Source: Bacillus sp. FSL H8-0547
Lineage (GTDB): Bacteria; Bacillota; Bacilli; Bacillales; Bacillaceae
Direction of reading: 5' to 3'
Length of the DNA stretch: 64,000 bases
Assembly: GCA_038002745.1 (NCBI GenBank)
Contig: JBBODD010000001.1
Location: 2,976,001-3,040,000 of the forward strand
The translations under genes were made by a program, and so were the position numbers. Numbering within the stretch: position 1 is the first letter of the stretch; every line of letters starts with the position of its first letter. The notes under the pieces are model-generated. The model worked only from the letters and a program-made list of their open reading frames with translations. It was not told the origin of the DNA and did no database searches. Below are positions 1 through 64,000 of the stretch, in pieces.

Positions 1-297
1 GGCATTCAGGCTGAAACGATGCAAAGCCTCGAGCGCAAAATGCCTAATCTGACTGACCGTGAACTGAAGCTTCTGAACAAGCACACAAAAAGCATTATTA
101 ACCAGATGCTCCGCGATCCGATTCTTAAGGTGAAAGAGCTTGCTGCTGAGTCGGACGCAGAACAGAATCTGGAGCTTTTCATGAAGATCTTTGATATTGA
201 AGAAGCAGTTGAAGAGCAAAAACGCAGAGAAAACTCGGTTTCTTTAAGCAGCTCTCAGGCGGTGCCTGGGCAGGCAAGAGCTTCACTTCAAACGTAA
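1..297 (+). CDS. hemA: Glutamyl-tRNA reductase, C-terminal fragment
   Basis: The open frame runs in from the left edge, so only the last 98 codons are present. HemA reduces Glu-tRNA to glutamate-1-semialdehyde, the first step of C5-pathway tetrapyrrole synthesis. The visible part is the charged, helical C-terminal dimerisation domain ([20 protein letters not shown], then a Glu/Lys-rich tail). The family assignment rests on this tail and on hemX-hemC-hemD-hemB-hemL following in the B. subtilis operon order. The catalytic and NADPH-binding parts lie outside the window, as do the promoter and any heme or PerR control sites. Confidence 0.9.
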
Positions 298-315
298 GTG
301 AGAGGAATTTGATGT

Positions 316-1149
316 ATGCCAGAAATGAGTTTACCTAGAATAAACGAACTGATTATAATTCTTTATGCATTCAGTGTTCTCTTTTTTTTCATAGATTTTA
401 TTCATAACAACCGGAAGGCCAGCAAAATTGCCTTCTGGTTGCTTTCTATTGTTTGGCTGCTGCAAACAATTTTTTTGTTTTATCAAATGTTTGAGACCGG
501 CAGATTTCCAGTCCTGAACATATCAGAAGGGCTTTATTTTTATTCGTGGGTGCTAGTGACGCTGTCGGTCGTCTTAAACCGTTTTTTGAAAGCGGATTTT
601 ATTATCTTTTTTACAAATGTGCTCGGTTTTATCATGCTGAGCATCCACACATTCGCGCCGTCACAATATGAATCGGCAGCGGTTTCCGGACAGCTGATTT
701 CGGAGCTTTTGTTTATCCACATCACAATGGCCATCCTGTCTTACGGGGCTTTTACCCTGTCTTTCGTTTTTTCTATTTTGTATTTGATTCAGTACAATTT
801 GCTGAAGAAGAAAAAATGGGGAAAGCAGCTGATCCGGATTGACGATCTGGCCAAGCTTGATCACATGTCATATGTATTAAATGTGATTGGTGTACCGATG
901 CTGTTACTGAGCTTAATTCTCGGAACGATCTGGGCCTATCTGAAAATCCCGAACTTCCACTGGTACGACGCGAAGGTAACCGGTTCGTTCATGATGCTCC
1001 TTGTGTACGGCTATTATTTATACAGCCGGATTGTGAAGGAGTGGCATGGAAAACAGGTGGCTTATTATAACGCAGCAGCCTTTTTAATTTTATTAATTAA
1101 TTTCTTTTTATTCGGAAGCCTTTCAAGGTTTCATATTTGGGACTCTTAA
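316..1149 (+). CDS. hemX: HemX, multi-pass membrane protein of the heme operon
   Basis: A 277-residue protein with about eight hydrophobic segments, of the cytochrome c assembly (CcmC/CcsA-like) family. In B. subtilis HemX is a membrane protein that negatively affects HemA abundance; its biochemical activity is not settled. It lies 18 bp after hemA and 32 bp before hemC, so it is co-transcribed. An AGAGGA Shine-Dalgarno sequence precedes the ATG at 316; an in-frame ATG at 325 is a weaker alternative. Length matches the B. subtilis protein (about 276 residues). Confidence 0.9.
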   Translation: MPEMSLPRINELIIILYAFSVLFFFIDFIHNNRKASKIAFWLLSIVWLLQTIFLFYQMFETGRFPVLNISEGLYFYSWVLVTLSVVLNRFLKADFIIFFTNVLGFIMLSIHTFAPSQYESAAVSGQLISELLFIHITMAILSYGAFTLSFVFSILYLIQYNLLKKKKWGKQLIRIDDLAKLDHMSYVLNVIGVPMLLLSLILGTIWAYLKIPNFHWYDAKVTGSFMMLLVYGYYLYSRIVKEWHGKQVAYYNAAAFLILLINFFLFGSLSRFHIWDS

Positions 1150-1181
1150 TGCAAGATACATCCTAGTTGGAGGAACTCATT

Positions 1182-2114
1182 ATGCGCAAAATCATTGTAG
1201 GATCCAGACGAAGCAAACTGGCTTTGACCCAGACGAATTGGGTGATTGACCAGCTGAAAAAAATCGGGCTGCCTTTTGACTTTGAAGTCCGGGAAATCGT
1301 GACAAAGGGCGATCAGATTCTTGATGTCACCCTCTCAAAAGTGGGAGGAAAAGGCCTATTTGTAAAAGAGATTGAACAGGCCATGCTTGACGGCGAGATT
1401 GATATGGCTGTTCACAGCATGAAGGATATGCCGGCTGTACTGCCGGAAGGGCTGACAATCGGCTGCATTCCGCACCGTGAAGATGCAAGGGATGCTTTTA
1501 TTTCTAAAAATCACGTCAGTCTTGCTGACCTCCCTGCAGGTGCAGTGGTGGGAACAAGCAGTTTAAGAAGAAGCGCCCAGCTCCTTGCCATGAGGCCTGA
1601 TCTTGATATCAAGTGGATCAGAGGCAATATCGACACGCGCCTGGCAAAGCTTCAGCATGAAGATTATGATGCGATCATCCTTGCAGCAGCCGGTCTTGCG
1701 AGAATGGGCTGGAGCCAGGACGTTGTGACAGAATTTCTTGATGCGAAAGACTGCGTTCCGGCAGTCGGCCAGGGCGCGCTTTCCATCGAATGCCGTGCAG
1801 ACGATCATGAGCTGCTTACTCTTTTGTCCCATTTTACGGATGAAGCGACACAGCTTGCCGTTCAGGCAGAGCGCACCTTCCTTCACGTGATGGAGGGCGG
1901 ATGCCAGGTGCCGATTGCAGGGTATGCAGAAGTGGCTTTTGACAAAGAAATTTCGCTTACCGCACTGATTGCCTCTCCTGACGGAAAAGAGATCTATAAA
2001 GAAAGAATCACAGGCAAAGATCCCGTAGCCATGGGAAAAGAAGTGTCTGAAAGGCTGATAGCTCAGGGGGCAAAGCAGCTGATCGACAAGGTGAAAGAGG
2101 AGCTTGACCTTTAA
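1182..2114 (+). CDS. hemC: Porphobilinogen deaminase (hydroxymethylbilane synthase)
   Basis: Polymerises four porphobilinogen units into hydroxymethylbilane. The N-terminus [18 protein letters not shown] and the cofactor segment [13 protein letters not shown], whose Cys carries the dipyrromethane primer, are diagnostic. I start at ATG 1182 because GGAGGA (1169-1174) sits 7 bp upstream; an upstream TTG at 1167 would add five residues but overlaps that ribosome site. This gives 310 residues, the normal length. The stop codon overlaps the hemD start, so translation is probably coupled. Confidence 0.96.
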
Positions 2115-2896
2115 TGGCCGGCGGTCTCTCTGGAAAGAACATTCTGATTACGAGAGAAGAAACGCAGGCAACCACTTTTGCAGCGAAAATTAAAAAAGCC
2201 GGCGGAGTTCCTGTTACTGCTCCGCTGATTTCTTTTGAAAAAGCGAAGGATATACATAATCTTAAAAAGGAAATCCGCGGGATAAAGGCGGATGACTGCC
2301 TTGTCTTTACAAGCATGAACGGCGTGCTTTTCTTTTTTGATTTTCTGAAAGAACACGGCATCCCTTCTGATTTCCTGTCTGATTGCACGTTTGCCGCCGT
2401 GGGGCGGAAAACAAGGCAGCTGATTGAAGACAGGGGCTATACAGTCAGAATCATGCCGAAGGAGTATGTAGCAGAAAGGCTGGCGGAAGAAATCGCGGGG
2501 AGCATCAGGCATGACCAGCATGTTTATCTCTTCAGGGGGAATCTTGCCAGGGAAATTCTTATGAAAGAATTGACTCTCAAGGGCTTCTCCGTGACAGACC
2601 TTACGCTATATGAAACAATACATAATATAGAGGATGGAAACAGGATTGAGCAGCTGCTTCAGGAGCAAAAACTCGATTACATTACCTTTACCTCCTCATC
2701 CACAGTTGATGCCTTCATGAAGGTCATGAAAAACAAAAATCTGGATACTCTGCTTGAGGGCGTTACGCTTGTGAGCATTGGACCGATTACACATAAAACA
2801 CTTAAGAAGTACGGCTATGACGGCATTGTGTCAGATCCCTACACCATCGATGCCATGATTGACCGTATCCAAACACATGCTGAAAGGAAGGAATAA
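2114..2896 (+). CDS. hemD: Uroporphyrinogen-III synthase
   Basis: Closes and inverts ring D of hydroxymethylbilane to give uroporphyrinogen III. The 260-residue protein begins LSGKNILITREETQA and contains the conserved second-half signature FTSSSTVDAFM. HemD proteins are poorly conserved, so position in the heme operon supports the call. ATG overlaps the hemC stop by one base (TAATG), and hemB begins 3 bp after its stop. Confidence 0.92.
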   Translation: MAGGLSGKNILITREETQATTFAAKIKKAGGVPVTAPLISFEKAKDIHNLKKEIRGIKADDCLVFTSMNGVLFFFDFLKEHGIPSDFLSDCTFAAVGRKTRQLIEDRGYTVRIMPKEYVAERLAEEIAGSIRHDQHVYLFRGNLAREILMKELTLKGFSVTDLTLYETIHNIEDGNRIEQLLQEQKLDYITFTSSSTVDAFMKVMKNKNLDTLLEGVTLVSIGPITHKTLKKYGYDGIVSDPYTIDAMIDRIQTHAERKE

Positions 2897-2899
2897 GCT

Positions 2900-3880
2900 A
2901 TGGACATTCAATTTACAAGACACCGCAGACTGCGGAGCACAGGCAGCATGAGATCACTTGTCCGCGAAACACATCTGCACGCAGAAGACTTTATTTATCC
3001 GATCTTCGTTGTAGAAGGCGAGCAAAAACGCAATGAGGTAAAATCCATGCCCGGTGTTGAGCAGATTTCGCTTGATTACCTGAATGCAGAAATGCAGGAG
3101 GTAAGCGATCTCGGAATCAAGTCTGTCATCGTCTTTGGAGTGCCTGATCAAAAGGATGAGCTTGGCACACAGGCTTACCATGACCACGGCATCGTTCAGC
3201 GTGCGATCTCCCAGATTAAAGAACATTTCCCTGAGCTTGTTGTGATTGCCGACACGTGTCTTTGCCAGTATACAGACCACGGCCACTGCGGAATTGTGAA
3301 AGAGGGAAAAATCCTCAATGACCCGACGCTTGATCTGCTGGCGCGCACTGCGGTCAGCCAGGCAAGAGCGGGTGCTGATGTCATCGCTCCTTCAAACATG
3401 ATGGACGGGTTTGTGGCTGCTATCCGCCATGGCCTGGATGAAGCCGGATTTGAAGATGTGCCGATTATGTCATACGGAATTAAATACTCAAGCGCCTTTT
3501 ACGGACCTTTCAGGGATGCTGCCCACAGCACTCCCCAGTTCGGAGACCGGAAAACGTATCAGATGGATCCTGCCAACCGTCTTGAAGCACTCAGAGAAGC
3601 AGAATCGGACATGATGGAAGGGGCAGACTTCCTGATTGTGAAACCTGCCTTGTCTTACCTTGATATCATCCGCGATGTGAAAAACAACTTTAACGTGCCG
3701 ATTGTTGCCTATAACGTAAGCGGCGAATATGCCATGATCAAGGCAGCCGCACAAAACGGCTGGGTCGATGAAAAGGCAATCGTGATGGAAATGATGATCA
3801 GCATGAAGCGCGCCGGCGTTGATATGATTTTGACGTATCATGCCAAGGATTGTGCACGCTGGCTGAAGGAACAACACTAA
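2900..3880 (+). CDS. hemB: Delta-aminolevulinic acid dehydratase (porphobilinogen synthase)
   Basis: Condenses two 5-aminolevulinate molecules into porphobilinogen. The 326-residue protein shows the Cys-rich metal-binding segment [15 protein letters not shown] and the Schiff-base lysine region [14 protein letters not shown] second lysine motif ([18 protein letters not shown]) is also present. It stands between hemD and hemL, and an AAGGAAGG ribosome site lies in the 3' end of hemD. Confidence 0.96.
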
Positions 3881-3899
3881 TCGCAGGAGGAGAAGTCAA

Positions 3900-5186
3900 A
3901 TGCGCAGTTATGAAAAATCAGGCAAGGCCTTCGAAGAAGCCCAAGGGCTGATGCCTGGCGGAGTGAACAGCCCTGTTCGCGCCTTTAAATCCGTCGCTAT
4001 GGATCCAATTTTCATGGAGCGGGGAAAAGGCTCTAAAATTTACGATATTGATGGAAATGAATATATTGATTATGTGCTTTCATGGGGACCGCTTATTTTG
4101 GGCCATACAAATGACGCGGTTGTTGAAGCCATCAAAAAGGTGACAGAATCCGGTACAAGCTTCGGAGCTCCGACGCTGATTGAAAATGAGCTGGCAAAGC
4201 TTGTGATTGACCGCGTGCCATCTATTGAAATTATCCGGATGGTTAGCTCTGGAACGGAAGCAACGATGAGTGCCCTGAGACTCGCTCGCGGTTTTACCGG
4301 AAGAAATAAGATTTTGAAATTCGAAGGCTGCTATCACGGCCACGGGGATTCTCTGCTGATCAAAGCAGGTTCAGGCGTTGCAACTCTTGGACTGCCTGAC
4401 AGCCCGGGAGTTCCCGAAGGAGTAGCCAAAAACACGATTACTGTTCCGTACAATGACATGGAAAGCGTAAAATACGCCTTTGAACAGTTCGGTGATGACA
4501 TTGCCGGTGTGATTGTGGAGCCGGTTGCAGGAAACATGGGCGTTGTCCCTCCGCTTCCAGGCTTCCTAGAAAGCCTGCGCAGCATCACACAGGAGTACGG
4601 TTCACTGCTTATCTTTGATGAAGTGATGACAGGCTTCCGGGTTGATTACGGCTGTGCTCAAGGGTACTTCGGCGTTACGCCTGACCTGACATGCCTCGGG
4701 AAAGTGATCGGCGGCGGACTTCCTGTCGGAGCATATGGCGGCCGTGCCGACATTATGAAACAGGTTGCGCCGAGCGGACCGATTTACCAGGCTGGCACCC
4801 TGTCCGGAAACCCTCTTGCGATGACAGCAGGCTATGCAACGCTCAGTCAGCTTACTCCGGATACCTACAAAGAATTCGGCAGAAAAGCGGACATCCTTGA
4901 AGAAGGATTAACAGCGGCTGCTGAAAAACACGGCATTCCGATTACAGTGAACCGCGCGGGATCAATGATTGGCTTTTTCTTTACAGACGAGAACGTCATC
5001 AATTTCGAAAAAGCGAAGACATCCAATCTTGAGTACTTCTCAAAGTTCTATCGCGAAATGGCAAACGAAGGTGTCTTTCTGCCGCCTTCACAGTTCGAAG
5101 GTCTGTTCCTTTCCACTGCCCACAGTGATGAGGATCTTGAAAAGACGATTGCAGCGGCAGAGAAAGCATTCGCTGCCCTTAAATAA
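3900..5186 (+). CDS. hemL: Glutamate-1-semialdehyde 2,1-aminomutase
   Basis: PLP-dependent enzyme that moves the amino group of glutamate-1-semialdehyde to give 5-aminolevulinate. The 428-residue protein has [13 protein letters not shown] near the N-terminus, [16 protein letters not shown] for phosphate binding, FDEVMTGFR for the PLP-ring aspartate, and [15 protein letters not shown] with the internal-aldimine lysine. AGGAGGAG lies 9 bp before the ATG. It is the last gene of the heme operon; a strong hairpin terminator follows 5 bp after its stop. Confidence 0.96.
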
Positions 5187-5190
5187 AGTG

Positions 5191-5224
5191 AAAACCCCCT
5201 GCGCGTCATTTGCAAGGGGTTTTA
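5191..5224 (+). terminator. Intrinsic terminator of the heme operon
   Basis: AAAACCCC at 5191 pairs with GGGGTTTT across a short loop, with a T-run at the end. It directly follows hemL and also lies at the 3' end of the convergent small gene on the minus strand. Confidence 0.88.
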
Positions 5225-5392
5225 TTATTTGGGCGTATATCCTGATTTCCGGCTCAGCCATTTGCTGGCAAGGATAATGGTCAGTCCGATAGTGGCGACT
5301 GCAATCATAAGCAGATCAGATACAATCGTGATCCATAACGGTATCTGCAGTAAAAAGATTGCGCCGATGATGACAAAGAATAGGGGTCTCAT
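5225..5392 (-). CDS. Small hydrophobic protein, 55 residues
   Basis: A short minus-strand frame starts at ATG 5392 behind a clear AGGAG site 6 bp upstream. The product (MRPLFFVIIGAIFLL..., ending SRKSGYTPK) is almost entirely two hydrophobic helices with a basic C-terminal tail, so it should be a small integral membrane protein. I do not recognise a family. The good ribosome site, convergent placement against hemL and own terminator context argue for a real gene. Confidence 0.6.
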   Translation of the reverse strand: MRPLFFVIIGAIFLLQIPLWITIVSDLLMIAVATIGLTIILASKWLSRKSGYTPK

Positions 5393-5437
5393 ACTAATCT
5401 CCTGATTGTTTTTCTTCTAGTATAGCAAATGGGGCCG

Positions 5438-5469
5438 AAAAAAGAGAACCTGCAGACGGCAGGTTCTCT
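5438..5469 (-). terminator. Terminator downstream of the CsbD gene
   Basis: AGAGAACCTGC (5443-5453) and GCAGGTTCTCT (5459-5469) form an 11-bp perfect stem with a 5-nt loop. On the minus strand the stem is followed by a T-run, as expected for a terminator of the csbD-like gene just upstream. Confidence 0.88.
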
Positions 5470-5475
5470 ATGTAC

Positions 5476-5667
5476 TCAGTATTTAGCTGAACCTTCTTTT
5501 GCTTTTCCGGCGCCTTCCTGAAGGTTCCCTTTCAGTTTGTCTTTCTTTCCTTCACGCTGAAGCTCAGGATTGTTTGCTGCATTGCCCACCTGATCTTTCA
5601 CTTCGCCTTTTGCCTGGTTTACCTTGCCTTTTACTTTGTCGCTCATGCCATGATCTTTTGACATCAT
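5476..5667 (-). CDS. CsbD-family stress protein
   Basis: A 63-residue hydrophilic protein with the CsbD-family pattern of Lys/Gly repeats (SDKVKGKVNQAKGEVKDQ, then KKDKLKGNLQEGAGKAKE). CsbD proteins are abundant general-stress proteins of unknown biochemistry; in B. subtilis csbD is sigma-B controlled. I start at ATG 5667, with AGGAG 6 bp upstream; the next ATG (5664) is also possible. The frame could extend further upstream, but that would run past the ribosome site and the promoter. Confidence 0.9.
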   Translation of the reverse strand: MMSKDHGMSDKVKGKVNQAKGEVKDQVGNAANNPELQREGKKDKLKGNLQEGAGKAKEGSAKY

Positions 5668-5697
5668 CAAACACTCCTTTCTTCTTGTATCTTTCAT

Positions 5698-5723
5698 GTT
5701 CCCTGCATTTACAGAGCTTAAAC
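5698..5723 (-). promoter_or_regulatory. Sigma-B-type promoter of the CsbD gene
   Basis: On the minus strand GTTTAA (5723-5718) and GGGAAC (5703-5698) are separated by 14 bp, a close match to the sigma-B consensus GTTTAA-N13-15-GGGTAT. The site lies about 25 bp upstream of the AGGAG of the csbD-like gene, so the leader would be short. Confidence 0.78.
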
Positions 5724-5822
5724 CAGGCATTTAATCAAAAAAATCATAAACCTTCACCGTGCGGCATATTCCTTTAATGTCACAGGTATTTTCGTAAGGA
5801 CACCTGAAAGGAGGAGTTCAAG

Positions 5823-6839
5823 TTGTCACAGGATCAACAATCATCATTGCGGTTCTCTGTTGAGGAATCCGTTTGGTTTCAAAAGGGACAGGAAGTGGGT
5901 GAGCTGTTATCCATCTCATTAGATCCAGACATCACCATCCAGGAGTTTGACCAGTACATCTCGATTCGGGGTGCGCTTAAGCTTACGGGTGAGTACAAAA
6001 TAGATGAGGATTATAGCGAAGAGGAATTTGAATATGCCAATCTCCGTTTTATCAGCAATGTAGAAACGAGAGAAGACGGCATATCGCAGCTTGTTCACGG
6101 TTTTCCTGTAGATATCACGATTCCGAGGAACCGCATTGGAAACTTGGAAGAAGTTTATGTAACGATTGAATCTTTTGATTATGATCTGTCAGAAAGCAGA
6201 AACCTGAGGCTTGTAGCTGACCTTGAAATCAGCGGAATTGCAAGCGGGGATGCGGCTGTTGAGGCTGAAGAAGCTGAAGAAGAACAGGAACTTGAGCAGG
6301 CATATGTGTTTGAGCAGGAGCAGGAACCGGAGCTCCAGCCGCTGTTCCGCTCACCTCAGGCACTGTATGAAGAGGAAACGCAAGTAGAAGAGTATGATGC
6401 TTTTGCGAATGCAGGCAGCCAGAATCATGCGGATCTTTATGAACCGTTTCATGTAGAAGTGAAAAAAGAGGCGGCAGAGGAAGAAGCCGCTGCACCGGAC
6501 ATTTCTTATTTTGCAAGCAGGCCGCAGTATGAGGAAACGTATAAGGCGCCTCAAAAGCAAAGTCCGAAAGCAAGAAAAGAAGAAGAAGCAAGAAAGCAGG
6601 ATGAACCAAAGCATACGGAAAACTCCCTCTACTTAACGAAGCTTTTTGAACGAGATGAAGAAGAGGAGTTTACAAAGCTTAAGATCTGCCTTGTCCAGCA
6701 GGGTGACACAATTGACAGCATTTGCGACCGATACAGGATTACGGTTCAGCAGCTGCACAGAGTTAATCAGCTGAATTCAAGCGCAGATGTGCACGAAGGC
6801 CAGACACTCTACATTCCTGTTTATGCAAATACTCATTAA
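5823..6839 (+). CDS. spoVID: SpoVID, spore coat encasement morphogenetic protein
   Basis: SpoVID directs encasement of the spore by the coat and binds SafA. The 338-residue product has the conserved N-terminal domain (LRFSVEESVWFQKGQEVGEL), a long acidic Glu-rich middle, and a C-terminal LysM domain (QGDTIDSICDRYRITVQQL, then LYIPV). It starts at TTG 5823, 7 bp after AAAGGAGGAG. Neighbours hemL upstream and ysxE downstream match B. subtilis. Expression in the mother cell under sigma-E is expected from B. subtilis; I could not identify a convincing promoter here. Confidence 0.95.
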   Translation: MSQDQQSSLRFSVEESVWFQKGQEVGELLSISLDPDITIQEFDQYISIRGALKLTGEYKIDEDYSEEEFEYANLRFISNVETREDGISQLVHGFPVDITIPRNRIGNLEEVYVTIESFDYDLSESRNLRLVADLEISGIASGDAAVEAEEAEEEQELEQAYVFEQEQEPELQPLFRSPQALYEEETQVEEYDAFANAGSQNHADLYEPFHVEVKKEAAEEEAAAPDISYFASRPQYEETYKAPQKQSPKARKEEEARKQDEPKHTENSLYLTKLFERDEEEEFTKLKICLVQQGDTIDSICDRYRITVQQLHRVNQLNSSADVHEGQTLYIPVYANTH

Positions 6840-6847
6840 GAAAAGAA

Positions 6848-6886
6848 AGCAGCTTGGGGAGGAGAGTTCCTCAGCTGTTTTTTTTG
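6848..6886 (+). terminator. Terminator-like hairpin between spoVID and ysxE
   Basis: AGCAGCT...AGCTG encloses an inner GGGGA/TTCCTC pairing and is followed by eight T residues. It is likely an attenuating or full terminator after spoVID. Confidence 0.75.
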
Positions 6887-6932
6887 TAAGTCTCTTTACA
6901 TGAGACCTGGTTAAAAGGAAGTGAGACAAAAA

Positions 6933-7970
6933 ATGATGAGAGAAAATATGGATAAACTTGCGGAGGTTTTAAAAGAGTATGAGCTGAAAGCGGAATATGC
7001 GGAGTCTGTTACAGATAAACTGACGAAGGTCTATGCCAGTTCAGGCGCCTCCTACGCATTAAAAAAGATGTCATCGAACCGGAATGGCCAATTCATCGAA
7101 ACGCTTCACGGTGCTCATCAGAAAGGGTATTCAGGGTATGTGCCCATCTTCAGAAACAGGCACCGGCAGTTTTTTACCTCAGACGGAGAGAACTGGTATT
7201 ACATTATGCCCTGGCTCACGAATGAAACAGAAGAAGAGCGGGATGAGCGGCATAAAAATATGTTCAGGGAACTTGCAGCGCTTCATCAGAGAACGGCTGC
7301 TGAGGAAAAGCTGAATCAGAATGCACTGAAAATTCATTACGATACCCTTGCCAAGCAATGGGATGACAACAAAGCCCTGTATGAAAAATACGTGGAGGAA
7401 TGCGAGAAGAAGTGGTATCTCTCCCCGTTTGAACTGCAGGCCGTCACCTATTACTTTGAAACCGCACGTGCGACAGAATTTGCCCGCAAAAAACTTGATG
7501 AGTGGTACGAGATGATGAAGGAAAAAGAGGATGTGCGGCAAGTCATGATCCACGGCAGAGCGTCCATTCATCATTACTTGTATGATGAACAGGGAACGGG
7601 GTATTTCACCAATTTTGAACATGCCAGGTATTCATCGCCCATTGATGATGCGCTTCTTTTTTATCACAGGACGTTCCATACGTACCCGTTTGCAGATGAC
7701 AACTGTGCCGACTGGTTTTACACCTATCAGCAGACGTTCCCGTACAGAGAAGAGGAAATGCAGCTGTTCATCTGCTATCTCGCCTATCCCGATTTTGTCT
7801 ACAAACAAGTGAAAAAGCACATGAACCTGAAAGGCAGAAGCGCATCGCAGCTTCAGAAAAATCAGGACCTGATCAAATCTTACTGGACCTTTAAAAACAT
7901 CGAGTACTTCGTCATGAAAGTGACGCAGATCGAAGAAAACAAAAAACTGGCCGCAGAGCAGTCGACATAA
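6933..7970 (+). CDS. ysxE: YsxE-like spore coat protein (kinase-like CotS/YutH family)
   Basis: About 345 residues with the aminoglycoside-phosphotransferase-like fold of spore coat proteins CotS, CotI, YutH and YsxE. Visible landmarks are LTKVYASSGASYALKKM (nucleotide-loop region) and QVMIHGRASIHHYLYDEQG with TNFEHARYSSPIDD. In the last pair the usual kinase HGD catalytic Asp is Gly-Arg, so catalysis is doubtful. Start is ATG 6933 after AAAGGAAG; GTG 6921 is possible but overlaps that site. In B. subtilis YsxE is a SpoVID-dependent coat protein. Confidence 0.88.
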   Translation: MMRENMDKLAEVLKEYELKAEYAESVTDKLTKVYASSGASYALKKMSSNRNGQFIETLHGAHQKGYSGYVPIFRNRHRQFFTSDGENWYYIMPWLTNETEEERDERHKNMFRELAALHQRTAAEEKLNQNALKIHYDTLAKQWDDNKALYEKYVEECEKKWYLSPFELQAVTYYFETARATEFARKKLDEWYEMMKEKEDVRQVMIHGRASIHHYLYDEQGTGYFTNFEHARYSSPIDDALLFYHRTFHTYPFADDNCADWFYTYQQTFPYREEEMQLFICYLAYPDFVYKQVKKHMNLKGRSASQLQKNQDLIKSYWTFKNIEYFVMKVTQIEENKKLAAEQST

Positions 7971-7972
7971 AC

Positions 7973-8000
7973 AAAACCCAATCGGTGATTGGGTTTTTTA
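7973..8000 (+). terminator. Terminator after ysxE
   Basis: AAAACCCAATC (7973-7983) pairs perfectly with GATTGGGTTTT (7987-7997) across a 3-nt loop and is followed by T residues. It also lies at the 3' end of the convergent small gene. Confidence 0.9.
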
Positions 8001-8189
8001 AATCCACTCCATGTACAAAGCAACCCCAAGCAAAATCAGCAGCGCCAGCAGGACAAGGTCGACGGGCGACGGGAAAATCAGGGTCCGGACGGTCTGAAAG
8101 AGGGTAATCGGCACGATGAACTGACCGGCAATGAGCTTGAACTGCTTTACATAAGGCGACAGGTTATAATCATTTATTTTTCTGCGCAT
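7998..8189 (-). CDS. Small conserved-looking membrane protein, 63 residues
   Basis: A minus-strand frame from ATG 8189 with AGGAG 9 bp upstream. The product starts MRRKINDYNLSPYVKQFKLI and carries two hydrophobic segments (AGQFIVPITLFQTVRTLIF and the C-terminal DLVLLALLILLGVALYM). A basic N-terminus and two helices suggest a small inner-membrane protein. I do not recognise a named family. An upstream ATG at 8237 would add 16 residues across the ribosome site and is less likely. Confidence 0.62.
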   Translation of the reverse strand: MRRKINDYNLSPYVKQFKLIAGQFIVPITLFQTVRTLIFPSPVDLVLLALLILLGVALYMEWI

Positions 8190-8357
8190 CCTAAAACTCT
8201 CCTCACTGAATCCTTCTTGTATAAAGAATATGTGCATTTACCCAGTTTTGTGCCTTTTCGGGAATAAAGGCATTGAAAAATGGAGAAGATGATTGACGTG
8301 AATTGACTGGATTGTATACAATACAACATATATAATATTTTCATAATCGAACACATA

Positions 8358-8602
8358 CCGTGATAGGGAAGAGTAAAGCGGAAAGCTGTTTTCAGAGAGA
8401 GAAATCGCCTGCTGAGAGATTTCTTAAACAAGCGTGCTTGAAGGTCGCCCTGGAGTAATTCTCTTGAACCATGAAGTAGAGAGAATCGGCATGAACGCCG
8501 TTATCCCATTTGAGAGCACAGGTTCTTTTTTGCCTGTGAAAAAAGGTGGCACCGCGAAATCAACTCCTTTCGTCCTTTTACCGGACGAGGGGAGTTTTTT
8601 AT
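8358..8602 (+). promoter_or_regulatory. T-box riboswitch controlling valS (GUC specifier)
   Basis: The leader has the T-box landmarks in order: a GAAGAGTA start, AGAGA, GCTG, then a specifier segment GAAGGTCGCC in which GTC (8444-8446) is a valine codon. The conserved antiterminator sequence AGGTGGCACCGCG (8544-8556) follows, then a terminator (8562-8600) whose arms are AACTCC..CGTCC and GGACG..GGGAGTT plus T-run. Uncharged tRNA-Val should stabilise the antiterminator and allow valS transcription. TTGACG/TTGACT elements and TATAAT (8331-8336) lie just upstream, though spacing is not ideal for any one pair. Confidence 0.93.
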
Positions 8603-8655
8603 TTTCCGAAAAGTGCGGAAATGAACTGATTTGAAGATTTTAAGGAGGAAGAAAC

Positions 8656-11298
8656 ATGGAGAACAAGGAGCAGACACTCTCTACAAAATATGATCCGCAG
8701 GCAATTGAGCGCGATCGCTACGACTACTGGCTGAAGGGAAAGTTTTTTGAAGCTTCAAACGACCAGGAAAAGCAGCCGTACACGGTTGTGATCCCTCCGC
8801 CGAACGTAACAGGAAAGCTACACCTTGGCCATGCCTGGGACACGACGCTTCAGGATATCGTGACGCGCATGAAACGCATGCAGGGCTATGACGTTCTCTG
8901 GCTTCCGGGAATGGACCATGCCGGAATCGCCACTCAGGCTAAAGTGGAAGGAAAGCTGCGCGAGGAAGGCAAGTCGCGCTATGACCTTGGCCGCGAAAAG
9001 TTTGTTGAGGAAACTTGGAAATGGAAAGAAGAATACGCATCCCATATCCGCGCGCAGTGGTCAAAACTTGGCCTTGGCCTTGATTATTCGAGAGAGCGGT
9101 TTACGCTTGATGAGGGACTTTCAAAAGCGGTTAATGAGGTATTTGTCTCTCTTTATAAAAAAGGGCTCATCTACCGCGGCGAATATATTATCAACTGGGA
9201 TCCGCAGACAAAAACAGCTCTTTCAGATATAGAAGTTATCTATAAAGATGTTCAGGGTGCTTTTTACCACATGCGCTATCCTCTGTCAGACGGTTCCGGT
9301 GCAATTGAAGTTGCGACGACACGTCCTGAAACGATGCTTGGCGATACAGCGGTTGCTGTTCACCCTGAAGATGAGCGCTACAAGCATTTGATTGGCAAAA
9401 CCGTTGTTCTCCCTATCGTAGGCCGCGAAATTCCGATTGTCGGAGATGACTATGTTGATATGGAATTCGGTTCCGGAGCGGTTAAGATTACTCCGGCGCA
9501 TGATCCGAATGACTTTGAAATCGGAAACCGCCACAGCCTTGAACGTGTTCTTGTGATGAACGAGGACGGAACGATGAATGCGAAAGCAGGAATCTACAGC
9601 GGACTTGACCGTTTTGAGTGCAGAAAGCAGATCGTGAAGGATCTTCAGGAAATGGATGTTCTGTTCAAAATTGAAGAGCACATGCATTCAGTCGGGCACA
9701 GCGAACGGAGCGGAGCGGTTGTTGAACCGTACCTATCTACGCAGTGGTTCGTTAAGATGCAGCCTCTTGCAGATGCAGCGATTGAGCTTCAGGACAGAGA
9801 TGACAAAGTCAACTTTGTACCAAACCGTTTTGAGAATACCTATATGCGCTGGATGGAAAATATCCGCGACTGGTGTATTTCAAGACAGCTTTGGTGGGGA
9901 CACCGCATTCCTGCCTGGTATCATAAAGAAACTGGCGAGGTGCATGTTGATCATGCACCGCCTGCAGACCTTGAAAACTGGGAACAGGATACAGACGTAC
10001 TCGATACGTGGTTCAGTTCCGCACTGTGGCCGTTTTCGACAATGGGCTGGCCGGATGAGGATTCCGTTGACTACCAGCGCTACTATCCGACAGATGTGCT
10101 TGTCACAGGCTATGACATCATTTTCTTCTGGGTTTCCCGCATGATTTTCCAGGGTCTTGAATTTACCGGCAAGCGTCCATTTAAAGATGTGCTGATCCAC
10201 GGACTTGTCCGCGATGAGCAGGGACGCAAAATGAGTAAATCGCTTGGAAACGGTGTTGATCCGATGGATGTGATCGATAAGTACGGAGCGGATTCTCTTC
10301 GCTACTTCCTTTCAACAGGAAGCTCGCCTGGCCAGGATCTGCGTTTCAGCTACGAAAAAGTAGAAGCAACATGGAACTTTGCCAATAAGATCTGGAACGC
10401 TTCTCGCTTTGCGCTGATGAACATGGACGGCCTGAAATTCGATGAAATCGATCTGACCGGTGAAAAGTCAGTGGCAGACAAGTGGATTCTGACACGTCTC
10501 AATGAAACCATTGAGCACGTGACAAAGCTTGCCGATAAATACGAATTCGGTGAAATCGGCCGCCATCTGTACAACTTTATCTGGGATGATTTCTGTGACT
10601 GGTACATTGAAATGGCGAAGCTTCCGCTTTATGGCGACGACGAAGCGGCGAAAAAGACAACACGTTCAATCCTTGCATATGTACTTGATAACACGATGAG
10701 ACTTCTTCATCCGTTCATGCCGTTTATTACCGAGGAAATTTGGCAAAACCTTCCGCACGAAGGGGAATCCATTACAATCGCCAAATGGCCGGTTGCCGAT
10801 CCGTCACTGACTGATGAAGCAGCAGCCGCAGATATGAAGCTTCTAGTTGAAGTAATCCGTTCGGTTCGAAATGTAAGAGCTGAAGTGAACACGCCGATGA
10901 GCAAGCAAATTCCAATGATGATTAAAGCAAAGTCAGCTGACATCCAAAATCAGCTCGAGCAAAACCGCGCCTATATCGAGCGTTTCTGCAACACGTCCAG
11001 TCTTTCAATCGGCACGGATGCTGAAACAGGCGACAAAGCGATGACATCTGTTGTAACAGGAGCGGAACTGATCTTCCCTCTTGAAGGCCTGATCAACCTC
11101 GATGAAGAAATTGCACGTCTTGAGAAAGAGCTTGAAAAATTAAATAAGGAAGTTGAACGTGTTCAGAAAAAGCTGAGCAATGAAGGCTTCGTTAAAAAAG
11201 CGCCTGAGAAGGTTATAGAAGAAGAACGCGCGAAAGAAAAAGACTATACAGAAAAAAGAGAAGCCGTTCTCTCAAGAATCGGAGAGCTGAAAGGCTGA
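8656..11298 (+). CDS. valS: Valyl-tRNA synthetase
   Basis: Class I aminoacyl-tRNA synthetase, 880 residues, the normal length. It has the HIGH-type motif in [18 protein letters not shown], the KMSKS loop in [17 protein letters not shown], the editing-domain sequence [20 protein letters not shown], and a C-terminal coiled coil ([20 protein letters not shown]) typical of ValRS. ATG 8656 follows AAGGAGGAAG. Expression is governed by the T-box just upstream, and folC follows behind a terminator. Confidence 0.98.
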
Positions 11299-11307
11299 AT
11301 GACAAAG

Positions 11308-11342
11308 ACTCGGGTGTGATTTATGATCATGCCCGAGTTTTC
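11308..11342 (+). terminator. Hairpin terminator after valS
   Basis: ACTCGGGT and GCCCGAGT form an 8-bp stem (one G-T pair) followed by TTTTC, 10 bp after the valS stop. Confidence 0.75.
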
Positions 11343-11370
11343 ATGTATATAAAAAGAAGGGGCAGATGAT

Positions 11371-12663
11371 ATGTTTCAAACGTACGAAGATGCTGTCGGA
11401 TGGATTCATTCGCGCCTCAGATTCGGTATCAAACCCGGCCTGAAGCGTATGGAATGGCTGATGAACAGACTCGGTAATCCTCATAAAAAAGTGAAAACCA
11501 TCCATGTGGCAGGCACAAACGGAAAAGGGTCGACCATTGCCTACATGAGAAACGTGCTTACAGAAGCAGGCTATAAAACCGGCACCTTTACATCCCCGTT
11601 CCTTGAAACCTTCAACGAGCGGATCAGCATGAACGGGATTCCCATTCCTGATGCGGAGATGCTGTTTTTGGCAAATACGATAAAACCGCTGTCAGACGAG
11701 CTTGAGCAAACAGAGCTTGGAGGGCCGACCGAGTTTGAAATCATCACCGCCATGGCTTTCTATTATTTCGGCAACCATGAAAAGACAGATGTGCTGCTGC
11801 TTGAAACAGGGCTTGGAGGCACATTTGATTCAACGAATATTTCAGAGCCGGTTCTGACTATGATTACAAGCATCGGCTATGATCACATGCATATCCTTGG
11901 GAACACCATAGAGGAAATTGCAGGTGAAAAAGCGGGCATCATTAAAAAGGGTGTGCCCATGCTTACAGCAGTAACGGATGAGCGCGCCCTTAATGTCATA
12001 AAAAGAAGAGCGGCAGAAAAAAATGCTGATCTGTTCCACGATTCTTTTCCTGTTCTGAAACACGAGCCGCTAAGGGGCGGGGAAAGGTTCGATATGAAAA
12101 CACCGTATCATTCATTCGAGGAGCTAGAGATCTCCATGAGGGGAGAGCATCAGGTGCAAAATGCCGCGCTTGCTGTTATGGCTCTGGATTATTTACGGGT
12201 CCACGGCTTGTTTGTTGCCGGGGATGAGCACATTCGAAAAGGTCTTCATCAGACTAATTGGAGCGGAAGGTTTGAACAGGTTTCCGAGTTTCCTGCCGTC
12301 ATCCTTGACGGCGCACACAATAAAGAGGGAGCTGAAAGTCTTGCGGCAGTAATGAGAAGACACTATGCCGGCAAACGGATTCATGTTCTTTTTTCAGCCC
12401 TGAAAGACAAGGAATACAGCCCGATGATTTCAACTCTATCCGCTATTGCGGACAGCATGCATTTCACAACCTTTGATTTTCCGAGAGCCGCTGGAGCATC
12501 AGAGCTGTATGAAGCGTGCACGCATCCGGTAAAATCGTTCCATGAAGACTGGAAAGGGGCAATTGATGAAATGATTGCAGCGGGCAAAGGGGGAGACATC
12601 TTTTTAATAACAGGTTCTCTCTACTTTATTTCTGAGGTTAGGCCTTATTGTCGAAAAATATAA
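11371..12663 (+). CDS. folC: Folylpolyglutamate synthase / dihydrofolate synthase
   Basis: Adds glutamate to (dihydro)pteroate or folates using ATP. The 430-residue Mur-ligase-type protein has the P-loop HVAGTNGKGSTIAYMR, the TSPFLETFNERI segment, the LLETGLGGTFDSTN metal or nucleotide loop, the GIIKKGVP lysine region and the C-terminal-domain motif VILDGAHNKEG. A GAAGGGG ribosome site precedes the ATG. In B. subtilis comC follows folC directly; here a complete pilus locus occupies that place. Confidence 0.96.
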   Translation: MFQTYEDAVGWIHSRLRFGIKPGLKRMEWLMNRLGNPHKKVKTIHVAGTNGKGSTIAYMRNVLTEAGYKTGTFTSPFLETFNERISMNGIPIPDAEMLFLANTIKPLSDELEQTELGGPTEFEIITAMAFYYFGNHEKTDVLLLETGLGGTFDSTNISEPVLTMITSIGYDHMHILGNTIEEIAGEKAGIIKKGVPMLTAVTDERALNVIKRRAAEKNADLFHDSFPVLKHEPLRGGERFDMKTPYHSFEELEISMRGEHQVQNAALAVMALDYLRVHGLFVAGDEHIRKGLHQTNWSGRFEQVSEFPAVILDGAHNKEGAESLAAVMRRHYAGKRIHVLFSALKDKEYSPMISTLSAIADSMHFTTFDFPRAAGASELYEACTHPVKSFHEDWKGAIDEMIAAGKGGDIFLITGSLYFISEVRPYCRKI

Positions 12664-12694
12664 CATAAAAATTAGGCTGATAGTCCCGAAATAA

Positions 12695-12723
12695 ATGACA
12701 AAAATCTGAATTTTTGTTAAAAT
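12695..12723 (+). promoter_or_regulatory. Sigma-A promoter of the diguanylate cyclase gene
   Basis: ATGACA (12695-12700), 17 bp, then TAAAAT (12718-12723), preceded by TGT as an extended -10. The site lies 35 bp before the start codon and just after folC, so the cyclase has its own promoter. Confidence 0.65.
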
Positions 12724-12758
12724 ATAAATAACAGCACGGCGGGAGAGGGGGACAATCC

Positions 12759-14471
12759 ATGGAAACAAAGCTGAAGTCCATTTTGTGGGCCGTCTGGGCC
12801 ATCGTATTTCCTTCATCACTATTTGCAGCGTATACTCTCTGGCCGGTAAAAATTTCAGAAAATGAATGGACGATTGCCGCTTTTCTGGTTTTCATGTGCA
12901 TTGTTTCGGTTTTCCCGATCATCGTCAATGAAACGCCCGTTTTTTTTGCTCAGGGTGTTTCCATATCCGTCTTTCTGCTCTTCGGTCCTTTTGTTGAAAT
13001 GATTCTTATGCAGGCAGCCCTCACTGTGCTTCTGCTGAAGCTCAGAGTTGGAAAACGGGAAATTTACCGGTTTCCGACGAACTCCCTGATGTTTCTGATC
13101 GTATCAGCAGCAGGGGCAGCCGTCTATTATGCGATTGGCGGTACACATGAACGGGAGGCTCTCACCTTTCCGTTTATTCTCAAAGTGATTGCCTATTCAT
13201 TTACCATTTGCCTTGTTAATCACTTCTTTCTCCAGCATGTGATCAGAGGGTATTTCTATAAGATGAAAGAAAAATTTTTCTCGAGGGATTTTCTGTGGGA
13301 AATTCTCACAACGCTCATGTTTTTGCCGGTGGGCATTTTGCTCTACATTCTGTACCTTGACCTTGGATTTGAGGCATTGTTTTATGTGGGCATTCCATTT
13401 GTGGGAACCTCTTATATCCTTATTTTGCTGTCTCGCAGCCAGCGCCTCAATACGTATCTTCAGCAGGCAAGCGAAATCGGCCATCAGCTTACCGAAAGGC
13501 TGGAAGTGAAGAAAGTTGTTAAGGTGTACCTGAATAAACTGACGTCCATGATCAAAGCGGATTATGCATATATTATTGATGTGATCGACGACAATGAGTT
13601 GAAGGTCATCCGGAAACTTGAAAACGGCCGGATCGTCAAGAATGTACAGGAATCCATATCTGTTCACCATGGTGTCAGCGGTCTGGTTTATGCAACCAAA
13701 AAAAGCATGCTGTACACTAAGCGGGATCAATGGGCGAAACTTGAGAAAACCCTGCTGCCGGAAAGCGTAGAGAGCGTGATTGCAGTTCCGATTGTCAGAA
13801 ACCAGAAGGTCGTTGGGATTGTCATTCTTGCGTCAAATAAAAAACGGTTTTATGACCGCGCACAGCTGATGATTACGGATCTTTTGACCGCCTATCTGGG
13901 TGTGGCAATTGAAAATGCAAAAAGCTACGAAGAGACGAAAAAACAAAGTGAACGCTGTCCATTAACAGGCCTTTATAATTACCGCTACATGGAGAAGCTG
14001 CTGGAGTATGAATACACGGAACTGATTCAGCAAAAAAGCGGCAGCATGTCGCTGATTCTGCTCGACATCGATCATTTCAAAAAAGTGAATGATACATACG
14101 GGCACCAGGCAGGAAATGAAATTCTGATTTCACTTGCCGAGCGTCTTTGCAAATTCGTCGGGGAAAGAGGAACGGTCGCAAGATACGGCGGTGAAGAGTT
14201 TGTCATCCTTCTGCCAAGTATGGACAAGCATGCATGCTTCGCAGCGGCAGAAGGCATACGCCAGAGCATCGCAAATCGTCCTTTCATCGTTGAACAAAGC
14301 ATCGGTCATCCCGGCAAGCGCCAGCCTGTATCCATTACAGCAAGCATCGGCTACGCAACCGCCCCGGAAGATGCCGAAGGTCCGCTAGACCTCATCCGCC
14401 ACGCAGACCGCGCCATGTACATCGGTGCAAAGCAGGCGGGACGGAACAGAGTAGCGCAATATGTGAAATAG
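12759..14471 (+). CDS. Membrane-bound GAF-GGDEF diguanylate cyclase
   Basis: A 570-residue protein in three parts: about six hydrophobic helices (residues 1-215), a GAF-like sensor domain (about 225-390), and a C-terminal GGDEF domain. The last has SLILLDIDHFKKVNDTYGH and an intact GGEEF active site at residues 477-481, so it should make c-di-GMP from two GTP. The usual DPLTGL linker motif reads CPLTGL. No EAL domain is present. It has its own promoter, sits directly upstream of the pilus genes and ends at a terminator, which suggests control of pilus function. The ligand of the sensor part is unknown. Confidence 0.9.
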   Translation: METKLKSILWAVWAIVFPSSLFAAYTLWPVKISENEWTIAAFLVFMCIVSVFPIIVNETPVFFAQGVSISVFLLFGPFVEMILMQAALTVLLLKLRVGKREIYRFPTNSLMFLIVSAAGAAVYYAIGGTHEREALTFPFILKVIAYSFTICLVNHFFLQHVIRGYFYKMKEKFFSRDFLWEILTTLMFLPVGILLYILYLDLGFEALFYVGIPFVGTSYILILLSRSQRLNTYLQQASEIGHQLTERLEVKKVVKVYLNKLTSMIKADYAYIIDVIDDNELKVIRKLENGRIVKNVQESISVHHGVSGLVYATKKSMLYTKRDQWAKLEKTLLPESVESVIAVPIVRNQKVVGIVILASNKKRFYDRAQLMITDLLTAYLGVAIENAKSYEETKKQSERCPLTGLYNYRYMEKLLEYEYTELIQQKSGSMSLILLDIDHFKKVNDTYGHQAGNEILISLAERLCKFVGERGTVARYGGEEFVILLPSMDKHACFAAAEGIRQSIANRPFIVEQSIGHPGKRQPVSITASIGYATAPEDAEGPLDLIRHADRAMYIGAKQAGRNRVAQYVK

Positions 14472-14473
14472 GA

Positions 14474-14504
14474 AAGGCCGGCATCTATTTGGATGCCGGC
14501 TTTT
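14474..14504 (+). terminator. Terminator between cyclase and minor-pilin genes
   Basis: GCCGGCATC (14477-14485) and GATGCCGGC (14492-14500) form a perfect GC-rich stem followed by TTTT. It serves the cyclase gene and probably also the convergent minus-strand cluster. Confidence 0.9.
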
Positions 14505-14507
14505 ACA

Positions 14508-16190
14508 TTATTTAACTTCTGTATCGATGGTTTCGACTTTCAGTTTTTCTACTGTCGGAATGCCTGTAGGGGGATTAAGGATCAGGTCCTCTTTGAATTC
14601 TATTTGCAGTCGGGAAGGCAATCCCGGCTGCTGCTGATTCTTTTCAAAATACAGCCCGCCGATATTGTTGTACAGCTCAGGATCAAAATCATACCGCCAG
14701 GCAAATTGATACCATTTAGGCCCAACCCAGACATAGCGTGCCCCAAGGGTATTTCTTGTCTCTCCCTTGGTGGCATTCAGAGTAATATTCGATCCATAAA
14801 CGCCTCCTCTAATTTTAATATTGGAACCTACTCCATACATTTCAAGAGTTTCGTTTGAGTAAAGAAAGGCATCTATAATCTTTGGAGTATTGCTGTACTC
14901 ATTATTATTTGCGACAAGCATGCTGCCGTTGCTCAAGATAACAGCTGTTCCGCCGCTTACATTGTTGAGATTTTCAATTGAAGTATTCTTTTCTACATAA
15001 ACCGTTCCGTTAGTATTAAAATCTGATCGGATATCTGCTGCATCCGAGATATACATTTGTCCCTGGAGTTTCAGATTTGATATCGCAGCTTTTCCGTTAA
15101 TATAGACATAGCTGTTGGGGTTTGTTAATTCGATGGTGCCCTTTAAATCCGCCTGTCCATTAATAAAGACATTGCCGCTTGTAATGAGCCTGCTTGCTTC
15201 TCCCATAGTGAAATTGCCTTCCATTAAAACATCGCCGGCTACGTTAAGAACACCCGTCAATTCAAGATTCTGAAGAAACTTTTTGCTGGTATTGTGAAGG
15301 GTGCTGCCTGAAAGGAGGGTGTCATTCAAACCGTTTGCAATTTGTCCTCTTCTTGCTGTAAATGCTGCATGCTTTTCATTGATCCGGCTCAGGATGTTAA
15401 TCTGGTTTGTTGAGACAATCGCATCTCGTATTCTTGGAGGCGTCACAAAATAACTCGGCAGGCTGCCTGAATTCGCAACGGGCCGGAAATTTGCGGCAGC
15501 AGTATTGGAAAAAGAGCTGTTATAAAAATATTTGGATGGATAAGTCTGACCGGAAGAGTCCTGGCCTTTTACTGTCATATCACCCTGTATCGACGGATAA
15601 ACGGTTCCGGGATAATACGTTGAGCCAGATTGGATGAATTTGCCCCTGCTGCCTAAATAAAGCCTTTGCTGTACAAAGATATTTCCTTTAATATCCACAG
15701 CGCCATTCAGCGTTAAATCTCCATTTGTTACAACACCGTAGTTGAAAATATCCGCAATAGTGGACACCTTGAGAGTTCGCTTCAATTGCTTTCCGGAACT
15801 CTCAGGACCGACTGGAGCTGCTATATCAACCGTTTGAACAAACAGATTGTTGGTTGCAGAAATCGGCTTTAAGATTTTTCCGGTTACCTCAATTCCTGAT
15901 CGCTGCTCAATTCTTGACTCCAAGCTGCTCAATTTGGTGAGCAGAGTCTGAGAATTCAGCGCTTCATTGTTGATGTTTTCCAATAGAACTTCATATTCTG
16001 CCGAAGCTTCGTCAAGGAGTTTCTCCGCTTTGGTCATATCCTCAAGGTACGTTTTCGAATGCTTTACAAATGCCTGAGAGCTTATCGTAATGCTGAGAAG
16101 TGAAATACCCAGAATCGAAACTAATGTAAAAACCATCAGCACATTAAGCAGTGCATAGCCGTTCTGATTTAATTTTTTCAAACCAATCAC
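14508..16190 (-). CDS. PilX-like pilus protein with long beta-rich repeat body
   Basis: A 560-residue protein. The N-terminus (LNQNGYALLNVLMVFTLVSI) has the single hydrophobic helix of PilX-type minor pilins without a classic F-T-L-I-E cleavage motif. The body after about residue 150 is rich in short beta-strand-like units such as GDLTLNGAVDIKGNIFV and TSGNVFINGQADLKGTIEL, resembling a polymer-forming or beta-helix domain. It is the last of three minus-strand pilin-like genes, one base after its upstream neighbour. It is probably a surface-exposed tip or adhesin component, but that is inference. Confidence 0.7.
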   Translation of the reverse strand: MIGLKKLNQNGYALLNVLMVFTLVSILGISLLSITISSQAFVKHSKTYLEDMTKAEKLLDEASAEYEVLLENINNEALNSQTLLTKLSSLESRIEQRSGIEVTGKILKPISATNNLFVQTVDIAAPVGPESSGKQLKRTLKVSTIADIFNYGVVTNGDLTLNGAVDIKGNIFVQQRLYLGSRGKFIQSGSTYYPGTVYPSIQGDMTVKGQDSSGQTYPSKYFYNSSFSNTAAANFRPVANSGSLPSYFVTPPRIRDAIVSTNQINILSRINEKHAAFTARRGQIANGLNDTLLSGSTLHNTSKKFLQNLELTGVLNVAGDVLMEGNFTMGEASRLITSGNVFINGQADLKGTIELTNPNSYVYINGKAAISNLKLQGQMYISDAADIRSDFNTNGTVYVEKNTSIENLNNVSGGTAVILSNGSMLVANNNEYSNTPKIIDAFLYSNETLEMYGVGSNIKIRGGVYGSNITLNATKGETRNTLGARYVWVGPKWYQFAWRYDFDPELYNNIGGLYFEKNQQQPGLPSRLQIEFKEDLILNPPTGIPTVEKLKVETIDTEVK

Positions 16191-16191
16191 C

Positions 16192-16701
16192 TCAATCTGC
16201 CAGGTTATATATTTTCAGGATTTCATACGGTTTTGAATCAGTGTTTTTTTCTTTCAGGACCAGCTTGCAGATCAATTGGGAGGAGTCGTCTGAGATGAAA
16301 AAATGGCTGCCTTCTAATGAAATGTTTTCATTATTGACGGGTTTTCCGTCAATGCTCAAATTTCCGCCAGAAAAAATAACCGGAATGGGCGTTCTTGTTT
16401 CATCTAATAAATTTGAAGGATTAACCGTTTTAGTGACTTTAACGGGAGTGACTTTTGTAAGCTCTTGTCCTTTTAAATCTCCAAGTCCAAACTCATCTGC
16501 GTTCTCAAGCGCCTTGTTTAAAGAGTCGACAATCAGTACCGCTTCATTTCTGAGATTGGTTTTAGAAAGCGTAGATTCCCCCGCTTTCATCATAGACATT
16601 AAAAATCCGGTGCTCATTGTGAGAATAATAGAGGAGAGGGCAAGCACCAGCAGCAGCTCGATCAATGTTATTCCATTTTGATTTAAAAGAATTTTCTTCA
16701 T
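16192..16701 (-). CDS. Minor pilin with class III signal peptide (PilW/ComGF-like)
   Basis: A 169-residue protein starting MKKILLNQNGITLIELLLVL: a short basic leader, Gly before Ile-Thr-Leu-Ile-Glu, then a hydrophobic helix, as in type IV prepilins cut by PilD. The rest has the size and look of PilW-type minor pilins. It overlaps the upstream prepilin gene by 4 bp and is followed one base later by the PilX-like gene, so all three form one transcript. Confidence 0.82.
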   Translation of the reverse strand: MKKILLNQNGITLIELLLVLALSSIILTMSTGFLMSMMKAGESTLSKTNLRNEAVLIVDSLNKALENADEFGLGDLKGQELTKVTPVKVTKTVNPSNLLDETRTPIPVIFSGGNLSIDGKPVNNENISLEGSHFFISDDSSQLICKLVLKEKNTDSKPYEILKIYNLAD

Positions 16702-17135
16702 TTGCGCACATACCCTTCGAGTGTAGAAGAGGACGATATCCCGTCACGGTTTGTCACTGTGACTGAAATTTCTACAAGCTTTCCCCTTAAATTTGCCTGC
16801 GGCGGTTCTTTAAAGGAGACGTCGGCAGAATATCCGCTCAGAGAAAAAGCTTCTTCTTGAAGTGCGAGTTTCTGCCTTATGGCATCAGGGGCCAGAACTT
16901 CTCTTGTGCTTAGTTTTCTTTTTGCTTCAATAAATCCTTCCGCCTGATAGGCTTCAAGAAGACTTTTGCTAAGCTGCTGGGATGTAATGTTTTTGTCGAA
17001 AGAATTTGAGTAAGAAGCACTATTCACGAAAAAACTGCTCAGAACCGAAAACATGATGGTCAAAATGACGATGGAGGCTAAAACTTCGATCAATGTAAAT
17101 CCCCGTTCTTTTTTAAAAGCCGTTTTCATGGGCAT
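16698..17135 (-). CDS. Minor pilin with class III signal peptide (PilV-like)
   Basis: A 145-residue protein with leader KTAFKKERG followed by FTLIEVLASIVILTIM, the cleavage and assembly signature of type IV pilins (Gly before Phe, Glu at mature position 5). It is the first gene of the three-gene minus-strand cluster. Two starts are possible, ATG 17135 or ATG 17129; the GGGG just upstream fits the second about as well. It probably helps prime pilus assembly. Confidence 0.82.
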   Translation of the reverse strand: MPMKTAFKKERGFTLIEVLASIVILTIMFSVLSSFFVNSASYSNSFDKNITSQQLSKSLLEAYQAEGFIEAKRKLSTREVLAPDAIRQKLALQEEAFSLSGYSADVSFKEPPQANLRGKLVEISVTVTNRDGISSSSTLEGYVRK

Positions 17136-17310
17136 CCCCGTACTTTCTTTTATAAATTATGGGCAGAAAGGAAAATCTTTCTTTTCTTCTGAATAAAGCT
17201 ATTATACAATAAAACTAGTCGATTTTTGTCTAGTATTTGGAAAAAAATAATTCGAATTACTTAGGTTTATTTAACTAGTAAACGGTATGTGTGACAAAGG
17301 GGGGCATGAA
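17136..17310 (+). promoter_or_regulatory. Divergent promoter region of the pilus locus
   Basis: A 175-bp A+T-rich gap between the divergent minor-pilin cluster and the main pil operon. A TATAAT -10 for the minus-strand genes lies at 17206-17201, without a good -35. CTAGT-type motifs recur (17214-17218 with 17230-17234 as an inverted pair, and again near 17274). I could not identify a convincing promoter for the plus-strand operon. Confidence 0.4.
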
Positions 17311-18621
17311 GTGGGTACATCATCAAAAAGAAAAACGTTTTTTGTTTTGTTCGGATGTGTTTTTATTCTCTTTGGATTTTCTTTTTTTGGAGCGAAGGCG
17401 TATGGAGCGCTTTTTAATGAAAAAACGGTTCCTTCTGGTGTCGAGGCGGGCGGAGTACCGCTGTCCGGCCTGTCTCAGAAGGAAGCGGAAGCAAAGCTGA
17501 ATCAGGCCATCACCGCCTGGAAAGAAAACAGCTTTTATTTTCTTCAGGCAGACCGGGAGCTCGGTCTGGATCTGAATCTTGTCGTATTCGATGTGAAAAA
17601 AACAGCGGATCTCGCTGTTGCCGATAAAACGAACCGGCTGATTGCCGCGGTTGATGAAAAAGCTCTTAGCACATTTCTTGAAAATGAGCTCAGTGCAGAC
17701 ACGTTCGGAGCTGTTGACCAAAAAGCGCTCTCAGCCGAAATAGAGCTCGCAGCATCTGAATTGACAGAGGGGATTTTCACTCTGTCTATCAATAAGTACC
17801 TGTTGAAAGAAAAACTTCCAAAAACGCTGCTTGCAGGATCTGAACTTCCTGCAGATCCGGGTCTTCTCCTGCAGCCGGCTGTTATCCGGATAGACCCTCT
17901 CGAAACGTTCTCTTTGGAAGCGTATCTCGAAGAGTTTCCCCTGCAGCTGGATGATGCCGCTTTGAGCAGGATGGCAACAGGAATCTATCAGACCATTCTC
18001 CTCACGAACTTTGACATTCTTGAACGCCACATAAGTGCAGAACTGCCCGCCTATGCAGAGCTTGGCAAGGAAGCTGCATTTATGAAAGGTAAGCAGGACC
18101 TTGTCTTTTACAACCCGAACGATGCGGCTTATGAACTGAAGCTTGTTCAGGACGGAGGGTCCCTTTCCATCAGTCTTGAAGGAGCTGCCTTTGAGAATGC
18201 GTACAGTTTAACAATGGAAAATGAAAAAGAATTTAAGCCTAAAACCATCATTCACTATGACCCGGCTCTTGATGATCAGACGACAAGAGTAAAAGAGGAA
18301 GGCAGAAGCGGACAGTCTGCTGAAGTGTACAGGAATGAGCTGGACAGTAACGGCAGCGTACTGTCAAGCACCCTGATATCAGACGACTTTTACGCACCTG
18401 TTCACAGAGTGGAAGTAAAAGCGCTCAAGTCAGAACAGCAATCAGTCCCGGGCGGCGAAGAAGGAACCGTTCAGCCGGAAGCAGGGGCTGATCAAAACAA
18501 ACCTGCAGAAGGAACGGGGAACTCTCCACTGGAGAATCAGCCTGACAAGACCCCTCCGGCTGGAGGCGACCGCGATCAGGAGCTGTGGGAAGAACCGGCA
18601 TTTGAGAAAGGGGATGAATAG
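17311..18621 (+). CDS. VanW/YoaR-like membrane-anchored protein of the pil operon
   Basis: About 436 residues. An N-terminal membrane anchor (FFVLFGCVFILFGFSFFGAK) is followed by a YoaR-type putative peptidoglycan-binding segment (VPSGVEAGGVPLSGLSQKEA). A C-terminal VanW-like strand section (VYRNELDSNGSVLSSTLISD) is followed by a Pro/Glu-rich tail. The usual VanW core domain is not evident. I prefer GTG 17311, 6 bp after AAAGGGGGG; ATG 17287 would add eight residues over that site. Its stop lies inside the 5' end of pilB, so it is operonic. It may help the pilus cross or anchor in the thick wall (inference). Confidence 0.68.
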   Translation: MGTSSKRKTFFVLFGCVFILFGFSFFGAKAYGALFNEKTVPSGVEAGGVPLSGLSQKEAEAKLNQAITAWKENSFYFLQADRELGLDLNLVVFDVKKTADLAVADKTNRLIAAVDEKALSTFLENELSADTFGAVDQKALSAEIELAASELTEGIFTLSINKYLLKEKLPKTLLAGSELPADPGLLLQPAVIRIDPLETFSLEAYLEEFPLQLDDAALSRMATGIYQTILLTNFDILERHISAELPAYAELGKEAAFMKGKQDLVFYNPNDAAYELKLVQDGGSLSISLEGAAFENAYSLTMENEKEFKPKTIIHYDPALDDQTTRVKEEGRSGQSAEVYRNELDSNGSVLSSTLISDDFYAPVHRVEVKALKSEQQSVPGGEEGTVQPEAGADQNKPAEGTGNSPLENQPDKTPPAGGDRDQELWEEPAFEKGDE

Positions 18622-20281
18622 CACGGTGAAGCAGACGCGAAAAAGGCTCGGGGACCTTCTTGTGGAAACAGGACTGATAACGGATGAGCAGCTGAAAGTA
18701 ACGCTGAAGGAAAAAAGTGAACGTCAAAAGCTAGGGGATGCTCTCCTGCAGCGCGGCTACATTACAGAGCAGCAGCTGATAGAGGTGCTTGAATTTCAGC
18801 TCGGCATTCCGCACGTCAGTTTGTTCAGGTATCCTTTCGATACAAAGCTTTTCACCTTAATTCCGAAGGAAACGGCCAAACGGAACTATATGATTCCGCT
18901 GAAAAGAGAAGGGGACAAGCTGTACGTTGCCATGGCGGATCCGATGGATTACTACGCAATTGAGGACTTGAGGCTGTCCACAGGCTTTCAGGTGGAGCCT
19001 GCCATTGCCACGAAGGACGATATTTTAAGAACCATTACAAAATATTTTGATATGGAAGAAGACATTGATCAGCTGATCGGTGCGCCGGAAGAAACGGTGA
19101 AGGACGAGAAAGCAACTGAAGCGGATTCGCCGATTGTGAGGCTTGTTAATCAGCTGCTGCAAAATGCCGTTCAGCAGCGGGCGAGCGATATTCATATTGA
19201 TCCTCAGGAAACCAAGATTGCCGTACGCTACAGAATAGACGGCGTCCTGAAAACGGAACGGGTTCTTCCTAAACATATGCAGAGTGTTCTCACTGCAAGA
19301 ATCAAGATTATGTCCAATCTTGATATTACGGAGCAGCGTGTTCCTCAGGACGGAAGAATTAAGCTGACGCTTGATTTTCACCCGATTGATCTGCGCGTTG
19401 CCACCCTGCCGACCGTATACGGGGAAAAGATTGTGCTGAGGGTGCTTGATTTGAGCAGTGCATTAAATGACATGACGCAGCTCGGCTTCCATAGAATGAA
19501 TCTGGAGCGTTTCTCGCAGCTGATTGAACGGCCGTCCGGCATTGTGCTGATTACCGGACCGACCGGTTCAGGGAAGTCGTCAACGCTCTATGCCGCTTTG
19601 AACAAACTGAATTCTGAAGAGGTCAACATCATCACCATTGAAGATCCGGTTGAATACCAGCTTGAAGGCATCAATCAGATTCAGGTGAATCAGACTGTCG
19701 GCATGACATTTGCAAAAGGGCTTCGCTCCATTCTGAGGCAGGATCCGAATATTATCATGGTCGGAGAAATCCGTGATAAAGAGACGGCTGAGGTTGCCAT
19801 ACGGGCTTCGCTGACAGGTCACCTTGTGCTGAGCACCCTTCATACGAATGACTCTGTCGGCACGATTACCCGCCTGATTGATATGGGGGTAGAACCGTTT
19901 CTTGTGGCTACTTCACTCTCGGGAGTGGTTGCCCAGAGACTTGTGCGGAAAGTCTGCCGCGACTGTGCGGAAACCGTTCAGCCCACCGTCCGGGAAAAAG
20001 AGATTTTCGCCAAACGAGGCATGACCGTTGAATCCATTGTCAGGGGAAGAGGCTGCGGTACATGCAACATGACGGGCTATAAAGGCCGCCTTGCGATCCA
20101 TGAGCTGCTAGTTGTAACAGATGAAATGAAAAAAGTCATTATGAACGGAGAATCCTTCTCTGCCATACGAGATCTGGCTGTTAAAAACAGAACGCTCTTC
20201 CTGATTGATGACGGCCTGCTGAAAGTGAAACAGGGGCTGACGACGACAGAAGAAATTCTGCGCGTAGCCTTATCTGAGTGA
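18614..20281 (+). CDS. pilB: Type IV pilus extension ATPase PilB, with MshEN-like N-terminus
   Basis: Secretion-type hexameric ATPase that powers pilus assembly, about 555 residues. The N-terminus has two tandem MshEN-type motifs (RLGDLLVETGLITDEQL and LGDALLQRGYITEQQL), the c-di-GMP-binding arrangement known from MshE. Then come Walker A GPTGSGKSSTLYAAL (about residue 315), the Asp-box and Walker B (DPNIIMVGEIRDKETAE), His-box LSTLHTNDS, and a CxxC pair typical of PilB (VCRDC and CGTCNMTGY). ATG 18614 abuts the AAAGGGG site; GTG 18626 has better spacing and may be the true start. Confidence 0.93.
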   Translation: MNSTVKQTRKRLGDLLVETGLITDEQLKVTLKEKSERQKLGDALLQRGYITEQQLIEVLEFQLGIPHVSLFRYPFDTKLFTLIPKETAKRNYMIPLKREGDKLYVAMADPMDYYAIEDLRLSTGFQVEPAIATKDDILRTITKYFDMEEDIDQLIGAPEETVKDEKATEADSPIVRLVNQLLQNAVQQRASDIHIDPQETKIAVRYRIDGVLKTERVLPKHMQSVLTARIKIMSNLDITEQRVPQDGRIKLTLDFHPIDLRVATLPTVYGEKIVLRVLDLSSALNDMTQLGFHRMNLERFSQLIERPSGIVLITGPTGSGKSSTLYAALNKLNSEEVNIITIEDPVEYQLEGINQIQVNQTVGMTFAKGLRSILRQDPNIIMVGEIRDKETAEVAIRASLTGHLVLSTLHTNDSVGTITRLIDMGVEPFLVATSLSGVVAQRLVRKVCRDCAETVQPTVREKEIFAKRGMTVESIVRGRGCGTCNMTGYKGRLAIHELLVVTDEMKKVIMNGESFSAIRDLAVKNRTLFLIDDGLLKVKQGLTTTEEILRVALSE

Positions 20282-21327
20282 TGAAGATGAAAGTGAAACT
20301 TGAAGAAATCATGAGAGCCGCGTTCGAACTTGGAGCATCCGACATCCATCTGACAGTCGGAATTGCCCCTATGCTTAGAGTGAACGGAGAACTAAGAAGC
20401 TACAGCGGTCTGGTTCTTTCGCCGGAGGATACAGAGGAAATGGCAAAGTCCATTCTGCCGAGGGCGATGTGGGAGAAGTTTCAGGAAAAAGGAGAGCTTG
20501 ACTTTTCCTATGGCATAGCAGGTGTATCGAGATTCAGAATAAATGCCTACAAGCAGCGCTCCTGTACGGCGCTTGCCGTCCGGATTATTCCGACGTCCAT
20601 CCCGACGCTTGAAGACCTGCACCTGCCGGATGTGCTGAAGACACTTTCCCATAAACCCCAGGGACTTATTTTAGTAACAGGACCGACAGGAAGCGGGAAA
20701 TCCACTACGCTTGCTGCTATGATCCACCACATGAACCAGTCGGCCAGAAAGCACATTATTACCCTTGAAGATCCGATTGAATATCTTCATAAGCACGGAT
20801 CCTGCATCATTGACCAGAGAGAAGTAGGGTTTGACACATTGAACTTTGCCAACGGTCTGAGGGCAGCACTCAGGCAGGATCCGGATGTCATCCTCGTAGG
20901 GGAAATGAGAGATTTGGAGACTGTCCATACAGCGATTACGGCTGCAGAGACAGGCCATCTTGTCCTGGGGACTCTCCATACCTCAAGTGCCCCTGCGACC
21001 ATCGACAGAATCATTGATGTTTTTCCTCCCAACCAGCAGGCGCAGGTAAGAATTCAGCTTGCATCCGTATTAACCGGAATTCTGTCCCAAAGGCTTTTTC
21101 AGACCGCGGATTTCAGAGGGAGACGGGCGGCAACAGAAATTCTTGTCAACAACCCGGCGATAGCAAACCTGATCCGGAATGAAAAAATCCACCAGATTCC
21201 GAATATACTCCAGACAGGCCGTGATCAGGGCATGATGACCCTTGAAGGATCAATACGGGAGCTTGTTCAATCAGGCGTCATTTTAAGGGAAATGGCAGAA
21301 CCATATTTACAGGAGACGATGCGGTAA
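20281..21327 (+). CDS. pilT: Type IV pilus retraction ATPase PilT
   Basis: A 348-residue hexameric ATPase that disassembles the pilus and drives twitching or uptake. Motifs: N-terminal ELGASDIHLTVG, Walker A GPTGSGKSTTLAAMIH, Walker B DPDVILVGEMRDLET with the PilT-specific Glu-Met-Arg-Asp, and AIRNLIRNEK-like C-terminal region (AIANLIRNEKIHQIPNIL). The start (ATG 20281 or GTG 20278) overlaps the pilB stop and has no strong ribosome site, implying coupled translation. Confidence 0.94.
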   Translation: MKMKVKLEEIMRAAFELGASDIHLTVGIAPMLRVNGELRSYSGLVLSPEDTEEMAKSILPRAMWEKFQEKGELDFSYGIAGVSRFRINAYKQRSCTALAVRIIPTSIPTLEDLHLPDVLKTLSHKPQGLILVTGPTGSGKSTTLAAMIHHMNQSARKHIITLEDPIEYLHKHGSCIIDQREVGFDTLNFANGLRAALRQDPDVILVGEMRDLETVHTAITAAETGHLVLGTLHTSSAPATIDRIIDVFPPNQQAQVRIQLASVLTGILSQRLFQTADFRGRRAATEILVNNPAIANLIRNEKIHQIPNILQTGRDQGMMTLEGSIRELVQSGVILREMAEPYLQETMR

Positions 21328-22532
21328 TGGCGCGGTTTAAATATGAAGGACGGGGAAAAGCAGGCCAGACAAGCGGTGTGGTCACCGGAACTTCAAAAAG
21401 AGATGTGATTGTAAAGCTTCAGGAAAAGGGACTCCGGATTACAAAGATTGAGGAGCTGCAGGAAACGCTGCTGACAAAAGAAATCAGCATAGGAAACCCT
21501 GTTAAGCTCCAGGACTTCGTCATCTACCTGAGGCAGTTTTCGACGCTGCTCAAAGCTGGAATCTCCGTTGTGGAGGCGACGAACATCCTTGCCAGACAAA
21601 CAGAAAGCAAGGCATTGGGAAAAGCGCTTTTTGATGTGGAAGAGGAGCTAAGGTCAGGAAATCCGCTCTCTGCCGCAGCGGCAAAGCATAAAAAAATCTT
21701 CTCCAGCATGTTTACAAACATGGTCAAGGCGGGCGAAGCCGCAGGGAACATGGACGAAACGCTCGACCGCCTCGCCGTACATTATGAAAAACAGCATAAA
21801 ACAAAACAGAAAATCATTTCGGCGCTTGCTTATCCTGCCGTTGTCGGAGTGGTGGCCATTGCAGTCATTATCTTTCTTTTGGTCGCGGTCGTACCAACGT
21901 TTGTTGACATGTTTCAGGATTTCGGGGCCGATCTTCCGCTCATTACAAAGTTTGTCCTCGGGGCGAGTGAATGGATGCAGTCATTCTGGTGGCTTGTCAT
22001 CCTCTTGATTCTTTTGTTTTTTGCCGGAATTGCAGTGATGAAGTCACAGCCCTCATCAAAGTACTATCTCGATGCGGCTGCGCTGAGAATGCCGATATTT
22101 GGAAAAATGCTGCAAAAGGCGGCGCTTGCAAGAATGACAAGGACACTCAGTTCTCTGTTCTCAAGCTCCGTTCCGATCCTGCAGGCGATTTCAATAGTAG
22201 AGAGCATTGTAGAAAATGAAGTGATCAGCCGGGTGCTGAAAGACTCAAGAAACGCTCTTGAAAAAGGTAATTCTCTTACGGAGCCGATGAGAGAACACTG
22301 GGTATTCCCTCCGCTTGTCACACAAATGATCGCAATTGGAGAAGAAACGGGCTCACTCGACGAAATGCTCGCAAAAGTCGCGGATTTTTACGAAGATGAG
22401 GTCGAGCAGGCGACAGACAGGCTGAAGTCCCTCATCGAACCCCTGATGATTGTCTTCCTTGCAGGAATTGTCGGTGTAGTCGTGACTTCCATCCTAGTAC
22501 CTATGTTTGATATTTTCAACAAAATAAATTAA
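21327..22532 (+). CDS. pilC: Type IV pilus inner-membrane platform protein PilC
   Basis: A 401-residue GspF/PilC-family protein with the two repeated cytoplasmic domains (LRQFSTLLKAGISVVEAT and RTLSSLFSSSVPILQAISI) and three membrane helices, the last at the C-terminus. It links the PilB/PilT motors to pilin polymerisation. The ATG overlaps the pilT stop by one base (TAATG). Confidence 0.94.
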   Translation: MARFKYEGRGKAGQTSGVVTGTSKRDVIVKLQEKGLRITKIEELQETLLTKEISIGNPVKLQDFVIYLRQFSTLLKAGISVVEATNILARQTESKALGKALFDVEEELRSGNPLSAAAAKHKKIFSSMFTNMVKAGEAAGNMDETLDRLAVHYEKQHKTKQKIISALAYPAVVGVVAIAVIIFLLVAVVPTFVDMFQDFGADLPLITKFVLGASEWMQSFWWLVILLILLFFAGIAVMKSQPSSKYYLDAAALRMPIFGKMLQKAALARMTRTLSSLFSSSVPILQAISIVESIVENEVISRVLKDSRNALEKGNSLTEPMREHWVFPPLVTQMIAIGEETGSLDEMLAKVADFYEDEVEQATDRLKSLIEPLMIVFLAGIVGVVVTSILVPMFDIFNKIN

Positions 22533-22570
22533 TTTTCGTGGAAAAAATAGAAGTAAAATCCAATTTTGTA

Positions 22571-22579
22571 TGCTATAAT
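22571..22579 (+). promoter_or_regulatory. Extended -10 promoter of the pilin gene
   Basis: TGC followed by TATAAT (22574-22579) lies 60 bp before the pilin start, in the only sizeable gap inside the pil operon. No good -35 is seen, as is common for extended -10 promoters. A separate promoter would allow the high pilin output a pilus needs. Confidence 0.55.
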
Positions 22580-22638
22580 GACGGTAGAATAAACACAAAG
22601 ACCTATACTTCTAATTTACTAGATAAGGAGAAAGAGAC

Positions 22639-23046
22639 ATGTTTAAAAAAATGCTTAAGAACGAACGGGGATTAACACTGATTGAATTACTTGCTGTTGT
22701 TGTTATTTTGGGGATTATTGCGGCTATTGCTGTGCCTGCTATTGGGAATGTGATAGCTAACTCTAAAGATGATGCTGCTCTGACTGAAGCTTCTCAGATC
22801 ATAGATGCTGCTAAGTTATATGTAGCTAGTGAACCTACACCTACCTATCCTCAAACATTAGAGAAAACTAGCACAAAAAATGATTTGTCGAAATATCTTG
22901 ATCGTTCAAGTAATTTCGTTCTAACTGTTACTAAGGGTACAAATGATAAACTGACTTATACAATTACAGGGCATAAGGTCAATAGTATAAGTGGTCTTAC
23001 CACAGGTGCTACAGAGCAGTTAATAGCCGATGAGTTAAAAAAATAA
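22639..23046 (+). CDS. pilA: Major type IV pilin
   Basis: A 135-residue prepilin: leader MFKKMLKNERG, then LTLIELLAVVVILGIIAAIA, with cleavage expected after Gly11 and Glu at mature position 5. The globular part is Ser/Thr-rich and short. Base use is visibly more A+T-rich than in the flanking pil genes, which may reflect high expression codons or separate exchange of the antigenic pilin gene. AAGGAG precedes the ATG. It is presumed the major subunit because of its own promoter and its place before pilD. Confidence 0.9.
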   Translation: MFKKMLKNERGLTLIELLAVVVILGIIAAIAVPAIGNVIANSKDDAALTEASQIIDAAKLYVASEPTPTYPQTLEKTSTKNDLSKYLDRSSNFVLTVTKGTNDKLTYTITGHKVNSISGLTTGATEQLIADELKK

Positions 23047-23826
23047 TTGGTCTCTAATATAGATATGGCGTATTTCTTTTGCTTAATATTGTTTACTTAC
23101 GGCCTCCTACTAGGCTCCTTCTACAACGTAGTCGGCCTTCGCGTCCCAATGAAACAATCCATAGTCGCACCCCGCTCCGCGTGTCCGGGGTGCGGACATA
23201 CATTAACAGCAGGCGAGCTTATTCCTGTTGTTTCTTATGTTTTACAGGGCGGTAAGTGCAGAAAGTGCAAAGCCCGCATTTCTCCGCTGTATCCATTTGT
23301 GGAAGGGATGACGGCGCTGCTTTTTGCAGCGGCGGCTTTGCTTTTGGGATGGACGGGGGAACTGGCTGTTGCCCTGACGCTGATTTCGCTGTTTATGATT
23401 ATTTTTGTGTCTGATGTGAAATACATGGTGATTCCTGATAAAGTACTGCTTTTTTTCGGCGGGCTTTTGGCTCTTGAAAGAATTTTAATTCCGCTTTCGC
23501 CTTGGTGGGCTCCGTTGGCAGGTGCTGCAGCCGGGTTTTCGCTGCTTTATGCGATTGCTTTCGTGACGAGGGGCAAAGGTATGGGCGGCGGGGACATCAA
23601 GCTCTTTGCAGTTCTTGGCCTTGCGCTTGGATGGAAGCTTGTACTGCTTGCCTTCTTTCTCTCGTGTCTCGCCGGTTCGCTTGCCGGAGGGATTGCGATG
23701 CTTTTTGGAAAAGCAAAGCGGAAGGAGCCGATGCCGTTCGGACCTTCCATCATGGCGGGGACTCTTGCAGCCTACTTTTTCGGAGAAACATTAATAGACT
23801 GGTATATCCGTTTGATCGGTTATTAG
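23047..23826 (+). CDS. pilD: Prepilin leader peptidase / N-methyltransferase
   Basis: Membrane aspartyl protease that cleaves and N-methylates prepilins, 259 residues (from TTG 23047; ATG 23065 is possible). The N-terminus LLLGSFYNVVGLRVP and paired zinc cysteines (CPGCGHTL and CRKCKARI) mark a bifunctional PilD. Catalytic aspartates lie in FVSDVKYMVIPDKVL and GMGGGDIKLF. This enzyme replaces the ComC peptidase found at this position in B. subtilis and may also process competence pseudopilins (inference). Confidence 0.94.
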   Translation: MVSNIDMAYFFCLILFTYGLLLGSFYNVVGLRVPMKQSIVAPRSACPGCGHTLTAGELIPVVSYVLQGGKCRKCKARISPLYPFVEGMTALLFAAAALLLGWTGELAVALTLISLFMIIFVSDVKYMVIPDKVLLFFGGLLALERILIPLSPWWAPLAGAAAGFSLLYAIAFVTRGKGMGGGDIKLFAVLGLALGWKLVLLAFFLSCLAGSLAGGIAMLFGKAKRKEPMPFGPSIMAGTLAAYFFGETLIDWYIRLIGY

Positions 23827-23842
23827 GAAAGGAGGGAGCATA

Positions 23843-24814
23843 TTGAGGCTTTCCGGATTTCGTTTCAGCAAAAAGACAGGAAATTTTACGATCAAAGATG
23901 ATGCCATCCGCTATGCGGAACTTAAGCAGGCAGAACCATTGATGATGGGGATGTGCGAAGAGCGCCTGCTTCCTGAAGGGCTCATCCGCGGAGGGGTCAT
24001 CCAGGATTTTGACACCCTTTCACTAATTCTGGATGAGTGTGTGAGAGAATGGGGCATTAAGGGCAGGAAAGTACGGTTTACGGTTCCTGATTCCCATGTA
24101 GTGATCCGGAAGGTGAGTGTCCCCGGCGATTTAATCGACGATGAGATTCGAGGGCATCTCTATGTCGAAATCGGTTCGTCGATCCATCTGCCTTTTGATG
24201 AATCTGTATTTGACTATATCGTAACTGGCCGGACGGACAAGGAGCTTCAGCTGCTGCTGTTTGCGTCGGGCGAAGAGCTTGTCAGGAGCTATTCAGACCT
24301 GTTTGACAGTGCGGGCCTGAAACCGGATGCCGCCGATATCTCTCCCCTTTGCCAGTACCGCTTTTACCTGAATCAAAAACCAAAAGTGGATCATGCATCC
24401 TCTGTCATGCTTATTCAGTATGATCTGTCAGGCGTAAACCTGAGCATCTTTCAGCAGGAGCAGCCTGTGTTTATGCGGAATATAGAGGTTGAGAAGAATA
24501 TCCGTGAATCTGAACAAATTAGCGTGAGCATGTCACCAGAAGATTTCCGTCTCCAGGCAAACGAAATCATAAAGGAAATCGACCATGTCCTCAATTTCTA
24601 CAGATTTTCACTGAATCAGGGGAATGATGAAGTTTCATCCTTCATCCTGACGGGAGATCACCCGCTGCTCCATGAAGCAGAGCGGCTTCTGGCTGAACGG
24701 TATGACTATCCTGTTGATTCATTAAAGAATGCGCAAGCTGAAACGTTGAATAAAACTCCGCTGCCTGCTTTGTTTTATCTGACTGCCGGTCTGGCATTAA
24801 AAGAGGTGCGTTAA
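23843..24814 (+). CDS. pilM: Pilus assembly protein PilM (actin-like)
   Basis: A 323-residue cytosolic protein of the PilM/FtsA-like actin fold that binds the PilN cytoplasmic tail. Conserved parts are VRFTVPDSHVVIRKVSVP and the membrane-complex region HLYVEIGSSIHLPFDESVFD. Start is TTG 23843 after AAAGGAGGGA. The order M-N-O without PilP or the PilQ secretin is as expected for a Gram-positive cell without an outer membrane. Confidence 0.86.
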   Translation: MRLSGFRFSKKTGNFTIKDDAIRYAELKQAEPLMMGMCEERLLPEGLIRGGVIQDFDTLSLILDECVREWGIKGRKVRFTVPDSHVVIRKVSVPGDLIDDEIRGHLYVEIGSSIHLPFDESVFDYIVTGRTDKELQLLLFASGEELVRSYSDLFDSAGLKPDAADISPLCQYRFYLNQKPKVDHASSVMLIQYDLSGVNLSIFQQEQPVFMRNIEVEKNIRESEQISVSMSPEDFRLQANEIIKEIDHVLNFYRFSLNQGNDEVSSFILTGDHPLLHEAERLLAERYDYPVDSLKNAQAETLNKTPLPALFYLTAGLALKEVR

Positions 24815-25429
24815 ATGCTGGCCGATATTAATTTGCTGCCGAAGAAAGATCCCAGGAATGTGGCCAATGCCACGCTCTATCTTCTTCTTGCTTTTATCGC
24901 CGTCATCTTTGCGGGGCTTTTTATCATTCAGCTGACTTCTGCCAATGGAGAAAAAGCAGACGTTAAAAACCAGGTTGCGGCAGTTGAATCAGAGCTTGAG
25001 CGGCTCATGGCTGAGAAAGGAACAGAAGGCAGTTCAAGCTCTTCTGTTTCCGCTCTTCAAAGCGCTGTTGAATATGCTGATGGCGTTTCGCTCGATTCTG
25101 TTCCGGTAGTAAAAGAACTCGCAGGCAAACTTCCTGAACGGGGCTTCTTCAAAACCTTCTCCTACAATGACGCAGGAGAGCTGACCCTCTCTGTCCAGTT
25201 TGATACAAACCGCGAGGCAGCGTACTATCTTGCGAGATTGAAAGAATCATCTTATTTTACAAAAGCTGACCTGATCAGTATAGCTGCGGTCAAAGGCGAA
25301 GGAACTGTCACGCCTGAAGAAGAAACCAATGAGGTCTCGAGGTCAGAAGCACAGTACATTCTCAGAGTGAATCCGGATTATTTACAGGCAGAGAGCGGGG
25401 AACAGGCTGATGACAATTCATCTTCATAA
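24815..25429 (+). CDS. pilN: Pilus alignment protein PilN
   Basis: A 204-residue bitopic protein. The N-terminus MLADINLLPKKDPRN has the INLLP motif that binds PilM; one membrane helix (LYLLLAFIAVIFAGLFII) follows, then a coiled coil and a small periplasm-equivalent domain. It begins directly after the pilM stop and its end overlaps pilO by 20 bp. Confidence 0.88.
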   Translation: MLADINLLPKKDPRNVANATLYLLLAFIAVIFAGLFIIQLTSANGEKADVKNQVAAVESELERLMAEKGTEGSSSSSVSALQSAVEYADGVSLDSVPVVKELAGKLPERGFFKTFSYNDAGELTLSVQFDTNREAAYYLARLKESSYFTKADLISIAAVKGEGTVTPEEETNEVSRSEAQYILRVNPDYLQAESGEQADDNSSS

Positions 25430-26231
25430 AAAACATCTTATCGTCCTGCTTGCAGCAGCCCTTTTGCTTGGCCTGCTTTATTTTGGTGCGTACTTTCTGT
25501 TTCTGAAGCCTGTAAAACAGGAAATCAGCACGCTTGAGACTTCAAAAAACATGCTAAACGCCCAGGTGGCTGCTCTAGAAGAGAATCCTTCGACAGAAAC
25601 AAAGGCTCCCGTTCATTCTGTAGAATTACAGCGAAAAGTCCCGGTTTCCCCGATGGTGGAGCAGATTGTGCTTGATCTTGAAAGGGCGGAGACCATTTCA
25701 AACAGTAAAATTGAGAGCATCACGTTTGCTGAGAGTGAAAACGCCCTTCTTCCCCCGCCTGCTGAACCGGAAAAAACCCAGCCTGAAGCAGCCGATAATG
25801 AAACTCCTGTTGGTCAGACTGAAAGCCCTGAGGTTCCAGATTCAGCTGAGACAGCACCTGTTCAGCCTGAAAATGCCCAGGCTGCTGCACCGGCAGCCGA
25901 ACTGCCAGCGGCACCTGAGGGACTTAAACGCATCCTTATTACGCTAGAGGTGACGTCCGGCAACTATTTCGACATGGAAGCCTTTATTGCAGAACTTGAA
26001 ACACAGCAGCGCGTCGCGAAAGTTGACCTGCTAACGTTTAATGGAGCAAAAGAGTTGACTTCCCTTGATCAGGAAGCAGAACCGCTGAAGTATTCCCTTC
26101 AGGTCTCCGCCTTTTATATGGATACTCTTCAGGACCTTAAGGATGAAACGCCAAAAGTGGCAGCGCCCGAGCCGGGGGGCAAGCTGAATCCCCTCAACAC
26201 TTCCCTCGTAAAGGAAGAAGATGGCGAATAG
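25410..26231 (+). CDS. pilO: Pilus alignment protein PilO-like
   Basis: A 273-residue protein with a short cytosolic N-terminus, one membrane helix (LIVLLAAALLLGLLYFGAYF), a coiled coil, and a ferredoxin-like C-terminal region (ILITLEVTSGNYFDMEAFI). Between them lies a Pro/Glu/Ala-rich insert of about 55 residues not typical of short PilO proteins. It is the last gene of the pil operon and ends before a strong terminator. Confidence 0.8.
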   Translation: MTIHLHKKHLIVLLAAALLLGLLYFGAYFLFLKPVKQEISTLETSKNMLNAQVAALEENPSTETKAPVHSVELQRKVPVSPMVEQIVLDLERAETISNSKIESITFAESENALLPPPAEPEKTQPEAADNETPVGQTESPEVPDSAETAPVQPENAQAAAPAAELPAAPEGLKRILITLEVTSGNYFDMEAFIAELETQQRVAKVDLLTFNGAKELTSLDQEAEPLKYSLQVSAFYMDTLQDLKDETPKVAAPEPGGKLNPLNTSLVKEEDGE

Positions 26232-26257
26232 AGCGGGTATTTGACGAAAACCTTTCT

Positions 26258-26288
26258 GAACAAGACGACAAATGTCTTGTTCTTTTTT
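26258..26288 (+). terminator. Terminator of the pil operon
   Basis: GAACAAGAC (26258-26266) and GTCTTGTTC (26274-26282) form a perfect 9-bp stem followed by six T residues. Confidence 0.92.
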
Positions 26289-26348
26289 ATTTTTGCTGTG
26301 CTAGCATGAAAACCAAATACTCGATTCGTACAGATAGGCGGTGTAGAG

Positions 26349-27377
26349 GTGGACAAGCGTGCACATGCAATGAAGGTTAAGATCAATGGCGAGGAACGGA
26401 ATTGGAAGGGGAAGAATAATCGAAAAAAAGGAAAGAAAGAGGAAGAGGCAGAAAAGCCTGACATTCCTGTAACGAGCTGGAATGAAAAAGCGATGGCAGA
26501 GCAGGAGGCGGCCGCGTCTGATGCTGAAAAAGAAGATGAGTTCACATGGGTCCTCCCGGATGATGACGGGGAGGTTTTCCAGGATGACCCCAAAGTTGTC
26601 GCCGTTAAAAAGGTATCCTCTAAATCCAAGCATTCTCCATACTTCAGTACTGGGAAAAAGGTTCATCTAAGTGCGTATCCATTTAAGCAATATGCCATCA
26701 CCATTGTGCTCGCGATTGTGCTGGGCGTAAGCTTCGGATTTCTTGCCCTGAATTTCATGTCAGACGAGGATCTTCCTGCCGCTCTTCAGACAGGCGCGGG
26801 ACAGGCGGAAGGAGAAACGGCGGCTCCTGAGGCAGCAGGCGGGGATGCGGGCGCAGGAGCTGCAGAGCAAACGATTCAGCTTTACTTCGCTCAAATCGGA
26901 AAGTTTTCTTCTAAGGAGGGTGCCGATGCCACGGCTGCCGACTTAAAAGCTAAAGGGTTTCCTGCTGCAGCAGTTGAGGAAGACGGCTCCTACTTCGTTT
27001 ACGGGGGAGTCGGCAATGAAAAACAGGAGGCAGACGGGCTGAGCAATGTCTATAAGTCCAGCTCCATTGATACATGGAGCGGAAAAACGGCTGACTTCTC
27101 TGTGAAATCAAATGAAGATGCGTCAGCATTCATCGGCCATTTCAAAACACTTGTTTCCCTCTCATCCGCCGCGGTGGAAGGAAACGGCAAAGAGGTAAAA
27201 TCGAAATCTGAAGCTGTTCTTTCAGAGCTTGGAAAGCTTAAACCGAAGGATGAACGTCTTGTTTCGATGAAAAAAGAATTAACGGATGTGTCGTCATTGC
27301 TTGCTGAAGGTGCTGATGAAAAGACAGGATGGGCCGCACAGCAGAAGCTGATGGACCTGCTTGTTTCGCTTAACTGA
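26349..27377 (+). CDS. spoIIB: SpoIIB-like SPOR-domain sporulation protein
   Basis: A 342-residue bitopic protein. It has a charged cytosolic N-terminus (MKVKINGEERNWKGK), one membrane helix (AITIVLAIVLGVSFGFLAL), an Ala/Gly-rich linker, and a SPOR-type domain (IQLYFAQIGKFSSKEGADA, YFVYGGVGNEKQEA) that should bind denuded septal peptidoglycan. In B. subtilis SpoIIB helps engulfment-septum remodelling and sits between comC and maf, as here. Start GTG 26349 follows AGGCGG; ATG 26370 is an alternative. Sequence conservation of SpoIIB is low, so position is part of the evidence. Confidence 0.82.
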   Translation: MDKRAHAMKVKINGEERNWKGKNNRKKGKKEEEAEKPDIPVTSWNEKAMAEQEAAASDAEKEDEFTWVLPDDDGEVFQDDPKVVAVKKVSSKSKHSPYFSTGKKVHLSAYPFKQYAITIVLAIVLGVSFGFLALNFMSDEDLPAALQTGAGQAEGETAAPEAAGGDAGAGAAEQTIQLYFAQIGKFSSKEGADATAADLKAKGFPAAAVEEDGSYFVYGGVGNEKQEADGLSNVYKSSSIDTWSGKTADFSVKSNEDASAFIGHFKTLVSLSSAAVEGNGKEVKSKSEAVLSELGKLKPKDERLVSMKKELTDVSSLLAEGADEKTGWAAQQKLMDLLVSLN

Positions 27378-27387
27378 ATTTCCCGGG

Positions 27388-27416
27388 GCATCTCTATGAA
27401 AAGAGGTGCTTTTTTT
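27388..27416 (+). terminator. Terminator after spoIIB
   Basis: GCATCTCT pairs with AGAGGTGC (one G-T pair) across a short loop, followed by seven T residues. Confidence 0.85.
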
Positions 27417-27433
27417 GCGGGAAAAAGCTGCTG

Positions 27434-27502
27434 TTTTTCGTGCAAAATTCTATTTTGGCCTTTTGTGCATCCTGCCGGTGTTTGCTAAGATACGAGTGTA
27501 TC
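27434..27502 (+). repeat. Left copy of the 69-bp maf promoter repeat flanking the island
   Basis: This 69-bp stretch matches 34386-34454, the region just upstream of maf, at 66 of 69 positions by eye. It contains the same TTGTG..-17 bp-TAAGAT promoter-like elements but has no maf gene behind it. Together the two copies bracket the A+T-rich island at 27.5-34.4 kb. Confidence 0.9.
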
Positions 27503-27539
27503 AAAGAAGCGCTGAAACGTTCTACCCCTTTGATTATCT
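27503..27539 (+). pseudogene. Relic of radC fused to the duplicated maf promoter
   Basis: Positions 27503-27539 match 35576-35612 inside intact radC at 33 of 37 bases, starting with an identical 17-mer (AAAGAAGCGCTGAAACG). The matched part encodes the residues just before the RadC HNHP metal motif. Homology stops at the IIC codons and is replaced by island sequence. The relic directly abuts the left maf-promoter copy, so about 1.1 kb (all of maf and the first two thirds of radC) is missing between them. Confidence 0.8.
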
Positions 27540-27741
27540 TGGGACATATTTTCAAGGTTTTTAGGGTGAAGTAAAATCTTAAAAATTACTAAACTTATAA
27601 TATTTTTATTTTATTCAGTATTATTGGGCGGAATATCCGAGTTAATGCCCTTATTTACTTGTTAAGTTAGTTATCCGTTAGTAAAATAGAATTGAGAATG
27701 TAAAATTTATATATTTTATATAATTATAATAGGTGATACAG

Positions 27742-28260
27742 ATGCAATTAACATTCCATGATGAATTAAATAAGAATTTAAGTGGTGCTATAATTGATGA
27801 AAAGAAAGAATATAGGTACTCTTTGTGGAGAATTTGGAATGAAAATCTTCCAAGGATTACTTTTATCATGTTAAACCCTAGTACAGCAGATGACCAAGAA
27901 GATGATCCAACACTTCGCAGATGTATAAAATTTGCTATGGGTTGGGGATTTGGGTCACTTGAAGTTGTGAATCTTTTCGCCTATAGGTCAACAGATCCCA
28001 AATTATTAATTTCAGCGCATGATCCTATAGGTGAAAAAAATAATGAATATATTAGAGAAGCGTTGAATAGATCTGATAAAGTAGTACTCGCTTGGGGGAC
28101 CAAAGGGAGTTTATTAGATAGAGATAAGGAAGTTTTACAATTGTTAAAAGATATTAGTACTCCTATATATACATTAGAGTTAACACGATATGGGTATCCA
28201 AGACATCCTCTCTATGTAAAAGCTGATAAAATCCCAGAACCTTTTTTGAATAAAAGCTAA
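27742..28260 (+). CDS. DUF1643 family protein
   Basis: A 172-residue protein with the DUF1643 pattern: ITFIMLNPSTADDQEDDPTL, RRCIKFAMGWGFGSLEVVNL, LFAYRSTDP, KVVLAWGTKGS and a C-terminal YGYPRHPLYVKAD. The family is common in bacterial accessory regions and phages; its function is unknown. ATG 27742 follows AGGTGA by 5 bp; GTG 27733 overlaps that site. It has its own terminator and stands apart from the operon downstream. Base use is A+T-rich like the rest of the island. Confidence 0.85.
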   Translation: MQLTFHDELNKNLSGAIIDEKKEYRYSLWRIWNENLPRITFIMLNPSTADDQEDDPTLRRCIKFAMGWGFGSLEVVNLFAYRSTDPKLLISAHDPIGEKNNEYIREALNRSDKVVLAWGTKGSLLDRDKEVLQLLKDISTPIYTLELTRYGYPRHPLYVKADKIPEPFLNKS

Positions 28261-28306
28261 GTCGTCGAAGGAATATGACCTTGATGGCTTAGCTTTTTCT
28301 AATATT
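28252..28306 (+). terminator. Terminator whose 5' arm includes the DUF1643 stop codon
   Basis: AAAAGCTAAG (spanning the TAA stop) pairs with CTTAGCTTTT, with further inner pairing and a T-run. The 3' end of the gene and its terminator are merged. Confidence 0.82.
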
Positions 28307-28690
28307 TTAATAGTAGGGATTACTAGTGTCAGAATAATAATCATTATTAATTTCATTTTTTGTGCTGCTAATAAAGTTATCTACATCGATAACTTTTATG
28401 TGATTGATCAAGCATTTCTTTTTGTTCAGTATCATATCTATTTGTTTTACAAATACTTCAACACATAGTACAACTGTTGCCTGAAAGAGTTAATTTTTCG
28501 TTAATTAATTCAAACTCGTTTCTTTGTTGATCCACATAAAGTAATAATTTCCCGGTTTTTTATTAATACTATAATTCAAAAGAACTACTTTCGACTCTTG
28601 TAAAAAATAAACAATTTTTTAGCCTTTTAAGTATTTATATAAGCTTTAAAACTGTATAATTAACTAAATATAGTAAATGGAGAGATGACA
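28307..28690 (+). other. Island intergenic region with promoter and a possible decayed ORF
   Basis: About 380 bp without an intact gene. TATAAT at 28655-28660, 30 bp before the kinase start, is a plausible -10 for the eight-gene operon; the -35 is weak. GGAGAG at 28679-28684 is the ribosome site. On the minus strand, 28559-28378 reads as about 60 codons of protein-like sequence interrupted by one TGA (including NRYDTEQKEMLDQSHKSY), possibly a dead gene. I do not recognise it. Confidence 0.4.
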
Positions 28691-29317
28691 ATGAAGGGAC
28701 TATGGATTACTTTTGAAGGAATTGGTGGATCTGGAAAGTCGACTCAAGCGGGCCTTTTGTATGAATACTTAAAAAAACAGTCAATAAATGTAGCGTTAAC
28801 AAAAGAACCAGGCGGAACTTTAATAGGTGGTTTATTAAGAAATATCCTCGTAACTAATTTAGATGTTAAACCAGAAAGTTTATCTGAGTTATTTTTGTTT
28901 GAAGCTGATAGACATGAGACTTTTAAGAAGATTGTAGAGCCTAATAGTAAAGAAGGGGTAATTACTATTAGTGACAGAGGTATTGATGGTTCTATAGCGT
29001 ACCAAGGATTTGGAAGAGGTCTTGATATCAATATAATTAGTACTTTAACAAATCTTGCGACTAATAATAGAAAACCAGATATTACTTTTTTAGTAGATAT
29101 AGAGCCGAAAATTGCCCAGAAAAGAATTGCATTAAGGGATAATAAAACCTTAGACAAATTCGATTTAGAAAAAATAGATTTTCAAAGTAGAGTTCGTGAA
29201 GGATTTTTATATACTGCTGAGAAAGACCCAGATAGGATAAAGATTGTTGATGGCACAAAGGATTTTCAATCATTAAATAAAGATATCGTACAGATAATTG
29301 AATCTCAAATGAAGTAG
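28691..29317 (+). CDS. dTMP-kinase-like nucleoside monophosphate kinase
   Basis: A 208-residue thymidylate-kinase-family protein, first gene of the island operon. The P-loop is FEGIGGSGKST (residues 8-18); KEPGGT, then SDRGIDGSIAYQGFGRG, the counterpart of the canonical DRYxxSxxAYQG motif, with the usual Tyr changed to Gly. The lid region carries FQSRVREGFL. It probably phosphorylates dTMP or a modified pyrimidine dNMP. ATG 28691 lies 7 bp after GGAGA. A chromosomal tmk normally lies elsewhere in Bacillus, so this would be a second, specialised copy; with two ThyA-like proteins downstream it suggests dedicated nucleotide chemistry. Confidence 0.88.
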   Translation: MKGLWITFEGIGGSGKSTQAGLLYEYLKKQSINVALTKEPGGTLIGGLLRNILVTNLDVKPESLSELFLFEADRHETFKKIVEPNSKEGVITISDRGIDGSIAYQGFGRGLDINIISTLTNLATNNRKPDITFLVDIEPKIAQKRIALRDNKTLDKFDLEKIDFQSRVREGFLYTAEKDPDRIKIVDGTKDFQSLNKDIVQIIESQMK

Positions 29318-29337
29318 AAAAATAAAGGATGATACAA

Positions 29338-29592
29338 ATGCAAGGAGAATTAGTTGAGAAAATCGCAGACTATCTTGAAGATATTTGTGGTGACAGTGCG
29401 GAAAGAATTATTAATGAAATTCTTGAATTTGGTGATACAGATGTGGAGTCAATCTTTTTTTTAGAAATAATCGGTATGTTGGAAGAAGATATGGGCATTA
29501 ATATACCAGTAAAACAAGTACATAAACGTGTTAAATCTTCTTTCAAAGATTTTTGTACACTAGTAGATGAGATTTTGGAGGGGAAAACATGA
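29338..29592 (+). CDS. Acyl-carrier-protein-like protein
   Basis: An 84-residue acidic, helical protein with the carrier-protein layout: FGDTDVESIFFLEIIGMLEE followed by DMGINIPVKQV, matching the ACP helix-II pattern D-S-L...ELxxxLEExFxIxIP. Ser38 in DVESI stands at the phosphopantetheine site (the usual DSL reads ESI). A phosphopantetheinyl transferase five genes downstream supports it being modified. ATG 29338 follows AAAGGA by 8 bp; ATG 29329 is less likely. Its stop overlaps the next gene's start (ATGA). What it carries is unknown. Confidence 0.78.
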   Translation: MQGELVEKIADYLEDICGDSAERIINEILEFGDTDVESIFFLEIIGMLEEDMGINIPVKQVHKRVKSSFKDFCTLVDEILEGKT

Positions 29593-29894
29593 ATATAAAT
29601 AAAAGATTAATCAATGCACGCGATTACGTTGGGCTAACTTTAGAATCTGTTGCAGAAATCTTAAATATTCCCTTAGAATCCTTGACTAAAATCGAAAATG
29701 GTCAGGTGATACCAAAAACAGAGGATTTAGAAAAGTTTTCAAAGTTATATAAGCACTCCATAAATTATTTTTTAGATAGCGAATATAGTTTTAAATCTGA
29801 TGTTGAAGTGATGGCCCGAGCAACTTCTGATTTATCAGATAACGATCGTGAACATGTAATGAGGTTTTCATACATACTTTCAAACATGAAATAG
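29589..29894 (+). CDS. Xre-family regulator paired with ImmA/IrrE protein
   Basis: A 101-residue protein with an N-terminal helix-turn-helix (LTLESVAEILNIPLESLTKI, then ENGQVIPKTEDLEKFSKLY) and a short C-terminal tail ending SDLSDNDREHVMRFSYILSN, typical of Xre partners encoded next to COG2856 metallopeptidases. It overlaps the carrier gene by 4 bp and is 10 bp from the peptidase gene. By analogy with ImmR/ImmA it may repress this operon until cut by its partner; no operator was identified. Confidence 0.85.
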   Translation: MNINKRLINARDYVGLTLESVAEILNIPLESLTKIENGQVIPKTEDLEKFSKLYKHSINYFLDSEYSFKSDVEVMARATSDLSDNDREHVMRFSYILSNMK

Positions 29895-29904
29895 GGGTGT
29901 AACA

Positions 29905-30873
29905 ATGAGTTTATCTAGACAAGAAATAATTAAAACAGCCTTCGCAGACGCTTCAAGAGTTTTAGCGAAATGCAAAGTTTCTCTTACAGAACCAGTAGAC
30001 ATATTTAAGATAATTGATAATTGTAACGTAATTTTAAATTTTCAAAAACTGGAGAATTTAGCTGGTGCATATATACCTGAGACAAAAGAGAATCGTGCAG
30101 GGATATTGATAAATGAGAACTTACCATTATCTCGACAAAGGTATACAGCAGCACATGAATTTTGTCATTTTATAAGGGGAGATTCAGCAAGTTTTGATAC
30201 CTCAGAAGAGTTATTTTATGAAAGTTATAAAAGAGAAGATAATGAGAGGATTGCAGAAGAATTTGCTTCTTGTTTGCTAATGCCTAGGAGACTAGTATTG
30301 AGTATTCTTAAAAATATAGGTATAAGGGACAGTGAATTAATTAATCCTAGAGCTGTTTATGACCTTTCTTTAAGAATGGGGACTAGTTACCAGGCTACAT
30401 TAAATAGACTATTTACTTTAAAGATTTTTCAAACAAAGAAAAAATTTGATGAATTAGACGTAGAACCAATAGAGATTAAAAAAGAATATGGAATTGATAA
30501 ACTTTCTTCAAATTGGAATAATATTTGGAATTTATCGGAGGAAGAGAAGGCTAGTACTATTTATCCAAATGTTGGAGATGAAGTAAGAATATTATTGGAG
30601 GAAAATCCAACTACTGGATATAAGTGGATATTACCTCCGGATATCGAGGGGATAACCACTTTTTGGAATTCATTTCAAGAAGATAGCAGTATGTTTGGAG
30701 GTTCTGGTATTAGAAATATTATATTGAAGATTGAGGAAATTGAGGACATAAAATTGAATCTATATCACAATCGACCTTGGCGACCTTTATCTGACTCGAT
30801 AAATATGTTCAATTTAAATATCTCTGTTCAAAAGAAGAGACATGGCATTCACATAAATAATTTGGTTGCTTAA
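29905..30873 (+). CDS. ImmA/IrrE metallopeptidase fused to a chagasin-like protease inhibitor
   Basis: A 322-residue two-domain protein. Residues 1-190 are an ImmA/IrrE (COG2856) peptidase: YTAAHEFCHFIRGD with zinc ligands His84, Glu85, His88, and a downstream RIAEEFASCLLMP helix supplying the third ligand Glu. Residues about 215-315 match chagasin (MEROPS I42) inhibitors of papain-family proteases, with all three inhibitory loops: NPTTGYKW (from Asn234), GGSG (265-268) and RPW (290-292). The next gene encodes a papain-like peptidase, so the fusion looks like a sensor protease carrying the inhibitor of its neighbour. Chagasins are usually stand-alone; this linkage is unusual. Confidence 0.86.
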   Translation: MSLSRQEIIKTAFADASRVLAKCKVSLTEPVDIFKIIDNCNVILNFQKLENLAGAYIPETKENRAGILINENLPLSRQRYTAAHEFCHFIRGDSASFDTSEELFYESYKREDNERIAEEFASCLLMPRRLVLSILKNIGIRDSELINPRAVYDLSLRMGTSYQATLNRLFTLKIFQTKKKFDELDVEPIEIKKEYGIDKLSSNWNNIWNLSEEEKASTIYPNVGDEVRILLEENPTTGYKWILPPDIEGITTFWNSFQEDSSMFGGSGIRNIILKIEEIEDIKLNLYHNRPWRPLSDSINMFNLNISVQKKRHGIHINNLVA

Positions 30874-30890
30874 AGGGGTTATTTGAAATT

Positions 30891-31562
30891 ATGAGTCAAA
30901 AATACAAATTCACAGTGGATCTAAGATATAGTTTTCCGGAAGTAAGAGATCAAGGTAGAAGAGGGACGTGTACTGCTTTTGCGGTTACTTCTAGTCATGA
31001 GCATCATAGAAACTTAGAAGAGCGATTGTCAGAAGAGTTTCTATTTAGCTGTGCAAAATCAATCCAAGGAGCTTACGATGATAAAGGAGTAAGTATAATT
31101 ACAGCATTAAAATCAATTTATCTTTATGGTCATACAACAAATGATTTATTACCCTATAGAGAAACTTCGGAATTCCCCTTATTACTTAAAGATATTCCAA
31201 AAGGAATATTAACTGAAGCTGAAACCAGAAAAATAACCTCATATAATACAGTTAGCCAGATTATAAGTGATATAGAAACTCAACTTAGTGAAGAACGGTC
31301 TGTAATCGCTGGTGTTGTAGTACAACCAACATTTTGGTTATCCCCTGGAAATAATTTTATAGATGTCCCTTCCATTGAATCTGTTGAAGGTTATCATGCA
31401 ATTGTAATTGTAGGTTATGGAGAAAGAAATGATGGAAACAAATGTTTTATTATTAGGAATAGTTGGGGTGCAGATTGGGGAGATAGTGGCTACGCATATG
31501 TTTCTTATGAATATTTTACAAAATATAGTATTGGAACCTGGACTATTCCTAAGGGGGCATAA
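30891..31562 (+). CDS. Papain-like (C1 family) cysteine peptidase, cytosolic
   Basis: A 223-residue protein that is almost only the papain catalytic domain. Gln21 and Cys27 lie in VRDQGRRGTCTAFAV, His169 in VEGYHAIVIVGYG, and Asn190 in IIRNSWGADWGDSGYAYV, so the catalytic set is complete. There is no signal peptide and no inhibitory propeptide, so the enzyme should be made active in the cytosol unless held by an inhibitor. The chagasin-type domain encoded immediately upstream is the obvious candidate. Substrates are unknown. It begins 17 bp after its neighbour and ends 2 bp before the next gene. Confidence 0.88.
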   Translation: MSQKYKFTVDLRYSFPEVRDQGRRGTCTAFAVTSSHEHHRNLEERLSEEFLFSCAKSIQGAYDDKGVSIITALKSIYLYGHTTNDLLPYRETSEFPLLLKDIPKGILTEAETRKITSYNTVSQIISDIETQLSEERSVIAGVVVQPTFWLSPGNNFIDVPSIESVEGYHAIVIVGYGERNDGNKCFIIRNSWGADWGDSGYAYVSYEYFTKYSIGTWTIPKGA

Positions 31563-31564
31563 CT

Positions 31565-32326
31565 ATGAATGATGTTATTAAGGGTGAAAATATCTCTAAC
31601 GCATGGAAAAATGCTATTAATCATTTACTAAAAAATGGTAGAGAAGATTATAATCTAATAGTTGAGGTTGAAGATCCTACAAAAGATGACTCAGAGACGA
31701 GAAGGCAGTTTAATAGTGTTTTATTAGGTATGGGGAATCAAAGTATTGAAACTGTTGCTAATACAATTTTCCCTTATGGAATTTGGTCTAAAAGTGAAAA
31801 TAGAAATAAATTATATGAAAGGTTTATTAAAGTATATCCAACATTACGGAAAGTTCAAGAAAATAATAAAGGAACTTACTTTGGAAGATTAGTTCAATGC
31901 GGGTATGGAACAGATAAATGTTTTAATCAATTAGAAAATACTATCTTCAAATTAAGTAGAGAAAAAGAAAATGGTAGAGGTATAAGGGTTATGTACGAAA
32001 TGTCTATATATGATCCAATTCTAGACCTTAATAATCAGATGGGTTTTCCTTGTATGAGTTTTATAAGTGTAAAGATTAGAAAAGAGTTTGTAGATTTAAC
32101 TGCAGTATACAGAAACCAATACTTTGTCCAAAAGGCTTATGGAAATTACCTTGGATTGGGTAGATTATTAGAGTTTATTGCTAAAGAAGCTGGTTATAAG
32201 GTTGGAAAACTAACATGTATCGCAACTCACGCTGACTTAGGCTCTATAAGTCCTAAAGCAAACTTTAGCAAAATGGTTGACATATGTGCCAATCAGAAAC
32301 AAGTGGAACTTAATTTTGATGCTTGA
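31565..32326 (+). CDS. Divergent thymidylate-synthase-fold protein
   Basis: A 253-residue protein whose C-terminal half resembles the thymidylate synthase / dCMP hydroxymethylase superfamily. MGFPCMSFISVKI places Cys163 at the catalytic position. LTAVYRNQYFVQKAYGNYLG aligns with the phosphate and pyrimidine-binding segment, but the usual RSxD reads RNQY. LGRLLEFIAKEAGYKVG follows. The changes suggest a different nucleotide substrate or reaction, or a regulatory pseudoenzyme. AAGGGGG precedes ATG 31565. It overlaps the next gene. Family membership is inferred from motif pattern only. Confidence 0.66.
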   Translation: MNDVIKGENISNAWKNAINHLLKNGREDYNLIVEVEDPTKDDSETRRQFNSVLLGMGNQSIETVANTIFPYGIWSKSENRNKLYERFIKVYPTLRKVQENNKGTYFGRLVQCGYGTDKCFNQLENTIFKLSREKENGRGIRVMYEMSIYDPILDLNNQMGFPCMSFISVKIRKEFVDLTAVYRNQYFVQKAYGNYLGLGRLLEFIAKEAGYKVGKLTCIATHADLGSISPKANFSKMVDICANQKQVELNFDA

Positions 32327-32999
32327 TAGCCCAATAAATAAAAGTAGCTCTAAGCTCCTAAATAAAAAAATACATGCATTTATTAAGGGATATACTACTG
32401 AAGATTTAAATTGTTTACATAAAGAAGAGCTAGAATTATGGGAAAATAATAAGAGGTATTTAAGAAACGGTTGTAATTGGTTGGCTGGTAGAATTACTGC
32501 AAAATATTCAATAATAAGATGTCTAGGTTTAGACAATGAAGATATAAAATTATTAAATATTAAAAATAGAAGAAATGGTTCACCTTTTCTATTTAATTAT
32601 GATAATGATATAAGGTTTTCTATTGCACATTGTAGAGGGGTTGGGTTTTCTTGTTCTAGCTCGGAATTTAATTCTATAGGCTGCGACATAGAAAAAATTA
32701 AAATTAGGCACTATAAATTCCCTAACTATTTTTTGTCTGAATGTGAAAAGGATTTGTGGCTAAGGGAAACTTCCAAAGAAGATATGCATACATTGTTAAC
32801 TATTGCTTGGAGTTCTAAGGAAGCTTGTTATAAGTGCTTATCTTCTATTGGTTACAATGTTGAATCAATATTTGACATAAATATCCACAGTATTATTTTA
32901 GAAGAAAAACAGTTTAAGTTTTCCTTTGAGAAAAATGAGGGGATAGGCTATTGGGATAAGTATTCTGATTTTGTACTAAGTATAGCTGTGAAATTATAA
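32319..32999 (+). CDS. Sfp-type 4'-phosphopantetheinyl transferase
   Basis: A 226-residue protein with the Sfp-family motifs in order: NGSPFL and RFSIAHCRG; IGCDIEKI, with Mg-binding Asp123 and Glu125; and WSSKEACYK (164-172), with the catalytic Glu-Lys pair. It should move phosphopantetheine from CoA to a carrier protein serine. The obvious partner is the small carrier encoded in the same operon. ATG 32319 lies inside the 3' end of the preceding gene; the frame is open further upstream but within that gene. Confidence 0.88.
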   Translation: MLDSPINKSSSKLLNKKIHAFIKGYTTEDLNCLHKEELELWENNKRYLRNGCNWLAGRITAKYSIIRCLGLDNEDIKLLNIKNRRNGSPFLFNYDNDIRFSIAHCRGVGFSCSSSEFNSIGCDIEKIKIRHYKFPNYFLSECEKDLWLRETSKEDMHTLLTIAWSSKEACYKCLSSIGYNVESIFDINIHSIILEEKQFKFSFEKNEGIGYWDKYSDFVLSIAVKL

Positions 33000-33003
33000 A
33001 AGT

Positions 33004-33981
33004 ATGTATATTGGGGAGATACCTTTGCTCACTATATTAGGTAATAACTTTAGTGAAATTTATTACAACTTATTAAAAGAATCAATAAACAGTACCTCAT
33101 CTATTACTAATTCTAGGAATGGAGATGTCCGAGATTTAGGACCTGCATACTTTGAGATTAGCAATAAGGATATCTTTAGAATGCCTCTGTTAGATGGTAG
33201 AGGATTTAATCCTTTTTTTGCTCTAATGGAGTATTCTTGGTTGATAAGTGGTTCAAATCAGTTAGAGCCTTTAAGCTATTTTATTAAGAACTATAATCAA
33301 TTTTCTGATGATGGACAAACACTTTATGGGGCTTATGGCTATCGATTAAGGACTCTTAACGGTCAAGACCAAATTCGAAAAGCTATATCAGTTTTAAAGA
33401 AAGATAAAACTACAAGAAGAGTAGTTTTAACAATGTGGAGTAGTAGGGATTTGGGTTATGATTCAAAAGATATTCCTTGTAACGTATCGATAATGTTAAA
33501 AATACGAGATAATAAATTAGATATGACCGTTATTAATAGATCAAATGATGTGTATTTAGGTGTACCCTATAATGTACTAGTTTTCTATTTATTACAAAGC
33601 TATATTGCAGAACAAATTAATTGTAAAGTTGGTCATCAAAGGCATTTTACTGATTCACTACATTTATATTCGAAGCACTTTGAAAAAGTTAAAATAATAC
33701 TTGAGAAAAATGATCCTCAAATAATTGAAAAATTGTATGTAGAAAAGGAAAGTTTTGATATCTCAAACTTTGTAAATGTAGAACATGATAAAATGATTAA
33801 TCGTATTTATAATCAGGTATGTGAACCTTATCAGAAATTATTTAACCTCTATAACTTATACAAAAATGGTGATATTGATTCAAATACTGCTGTAGAAGAC
33901 TTGCCTAAAAATCTTTTAGGATATAGTGTATTTCTTTGGTTCAAAGAAAAGAAAGACTTTAGACCCTTTTGTAAATTTTAG
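33004..33981 (+). CDS. ThyA-like thymidylate synthase family enzyme
   Basis: A 325-residue protein that keeps most ThyA landmarks: MEYSWLISGSNQLEPL, the LYGAYGYRLR loop, catalytic Cys159 in KDIPCNVSIML, INRSNDVYLGVPYNVLVFYL with the phosphate-binding RSxD and the Asn that favours uracil over cytosine, and DSLHLYSKH with the conserved His and Tyr. Differences from E. coli ThyA: the residue after the active Cys is Asn, not His, and the folate-site Trp region is altered. It is longer than typical ThyA (about 264). Methyl or hydroxymethyl transfer to a dUMP-like substrate is plausible. Last gene of the operon. Confidence 0.84.
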   Translation: MYIGEIPLLTILGNNFSEIYYNLLKESINSTSSITNSRNGDVRDLGPAYFEISNKDIFRMPLLDGRGFNPFFALMEYSWLISGSNQLEPLSYFIKNYNQFSDDGQTLYGAYGYRLRTLNGQDQIRKAISVLKKDKTTRRVVLTMWSSRDLGYDSKDIPCNVSIMLKIRDNKLDMTVINRSNDVYLGVPYNVLVFYLLQSYIAEQINCKVGHQRHFTDSLHLYSKHFEKVKIILEKNDPQIIEKLYVEKESFDISNFVNVEHDKMINRIYNQVCEPYQKLFNLYNLYKNGDIDSNTAVEDLPKNLLGYSVFLWFKEKKDFRPFCKF

Positions 33982-34013
33982 AGAGAAATGAACAATTAAA
34001 TTTCAAAACAGTA

Positions 34014-34051
34014 AAGAATGTAAGTAACTTATACTTATATTCTTTTTTTTT
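34014..34051 (+). terminator. Terminator of the island operon
   Basis: AAGAATGTAAGTA (34014-34026) pairs with TACTTATATTCTT (34032-34044), a 13-bp stem with one G-T pair and a 5-nt loop, followed by a run of T. It lies 33 bp after the last operon gene. Confidence 0.92.
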
Positions 34052-34385
34052 AGAGATGAATTATGGTGGATTTCAATGAATGTCTTGGAAACTGAAGCAA
34101 AATGTTAAGACATCGGAAAATGAACTAGAATACGAGCGTAAATCTCGGGTATTAGATTATTGGAAGTATTCGATGGTTTAATAGGAACTGGAAAATCAAA
34201 AGATGATTAGTCAACAAATACAAAAATACATAGTAAGAAAAAGAAAGTAAGAGAAAGCTACTTGATAATTGAGAAAAAACTGATTATTAAGTTGCATAAT
34301 TATAAGGAGGCTGTTGGGGGGACCAGCCAGTCTTTTTATCCGCGCTTTCCGAATACAGAGCAAACACAACCGTTAATCCTTGCTT
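34052..34385 (+). other. Right-hand island margin, no intact gene
   Basis: About 330 bp. The first 240 bp are A+T-rich island-type sequence with frames broken by many stops; one short stretch reads LEVFDGLIGTGKSKDD, which could be a P-loop gene remnant or chance. Base composition changes near 34300, where a GGCTG...CAGCC hairpin with TTTTT may be an old terminator. Host-like sequence then leads into the maf promoter repeat. No integrase, transposase or clean attachment site is visible. Confidence 0.4.
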
Positions 34386-34454
34386 TTTTTCGTGCAAAAT
34401 TCTATTTTGGCCGTTTGTGAAACCTGCCGGTGTTTGCTAAGATACGAGTGTATC
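34386..34454 (+). repeat. Right copy of the 69-bp repeat, functional maf promoter region
   Basis: This copy lies directly upstream of maf. It contains TTGTGA (34415-34420), 17 bp, and TAAGAT (34438-34443) preceded by TGC, a sensible extended -10 promoter. It matches 27434-27502 with three differences. Confidence 0.88.
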
Positions 34455-34486
34455 TCCCTTTATACCGAATGAAAGGATGTTGAAGA

Positions 34487-35056
34487 ATGAAACATCATCT
34501 TATTTTAGCCTCAGGATCTCCGCGCAGAAAAGAGCTTCTTGAAAAAGTCAGCATCCCGTTTACTGTTGTTGTCAGTGATGTGGAAGAGACAGTTGACCCT
34601 GCGCTTTCGCCCTCTGACATTGTCATGTCTCTCGCTGAGCAGAAGGCCGCTGCTGTTGCAGAGCGCTTCAGAGACTCCGTTGTTCTTGGATCGGATACAG
34701 TAGTCGTTTACGGCGGCGAAATTCTCGGAAAACCTGCCGACGAAGAGGATGCAAAGACAACGCTTGCCAAGCTTTCTGGCAAAACACATCAGGTGCTCAC
34801 AGGTGTTGCCATTTTGCATCAGGAGAAGAAAATCGTTTTTTACGAGCAGACAGATGTGACATTCTGGCCGCTTACAGTTGAAGACATTGAAGAGTATGTG
34901 CTGTCCGGAGAGCCGATGGACAAGGCGGGATCCTACGGCATACAAGGTCTTGGATCACTGTTTGTAAAAGAGATCCGCGGTGATTATTTTTCTGTCGTAG
35001 GACTTCCTTTGTCAAGGACAGCGAGAGAGCTGAAAAAAGCGGGTTACATCCGTTAA
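34487..35056 (+). CDS. maf: Maf nucleotide pyrophosphatase
   Basis: A 189-residue Maf/HAM1-like house-cleaning enzyme that hydrolyses nucleoside triphosphates, especially modified pyrimidine ones such as m5UTP and dTTP. The N-terminus [35 protein letters not shown] and the [17 protein letters not shown] segment are diagnostic. In B. subtilis maf affects septum formation. It starts the maf-radC-mreB block. Its substrate type is noteworthy next to an island of thymidine-nucleotide-type genes, but the adjacency may be only positional. Confidence 0.94.
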
Positions 35057-35092
35057 GAGAAAGGCAGAGAGGGAATCAGGAGGAGAAACAGA

Positions 35093-35776
35093 TTGGACGT
35101 GCTGAAAATCCATGATTTCCCGTTGGAAGACAGGCCGCGTGAACGGCTGATTCATGATGGTCCTGAAAGTCTCGCAAACCATGAGCTGCTTGCCATCCTG
35201 CTTCGAACAGGTTCAAAAAAAGAGTCTGTTCTGCAGCTTGCCAACCGTTTGCTCAACCATTTTGAAGGCCTGCGGTTTTTAAAGGAAGCATCAGTCGCCG
35301 AGCTGACGAGCATTTCCGGAATCGGAGAGGCTAAGGCCGTTCAGGTTCTGGCGGCGCTTGAGCTCGGCAGACGGATCAACCGTCTTGCCTATGAAGACAG
35401 ATATGTCATTAAATCCCCTCAGGACGGCGCCAATTATGTCATGGAGGAAATGCGCTTTTTGTCACAGGAGCATTTTGTCTGCCTCTATTTAAATACGAAA
35501 AATCAGGTGCTTCATAAACAAACCGTTTTTATCGGAAGCCTGAATGCCTCAATCGTTCATCCCCGCGAAGTATTTAAAGAAGCGCTGAAACGCTCTGCCG
35601 CTTCGATTATCTGCATCCACAACCACCCGTCAGGCGACCCTTCCCCTAGCAGAGAAGATATTGAAGTTACTAAAAGATTAACAGAGTGTGGTAAAATGTT
35701 AGGGATAGAGCTTTTGGACCATCTTATTATCGGCGAGCAAAAATATGTGAGTTTAAAAGAAAAAGGATATTTGTAA
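35093..35776 (+). CDS. radC: RadC-like JAB-domain protein
   Basis: A 227-residue protein: N-terminal helix-hairpin-helix region (SISGIGEAKAVQVLAALELG) and C-terminal JAB/MPN metalloprotease-like domain with IHNHPSGDPSPSREDIE. Despite the name, a DNA-repair role is not established. Start is TTG 35093 after AGGAGGAG. This copy is intact; a 37-bp relic of the same gene lies 8 kb upstream at the left edge of the island. Confidence 0.94.
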   Translation: MDVLKIHDFPLEDRPRERLIHDGPESLANHELLAILLRTGSKKESVLQLANRLLNHFEGLRFLKEASVAELTSISGIGEAKAVQVLAALELGRRINRLAYEDRYVIKSPQDGANYVMEEMRFLSQEHFVCLYLNTKNQVLHKQTVFIGSLNASIVHPREVFKEALKRSAASIICIHNHPSGDPSPSREDIEVTKRLTECGKMLGIELLDHLIIGEQKYVSLKEKGYL

Positions 35777-35788
35777 CACTTTTATTTT

Positions 35789-35834
35789 TGTGTAATTACG
35801 CTATAATAATGTGTGTAATTACGCTATAATAATG
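35789..35834 (+). repeat. Perfect 23-bp tandem duplication carrying two TATAAT boxes before mreB
   Basis: The 23-mer beginning TGTGTAATTACGC occurs twice head to tail (35789-35811 and 35812-35834). Each copy holds TATAAT (35802-35807 and 35825-35830). The block sits between radC and mreB, where an mre operon promoter is expected. Neither -10 has a good -35 at normal spacing. Confidence 0.9.
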
Positions 35835-35912
35835 TTTATGAGTTTTTTTCGCCGTCGCATTTGACTGCTTTTAAAATAAGTAATTCGGTTTTCAGAAAGG
35901 GAGATACAATTA

Positions 35913-36935
35913 ATGTTTGGAATTGGGACAAGAGACCTTGGTATAGATTTGGGTACGGCCAATACACTGGTATTTGTTAAAGGAAAAGGAATTGTTGTGC
36001 GCGAGCCTTCAGTTGTGGCGATGCAGACGGATACGAAGTCGATCGTGGCAGTAGGAAACGACGCGAAAAATATGATCGGACGCACACCCGGCAATGTAGT
36101 GGCGCTCCGCCCGATGAAAGACGGCGTTATCGCCGACTATGAAACAACAGCAGCAATGATGAAGTATTACATAAAACAAGCAACAAAAGGGAAAGGCATT
36201 TTCTCAAGCAAGCCTTACGTTATGGTCTGTGTTCCTTCCGGCATTACAGCAGTAGAAGAACGTGCAGTGATCGATGCAACAAGACAGGCTGGTGCACGTG
36301 ATGCTTATACAATAGAAGAGCCGTTTGCAGCTGCGATCGGTGCAAATCTTCCTGTCTGGGAACCGACTGGAAGCATGGTTGTTGATATTGGCGGCGGTAC
36401 GACTGAAGTAGCCATCATCTCTCTTGGCGGAATTGTCACGTCACAGTCAATCCGCGTAGCAGGCGATGAAATGGATGATGCAATCGTCAACTACATCCGC
36501 AAAACATACAATTTGATGATCGGTGACCGCACGTCTGAATCCATTAAAATGGAAATCGGTTCAGCAGGATCTCCTGAGGGCGTTGAGAACATGGACATCC
36601 GCGGCCGTGATCTTCTGACAGGTCTTCCGAAAACAATTGAAATTACTGCGAAAGAAATTGCAGAAGCTCTTCGCGATACGGTAAATTCAATTGTCGATTC
36701 TGTTAAAAACACACTTGAAAAGACTCCGCCTGAGCTTGCAGCGGACATTATGGACCGCGGCATCGTCCTTACTGGCGGCGGCGCTTTGCTCCGCAATATT
36801 GATAAAGTGATTAGTGAAGAAACGAACATGCCTGTCCTTATTGCCGAGAATCCTCTTGACTGTGTAGCAATCGGCACCGGCAAAGCTCTTGAACATATTC
36901 ATCTTTTCAAAACAAAAGCAAAAGACAGCAGATAA
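35913..36935 (+). CDS. mreB: Rod-shape-determining protein MreB
   Basis: Bacterial actin that organises the elongation machinery under the membrane. The 340-residue protein has [20 protein letters not shown] (phosphate 1), [19 protein letters not shown] (phosphate 2) and [16 protein letters not shown] (adenosine motif), plus an N-terminal hydrophobic or amphipathic start. First gene of mreBCD-minCD. AGAAAGGGAGA precedes the ATG. Confidence 0.97.
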
Positions 36936-37029
36936 TACAGGTACCTGCAGAAGGTCCGCTCCATAACAGCTGCATTTGCAAGGACTGATTCCTGCGAACA
37001 CAGCAAATAGTAAGAGGGTGTAAAGTCAC

Positions 37030-37926
37030 ATGCCGCAGTTTTTCTTGAATAAACGTCTTATCCTGCTCCTGGTCAGTATTATCTTTTTAGTGGCATTGAT
37101 CGGCTATTCGCTAAAAGAAGACAGAGAGCTTACTTGGCCGGAGCAATTTGTCAAAGATTCAACAGGATTATTTCAGACAGTCTTTCATAAGCCCGCACAA
37201 TATGTAGCGGGCTTCTTTGAGAATGTCGGCGATCTTAAAAATACGTATGAAGAAAACAAGCTCCTCAAAAGCAAGATCGATGAGCATATGAAAATTGAAA
37301 CAGAGCTGCAGGCTCTCAGACGCGATAATGAAAAGCTGCGCGAAGAGCTGGGTGCACAGGAATCATTAAGGGAATACAACCCCATTCCGGCAGCGCTGAT
37401 TGCCCGCAACCCGGACCCGGGCAGATGGTTTGATCTGATTACCATTGATAAAGGATCACAGCACGGCGTTGAAAAGGATATGGCTGTTATTACAAATAAA
37501 GGCCTGATCGGGAAAGTGAAGAGCACTTCTAAATTCAACTCCACCGTTCAGCTTTTAAGTTCCCCTGACCGGAAAAACCGGATCGCGGCTGAAATTCAGG
37601 GCAAAGACGGACAGCCGAATATTTTCGGTCTGATCGAAGGATATGACGAGAAGAAAAAAGCTCTTCTGCTTAAGAAGATTGAATCGGACGTCAAAATCGA
37701 AAAAGGCCAGAAAGTTGTGACTTCCGGCAGCAGCGGAATCTTCCCGGAAGGACTTGTTATTGGTGAAGTGCTCGAGGTTGAACCAGATTCCTACGGACTA
37801 TCGCAAATGGCCTACATTAAGCCGGAAGCAGATCTGTATGATATTGACCGGGTATTTGTAACAGACAGAGTAAAAGAAACAATCGATATTACAAATATGG
37901 ATCCAGAGGAGGAGGAGGAATCATGA
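37030..37926 (+). CDS. mreC: Rod-shape-determining protein MreC
   Basis: A 298-residue bitopic protein with one N-terminal helix (LILLLVSIIFLVALIGYSL), a coiled coil (about residues 65-110), and the extracytoplasmic beta-barrel core (ALIARNPDPGRWFDLITIDK, IGKVKSTSKFNSTVQLLSS). It links MreB to wall synthases. It overlaps mreD by 4 bp (ATGA). Confidence 0.95.
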   Translation: MPQFFLNKRLILLLVSIIFLVALIGYSLKEDRELTWPEQFVKDSTGLFQTVFHKPAQYVAGFFENVGDLKNTYEENKLLKSKIDEHMKIETELQALRRDNEKLREELGAQESLREYNPIPAALIARNPDPGRWFDLITIDKGSQHGVEKDMAVITNKGLIGKVKSTSKFNSTVQLLSSPDRKNRIAAEIQGKDGQPNIFGLIEGYDEKKKALLLKKIESDVKIEKGQKVVTSGSSGIFPEGLVIGEVLEVEPDSYGLSQMAYIKPEADLYDIDRVFVTDRVKETIDITNMDPEEEEES

Positions 37927-38444
37927 ACCGTATCCTCCTTCCTCTTTTCATTTTGTTCGTTTTTATATCGGAGAGCACCTTTACCGATCTGATTGAGCTT
38001 CCGTTCACATCCGAAGATCAAGTGATTATCCCGAGGTTTGTGATGCTATCCGTCGTTTTTATTACGGCTTACTACAGCCAGAAGATGGGGATCATCTACG
38101 GAATGGTTTTCGGTTTGCTGCATGATATTGTGTATACCGAAATCCTCGGCATCTATTTGTTTGCCTATCCGCTGTTTGCCTACCTGATCTCAAAAGCTCT
38201 GAAGGCTCTTCAAGGGAACATGCTTGTTGTGCTTTTCCTGTCTTTGCTGGCAGTTACTCTTTTGGAGTTTTATTCTTACGGCATTCAGATGCTGATCGGC
38301 TATTCAAATCTGCCATTCTATGATTTTACAAATCTGAGGCTTCTTCCGACGATTCTTGCAAACTCAGTTGGCGCCATCGTCCTGATCTATCCGATGAGCC
38401 GTTTTATTTCAAAAGTGAAAAGGGACTATATGGATGATCTGTAG
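37923..38444 (+). CDS. mreD: Rod-shape-determining protein MreD
   Basis: A 173-residue integral membrane protein with about five helices. It starts at the ATGA overlap with mreC and shows the family pattern GIIYGMVFGLLHDIVY. Works with MreC in cell elongation. Confidence 0.93.
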   Translation: MNRILLPLFILFVFISESTFTDLIELPFTSEDQVIIPRFVMLSVVFITAYYSQKMGIIYGMVFGLLHDIVYTEILGIYLFAYPLFAYLISKALKALQGNMLVVLFLSLLAVTLLEFYSYGIQMLIGYSNLPFYDFTNLRLLPTILANSVGAIVLIYPMSRFISKVKRDYMDDL

Positions 38445-38621
38445 ACTGTAATCTGACAGCAGATTACTGCCTGTGCAGACAGATATGGCCGGGTGAAATG
38501 AGTACTGCTTGTGAGCCATTCTTCCTGAATCAGGAAACGGGCAAAGTTTGAGAAATTGCGTTTTAAAAAGAGGAAGAATGCATCGATCTGTCGAAATTGT
38601 ATAGTCGTTGAGGTGAACGTC

Positions 38622-39305
38622 ATGAAGGCTCAAAAACAGCATTATGTCACGATAAAAGGCACGAAAGACGGCTTAACCCTGCATCTTGATGATTCGTGTT
38701 CGTTTGAAGAACTGCTGAATGATCTTGAGCAGATGCTGTCTCTGAAACAGTATATACATGAAGATGGGCCAACGATCACCGTTAACGTAAAAGCGGGCAA
38801 CCGCCTGCTTCACAGAAGCCATCAGGAACAAATTGAGGCTGTGATTCAGAAAAAGCGTAATCTGGTTGTTGAAACATTCGAAAGCAATGTTGTTACAAAA
38901 GAACATGCCGCACGCATGAAGAAAGAAGCGGAAATCGTTTCTGTGGCAAAGGTCATCCGTTCAGGCCAGGTTCTTAAGGTTGACGGTGATCTTCTTTTGA
39001 TAGGAGATGTGAATCCTGGCGGCACTGTGATTGCCGGGGGCAACATTTTCATTATGGGAACACTCAGAGGAATTGCTCATGCCGGATATAACGGGAAGAG
39101 CTCAGCTGTCATTGCCGCATCCGTGATGATGCCGTCGCAAATCCGGATTGGCTCAACAGTCGGCAGAGCGCCTGATTATGTCCGGGAAGAAACGCATGAG
39201 ATGGAATGTGCGTACATAGATGAAAGCGAGTCGATCGTCATTGACCGACTGCAGCAGTTAACTCATTTACGACCTGAATTGACAAGGTTTGAGGGAGGAA
39301 TTTAA
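38622..39305 (+). CDS. minC: Septum-site determining protein MinC
   Basis: A 227-residue inhibitor of FtsZ polymerisation. The N-terminal domain begins VTIKGTKDGLTLHLDDSCSF; the C-terminal beta-helix carries VDGDLLLIGDVNPGGTVIAG and IFIMGTLRGIAHAGYNG, the MinD-binding face. ATG 38622 follows GAGGTGA by 5 bp; the longer frame from 38556 lacks a ribosome site. minD follows 2 bp later. Confidence 0.95.
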   Translation: MKAQKQHYVTIKGTKDGLTLHLDDSCSFEELLNDLEQMLSLKQYIHEDGPTITVNVKAGNRLLHRSHQEQIEAVIQKKRNLVVETFESNVVTKEHAARMKKEAEIVSVAKVIRSGQVLKVDGDLLLIGDVNPGGTVIAGGNIFIMGTLRGIAHAGYNGKSSAVIAASVMMPSQIRIGSTVGRAPDYVREETHEMECAYIDESESIVIDRLQQLTHLRPELTRFEGGI

Positions 39306-39307
39306 CC

Positions 39308-40114
39308 GTGGGTGAGGCAATCGTTATTACCTCTGGCAAAGGCGGAGTTGGAAAAACAACGACTTCTGCCAATCTAGGAACATCATTGGCGATTTTAGGA
39401 AAACGGGTATGTCTCATTGATACTGACATCGGTCTTCGAAACCTCGATGTTGTAATGGGACTTGAAAACCGGATCATTTATGATCTGGTGGATGTTGTAG
39501 AAGGGCGCTGCAAAATTCATCAGGCTCTGGTTAAAGATAAACGCTTTGAAGACAGGCTTTACCTGCTTCCTGCTGCTCAGACGAGCGACAAGTCGGCTGT
39601 GAATCCCGACCAGATGAAAAAGCTTGTTGATGAGCTGAAACAGGACTACGATTATATCGTGATCGACTGTCCGGCAGGCATTGAGCAGGGCTTTAAAAAC
39701 GCAGTCGCAGGGGCGGACAAGGCAATTGTCGTAACAACTCCCGAAACATCTGCGGTGCGGGATGCAGACCGAATTATCGGACTGCTTGAACGTGAAGAAA
39801 GCATTGAGCCTCCAAAACTTGTGATTAACCGGATACGGAATCATCTCGTAAAAGACGGCGATATGCTTGATATAGATGATATTGTTGCTCATCTGTCGAT
39901 TGACCTCATTGGGATTGTAGCGGATGACGATGATGTGATTAAAGCTTCCAATAAAGGCGAGCCGATCGCAATGGACGCTTCAAACCGCGCATCCATTGCC
40001 TACCGGAACATCGCGCGCCGGATCCTTGGCGAAGCCGTTCCTCTTCAGTCGCTTGAGGATGCGAATCCGGGCATGTTTACAAAAATCAAACGCTTTTTCG
40101 GTGTAAGAGTATAA
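39308..40114 (+). CDS. minD: Septum-site determining ATPase MinD
   Basis: A 268-residue ParA-type membrane ATPase that recruits MinC to poles. The deviant Walker A is TSGKGGVGKTTTSANLG and Walker A' is LIDTDIGLRNLDVVMG. The C-terminal amphipathic membrane-targeting helix is GMFTKIKRFFGVRV. Start is GTG 39308, after GAGGGAGG in the end of minC. Confidence 0.97.
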   Translation: MGEAIVITSGKGGVGKTTTSANLGTSLAILGKRVCLIDTDIGLRNLDVVMGLENRIIYDLVDVVEGRCKIHQALVKDKRFEDRLYLLPAAQTSDKSAVNPDQMKKLVDELKQDYDYIVIDCPAGIEQGFKNAVAGADKAIVVTTPETSAVRDADRIIGLLEREESIEPPKLVINRIRNHLVKDGDMLDIDDIVAHLSIDLIGIVADDDDVIKASNKGEPIAMDASNRASIAYRNIARRILGEAVPLQSLEDANPGMFTKIKRFFGVRV

Positions 40115-40117
40115 ACG

Positions 40118-40150
40118 GGCAGTCTCCTTATTCAGGGAGGCTGTTTTTTT
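40118..40150 (+). terminator. Terminator of the mre-min cluster
   Basis: CAGTCTCC pairs with GGAGGCTG (one T-G pair) over a short loop and is followed by seven T residues, just after minD. Confidence 0.85.
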
Positions 40151-40203
40151 CGTTGTTAAGTAAATTATAAAGAATAATAGGCTAACATAACAAAGTCATC
40201 ATC

Positions 40204-40321
40204 GTCCAGCTCCAGCACCTAAATCCTCTGTCAGAACAAATCCGGCAAAAAAGTCAAAACCGGACTTTTCTGCCGGATTCTTATCTGTCTATCGGAGCGG
40301 GCCTTGGCGCTTGCGCTTTTG
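40204..40321 (+). repeat. Solo copy of the dispersed hairpin repeat (about 118 bp)
   Basis: Starts GTCCAGCTCCAGCACCT and ends GCGCTTGCGCTTTTG. It has the same layout as the tandem units at 56.65-57.5 kb: CCTCTGTCAGAACAAA, a hairpin, then CTTATCTGTCTATCGGAGC. The hairpin arms are 40239-40255 and 40263-40279 (AATCCGGCA... / ...TGCCGGATT), 16 of 17 paired around a 7-nt loop. It lies between minD and spoIVFA. Confidence 0.82.
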
Positions 40322-40332
40322 TATCAGGGCTT

Positions 40333-40362
40333 GTCATAATCCCGTCGGACAAGGCATATGAT
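40333..40362 (+). promoter_or_regulatory. Sigma-E-type promoter of spoIVFAB
   Basis: GTCATAAT (40333-40340), 14 bp, then CATATGAT (40355-40362), close to the sigma-E pattern (KMATATT-N14-CATACANT). spoIVF is a mother-cell sigma-E operon in B. subtilis. The -10 lies about 35 bp before the chosen spoIVFA start. Confidence 0.62.
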
Positions 40363-40396
40363 GCAGTAAATGTGCTATGAGGGGATGGGAGCTGCA

Positions 40397-41173
40397 ATGG
40401 GGAATCGTGCGGATGATCTGCGGAAAAAAATGGCGAAAAGAAAACGGGAGCTCCGTTTGGGGGATGCTTCTAAACGGGATCCCAAACCGTTTTCAGCTCT
40501 TCCTTACACGGATGATGAGGAGAAATACAGCGGCGCTGCGTATCATTCGTACGATCCCGGCAGTGACGCCGGGGGAGGAAAGCATCCGCTGTTTAAGCCG
40601 GATGTGTTTATGTTCAAACTGCTGATCGGCGCCTGTCTTGTGCTGGTATCAGCGATCGTGTTTAAAAATGATTCGCCTCCGTTTGAAAAGGTTCAGCATG
40701 TTGTCACAAGCACGTTTGAAGAAGAGTTCCAGTTTGCGAGAATATCAAAATGGTACGGGGAACAGTTCGGTGACCCTCTGGCTCTGATAAAGCCTGCTGC
40801 TGACAAACAGCCTGCTTCAGACCAGTATACCGCTCCTGCATCAGGCAAGGTGCTTGAAACGTTTGAAGACAATGGCCAGGGTGTGATGGTAGAAACAAGC
40901 AGCACGCTTGTGGAAGCGATGAATGAGGGTATCGTCATTGAAATCGGAAAAAAGGAAGAGTCAGGTCTGACGGTAGTCGTCCAGCATGACGATTCAACAG
41001 AAAGCTGGTACGGAAACCTCGAAGAAGTGCAGGTTTCCCTGTATGACTTTGTTGAGAACGGCAAAGAAATCGGCAAAATCAAAGCAGCAGAAGATCAAAA
41101 GGGAACGTATTATTTTGCTATTAAAAAGGGTGAGCAATTTATAGACCCGATACAGGTGATCTCCTTTGAATAA
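40397..41173 (+). CDS. spoIVFA: SpoIVFA, inhibitor and anchor of the pro-sigma-K protease
   Basis: About 258 residues: a charged cytosolic N-terminus (GNRADDLRKKMAKRKRELR), one membrane helix (MFKLLIGACLVLVSAIVF) and a C-terminal M23-like domain (YTAPASGKVLETFEDNGQG, ESGLTVVVQHDDSTESWYGN). In M23 enzymes this fold is catalytic; here metal ligands look incomplete, as in B. subtilis SpoIVFA. ATG 40397 follows GGGAG; ATG 40385 and upstream starts are less likely. The end overlaps spoIVFB by 8 bp. Confidence 0.9.
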   Translation: MGNRADDLRKKMAKRKRELRLGDASKRDPKPFSALPYTDDEEKYSGAAYHSYDPGSDAGGGKHPLFKPDVFMFKLLIGACLVLVSAIVFKNDSPPFEKVQHVVTSTFEEEFQFARISKWYGEQFGDPLALIKPAADKQPASDQYTAPASGKVLETFEDNGQGVMVETSSTLVEAMNEGIVIEIGKKEESGLTVVVQHDDSTESWYGNLEEVQVSLYDFVENGKEIGKIKAAEDQKGTYYFAIKKGEQFIDPIQVISFE

Positions 41174-42032
41174 ATATTTGTCTGTGTTTCTTCACATTCA
41201 TATTCACCCCATTCTATGGCTGATCATGGGAATCTCGGTCATGACTGCCCACTTTCAGTCACTGTTGATTCTGCTTGTGATCATTCTTGTGCATGAGCTT
41301 GGGCACGCAATGGCTGCAAGACATTTTGACTGGAGGCTGAAATCAATTGTCCTCCTTCCATTTGGAGGGGTGGCAGAAGTTGAGGAGCATGGGAACAGGC
41401 CGCTGAAGGAAGAGCTTATTACGATTGCTGCGGGACCGTTTCAGCATCTTCCTCTGCAGGGAGCTGCCTTTCTTTTGTTTTCAGCAGGCTATATGAGTCC
41501 GGAAACGTTTCAGCTTTTTACGTTTTACAACGGAATGATCTTTCTGTTTAATCTGCTGCCGATCTGGCCGCTGGATGGCGGAAAGCTGCTGTTTTTGTTT
41601 GTATCTGTGAGGCGGTCCTATCAGGAGGCCCACCGATTGATGCTGATGGTGTCAGCTGTTTTTCTTGGGGTGTATTTGCTGGTTTTCCTCTTGTTTTCTC
41701 CGCAGCAGCTGAACGTCTGGATCATTGCAGGGTTTCTCATCTATTCCTTATATACTGAATACAAACACCGAAGCTTTGTAAGCATGCGTTTTCTGCTTGA
41801 GAGGTATTACGGCAATAAACAGGACCCGGGGATCCTTGAGCCGATTGTAGTAGATGAGGATGAGATGATTTATCAGACTCTCCTGAAGTTCAGGAGGGGA
41901 TGCAAGCACCCGATTATTGTAGAACGTGACGGAAAAAAACTGTTTGAGCTTGATGAAAATGAGCTGCTGCATGCTTATTTTGCCGATAAACGCGTGCAGT
42001 CGACAGTCGGTGAGCTGAACTACCTCTATTGA
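41166..42032 (+). CDS. spoIVFB: SpoIVFB, intramembrane M50 metalloprotease (pro-sigma-K processing)
   Basis: A 288-residue site-2-protease family membrane enzyme. The zinc motif HELGHAMAARHF lies in the second helix region, and the third ligand aspartate is in NLLPIWPLDGGK. A C-terminal CBS-like domain follows (residues about 195-288). It cleaves pro-sigma-K in the mother cell and is held by SpoIVFA and BofA. Start is TTG 41166 after AGGTGATC; it overlaps spoIVFA, fitting stoichiometric synthesis. Confidence 0.95.
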   Translation: MNKYLSVFLHIHIHPILWLIMGISVMTAHFQSLLILLVIILVHELGHAMAARHFDWRLKSIVLLPFGGVAEVEEHGNRPLKEELITIAAGPFQHLPLQGAAFLLFSAGYMSPETFQLFTFYNGMIFLFNLLPIWPLDGGKLLFLFVSVRRSYQEAHRLMLMVSAVFLGVYLLVFLLFSPQQLNVWIIAGFLIYSLYTEYKHRSFVSMRFLLERYYGNKQDPGILEPIVVDEDEMIYQTLLKFRRGCKHPIIVERDGKKLFELDENELLHAYFADKRVQSTVGELNYLY

Positions 42033-42091
42033 CGCTGGCCTCATAAAATGAGTAAATAAGAGAAAGCACTTATAGAAATGAGGATGTTTCA

Positions 42092-43522
42092 TTGCGTACG
42101 TTACTTTTCAATGCAAAGGGCAGTGAGAACCGCTGCGCGCTGCTTGAAGACAAAGATGTTCAGGAAATACACATTCATCATATACATGAAACGGCCGGCG
42201 CCATTTACGCGGGCCGTGTTTTAAATGTTCTGAAGGGAATGGCGGCTGCGTTTGTTGATATCGGGTCGGAGAAAAACGGCTATCTTTCTGTCCATGATCT
42301 TCCTTCCTCTATGGAAAAAAGAATAAGAGAAGGACAGCAGATCATCGTTCAGGTGGCAAAAGAGGCAACAGAGCATAAAGGGCCAAAACTCACAGCAAAA
42401 CTGGAGTTTGGCGGACAGTATCTTGTTTATATGCCTGATTCCGGATATACAGCCGTCTCTAAAAAAATTGAAGACTCCGCTGAAAGAGAGAGGCTGCTTG
42501 CCATCGGAGCCTCTCTTTGCAAAGAAGAAGAAGGCCTTGTTTTCAGGACCGCGGCAAACGGAAGAGAGAAAGAGGAACTCACGCGTGAATTTGATTATTT
42601 AAAAGGGAAATACGAAGAAGTAAAAATGAAGAAACCGGAAAAAGTGCCATCCCTGCTTGCCGAGGGGACACCGTTTTTTGACCGGATGCTGCGGGAGTAT
42701 GACCTGGGGGAAGTTGACCGGATTGTCTGTGATGATAGTGAGCTTGCTCTGGATCTTAAAGCGCGGTGCAGAGGGGCGGAGGTGATCTTTCACCAGTCTA
42801 AGCAGCCGGTCTTTGAAGCGTATGGGGTTGAACAGGAAATGGAGAAAGCCCTCAAGAGGATCGTTTGGCTGCCGAATGGCTCGTACCTTGTGATCGATAA
42901 GACTGAGGCCATGACTGTCATTGATGTCAATACTGGGAAATTTTCCGGCAAGAGCTCTCTTCAGGATACGGTGCTGAAGACAAATCTTGCAGCAGCAAAG
43001 GAAGCAGCCCGCCAAATCAGGCTCCGCAATCTGAGCGGAATGATCATTATTGATTTCATTGATATGGACAGGCAGGATGACAGGCAGGCTGTTCTCTCTG
43101 AAATGCTGAAAGAGGCGAAACGGGATAAGGTGCAGTCACGGATCATCGGGTTTACCCAGATGAATATTTTTCAGATGACAAGAAAAAGAGTCCGGCCAGA
43201 TCTTGCCTCCCTGCTGATGAGCCCCTGTCCGCACTGCAGCGGCACCGGAACGGTCGTTTCAGCGGAAACGACAGCGTTCAGACTTGAGCGGGAGCTGTGG
43301 GAGCGGCAGTATATGGAGCATGAAGCCGTTTTAGTCGAACTTCCGGAGGACGCGGCAAGGATTTTCAGGGGAGAACAGGACGAGCATGTAAAGCGTCTTG
43401 AGAGCGTTCTGCATTTTCGCATCTTCCTGAATCCGTCGTCTGAAACAGGCACATACAGAATTGTTCACCAGGGAGACGCGGAAGAAATCATCCGCCTGCT
43501 GAAAAATAAAGAGAAAATGTGA
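42092..43522 (+). CDS. rng: Ribonuclease G/E family protein
   Basis: A 476-residue Rne/Rng-family endoribonuclease. It has an S1-type RNA-binding region (GAIYAGRVLNVLKGMAAAFV, NGYLSVHDLP), the catalytic-domain motif TVIDVNTGKFSG with Mg-binding Asp, IIIDFIDMDRQDDR, and the zinc-link CPHCSGTG. Start TTG 42092 follows GAGGAT. B. subtilis itself lacks a true RNase E/G of this type, but many Bacillaceae have it between spoIVFB and rplU. Confidence 0.92.
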   Translation: MRTLLFNAKGSENRCALLEDKDVQEIHIHHIHETAGAIYAGRVLNVLKGMAAAFVDIGSEKNGYLSVHDLPSSMEKRIREGQQIIVQVAKEATEHKGPKLTAKLEFGGQYLVYMPDSGYTAVSKKIEDSAERERLLAIGASLCKEEEGLVFRTAANGREKEELTREFDYLKGKYEEVKMKKPEKVPSLLAEGTPFFDRMLREYDLGEVDRIVCDDSELALDLKARCRGAEVIFHQSKQPVFEAYGVEQEMEKALKRIVWLPNGSYLVIDKTEAMTVIDVNTGKFSGKSSLQDTVLKTNLAAAKEAARQIRLRNLSGMIIIDFIDMDRQDDRQAVLSEMLKEAKRDKVQSRIIGFTQMNIFQMTRKRVRPDLASLLMSPCPHCSGTGTVVSAETTAFRLERELWERQYMEHEAVLVELPEDAARIFRGEQDEHVKRLESVLHFRIFLNPSSETGTYRIVHQGDAEEIIRLLKNKEKM

Positions 43523-43552
43523 TTGACACAGATAGCCCGCTTTTGATAGTAT
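43523..43552 (+). promoter_or_regulatory. Sigma-A promoter of the rplU-prp-rpmA operon
   Basis: TTGACA (43523-43528) with TAGTAT (43547-43552) at 18 bp, or GATAGT at 16 bp. The perfect -35 begins right after the rng stop codon. Confidence 0.7.
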
Positions 43553-43672
43553 TGTTATGTTATTGATTGTAGCACCCGTGCTACAACCGCTCAGATGCAG
43601 GTATAAAGCCTTTCGGATTATCCGGAACACCTGTCTGCTGGCGAGTCTGAGTCTAATTAGGAGGTGCATAGG
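43553..43672 (+). ncRNA. L21 leader RNA
   Basis: The untranslated leader of rplU starts with a perfect hairpin TTGTAGCAC / GTGCTACAA (43567-43586). A larger imperfect stem from GCAGGT to ACCTG..CTGC follows, then the ribosome site AGGAGGTG. Its position and hairpin arrangement fit the L21 leader described upstream of rplU in Bacilli, thought to mediate autoregulation by L21. I did not compare it with the covariance model. Confidence 0.7.
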
Positions 43673-43673
43673 A

Positions 43674-43982
43674 ATGTACGCAATTATTGAAACTGGTGGC
43701 AAACAAATCAAAGTAGAAGCTGGTCAGGCGATCTACGTTGAAAAGCTTGCTGGTGAGCAAGGTGACACTGTTACTTTTGACCGAGTATTATTTATCGGCG
43801 GAGATGACGTGAAAGTTGGAAGCCCGATCGTTGCTGGTGCGACTGTTACAGCGAAAGTTGAAAAACAGGGCCGCGCTAAAAAGATCACTGTATTCAAATA
43901 CAAGGCTAAGAAAAACTACCGCAAAAAGCAAGGTCATCGTCAGCCATACACGAAACTTGTTATTGATGCAATCAACGCTTAA
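43674..43982 (+). CDS. rplU: Ribosomal protein bL21
   Basis: A 102-residue 50S protein starting [18 protein letters not shown] and ending with the basic [18 protein letters not shown] region. ATG 43674 follows AGGAGGTG; the longer open frame from 43557 covers the structured leader and is not coding. It forms the conserved rplU-prp-rpmA trio. Confidence 0.98.
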
Positions 43983-43993
43983 GGCTTTTTAAG

Positions 43994-44347
43994 ATGATAA
44001 AAGCAGTCATTAACCGCTCTCGCAGCGGCTTAATTGAATCGTTTACATTATCTGGACATGCCGATTTCGATGTTCACGGCAAGGACATTGTCTGTGCTGG
44101 AGCATCTGCTGTCGCATTCGGCGCTGTTAATGCAGTACATAAATTAACAGGCATAACGCCGATTGTCGAGCAGGGCGGCGACGGAGGATATCTTTCGTTT
44201 CAGCTGCCGCAGGAACTGGAGCAGGATGCAGCCGCCAAGGCACAGCTTCTGCTTGAGGGAATGCTTGTTTCTCTGCAGTCAATTGAACTTAGCTACGGAC
44301 ATTTCATACACATTGTTATAAATAACAACCAGCAGGAGGTGGACTAG
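43994..44347 (+). CDS. prp: Ribosomal-processing cysteine protease Prp
   Basis: A 117-residue protease (YsxB family) that removes the N-terminal extension of bL27. Catalytic His is in [15 protein letters not shown] and Cys in [13 protein letters not shown]. The rpmA product downstream carries the matching cleavage extension, consistent with activity. Confidence 0.95.
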
Positions 44348-44348
44348 A

Positions 44349-44642
44349 ATGTTTTTAACTTTAGATCTTCAGTTCTTCGCTTCTAAAAAAGGAGTAGGTT
44401 CTACTAAGAACGGACGTGATTCAATCTCTAAGCGTCTTGGCGCTAAGAGTGCAGATGGCGAATTCGTAAGCGGTGGTTCTATCCTTTTCCGTCAGCGTGG
44501 TACGAAAATTTATCCAGGTGAAAACGTTGGCCGCGGCGGCGACGACACTCTTTTCGCGAAAGTGGACGGAGTTGTGCGTTTCGAGCGTTTCGGACGTGAC
44601 CGCAAAAAAGTTAGCGTATATCCTGTAGCACAAGAAGCATAA
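44349..44642 (+). CDS. rpmA: Ribosomal protein bL27 with cleavable N-terminal extension
   Basis: A 97-residue 50S protein. The N-terminus [20 protein letters not shown] contains the Firmicutes extension cut by Prp after LQFFA, exposing the mature N-terminus that reaches the peptidyl-transferase centre. The body [20 protein letters not shown] is typical. AGGAGGTG precedes the ATG inside the end of prp. Confidence 0.97.
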
Positions 44643-44652
44643 TTTCTTTAGG

Positions 44653-44681
44653 AAAACTCTAGCCCACGGTTAGAGTTTTTC
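44653..44681 (+). terminator. Terminator after rpmA
   Basis: AAAACTCTA (44653-44661) pairs with TAGAGTTTT (44671-44679), followed by further T residues. Confidence 0.88.
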
Positions 44682-44784
44682 TTTTGTTTAATAAATGCAA
44701 ACGATGGCAGCCTCATTCAATACCCCCCATCTAGCTGATTCCTTCTGCTTTTTTCAAATTGCCCTTATTTTCCCCTGGATTGTT

Positions 44785-44793
44785 TGTTATAAT
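44785..44793 (+). promoter_or_regulatory. Extended -10 promoter of spo0B-obg
   Basis: TGT plus TATAAT (44788-44793) lies 78 bp upstream of spo0B. No good -35 stands at 17 bp. This is the only clear -10 between the rpmA terminator and spo0B. Confidence 0.55.
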
Positions 44794-44870
44794 TTAGTAC
44801 GACATTCAGTTTCCAAGTTGAAACTCCTAGAGAAATGAATAGAGAAAGATAAGGGAGCAGGAGTGCCGAC

Positions 44871-45419
44871 ATGAAAAAAACAAATGAAGAGTGGAATATT
44901 GTCGAGGTGCTGAGTCATTCCCGCCACGACTGGATGAATAAACTTCAGTTACTAAAAGGAAACATAACGCTGAATAAATATGACCGCGTACAGCAGATTA
45001 TTGAAGAAATTGTGATTGAATCCCAGAATGAATCAAAACTCTGCAATCTGAAGATGCTTTCGTTTGCAAGCATGCTGATGACATTTAACTGGCACAGGCA
45101 TCACTATGCCCTCGAATACGAGGTGCTTGGCACTGCGTGTGATTTGTCTGAACTCGATCAGACAGCAACAGAGTGGTGCGGAAAATTCTTTCAGATTCTT
45201 GATGATGCTGCGGACCGCTGCGCTGAAAATCATATGAGCATTACAATAGAAACAGAAGCCAATCAAAGACAAGCCCGGTTCTTTTTTGACTTTAACGGCA
45301 TAATAACAGATAAAGCACTGTTATTAAACTGGCTGAAGGCAAATGAGCAAAGCGGGGTTGAAGTGAAGCACTATGAGCTTTCCCCGAATGAATTGACCGT
45401 TGCGGTTGAACTTGCATAA
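44871..45419 (+). CDS. spo0B: Sporulation initiation phosphotransferase Spo0B
   Basis: A 182-residue histidine phosphotransferase that relays phosphate from Spo0F to Spo0A. The phospho-acceptor His is in [19 protein letters not shown], the helix-bundle signature; the C-terminal half is a degenerate kinase-ATPase-like domain. It precedes obg with 22 bp between, as in B. subtilis, where Obg also affects sporulation. Confidence 0.95.
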
Positions 45420-45441
45420 TTGGCTTGGACGGAGGATTACC

Positions 45442-46728
45442 ATGTTTATAGATCAGGTGAAGATATATGTGAAAGGCGGAGACGGGGGCAATGGCCTTGT
45501 CGCGTTCCGCAGAGAAAAATACGTACCGAAGGGCGGACCTGCAGGCGGAGACGGCGGTAAAGGCGCAGATGTCATTTTCCAGGTGGAAGAAGGACTGCGC
45601 ACACTGATGGATTTCCGCTATCAGCGCCACTTTAAAGCAGACCGCGGACAGCACGGCATGTCCAAAAACCAGCACGGGCGAAATGCGGAGGCGATGATTG
45701 TCAAAGTTCCGCCGGGTACCGTTGTGATGGAAGAAGAAACAAGAACGGTTATTGCTGATTTAACAGAGCACGGCCAGCAGGCTGTTATTGCAAAAGGCGG
45801 ACGCGGAGGACGCGGAAACAGCCGTTTTGCCACTCCTGCAAACCCGGCACCGGAGCTTTCTGAAAACGGTGAGCCTGGTCAGGAGCGAAACATCATCATG
45901 GAGCTTAAGCTTCTTGCAGATGTAGGACTTGTCGGTTTTCCGAGCGTAGGAAAATCAACGCTTCTTTCTGTTGTCAGTTCCGCAAAACCGAAAATTGCAG
46001 AATACCACTTTACAACGCTTGTTCCAAACCTTGGAGTGGTTGAAACGGGCGATGGCCGAAGCTTCGTCATGGCAGATCTTCCGGGTCTGATCGAAGGGGC
46101 GCATGAAGGTGTCGGACTTGGCCACCAGTTCCTCCGCCACATCGAGCGTACACGCGTCATTGTGCATGTGATCGACATGTCGAGCGGCGAAGGCCGCGAT
46201 CCTTATGAGGATTATCTGACAATCAATGCGGAGCTAAAGGAATACAACCTGCGTCTGACTGAAAGACCGCAGATTATTGTAGCCAACAAAATGGACATGC
46301 CTGAGTCAGAAGAAAATCTGAAAATCTTCAAAGAGAAGCTTGAGGACGACCTTCCGATTTTCCCTGTTTCAGCCATTACCCGCGAAGGTGTGCGCGAACT
46401 GCTTTATGAAGTGATGAATACGATTGAGAAGACGCCTGAGTTCCCTCTTTATGAGGAAGAGGATCTGTCTGATCACCGCGTCCTTTATAAATTCGATAAA
46501 GAGGCAGCGGAGTTTGAAATCAACCGTGACAGCGACGGTACGTTCAACGTAACAGGAGAGAAAGTCGAATATCTCTTCAAAATGACAAACTTCCAGCGCG
46601 AAGAATCAATCCGCCGCTTTGCAAGACAGCTTCGCGGACTTGGTGTCGATGAAGCCCTGCGTCAGCGCGGAGCGAAAGACGGCGATATTGTTCGTCTGCT
46701 TGATTTTGAATTTGAATTTGTTGAATAG
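45442..46728 (+). CDS. obg: Obg/CgtA GTPase
   Basis: A 428-residue essential ribosome-assembly and stress GTPase. It has an Obg glycine-rich fold ([36 protein letters not shown]), G1 [12 protein letters not shown]3 [13 protein letters not shown]4 NKMDMPE, and an OCT-type C-terminal domain. ATG 45442 lies after GGAGGA; the open frame from 45400 overlaps spo0B and lacks a site. Confidence 0.97.
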
Positions 46729-46733
46729 TCATG

Positions 46734-46764
46734 AAAGAAGAGCGATTGCCTGCTCTTCTTTTTT
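46734..46764 (+). terminator. Terminator after obg
   Basis: AAAGAAGAGC pairs with GCTCTTCTTT around a short loop, followed by T residues, directly after the obg stop. Confidence 0.85.
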
Positions 46765-46803
46765 CAAAAGGAAAAAAGTGCAGTTTTCATAAAGGAGAAG
46801 GTC

Positions 46804-47247
46804 ATGAAAGAAGAAACCTTTTTTTTAGTAAGAGAAGATGTTCTGCCGGAAGCGATGAGAAAAACACTTGAAGTGAAGCAGCTCATTGAGCGGAAGAAAG
46901 CGGAATCGGTTGCAGAAGCTGTTCAGCGCGTTGATATGAGCAGAAGCGCCTATTATAAATACCGAGATGCCGTTTTTCCGTTTCACACCATGGTGAATGA
47001 ACGGATTATCACACTTTTTTTCCATCTTGAGGACCGTTCCGGTACATTGTCCCAGCTGCTTGCAGTTGTCGCATCGGCAGGGTGCAATGTTCTGACGATT
47101 CACCAGACCATTCCTCTTCAGGGGAGGGCAAACGTCACGCTGTCCCTGAACACCAATGGAATGAAAGAAGATATAAACAGTGTCATGGCAAAGCTTAAAC
47201 GGCTTGAATTTGTGGAGAAAGTAGAGATATTAGGATCTGGAGCTTAG
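46804..47247 (+). CDS. pheB: PheB-like ACT-domain protein
   Basis: A 147-residue protein: N-terminal helix-turn-helix-like part ([20 protein letters not shown]) and C-terminal ACT domain ([39 protein letters not shown]). It precedes pheA by 19 bp and is presumed to help regulate phenylalanine metabolism by binding an amino acid. Molecular role is not established. Confidence 0.92.
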
Positions 47248-47266
47248 CGAGGAGAGGATTACAAGT

Positions 47267-48124
47267 ATGTCTTTTAAGGTTGGCTATTTAGGGCCTGCAG
47301 CTACGTTTACCCATCTTGCAGTGACGAAATATTTTGAAGATGAAGCAGAGCAGATACCGTTTTTGAATATACCCAAATGCATAGATGCCGTTGCGGCTGG
47401 TGAAATTGATGTCGCGGTCGTTCCGCTTGAGAACGCTCTTGAAGGATCTGTTAACTTAACAGTGGATTACCTCGTGCATGAACAGCCGCTGCCGATTGTA
47501 GGGGAGATTGTTGCGCCGATTCAGCAGCATCTATTAGTGCATCCTGAAAGAGAACATTGCTGGGAAGAGACGGAGAAAGTATACTCCCACTCCCACGCCA
47601 TTGCCCAGTGCCATAAATTCCTGCACCGGGAGCTTCCGGATGCAGCCTACGAAAATGCCGCCTCAACCGGTGCTGCTGCAAAATACATACAGGAACATCC
47701 TGAAGAAAAGGTTGCGGCCATCGCAAATGAGCTGGCAGCTAAAGAATACGGGCTGAAAATGGTCAGAAGGGATATTCATGATTACCCCCATAACCATACG
47801 CGCTTTGCCGTGCTTCATCCCGACAAGTCAGGATCCTTCAGAACAAATTTAAGAAAAGTAACTGACCGGACCACCCTGATGATTACCCTGCCATCCGATC
47901 AGTCAGGAGCCCTGCATCAGGTGCTCTCTGCGTTTTCATGGAGAAAGCTCAATCTCTCAAAGATTGAGTCGCGGCCGATGAAAACCGGTCTCGGCAATTA
48001 CTTTTTTATCGTGGACATTGATATGAAGTTAGATGAAGTCCTTATCCCGGGTGCAACGGCAGAGCTTGAAGCCCTTGGCTGCGGAGTCAGGATTTTAGGG
48101 ACATACTCGGCTTATGCCATTTAG
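47267..48124 (+). CDS. pheA: Prephenate dehydratase
   Basis: A 285-residue monofunctional enzyme converting prephenate to phenylpyruvate. The catalytic domain begins VGYLGPAATFTHLAV, with VVPLENALEGSVNLTVDYLV and the phenylalanine-synthesis motif HNHTRFAVLHPD. A C-terminal ACT domain (SGALHQVLSAFSWRKLNLSK, ESRPMKTGLGNYFF) provides feedback inhibition by phenylalanine. Confidence 0.96.
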   Translation: MSFKVGYLGPAATFTHLAVTKYFEDEAEQIPFLNIPKCIDAVAAGEIDVAVVPLENALEGSVNLTVDYLVHEQPLPIVGEIVAPIQQHLLVHPEREHCWEETEKVYSHSHAIAQCHKFLHRELPDAAYENAASTGAAAKYIQEHPEEKVAAIANELAAKEYGLKMVRRDIHDYPHNHTRFAVLHPDKSGSFRTNLRKVTDRTTLMITLPSDQSGALHQVLSAFSWRKLNLSKIESRPMKTGLGNYFFIVDIDMKLDEVLIPGATAELEALGCGVRILGTYSAYAI

Positions 48125-48150
48125 ATAGAAAACGGCTATTAGCCATAAAG

Positions 48151-48194
48151 AAGACAGGCAGGATTCCAGATTTGGATCCTGCCTGTCTTTTTTG
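48151..48194 (+). terminator. Strong terminator after pheA
   Basis: AAGACAGGCAGGAT and ATCCTGCCTGTCTT form a 14-bp stem with short inner pairing, followed by six T residues. Confidence 0.95.
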
Positions 48195-48258
48195 TCGTGA
48201 TTAAAGGATTTTAGTAGCACTCAGCAGAGTAGCACCCAGAAATCAAAGCAAAGCTTCT

Positions 48259-48535
48259 CCGAAGTGGCAGCACTCGGGCGAGTAATGCCACAACGCAATA
48301 TAAAAGTTGTACCGAAGTGGCACCATTAGGGTGAGAAGCGCCACAACTGATTGGAAAAGTCACGCCGAAGTGGCAGCACTCGGGCGAGTAATGCCACAAC
48401 GCAATATAAAAGTTGTACCGAAGTGGCACCATTAGGGTGAGAAGCGCCACAACTCATTGGAAAAATCGCGCCGAAGTGGCAGCACTCGGGCGAATAATGC
48501 CACAACTCAACAAAAAGTTGCGCCGAAAAGGCAAC
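48259..48535 (+). repeat. Tandem array of 53-bp hairpin repeats
   Basis: CCGAAGTGGCA-type units begin at 48259, 48312, 48365, 48418, 48471 and (degenerate) 48523, so the period is 53 bp. Two alternating types occur: one with GTGGCAGCACTCGGGCGAGT, which folds as GTGGCA/TGCCAC enclosing ACTCG/CGAGT, and one with GTGGCACCATTAGGGTGAG closed by GCGCCAC. The 106-bp dimer is nearly identical between the first and second copies. The array fills the space between convergent pheA and niaR. Frames that run through it are artefacts of the repeats. Confidence 0.9.
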
Positions 48536-48537
48536 AC

Positions 48538-49074
48538 TCAATCATCCTCATCCACCAAAAATCCTTCAGCTTTAAGTGCAGCACATGCTTCATCTATTTT
48601 TTCCTGCCTGTCTGCTGCCAGGGTGTGAAGGTGGAGACCTTCTGTCAGCTGTGATAAGTAGGCGGCGTTGCGGTCTTCAATTTTTTTGATGAAATCTTTG
48701 ACTTCCTTGCGGTTGCTGACCATGATGGAGGCTGTCAGTTCCCCGTAGACAGGATGTTCGATTATTACATCCCTGACCGTTACCCCGTGGTCCACAATCA
48801 GGTTCAGCTCTTCTTCTGTTGCTTCAGGGCCATGGCTGCTTGCGATGATCCGCTTGTAAACAGGCAGCTCTTCTTTATCCTGCATGACATACACATAGCC
48901 CTGACTTGTCGCAAGAATGGGTTCATTTTGAGCTTTCAGAAGGGAGATATCCTGCACAATGACCTGTCTGCTCACATTTGTCCGCTGCGCAATCTCGCTC
49001 CCCTTCAGCGGTTCGTCCGCTTCCTTCAGCCAGTTAAGGATCACATTTCTTCTTTCATTACCCGGAATTTTCAT
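48538..49074 (-). CDS. niaR: NiaR (YrxA) transcriptional repressor of NAD synthesis
   Basis: A 178-residue repressor: N-terminal winged helix (NERRNVILNWLKEADEPLKG, IAQRTNVSRQVIVQDISLL) and C-terminal 3H domain with three metal-binding histidines (SSHGPEATEE, NLIVDHGVTVRDVIIEHPVY, LTEGLHLHTLAA) that senses nicotinic acid. It lies 6 bp downstream of nifS on the minus strand. A matching operator lies in the nifS/nadB intergenic region. Confidence 0.94.
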   Translation of the reverse strand: MKIPGNERRNVILNWLKEADEPLKGSEIAQRTNVSRQVIVQDISLLKAQNEPILATSQGYVYVMQDKEELPVYKRIIASSHGPEATEEELNLIVDHGVTVRDVIIEHPVYGELTASIMVSNRKEVKDFIKKIEDRNAAYLSQLTEGLHLHTLAADRQEKIDEACAALKAEGFLVDEDD

Positions 49075-49080
49075 TCTTTC

Positions 49081-50223
49081 TTACGTCCTTTCTGCCTGTC
49101 TTTCGCTGAGCGTCCGGCCGATAATGCCGGCCATTTTTTTCAGATCTTCAGCCGTGGTGTATTTACCTGTTGAGATCCTGATGTACTGCAGGGCAGCCTG
49201 AGGTGACAAGCCAATGGAAAGAAGAGATCTGGAAGGCTCCTGCATGCCGATTTGACAGGCCGTTCCTGTTGAAATGGCGACACCTCTCCGGTTGCTCTCA
49301 AGCAGCATATACTGCCCTTCGATTCCTTTTATGTGAAGGCCGATAATCGACGGCACCTGATCTGAGCTGTGCTGGTTGATGATGTGCACATGCTCTTTAA
49401 AGGGCTTCAGCATCTCGAAAAAAACGTCCCGCAATTCACTGAGCCTTAAAGATTCAGATTCCATATCCGAACACGCCTGTTCAGCTGCAGTTGCAAATGC
49501 TGCAATCCCTGGAACGTTTACGGTGCCCGCCCGGAATCCATTTTCGTGTGTTCCCCCGTGGATGTATGGATTAAAAACATGCCGCGGATTTAAATATAAA
49601 CAGCCGACCCCTTTTGGCCCGTAAATCTTATGGCTTGAAAGAGACACTGCATCAAGTCCCCACTCATCAGCCTTAAGAGAGACCTTCCCGAACGACTGAA
49701 CACAGTCACTGTGAAAATAAACCGGCTGCATTAAAAGCCACTGGCCGATCTCCTGCAGATTCTGTATACAGCCTATTTCCGAATTTACGTGCTGAACGGT
49801 CACCAGTGCGGTGTTTTCGCGAACTGCTTCTTTAATACTGTCCACATGTAGTTTACCATGATTGTCCGGCATTAAAAATGTTACCTCATAGCCTTTTCCC
49901 TGTAAAAACGTCAAGTAGTTATAGATCGACGAATGCTCTAATGCGGATGCAATGATGTGGTTTTTTCCCTCCGCATTCGCCAAAAGAGTGTCAACAGCAA
50001 GCACATTTGACTCGCTGCCGCCTGATGTAAAGCAAATTCCCTTAGCCGTACCGCCTATAAGACCTGCAAGTTTTCTCCGGCATGCCTCAAGCAATGAACC
50101 CGCAAGATCTCCTTCATCATGAAGACTGTTGCTGTTGGCAAACGCCTTCCTGGACGCTTCAGAAAATACATGAAGAGCCTCTTCACTAAGCGGAGCTGCT
50201 GCTGCGTAATCAAGATAGATCAT
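49081..50223 (-). CDS. nifS: Cysteine desulfurase NifS-like, partner of NAD synthesis
   Basis: A 380-residue PLP enzyme that supplies sulfur for the Fe-S cluster of NadA. It has the phosphate-loop ICFTSGGSESNVLA, the lysine motif VSLSSHKIYGPKGVGCLYL, and the HENGFRAGTVNVPG region. It starts at ATG 50223 after GGAGGAGAG; the longer frame from 50256 lacks a site. Divergent from nadB and co-regulated through the shared operator. Confidence 0.93.
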   Translation of the reverse strand: MIYLDYAAAAPLSEEALHVFSEASRKAFANSNSLHDEGDLAGSLLEACRRKLAGLIGGTAKGICFTSGGSESNVLAVDTLLANAEGKNHIIASALEHSSIYNYLTFLQGKGYEVTFLMPDNHGKLHVDSIKEAVRENTALVTVQHVNSEIGCIQNLQEIGQWLLMQPVYFHSDCVQSFGKVSLKADEWGLDAVSLSSHKIYGPKGVGCLYLNPRHVFNPYIHGGTHENGFRAGTVNVPGIAAFATAAEQACSDMESESLRLSELRDVFFEMLKPFKEHVHIINQHSSDQVPSIIGLHIKGIEGQYMLLESNRRGVAISTGTACQIGMQEPSRSLLSIGLSPQAALQYIRISTGKYTTAEDLKKMAGIIGRTLSERQAERT

Positions 50224-50249
50224 CCCATTCTCTCCTCCAAAAAAATCTC

Positions 50250-50277
50250 TTGTCATTAGTTTAGTTTTGTGTAAATA
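50250..50277 (+). promoter_or_regulatory. nadB promoter, overlapping the divergent nifS promoter
   Basis: Plus strand: TTGTCA (50250-50255), 16 bp, TAAATA (50272-50277). Minus strand: TTGACA (complement of 50282-50287) with TAAACT about 18 bp on. The NiaR operator overlaps the nifS -35 and abuts the nadB -10, so one repressor can shut off both directions. Confidence 0.62.
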
Positions 50278-50297
50278 TAGGTGTCAAGACACTTGTA
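50278..50297 (+). promoter_or_regulatory. NiaR operator between nifS and nadB
   Basis: The 20-bp near-palindrome TAGGTGTCAAGACACTTGTA has perfect GGTGTC..GACAC half-sites and matches the known NiaR/YrxA box of Bacillus. Binding of NiaR with nicotinic acid would repress nadBCA and nifS-niaR. Confidence 0.88.
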
Positions 50298-50316
50298 AAG
50301 AATGGGGGTTATTTTT

Positions 50317-51891
50317 TTGCCTCAAACGGATGTATTAATCATTGGAAGCGGCATCGCAGCTTTATCTGCAGCCTGTCAGCTGCAAAAAACGAAAAAAGTG
50401 ACCATCCTGACCAAAGGGGCGAAAGTCAGCAGCAATTCGATGCTTGCTCAAGGCGGGATTGCTGCCGCCATTCGTGCGAATGACAGCTTCAAGAATCATG
50501 CCGAGGATACGCTTAATGCCGGTCATTTTCATAATGATGATGAAGCTGTTGAGCTGCTTGTCAGGCAGGGAGCAAAAGACGTTCTTTCACTGGCAGAAAA
50601 CGGGCTTCCTTTTGACAGGGACAGCAGAGGCGAGCTCCTACTTGGCATGGAAGGCGCTCACAGCTTCAGCCGAATTCTCCATGCAGGAGGAGATGCCACA
50701 GGAAGAGCGATGATGCGGTTTCTTTTGTCCTGCCTGAATGAAAACACGGTCATTCATGAAAACGAGATGGTGCTTGAATTGATTGTGGAAAACGGAGTAT
50801 GCCTCGGTGCCGTTTCAAGATCTCAGAACGGACTTGTAAACACGCATACTGCCCAGCATACAATTCTTGCGACAGGCGGCTGCGGAAAGCTGTATCAGCA
50901 CTCGTCCAATGCTGACGGCATTACAGGAGACGGCCTTGCACTTGCATACAGAGCAGGCGCGGTGCTTGCGGATATGGAATTTACCCAGTTTCACCCGACG
51001 ATGCTGCTTGCAGGCGGCGGGTGTGCCGGACTGATCTCTGAGGCAGTAAGAGGGGAAGGGGCCTTTCTTCAAAATGATTTGGGCGAACGGATCATGGAAG
51101 GCATCCATCCTCTTAAAGACCTTGCGCCGAGAGACATCGTTGCACGCGTTATCTTTTCGCAGATCAAAAAGGGGCGGAGCGTTTATCTGAACATCCTGCC
51201 GGTTTCAAGCTTTGAAGAACGGTTTCCGACCATTACGGCTATGTGCAGGAAATATAACATAGCGATTGAAAACGGACTGCTCCCGGTTGCGCCGGGCATG
51301 CATTTTTTAATGGGCGGCATCAAGACCGATCTGCATGGCCGGACATCTGTCAGCAGGCTTTATGCTGCAGGAGAAACGGCGTGCACGGGGGTTCATGGAG
51401 CAAACAGGCTGGCGAGCAACTCCCTGCTTGAAGGCCTGGTCTTCGGAAAGCGTCTGGCAAACAAGATACAGAGCATCCAGGAAACAGTTGATCTAAAAGG
51501 ATCGGATGCACAAGTATTCTCATATCCTGCAGATATCGATTTGCCGGAACAGGAAGACATTCAGCAGGTGATGACCGCATATGCGGGAATTGAACGGACT
51601 GAGAAAGATCTTGCGAAAGCATTGCACTGGTTTGAAAAATGGCTGAAGCCGTATTGGGCTATTAATGTGAAAGACCTCACAAATGATAGTGCTGAACGTC
51701 TTAATATGATGACCTCAGGCTGGCTGATTGTATCGGCTGCTCTTCAGAGGACCGAAAGCAGAGGAGGTCACTGCCGATTGGATTTTCCAGGATCAAACGA
51801 TGCATTCTGGCTGAAAAAACAAATTCTTCTTTCGAAAAAAGGGTGCAGCTATCAACAACATTCAGAGGTGAAGATCATTGAATTTACTTAA
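50317..51891 (+). CDS. nadB: L-aspartate oxidase
   Basis: FAD enzyme oxidising aspartate to iminoaspartate, first step of de novo NAD synthesis. About 524 residues. The dinucleotide-binding start is TDVLIIGSGIAALSAACQL; SNSMLAQGGIAAA follows, and the active-site region GVHGANRLASNSLLEGLVFG is diagnostic. I prefer TTG 50317, about 7 bp after GGGGG; ATG 50302 lies very close to the expected transcription start. It overlaps nadC by 14 bp. Confidence 0.94.
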   Translation: MPQTDVLIIGSGIAALSAACQLQKTKKVTILTKGAKVSSNSMLAQGGIAAAIRANDSFKNHAEDTLNAGHFHNDDEAVELLVRQGAKDVLSLAENGLPFDRDSRGELLLGMEGAHSFSRILHAGGDATGRAMMRFLLSCLNENTVIHENEMVLELIVENGVCLGAVSRSQNGLVNTHTAQHTILATGGCGKLYQHSSNADGITGDGLALAYRAGAVLADMEFTQFHPTMLLAGGGCAGLISEAVRGEGAFLQNDLGERIMEGIHPLKDLAPRDIVARVIFSQIKKGRSVYLNILPVSSFEERFPTITAMCRKYNIAIENGLLPVAPGMHFLMGGIKTDLHGRTSVSRLYAAGETACTGVHGANRLASNSLLEGLVFGKRLANKIQSIQETVDLKGSDAQVFSYPADIDLPEQEDIQQVMTAYAGIERTEKDLAKALHWFEKWLKPYWAINVKDLTNDSAERLNMMTSGWLIVSAALQRTESRGGHCRLDFPGSNDAFWLKKQILLSKKGCSYQQHSEVKIIEFT

Positions 51892-52708
51892 ATTAAAAAA
51901 GCAGCTGGAAAGTTTTTTTACAGAAGACATCGGAGACTTTGATGCAACGAGCACGTTCATTTTTTCGGAAGGACAGACAGGTACTGCTGTTATCCGTGCA
52001 AAGGAAGATGGTATTTTCGCCGGTGAAGAAGTGCTGAAAGCCGGATATGCCGTTTTAGACCCGCGGGTTAACGTCCAGGTTCTGAAACGGGACGGAGAGG
52101 CCATTTACAGGGGGGAAAAGGCGGCTGTCATGACCGGGCCGATTGCATCCATCTTGACAGGAGAGCGAGTCGTGCTGAATCTTCTGCAACGGATGAGCGG
52201 AATTGCAACTCTGACCAATCAGGCGGTAAAGCTGCTGAATTCAGATCATACGAAAATCTGCGATACAAGAAAAACGACTCCGGGCCTCAGAATGATTGAA
52301 AAATATGCTGTCAGGTGCGGAGGAGGGTACAACCACAGATTTGGACTGTATGACGGCATCATGCTGAAAGATAACCATATCGCAAGCGCGGGCTCGATTG
52401 CTGAAGCGGTTCAAAAAGCAAGAGCGAAAGCAGGGCATATGATCAAAATTGAGGTTGAGATTGAAACGGAGCAGCAGCTGCACGAGGCCATCGCGGCACG
52501 CGCAGATATTATTATGTTTGATAACCGGACCCCGATTGAAGCGGCAGCTTTTGCAGCCATCACACCAGACTCCATTATTACTGAAGCATCAGGGGGCATT
52601 ACGCTTGAAAATTTAGCAGATTACGGGCGCACGGGAGTGGACTATGTTTCACTAGGTATGCTGACTCATTCCGCAAAGGCGCTTGATTTGAGCATGAATG
52701 TAGAATAG
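51878..52708 (+). CDS. nadC: Quinolinate phosphoribosyltransferase (decarboxylating)
   Basis: A 276-residue enzyme making nicotinate mononucleotide from quinolinate and PRPP. Motifs: FFTEDIGDFDATS, DTRKTTPGLRMIEKYAVRCG, MLKDNHIASAG and the phosphate-binding SGGITLENLADYGRTGVDYV. Start is TTG 51878, inside the end of nadB. Confidence 0.96.
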   Translation: MNLLKLKKQLESFFTEDIGDFDATSTFIFSEGQTGTAVIRAKEDGIFAGEEVLKAGYAVLDPRVNVQVLKRDGEAIYRGEKAAVMTGPIASILTGERVVLNLLQRMSGIATLTNQAVKLLNSDHTKICDTRKTTPGLRMIEKYAVRCGGGYNHRFGLYDGIMLKDNHIASAGSIAEAVQKARAKAGHMIKIEVEIETEQQLHEAIAARADIIMFDNRTPIEAAAFAAITPDSIITEASGGITLENLADYGRTGVDYVSLGMLTHSAKALDLSMNVE

Positions 52709-52723
52709 AAGGGGGAACGTGAC

Positions 52724-53833
52724 ATGAACGTTTTGGATATGCTTCAATTTGAAACAAATGAAAAAATGCCGCCGCACTATAAAGAGCTAAGTGAAAAAGA
52801 AATGATTGAAAGAGTCAGGGCAATTAAAGACAAGTACGGGAAGAAACTGCTGATCCCCGGCCATCATTATCAAAAAGATGAAGTGATCCAGTTTGCAGAT
52901 ATAACGGGTGATTCCCTGCAGCTTGCACAGGCTGCAGCTGCCAACAAAGAAGCCGAATACATTGTTTTTTGCGGCGTGCATTTTATGGCTGAAACAGCCG
53001 ATATGCTGACAACAGAACATCAGAAGGTCTTTTTGCCGGATATGAGAGCCGGGTGCTCGATGGCCGATATGGCGGATATCAGCCAGACAGAGCAGGCATG
53101 GATCAAGCTTCAGGAATTGTTTGGCGACACGATTCTGCCGCTGACATATGTGAATTCAACGGCTGCCATTAAAGCGTTTGTAGGCCGAAATGGCGGTGCA
53201 ACGGTCACGTCCTCAAATGCGGAAAAAATGCTGAGCTGGGCTTTTGGACAGAAGGAAAGAATTCTCTTTTTGCCTGATCAGCATCTTGGAAGAAACACAG
53301 CTTATAACCTTGGCATTCCCCTTGAGAAAATGGCTGTCTGGAACCCTCATACCAATGAACTTGAATGTGACGGCAATCCTGAAGATGTCATTGTGATCCT
53401 CTGGAAGGGCCACTGCTCTGTCCACGAAAAATTCACCGTGCAGAACATCGAGCATATCAGAAGCACAAAGCCCGACATGAACATTATTGTTCACCCTGAA
53501 TGCAGCAGAGAGGTTGTGGCGGCAAGCGATCTTGCAGGCTCTACCAAATACATTATCGATGTCATTGAGGCATCAGAGCCTGGCAGCAAATGGGCAGTCG
53601 GAACAGAGATGAACCTTGTTAAAAGGATTATTGATCAGCATCCTGACAAAGAGATTGTCTCGCTGAATCCGTTCATGTGTCCTTGTTTGACAATGAACCG
53701 AATTGATCTGCCCCACCTGCTTTGGTCTCTTGAGGGAATTGCAGAAGGAAAACCGGTCAATCAGATTCGCGTTGATGAACATACAGCAAAGGATGCAGTC
53801 CTTGCTCTTGAGAGGATGCTTGAGAACGTTTAA
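52724..53833 (+). CDS. nadA: Quinolinate synthase
   Basis: A 369-residue [4Fe-4S] enzyme condensing iminoaspartate with dihydroxyacetone phosphate. Cluster cysteines are seen in [29 protein letters not shown], and [28 protein letters not shown] is the family signature. The long ATP-independent form is typical of Bacillus. Last gene of the nad operon; its cluster likely depends on NifS. Confidence 0.97.
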
Positions 53834-53838
53834 CCCAT

Positions 53839-53903
53839 AACTGGCAGACACTCGGTCATGTAAGCAGATATGCTTGCACAGGCCTAATGTTTGTCAGTTT
53901 TTT
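53839..53903 (+). terminator. Branched terminator of nadBCA
   Basis: AACTGGCAGACA pairs with TGTTTGTCAGTT (two G-T pairs) and encloses an inner hairpin TGTAAGCA / TGCTTGCA. A T-run follows. Confidence 0.78.
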
Positions 53904-53916
53904 CTTTTCCCCTGAA

Positions 53917-53944
53917 CATATATTTGTCTTCACAAGCATAAGTT
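53917..53944 (+). promoter_or_regulatory. Candidate sigma-E promoter of safA
   Basis: CATATA (53917-53922), 14 bp, CATAAGTT (53937-53944). It resembles the sigma-E pattern, and safA is an early mother-cell gene in B. subtilis, but the match is partial. Confidence 0.4.
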
Positions 53945-54016
53945 GTGATGAAGAAGAATGGCATCATTGCCTGCTAATCATATGCGATAAAGTTTCAAGC
54001 ATAGGAGGGGGAAAGG

Positions 54017-55612
54017 TTGAAAATCCACATTGTTCAAAAAGGCGATACCCTTTGGAAGATTGCCAAAAAATATGGTGTAGACTTTGAAGAAGTGAAAAAA
54101 ATGAATTCTCAGCTCAGCAATCCTGATTTAATTATGCCGGGAATGAAAATAAAGGTTCCAACCGGCGGCGTGCCTGTGAAAAACGAAACAAAGCTTAATT
54201 TTTCAGGCAAAAAAGAAATGCCTAAGTCCGAACATCCTTTTTCGAAGGAAAAACCTAAGCAGGTAATGGAAGTTTCGGATACAAAGCCAAAAGAAGTTCC
54301 TAAGGAAAAACCGTCTGTTCCTTATGTTCCGCCAGTACCGAATATGAAGCAGCCGGCCTATCCGGAGCTTGATATTAACAACTACTACATGCTGAATATG
54401 GCGATGATGCCTCAGGCGCCTCAGCCTCAACTGCCGCCTAAGCCGTCAAATGTCATGCCGGAAATGATGAAGCCGGCTGAAAAACCGGCTGAGAAACCTG
54501 CCGAAAAAGAAAAACCGAAATATGTGTCGCCGGCAAGCAAAGAGGAGGCTGATAAAGACATGGAAAACAAACCAAGCATGCCTCAGCAAGGGGTAATGGG
54601 TGCCTATCAGGGCGGTCCCGGCCAGCAAAGCCCTCAGGGATTCCCTGGCCAACCTCAGGGTCAAGGATTTCCCGGCCAGCAGGGAGTGCCGTTCCAGAAT
54701 CCGGGCATGGTTGCCGGAGCTATGGATCAGGGGCCAGGGGGAGATGACTGTTATCCAGTATCACCGGTCATGCCTGGACCAGGATTTGGCGGACCGGGTT
54801 TTGGGGGACCTGGATTCGGAGGACCTGGATTCGGCGGCGGTCCTGGATTTGGAGGACCTGGTTTCGGCGGCGGTCCTGGATATGGAGGATACCCGCAAAT
54901 GCAGCCTTACGGCGGAATGCAGGGAATGCCGCAGCAGATGCCGTTTGATGACGATGACGATGATGATGTAATGGGCGCATACAGTCCGCAGCAGCCTGGC
55001 TTCGGCGGACCGGGGTTTGGCGGACCAGGATATGGCGGAGCCCCGGGATTTGGAGGCGGACCAGGATTTGGCGGTCCGGGCTTCGGGGGTCCAGGCTTCG
55101 GCGGACCGGGCTATGGCTATCCTCCTGGATGTGTACCGGTATCCCCAGTCATGCCTGGACCGGGTTTCGGATATCCTCAGCAGGGAGGATATGGCGGAGG
55201 ACCTATGCCTGGTCAGGTCATGGGAGCATACGGAGGAGCGCCGAACATGCCTGGTCAGGTCATGGGAGCATACGGCGGAGCGCCAAATATGCCTGGTCAA
55301 GTGATGGGGGCATACGGCGGAGGAGCGCCGGAAAACAACCAGCCGCCTCAGGTCAGTCCTGTAATGGATAAAGAGGATTGCGGATGCGGAGGACCTGGTC
55401 CGGGGTTTGGAGGGCAGCCAGGTTACGGAATGGGCATGCCGGGACAGTTTGGCGGAATGCCTGGCCAATTTGGTCAAGGACAGTTTGGCGGAATGCCAGG
55501 TCAGTTCGGGGGCATGCCGGGCGGTCAGGGTCAATTCGGCGGGATGCCAGGCCAGTTTGGGCAGAGTGATCAGTTCGCCATGCCAAGATTTGACGAAGAA
55601 GAAGAAGACTAA
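54017..55612 (+). CDS. safA: SafA, inner-coat morphogenetic protein, with expanded Gly-rich C-terminus
   Basis: A 531-residue protein. The N-terminal LysM domain (IHIVQKGDTLWKIAKKYGVD, LIMPGMKIKVP) targets the cortex/coat boundary and binds with SpoVID. A Pro/Lys-rich middle (AEKPAEKPAEK) follows. Then come about 330 residues of low-complexity repeats: many GFGGPGFGG-type units, three copies of GQVMGAYGGAPNMP and FGGMPGQ units. B. subtilis SafA is 387 residues. Start TTG 54017 follows GGAGGGGG. The order nadA-safA is as in B. subtilis. The repeats probably vary between strains. Confidence 0.93.
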   Translation: MKIHIVQKGDTLWKIAKKYGVDFEEVKKMNSQLSNPDLIMPGMKIKVPTGGVPVKNETKLNFSGKKEMPKSEHPFSKEKPKQVMEVSDTKPKEVPKEKPSVPYVPPVPNMKQPAYPELDINNYYMLNMAMMPQAPQPQLPPKPSNVMPEMMKPAEKPAEKPAEKEKPKYVSPASKEEADKDMENKPSMPQQGVMGAYQGGPGQQSPQGFPGQPQGQGFPGQQGVPFQNPGMVAGAMDQGPGGDDCYPVSPVMPGPGFGGPGFGGPGFGGPGFGGGPGFGGPGFGGGPGYGGYPQMQPYGGMQGMPQQMPFDDDDDDDVMGAYSPQQPGFGGPGFGGPGYGGAPGFGGGPGFGGPGFGGPGFGGPGYGYPPGCVPVSPVMPGPGFGYPQQGGYGGGPMPGQVMGAYGGAPNMPGQVMGAYGGAPNMPGQVMGAYGGGAPENNQPPQVSPVMDKEDCGCGGPGPGFGGQPGYGMGMPGQFGGMPGQFGQGQFGGMPGQFGGMPGGQGQFGGMPGQFGQSDQFAMPRFDEEEED

Positions 55613-55621
55613 TGTCGCCTG

Positions 55622-55650
55622 AAGAGACGGATTTGTTCGTCTCTTTTTTT
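55622..55650 (+). terminator. Terminator after safA
   Basis: AAGAGACG pairs with CGTCTCTT around a short loop, followed by seven T residues. Confidence 0.92.
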
Positions 55651-55816
55651 ATGTTTTTTAACTGTTTATGAAATAAAATCATCAGCCGGAACAAGTGAAA
55701 TTTCCTCTCCATTATTTAAAGAACTTACCTTTAACTAACAGGTTAATCCCCTCCTGAACGAGCAACCTATACAAGAGCGGATTTGCTCGCATCAGAAAAA
55801 TCAGGGGGTTTTTATA

Positions 55817-56548
55817 TTGAGGCATAAACTTACTGCTTTTGCTGCAATTGCTGTCGCTGCAACAGGTCTCGCTGCTTGTAATAACAATAACGAAGGCGCG
55901 CTTGATACACGCTACAATGATAACGCCAGACCGATCGGCTATTATTCAAATGAGCACCGCGGCAATAATGGCAATGTAGACAACGTAGATAATGATGGAC
56001 CTCTGACTGAAATGATGGAAGGCGATATGAACGATAATTACTTTACAAAAGTAAATGATCGGGATACAGCTTTTCATAATGGAAGAATGGATAATCCCAC
56101 TGCGCCGCTTTCAAATGAAGACGGCATGCTCGAGAGAGATAATCGTTTCAGCCGAAATGATGAAAATTATCATGGTCAGGTAAAGCAGATCAGCTATTAC
56201 AATGACAATGAGAAAGCTATGGCTAAAAAAGTTTCTGAACAGGCTGCAGATGTGAAAAACGTTGACGACGTCCGGACCCTTGTAAATGGCGATCAGGTCC
56301 TGGTTGCAATTGACACGGACGACAAGAATGACAAAAACGTGAAAAATGCAGTAATGGATGCAGTCAAACCTGCAGCTAAAGGAAAAGACGTACAAGTTGT
56401 CACCGATGAAGGAACGTTTACCCGCGTGAGAACGATCAACGACAATATTGAAAATGGAAATGATAAAAAGTCCATTGATGCCGATATCCGCGATTTGTTT
56501 GATGATATGGGGAACATGATGAACCAACCGGTTCAGCAAGCCCGATAA
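55817..56548 (+). CDS. YhcN/YlaJ-family sporulation lipoprotein
   Basis: A 243-residue lipoprotein: signal peptide with lipobox TGLAAC (Cys21), an Asn/Asp-rich linker, then the spore YhcN/YlaJ domain (AKKVSEQAADVKNVDDVRTL, GDQVLVAIDTDDKN, VVTDEGTFTRVRTINDNI). Members are found in spore inner membranes and affect germination. Start is TTG 55817 with a weak CAGGGGG site. It is monocistronic with a terminator. Confidence 0.87.
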   Translation: MRHKLTAFAAIAVAATGLAACNNNNEGALDTRYNDNARPIGYYSNEHRGNNGNVDNVDNDGPLTEMMEGDMNDNYFTKVNDRDTAFHNGRMDNPTAPLSNEDGMLERDNRFSRNDENYHGQVKQISYYNDNEKAMAKKVSEQAADVKNVDDVRTLVNGDQVLVAIDTDDKNDKNVKNAVMDAVKPAAKGKDVQVVTDEGTFTRVRTINDNIENGNDKKSIDADIRDLFDDMGNMMNQPVQQAR

Positions 56549-56553
56549 CGGTT

Positions 56554-56586
56554 AAAAGAGGTGCCTCAGTGCGCCTCTTTTTAATT
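56554..56586 (+). terminator. Terminator after the YhcN-like gene
   Basis: AAAAGAGGTGC pairs with GCGCCTCTTTT (one T-G pair) and ends in a T-run. Confidence 0.85.
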
Positions 56587-56650
56587 TGTCCAATTTTATA
56601 CCCGCATGATCCGGCCTTTGGTGTAATTTCTTATCCAGCTTTTCTGTGGT

Positions 56651-57510
56651 GTCCAGCTCCATCAGCCAACTCCTCTGCCAGAACAGATTCGGCAGTAAAG
56701 GCAAAAAGCGCCTTTTCTGCCGAATCCTTATCTGACTCCCGGAGCTAAACGGCTGATTCCGCTTTTCTGTGGTGTCCAGCTCCATCAGCCAACTCCTCTG
56801 TCAGAACAAAATCCCCAAAAAAGTCAAAGCGGACTTTTTCGGTGATTTCTTATCTGCCTATCGGAGCTAAACGGCTGATTCCGCTTTTCTATGGTGTCCA
56901 TCTCCATCAGCCAACTCCTCTGTCAGAACAAAATCCCCAAAAAAGTCAAAAGCGGACTTTTTTGGGGATTTCTTATCTGCCTATCGGAGCTAAACGGCTG
57001 ATTCCGCTTTTCTATGGTGTCCAGCTCCATCAGCCAACTCCTCTGTCAGAACAAAATCCCCAAAAAAGTCAAAAGCGGACTTTTTCGGTGATTTCTTATC
57101 TGCCTATCGGAGCTAAACGGCTGATTCCGCTTTTCTATGGTGTCCAGCTCCATCAGCCAGCTCCTCCGCCAGAACAAAATCCCCCAAAAAGTCAAACCCG
57201 GACTTTTCGGGTGATTTCTTTTCTGTCTGTCGGAGCTAAACGGCTGATTCCGCTTTTCTATGGTGTCCAGCTCCATCAGCCAGCTCCTCCGCCAGAACAA
57301 AATCCCCCAAAAAGTCAAACCCGGACTTTTCGGGTGATTTCTTTTCTGTCTGTCGGAGCTAAACGGCTGATTCCGCTTTTCTATGGTGTCCAGCTCCATC
57401 AGCCAGCTCCTCCGCCAGAACAAAATCCCCCAAAAAGTCAAACCCGGACTTTTCGGGTGATTTCTTTTCTGTCTGTCGGAGCTAAACGGCTGATTCCGCT
57501 TTTCTATGGT
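56651..57510 (+). repeat. Seven tandem copies of a 123-bp hairpin repeat
   Basis: GTCCAGCTCC-type unit starts are at 56651, 56774, 56896, 57019, 57142, 57265 and 57388 (period 123, once 122). Each has AGCTCCATCAGCC, CCTCTGTCAGAACA (or a variant), an inverted repeat, CTTATCTGCC, GGAGCTAAACGGCTGAT and CCGCTTTTCT. The inverted repeat is 17 bp with a 7-nt loop, perfect in the third unit (56931-56947 with 56955-56971). In the first unit it has a different sequence but 16 of 17 positions still pair. Long frames on both strands across the array exist only because 123 is a multiple of 3. It separates the YhcN-like gene from bofC. Confidence 0.93.
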
Positions 57511-57589
57511 TAATCCTTCTATTTATGGTCAAACTAATAACGAATTAATATTTCTTTACCGGAACGGTAAATGGATTGGGGTGTAAAAA

Positions 57590-58138
57590 ATGATGTCATC
57601 TCATCGTTTCCTGTTTACAGCTGCAATAGCGTTCATTGGAATCTTTTTTCTTTCTTTTCCTGCTGTGCATGAACCGTACGATGCAGCCGGCAATGACGAT
57701 CAGGCCTATGAAGTCAGCGGTCCCCTGACTGTGACAGTGGTTCTTGAAAGGATCTACCTGGACGGGGAAATCAGCGAAGAGGTTAAAACAGAAACCATTC
57801 TTGCAATGGAAGATTTCTGGGCTAAGTATGAAGGCTGGCAGCTTGTCGATCAGGATGATAATCAGATCATTTTTCAAAAAGAAGTTGATGATATCTCCCC
57901 ATTGTTAAAAGCAAACGGGTATTTCGGCCTTTCATCAGAAGGGGTGTTCTCTATTTTCAACGGCAAGCCTGATGATGCTTCGGAGATCATCCATTCCTTC
58001 TTTCAGATTGATGTTGGGAAGCTCGAGACCAGGAAACATGACGAGCTGAGACACGGCATTCGCATCCAGTCGAAAGACCATTACTTAAAAGTCATTCAAT
58101 CATATAAAGCCTACTCGTCGCCTGCAGAGGCGAACTGA
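57590..58138 (+). CDS. bofC: BofC, forespore regulator of sigma-K checkpoint
   Basis: A 182-residue secreted forespore protein. The signal-peptide-like N-terminus ([20 protein letters not shown]) is followed by a BofC domain ([55 protein letters not shown]). BofC inhibits SpoIVB signalling to the SpoIVF complex, also encoded in this window. bofC-ruvAB order matches B. subtilis. Start ATG 57590 or 57593 after GGGGTG. Confidence 0.93.
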
Positions 58139-58147
58139 AGCTGTCTT

Positions 58148-58181
58148 ATGTGCCCGATCTTTTGAACGGGTGCATTTTTTT
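58148..58181 (+). terminator. Terminator after bofC
   Basis: ATGTGCCCG pairs with CGGGTGCAT (two G-T pairs) and is followed by seven T residues. Confidence 0.78.
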
Positions 58182-58271
58182 GTTTTGTTTAGGCAAAATC
58201 CGCTGTTTAATACTACAGGCAGAGAAAAAAAGTATGTTACAATGAGGTACAGTTATAAAGAGGTGAAAAGT

Positions 58272-58880
58272 TTGATCGAATTTATAAAAGGAACCATTGA
58301 TCTGGTGACTCCCGAGTATGTAGTGATTGACCGCGGGGGCATTGGCTATCAGGTTCACACTCCTAACCCATTCAGCTACCAGCGCAGCCGTTCCTCGGAA
58401 GTGACGATTTATACGTATCAGCATGTCAGAGAAGATATCCTCGCGCTGTACGGTTTTCATACAAGAGAAGAAAAAGCCTTATTCATGAAGCTTTTAAATG
58501 TGACAGGCATCGGTCCTAAAGGAGCTCTCGCGATACTTGCTTCCGGGAATCCGTCACAAGTAGTCGGAGCCATTGAGAGTGAGGATGAAAAATTCCTCGT
58601 GAAATTTCCCGGCGTAGGCAAAAAGACGGCAAGGCAGATCATCCTTGACTTGAAAGGGAAGCTTGGAGATATTGCAGGCGAACTTGCGCCGGACCTGTTT
58701 ACCCACGAAGAGCATGCTGCATCAGAAACAGCCTCCAAATCACTGAGTGAAGCACTTGAAGCCCTGAAAGTTCTCGGCTATGCAGAACGGGAAATCAGCA
58801 AAGTTGTTCCTGCTCTTATGGAAGAGGAGCTTTCCACAGACCAGTATGTGAAAAAAGCGTTGCAAAAGCTATTAAAGTAA
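58272..58880 (+). CDS. ruvA: Holliday junction DNA helicase subunit RuvA
   Basis: A 202-residue junction-binding protein. The OB-fold start is [19 protein letters not shown]; helix-hairpin-helix motifs are in [19 protein letters not shown] and [19 protein letters not shown]; the C-terminal domain III binds RuvB. Start TTG 58272 follows GAGGTGA by 5 bp; longer frames from 58170 cross the bofC terminator. Confidence 0.97.
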
Positions 58881-58891
58881 GGTGATCATTT

Positions 58892-59893
58892 ATGGACGAA
58901 CGTCTTGTTTCCGGCGAAGCGGAGCTTGATGAAGGAGCTCTTGAGCTCTCCCTTAGACCGAGGACTTTATCGCAGTACATTGGGCAGGATAAAGTAAAGG
59001 ATAATCTTAAGGTTTTTATCGAAGCAGCAAAAATGAGAAGCGAAACACTTGACCACGTGCTTCTTTACGGGCCTCCCGGGCTTGGCAAAACGACCCTTGC
59101 CACCATCATTGCAAATGAAATGGGCGTCAATATCAGAACGACTTCAGGACCGGCCATTGAAAGGCCGGGCGACCTTGCCGCCATTCTGACCGCTCTCGAA
59201 CCCGGTGATGTTTTATTTATTGATGAAATCCACCGCCTTCAGCGTTCCATTGAAGAAGTGCTGTATCCTGCAATGGAAGATTTCTGTCTTGATATTGTCA
59301 TTGGAAAAGGACCGCAAGCCAGGTCCGTGCGCCTTGATCTGCCTCCGTTTACGCTCATTGGAGCGACAACAAGAGTCGGGCTGCTGACTGCACCCCTCAG
59401 GGACCGTTTCGGTGTTTTGAGCCGTCTTGAGTACTACAATGAAGACCAGCTCTCCCTGATTGCCGAGCGGACAGGAGATATTCTTGGCATTGGCCTCGAA
59501 AAAGAAGCATCACTCGAACTGGCGCGCCGGTCACGCGGGACTCCGAGGATAGCCAACAGGCTGCTCAGGAGGGTAAGAGACTTTGCGCAGGTTCTCGGAA
59601 AACCGGCCATTACAGGCAGCCTCGCAAATGAAGCGCTTGAAAGGCTGCAAGTCGACAGACTTGGCCTTGATCATATCGATCACAAGCTGCTGATGGGCAT
59701 TATTGAAAAATTTAAAGGCGGACCCGTGGGACTCGACACGATTTCTGCTACAATAGGCGAAGAATCGCACACAATTGAAGATGTATACGAACCATATCTT
59801 TTGCAGATTGGTTTTATACAACGGACTCCAAGGGGAAGAATGGTAACAGATGCTGTTTATCATCACTTTCAAATGGAAGTTCCGAAACAATAG
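58892..59893 (+). CDS. ruvB: Holliday junction branch-migration ATPase RuvB
   Basis: A 333-residue AAA+ motor. Walker A is [17 protein letters not shown], Walker [13 protein letters not shown], sensor 1 [13 protein letters not shown], arginine finger region [17 protein letters not shown], and a winged-helix C-terminus with [13 protein letters not shown]. It follows ruvA by 11 bp. Confidence 0.98.
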
Positions 59894-59920
59894 AGATTTG
59901 CATAACGGAAAAGGTGAAAA

Positions 59921-60952
59921 ATGATGAAAGTAGATTTGTTTGATTTTGATTTGCCTGAAGAATTGATCGCGCAGGTTCCTCTGCTCGAGCGGGACGCGTC
60001 AAGACTGATGGTGCTTGATAAAGAATCCGGAACGGTGGAACATGCCCAGTTCAAATCGATTATTGATTATTTTCAGGAAGGCGACTGTCTTGTTTTGAAC
60101 AACACACGTGTTCTGCCTGCAAGACTCATTGGCGAGAAAAAAGATACAGGCGCAAAAATTGAACTGCTCTTGCTAAAACAGGAACAGGGAGATGTATGGG
60201 AAGTTCTTGCAAAACCTGCCAAACGCGTGAAAGTCGGAACTGAAATCGTATTTGGCGACGGCATTTTGCGTGCGGTCTGCACAGGAGAGGCCGATCACGG
60301 TGGCAGAATGCTTGAGTTCAAGTACGAAGGTATTTTTTATGAGGCGCTTGACTCTCTCGGTAAAATGCCGCTGCCGCCGTACATTAAAGAACAGCTTGAT
60401 GATCAGGAACGTTATCAGACGGTATTCTCAAGAGAGGTCGGGTCTGCTGCAGCCCCGACGGCCGGTCTTCATTTTACCGAACAGATTCTTGAAGCTCTGA
60501 AAGAAAAAGGAGTCCATCTTGCGTTTATTACACTGCATGTCGGCCTCGGTACATTCCGCCCGGTTAGCGCTGACGTAGTGGAAGAGCACGAAATGCATGC
60601 CGAGTTTTATCAGATGAGCGCAGGCACAGCACAGCTGCTTAATCAGGTCAGGGAAAAAGGCGGACGGATTATCTCTGTCGGAACGACGTCGACCCGCACC
60701 CTTGAAACAATCGCGTCGGCAAATAACGGTACATTTAAGGAAGACAGCGGCTGGACCAATATCTTCATTTACCCGGGCTATGAATTCAAGGCAATCGACG
60801 GCATGGTGACCAATTTCCATTTGCCGAAATCGTCCCTGATTATGCTCGTCAGTGCTCTTGCAACAAGGGAGCACGTCATGCATGCATACGAAACAGCTGT
60901 TAAGGAAAAATACCGTTTCTTCAGCTTTGGCGATGCCATGCTGATCATCTAG
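59921..60952 (+). CDS. queA: S-adenosylmethionine:tRNA ribosyltransferase-isomerase
   Basis: A 342- or 343-residue enzyme transferring the SAM ribosyl group to preQ1-tRNA to form epoxyqueuosine. The N-terminus [30 protein letters not shown], and [14 protein letters not shown] are signature segments. Start ATG 59921 or 59924 after AAGGTGA. Next gene is tgt, the preceding enzyme of the pathway. Confidence 0.97.
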
Positions 60953-62125
<1,173 letters not shown>

Positions 62126-62207
62126 TTAGTTCTGCTGCCTGCCCTGCAGGCAGCTTCATAGATACGGTATCTCTTGGCAGCTGCCATATTTGAAAGGGGT
62201 GAAAAAA

Positions 62208-62492
62208 ATGGAACTATTGACTACAGTTGGACCGCTGATTCTGATGTTTGCGATTTTTTACTTTTTGCTGATTCGTCCGCAGCAGAAGCAGCAGAAAAAA
62301 GTGCGTGAAATGCAGGACAGTCTGTCTAAAGGCGACAAAGTCGTTACAATCGGCGGAATGCATGGCATCGTTGATTCAATCGATGAAGAGAAAGTTGTCA
62401 TCAAAGCAGGAGACGGATCCCGTCTGACATTTGACCGCCGCGCAATCCGCGACGTTGTTGAACAAAAAGGCATCTCAATGGAAAAAGCCTAA
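62208..62492 (+). CDS. yajC: YajC, Sec translocon accessory protein
   Basis: A 94-residue protein with one N-terminal membrane helix (LILMFAIFYFLLIRPQQKQQ) and the soluble KGDKVVTIGGMHGIVDSI domain. It is an accessory of SecDF-YajC. ATG 62208 follows AAAGGGGTGA; the TTG at 62190 is upstream of the site. It closes the queA-tgt-yajC cluster. Confidence 0.96.
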   Translation: MELLTTVGPLILMFAIFYFLLIRPQQKQQKKVREMQDSLSKGDKVVTIGGMHGIVDSIDEEKVVIKAGDGSRLTFDRRAIRDVVEQKGISMEKA

Positions 62493-62507
62493 TACATACG
62501 GCAAAAG

Positions 62508-62540
62508 CAAAAGAAGCGCCCGCGGGCGCTTCTTTTGTTT
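62508..62540 (+). terminator. Bidirectional terminator between yajC and the convergent membrane gene
   Basis: A perfect 30-bp palindrome with arms CAAAAGAAGCGCCCG and CGGGCGCTTCTTTTG lies at 62508-62537, with T residues on the plus-strand side. Confidence 0.9.
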
Positions 62541-62542
62541 TT

Positions 62543-62890
62543 CTATTTGGATCCTGACAAGTTGACTCCCATCACGCCGCCAAGCATGGCGATGGCAAGA
62601 AATCCCCCGTGATACATCGTCTGCTCCATCGTAAACGTCTTGCCGTAGCCCAAAAACTGAAAGAAAAAAATGATCAGCGTGTAAAGGAGTGCTGTTGTGC
62701 CTCCAACGAGCCATCCCCGTTCTTTGCCTTTTCCGCCCGCTATAAATCCCCCTATAAAGACAGCCAGAAATGAGAGGCCTAAAATAACCCACTTAATGGA
62801 ATCCTCTGTTAATGAAGTGAATTTAAGCAGCAGAGAAAATAATAAGCTTACAGCAAGTGCTGCGATTAAAATACTTGATAAGCCATACAT
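62543..62890 (-). CDS. yrzE: TIGR04086-type (YrzE-like) membrane protein
   Basis: At least 115 residues with four membrane helices and the family features TEDSIKWVILGLSFLAVFIG, GGFIAGGKGKERGWLVGG and a C-terminal AIAMLGGVMGVN. From ATG 62890 there is no ribosome site. The frame stays open upstream: an AUU at 62920 lies 6 bp after GAGGGGGAG and would give an N-terminus NTRRWGKAIMYG in front. The true start may therefore be the AUU. Function is unknown; the gene sits between yajC and spoVB in many Bacillaceae. Confidence 0.82.
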   Translation of the reverse strand: MYGLSSILIAALAVSLLFSLLLKFTSLTEDSIKWVILGLSFLAVFIGGFIAGGKGKERGWLVGGTTALLYTLIIFFFQFLGYGKTFTMEQTMYHGGFLAIAMLGGVMGVNLSGSK

Positions 62891-63070
62891 GATGGCTTTT
62901 CCCCATCTGCGCGTATTAATTCCAATCTCCCCCTCTGTTCCTTAGCTTGTTTTCGCTCGTCTTACTACCATCCTATTCACATGAAGCAAAAATAGAATCG
63001 AAATTGTTCTACATGAAAAAGGTTTATCCGTTCAAAATAAACGTATCGATGCAGCAAGGGGGCAAAAAAA

Positions 63071-63721
63071 ATGGAAGTGCATTTCATAATCATCGGACGC
63101 ACCATTTTTCTGTACATTCTTATTCTGATTATTTTCAGATTGATGGGCAAACGTGAAATCGGGGAACTCAGCTTATTGGATCTTGTGGTCTTTCTGATGA
63201 TTGCGGAAATGGCAGTCATGGCGATTGAAAATACGAATGATCCCCTGATTCATACGATTATTCCAATGTTTCTGCTTCTTTTGATCCAGATCAGTCTTGC
63301 CTACTTTTCACTGAAGAACCAGAAAGTGCGTGCACTGATAGACGGAAAGCCGACCATCATCATTGACAGAGGGAAAATCAATGAGCGTGCAATGAAAACC
63401 CAGCGCTACAATTTTGATGACCTCATGACTCAGCTTAGAGAAAAGGATGTAAATGACATAAGCGAAGTTGATTTTGCGATTCTCGAACCTTCAGGCAAAC
63501 TGTCAGTTATAAAAAAAGAAAATGGCAGTGAGCATCAGGAGCTTCAGCTGCCGCTTATTGTGGACGGATTGATCCAGGAGGAAAATTTGTACCGGATCGG
63601 CAAAACGAATTTATGGCTGAGACAGCAGCTGAGAAAGCTCGGGTACTTTGATGTGAAGAATATTTCTCTTTGCACCCACAACAAACAAACTTTTTTTATA
63701 GATCTAATTGATGACAAGTAG
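63071..63721 (+). CDS. DUF421 (YrbG/YetF-like) membrane protein
   Basis: A 216-residue protein with three N-terminal helices ([38 protein letters not shown]) and a cytosolic DUF421 domain ([55 protein letters not shown]). Members related to YetF are found in spore and vegetative membranes; biochemical function is not defined. AGGGGGC precedes the ATG. Its stop lies 3 bp from the end of the convergent spoVB. Confidence 0.9.
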
Positions 63722-63724
63722 GCA

Positions 63725-64000
63725 TTATCGCGGCACAAATTTTGAAAGATGACCGCCGATAAACGGAAGTCTGCCGACATCGTCCTTCAATACAAGCCTG
63801 AAGGCTGCAAGAAGGATGCAGTATACAGAAAAAGTAAAGCAAACCGAAATCATCAGATTCATGCCCAAACCGAGGGGCAGAACCTTAAAAAAGAAATAGC
63901 CTGCAACGCCTGAGAGGATCATCGTTAAAAAGCATTTGAGATATTCACTCACTTTAATGGTCAGGGAAATAACTTTCATCACCGTTGCCAAATGCAGAAG
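63725..64000 (-). CDS. spoVB: SpoVB, C-terminal fragment
   Basis: The last 91 codons of a polytopic protein whose 5' part lies beyond the right edge. Two or three hydrophobic helices are visible (FLTMILSGVAGYFFFKVLPL, MISVCFTFSVYCILLAAFRL) and the tail ends GGHLSKFVPR. By position after the DUF421 gene and yrzE this is SpoVB, a MurJ-like MOP-family flippase needed for spore cortex. The short visible part alone would not prove it. Confidence 0.72.
   Translation of the reverse strand, partial: LLHLATVMKVISLTIKVSEYLKCFLTMILSGVAGYFFFKVLPLGLGMNLMISVCFTFSVYCILLAAFRLVLKDDVGRLPFIGGHLSKFVPR

Follow-up and report, generated by a model that had tools for sequence, protein, structure and literature searches.

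What could bring together, on one strand and in close packing, enzymes of pyrimidine nucleotide metabolism, a carrier protein, a repressor with its peptidase and a papain-like protease? The genes in question lie in the window, by which we mean the whole stretch of 64,000 nt that was analysed (Bacillus sp. FSL H8-0547, GCA_038002745.1, contig JBBODD010000001.1, positions 2,976,001–3,040,000; coordinates below are window positions). An earlier note on this DNA had described eight tightly packed, A+T-rich genes between a TATAAT box and a strong terminator. All eight ORFs are indeed found at 28691–33981 on the + strand, where neighbours overlap by up to 8 nt or lie up to 17 nt apart, and their families are those that had been guessed; the GC fraction of the region is 0.29–0.32, against about 0.38–0.50 in its surroundings. 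The terminator is also well founded, as a 14-bp hairpin followed by a U run lies after the last gene (34013–34054, + strand; −13.1 kcal/mol, z −3.5); it was missed by a simple consensus scan, which demands three or more G-C pairs. The promoter, on the other hand, is not supported: sigma-70-like sites are not above chance (22, where 36.1 are expected), and the kinase gene is preceded by none that has the quoted TATAAT.

Although the eight genes are present as described, the unit is one of nine. A ninth gene on the same strand, which encodes a DUF1643 protein (P0009, 27742–28260, +; PF07799, 4.8e-51), lies in the same island, and both it and the ends of the island had been overlooked. This foreign island of 6.9 kb and ~30% GC is flanked by two 74-nt direct repeats (27429–27502 and 34381–34454, neither assigned to a strand) that are 95% identical; the right copy lies upstream of maf, and the left is present as a single copy in the close relative G004. 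In that genome, window segments 25010–27502 and 34381–35322 align to one stretch with an overlap of exactly 74 nt, so G004 has the empty site and the island extends from 27503 to 34380. The insertion lies between what we take, from their translations, to be a SpoIIB-like gene and maf-radC-mreB. The island was horizontally acquired and resides in a Bacillus-like chromosome.

The last of the nine genes encodes a ThyA-like protein (P0008, 33004–33981, +; Thymidylat_synt, 7.9e-33; phrog_5131, 3e-66), and the first of the original eight a Tmk-type dNMP kinase (P0001, 28691–29317, +; Pfam Thymidylate_kin, 1.3e-46; TIGR00041, 1.1e-49). A housekeeping role was rejected for both, because the host carries its own 264-amino-acid ThyA (440.9 bits) and another Tmk. 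P0008 is 25.8% identical to the host ThyA and 33.9% and 32.1% identical to the thymidylate synthase (TS) homologues of phages PaMx11 and Goe26, respectively. As in these phage proteins, Trp80 and Trp83 have given way to other residues and His147 to Asn, and like them P0008 retains Arg21, Glu58, Arg126, Cys146, Arg166, Asp169, Asn177, His207 and Tyr209. Published accounts tie M6/PaMx11-like TS proteins, with aG/PT-PPlase1, to thymidine hypermodification (PMC9599517) and, for the related phage Lydia and for Yuavirus, list a putative deoxyuridylate hydroxymethyltransferase (PMC11946847). From the shared residue pattern and these published links, P0008 is predicted to be a dUMP 5-hydroxymethyltransferase with 5-hm-dUMP as its product. 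The sequence marks that P0008 has in common with relatives of phage dUMP hydroxymethyltransferases agree with the suggestion that a TS-family enzyme here follows the logic of modified-pyrimidine synthesis.

The core enzyme of the set is a second, more divergent TS-like protein, here called TSL (P0006, 31565–32326, +; Cys163/Asn194). Its matches to the Pfam TS model (6.8e-4) and to the NCBIfam methanogen TS model (1.1e-17) are both below the cut-offs of those models; hhalign connects it to the ThyA group (97.6%, E 4e-12), and its profile finds matches in the PDB at E 0.003–0.06. Cys163, Asn194, Arg108 and Tyr105 (P0006 numbering) are conserved in 71 of 71 sequences. Judged by its sequence, TSL is a true TS homologue, with the catalytic Cys and the base-binding Asn. 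The positions that match TS Arg126/127, His207 and Tyr209, which we take to be dUMP contacts, are not conserved over the TSL family; arginines do occur close to the 126/127 stretch in P0006 itself, and 61 of 71 sequences keep the match of TS Arg166. Since the Cys and Asn are kept and several dUMP contacts are not, TSL likely performs uracil chemistry, perhaps on a substrate other than plain dUMP, and is unlikely to be an ordinary thymidylate synthase.

The carrier protein (P0002, 29329–29592, +) has a PP-binding match that is below the Pfam cut-off (0.0085), and its attachment residue Ser41 is conserved in 69 of 69 dereplicated sequences. It is accompanied by an Sfp-type phosphopantetheinyl transferase (PPTase; P0007, 32319–32999, +; ACPS PF01648, 5.2e-12), and the host genome has one other PPTase of the ACPS family. 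We know of no described thymidine pathway that includes a carrier-protein step. The dihydroxypentyluracil of phage SP-15 was considered as a carrier-using parallel and dropped, because the two TS homologues of that phage are of the Thy1 type.

Between the carrier and TSL genes lie those for an Xre-type repressor (P0003, 29589–29894, +; Pfam HTH_3, 8.3e-8), an ImmA/IrrE metallopeptidase fused to a chagasin domain (P0004, 29905–30873, +; Pfam Peptidase_M78, 7.4e-15, and Inhibitor_I42, 1.1e-8) and a C1 (papain) peptidase (P0005, 30891–31562, +; Pfam Peptidase_C1, 1.1e-22). The first two resemble in sequence the CBASS regulator pair CapH (4.5e-6) and CapP (1e-22), an Xre protein and an M78 peptidase, which agrees with the proposal that they form a derepression module. 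Unlike CBASS, the cassette is without a cyclase or CBASS effector (PADLOC gives no CD-NTase or CBASS effector match among its nine proteins), and its peptidase is fused to chagasin. The HExxH motif and Glu114 of ImmA (P0004 numbering) are conserved in 67 of 67 sequences, and Gln21 and the triad Cys27, His169 and Asn190 of C1 (P0005 numbering) in 45 of 45. In 36 of 39 C1 proteins scored, the first Met lies only 17–28 residues ahead of the catalytic Cys, so these peptidases have no propeptide. The loop motifs of I42 chagasins are given as NPTTG, GxGG and RPW (PMC2607524), and the P0004 domain has NPTTG, GGSG and RPW; among 42 related domains GYxW is present in 41, RPW or QPW in 39 and the exact NPTTG in only 2. 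The cassette thus has the NPTTG and RPW loops in common with known chagasins and the full triad with papain-like peptidases, but here the inhibitor is fused to ImmA and lies in an operon of nucleotide enzymes.

TSL is sparsely but very widely distributed. Among 60 near genomes it was found only in the host's own, and among 397 genomes of the order its profile has strong matches only in that genome and G227 (a third, weak match is an ordinary ThyA). By tblastn it is present in 24 of 72,556 plasmid records, which range from Rhizobium to Streptomyces, Nostoc and the archaeon Haloarcula and of which 15 are typed conjugative, and in 0 of 50,697 phage records; it also occurs in 3 IMG/VR loci and in 117 stretches of a genome collection of 84,980 species. 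The 98 loci compared are 13 from plasmids (of the 24 records), the 3 from IMG/VR, G227, 80 of the 117 genome stretches and the window; L020 (an ordinary ThyA match) and L001 and L018 (copies of the host's own genome) were left out, and dereplication by shared 4-mers above 60% reduces the 98 to 71. The cassette family therefore has at least 98 loci, in at least eight bacterial phyla and one haloarchaeal plasmid; going by the record names, the phyla are presumably Bacillota, Actinomycetota, Pseudomonadota, Cyanobacteriota, Planctomycetota, Chloroflexota, Verrucomicrobiota and Acidobacteriota. HMM calls among the 98 loci (in brackets, within 8 kb among the 71 dereplicated) number 95 (69) for ImmA, 94 (68) for Xre, 92 (66) for the carrier, 89 (62) for MazG_C, 67 (43) for C1, 55 (32) for UDG and 37 (34) for HMUDK_hel, the helical domain of 5-hmdU kinase; rarer are AcpS with 14 (12), DCD with 10 (8), DUF1643 with 7 (6), Tmk with 5 (4), ThyA2 with 5 (5), PPTase with 4 (4) and ThyA with 3 (3). 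MazG_C gave no match elsewhere in the host genome, but as the control genomes gave none either, this does not establish its absence. The neighbours in annotated plasmid loci were read by eye, and with no control set, for a defence context.

UDG and HMUDK_hel are never found together in these 98 loci, and 95 of them have a call for UDG, HMUDK_hel or DUF1643; of the other three, two are cut and one has a UDG remnant. Six loci have neither UDG nor HMUDK_hel. DUF1643 is present in three of these, the window, L021 and L017; L019 is a cut locus in which DUF1643 appears when its genome is read further, L090 begins at a contig end, and in L069 a UDG gene between TSL and MazG_C has been reduced to its two ends. 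In the window, a search of 24001–40000 for HMUDK_hel gave no match. DUF1643 has the same place in L021 and L225 (the G227 locus) as in the window, but it occurs together with HMUDK_hel in four loci and so is no pure substitute. Its motifs NPS, NLF and HPL resemble what we recall as the motifs of UDG and are suggestive, but profile comparisons with UDG are not significant; on these motifs DUF1643 is possibly UDG-like. Sequence comparison with solved structures gave no match for DUF1643 and nothing useful for HMUDK_hel and the cassette UDG.

Tentatively, we favour the reading that the cassette is a horizontally moved, derepressible conflict system, most likely antiviral, which acts on C5-modified uracil with carrier-dependent chemistry. 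CapP cleaves CapH, and on that model Xre would hold the cassette silent until a stress or infection signal led ImmA to cleave it. P0008 would then make 5-hydroxymethyl-dUMP and the Tmk protein would phosphorylate it, while TSL and the phosphopantetheinylated carrier might add or exchange a C5 substituent. The DNA-facing partner (UDG, an HMUDK_hel protein or, in the window, perhaps DUF1643) would recognise the odd uracil in DNA and excise or elaborate it, which would spoil phage replication and perhaps the host's too; UDG and HMUDK_hel, which exclude each other, should then have a common substrate. The C1 peptidase would be made active and restrained by the chagasin domain on ImmA, so that switch and protease are coupled. 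A bolder version, which we regard as doubtful, is that this is a new class of immunity, in which the phosphopantetheine arm of a carrier takes part in TS-type chemistry that builds a C5-acyl or C5-alkyl uracil on demand, a partner of DNA-glycosylase fold acts on that base in DNA, and chagasin-ImmA senses the signal and in a single step both lifts the repression of the operon and releases a cytosolic papain-like protease. If the favoured reading is true, base hypermodification of the phage style would extend to an inducible cellular system across bacteria and archaea.

The antiviral part of the favoured reading is drawn from the sporadic mobile spread, the CapP/CapH-like switch and units in the DefensePredictor study (2026), whose text reports that a TS domain and a 5-hydroxymethyluracil kinase domain occur in validated anti-phage units of E. 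coli and does not state whether these belong to one shared unit or to separate ones (PMC13092281). It also contains predicted defence systems with aGPT-PPlase, MazG, MazG-C and UDG, and a legend lists TS, dNMP kinase, 5hmdU kinase and NMAD for a whole figure (PMC13092281). Judged from that text, the families in common are TS and dNMP kinase in the window and HMUDK_hel, MazG_C and UDG in related loci; the portions compared make no mention of the carrier, ImmA, chagasin or C1 (PMC13092281). Among the nine genes of the window TS and kinase are present and HMUDK_hel and NMAD absent. These units are partial prior art and may include part of the cassette family, which we file as a variant among nucleotide- or base-modifying conflict systems. 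In the literature searched, the carrier-Xre-ImmA-chagasin-C1-TSL set is named nowhere, and the statement that no such system had been described finds no exact match against it there; outside that search lay two presumed hypermodification papers of the Weigele group as well as Iyer 2013 and Burroughs 2015, in which MazG_C, HMUDK_hel and neighbourhoods of this kind are probably treated.

It is unlikely that the cassette instead marks the DNA of its own element or host with 5-hmU-derived bases and so, in the manner of hypermodified phages, resists restriction or phage nucleases. Such marking would suit the kinship of P0008 and HMUDK_hel with the enzymes of thymidine hypermodification in phages and the 15 of 24 plasmid records typed conjugative, but the window copy and others are chromosomal, the repressor-peptidase switch suggests a default off state, and UDG in 32 of 71 dereplicated loci suits attack on modified DNA, not its upkeep. 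The thymidine hypermodification pathway of Pseudomonas phages M6/PaMx11 and their kin has a TS homologue near P0008 and, in common with related loci, HMUDK_hel or aGPT-PPlase-type proteins; the cassette adds a carrier, PPTase, Xre-ImmA switch, chagasin, C1 peptidase and TSL, lies in cellular genomes, and in the window is without HMUDK_hel.

The link between the ImmA-chagasin fusion and the C1 peptidase, a protease-inhibitor switch in the earlier note, is strict: of 95 loci, 66 have both a chagasin domain on ImmA and a C1 gene and 29 have neither, with 0 discordant. When only the best ImmA ORF is counted, the dereplicated set has 41 with both, 27 with neither and one with C1 but no chagasin, probably L035, in which ImmA is split across two ORFs. 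This pairing, together with the missing propeptide, might point to an addiction module in which the C1 peptidase is a toxin, the chagasin domain its antitoxin and the nucleotide genes accessory; such a toxin-antitoxin role is improbable, however, as 27 of 69 dereplicated ImmA loci are without C1 and chagasin and still keep TSL. For a conflict system the same pairing offers a clean test handle.

That the cassette builds a diffusible nucleoside natural product on its carrier is improbable. A carrier, a PPTase and TS-fold enzymes are all present, and by sequence P0008 has the CMP 5-hydroxymethylase 5jnh among its closest relatives of solved structure (1.1e-18), but adenylation, ligase, export and resistance families are absent from the nine proteins, and the DNA-facing partner seen in 95 of 98 loci also speaks against it.

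A low-GC insertion site could gather cargo, but the probability of a chance pile-up of unrelated foreign genes is practically nil, refuted as it is by the recurrence of all nine genes in identical order in Neobacillus soli (L021) and G227 and by the order carrier-Xre-ImmA-(C1)-TSL, kept on a single strand in all 66 dereplicated loci that could be scored (5 of 71 are without one core call). Failure of the genes to co-occur had been named beforehand as an outcome that would refute the idea, which survived this test. The expectation that the eight genes travel together thus holds for the core, far beyond chance, and not for the full complement: the exact nine-gene set was seen only in three Bacillales genomes, and in other loci MazG_C, HMUDK_hel, UDG or DCD takes the place of its nucleotide enzymes.

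The nine-gene island of the window is bounded by a 74-nt host repeat (27429-27502 and 34381-34454), and no integrase was recognised among its nine proteins. A search of phage records for DUF1643, the ninth gene of the island, returned 151 records that carry it, 68 of them from Pseudomonas and 30 from Caulobacter; in IMG/VR it is present in at least 590 stretches.

Among the related loci that encode the TS-like core enzyme (TSL), the C1/UDG-type cassette is almost identical, with equal scores, in 14 sphingomonad loci from several genera (L086-L100 without L090), and these cassettes have probably been transferred recently. One of them, L088, looks like a decayed copy. Reading frames of ImmA, C1, UDG or TSL are broken up in L088, L013 (6962-7721) and L035, and UDG persists as a remnant in L069 (4838-5026); some cassette copies look decayed.

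In locus L080, a single reading frame (10730-12766) combines HMUDK_hel, MazG and MazG_C. Nearby annotations in the flanks of six plasmid loci (L006, L008, L009, L011, L012 and L013) comprise restriction endonuclease, ABC-three-component, AbiEii, CHAT, nucleotidyltransferase/HEPN, RES-Xre and caspase-family.
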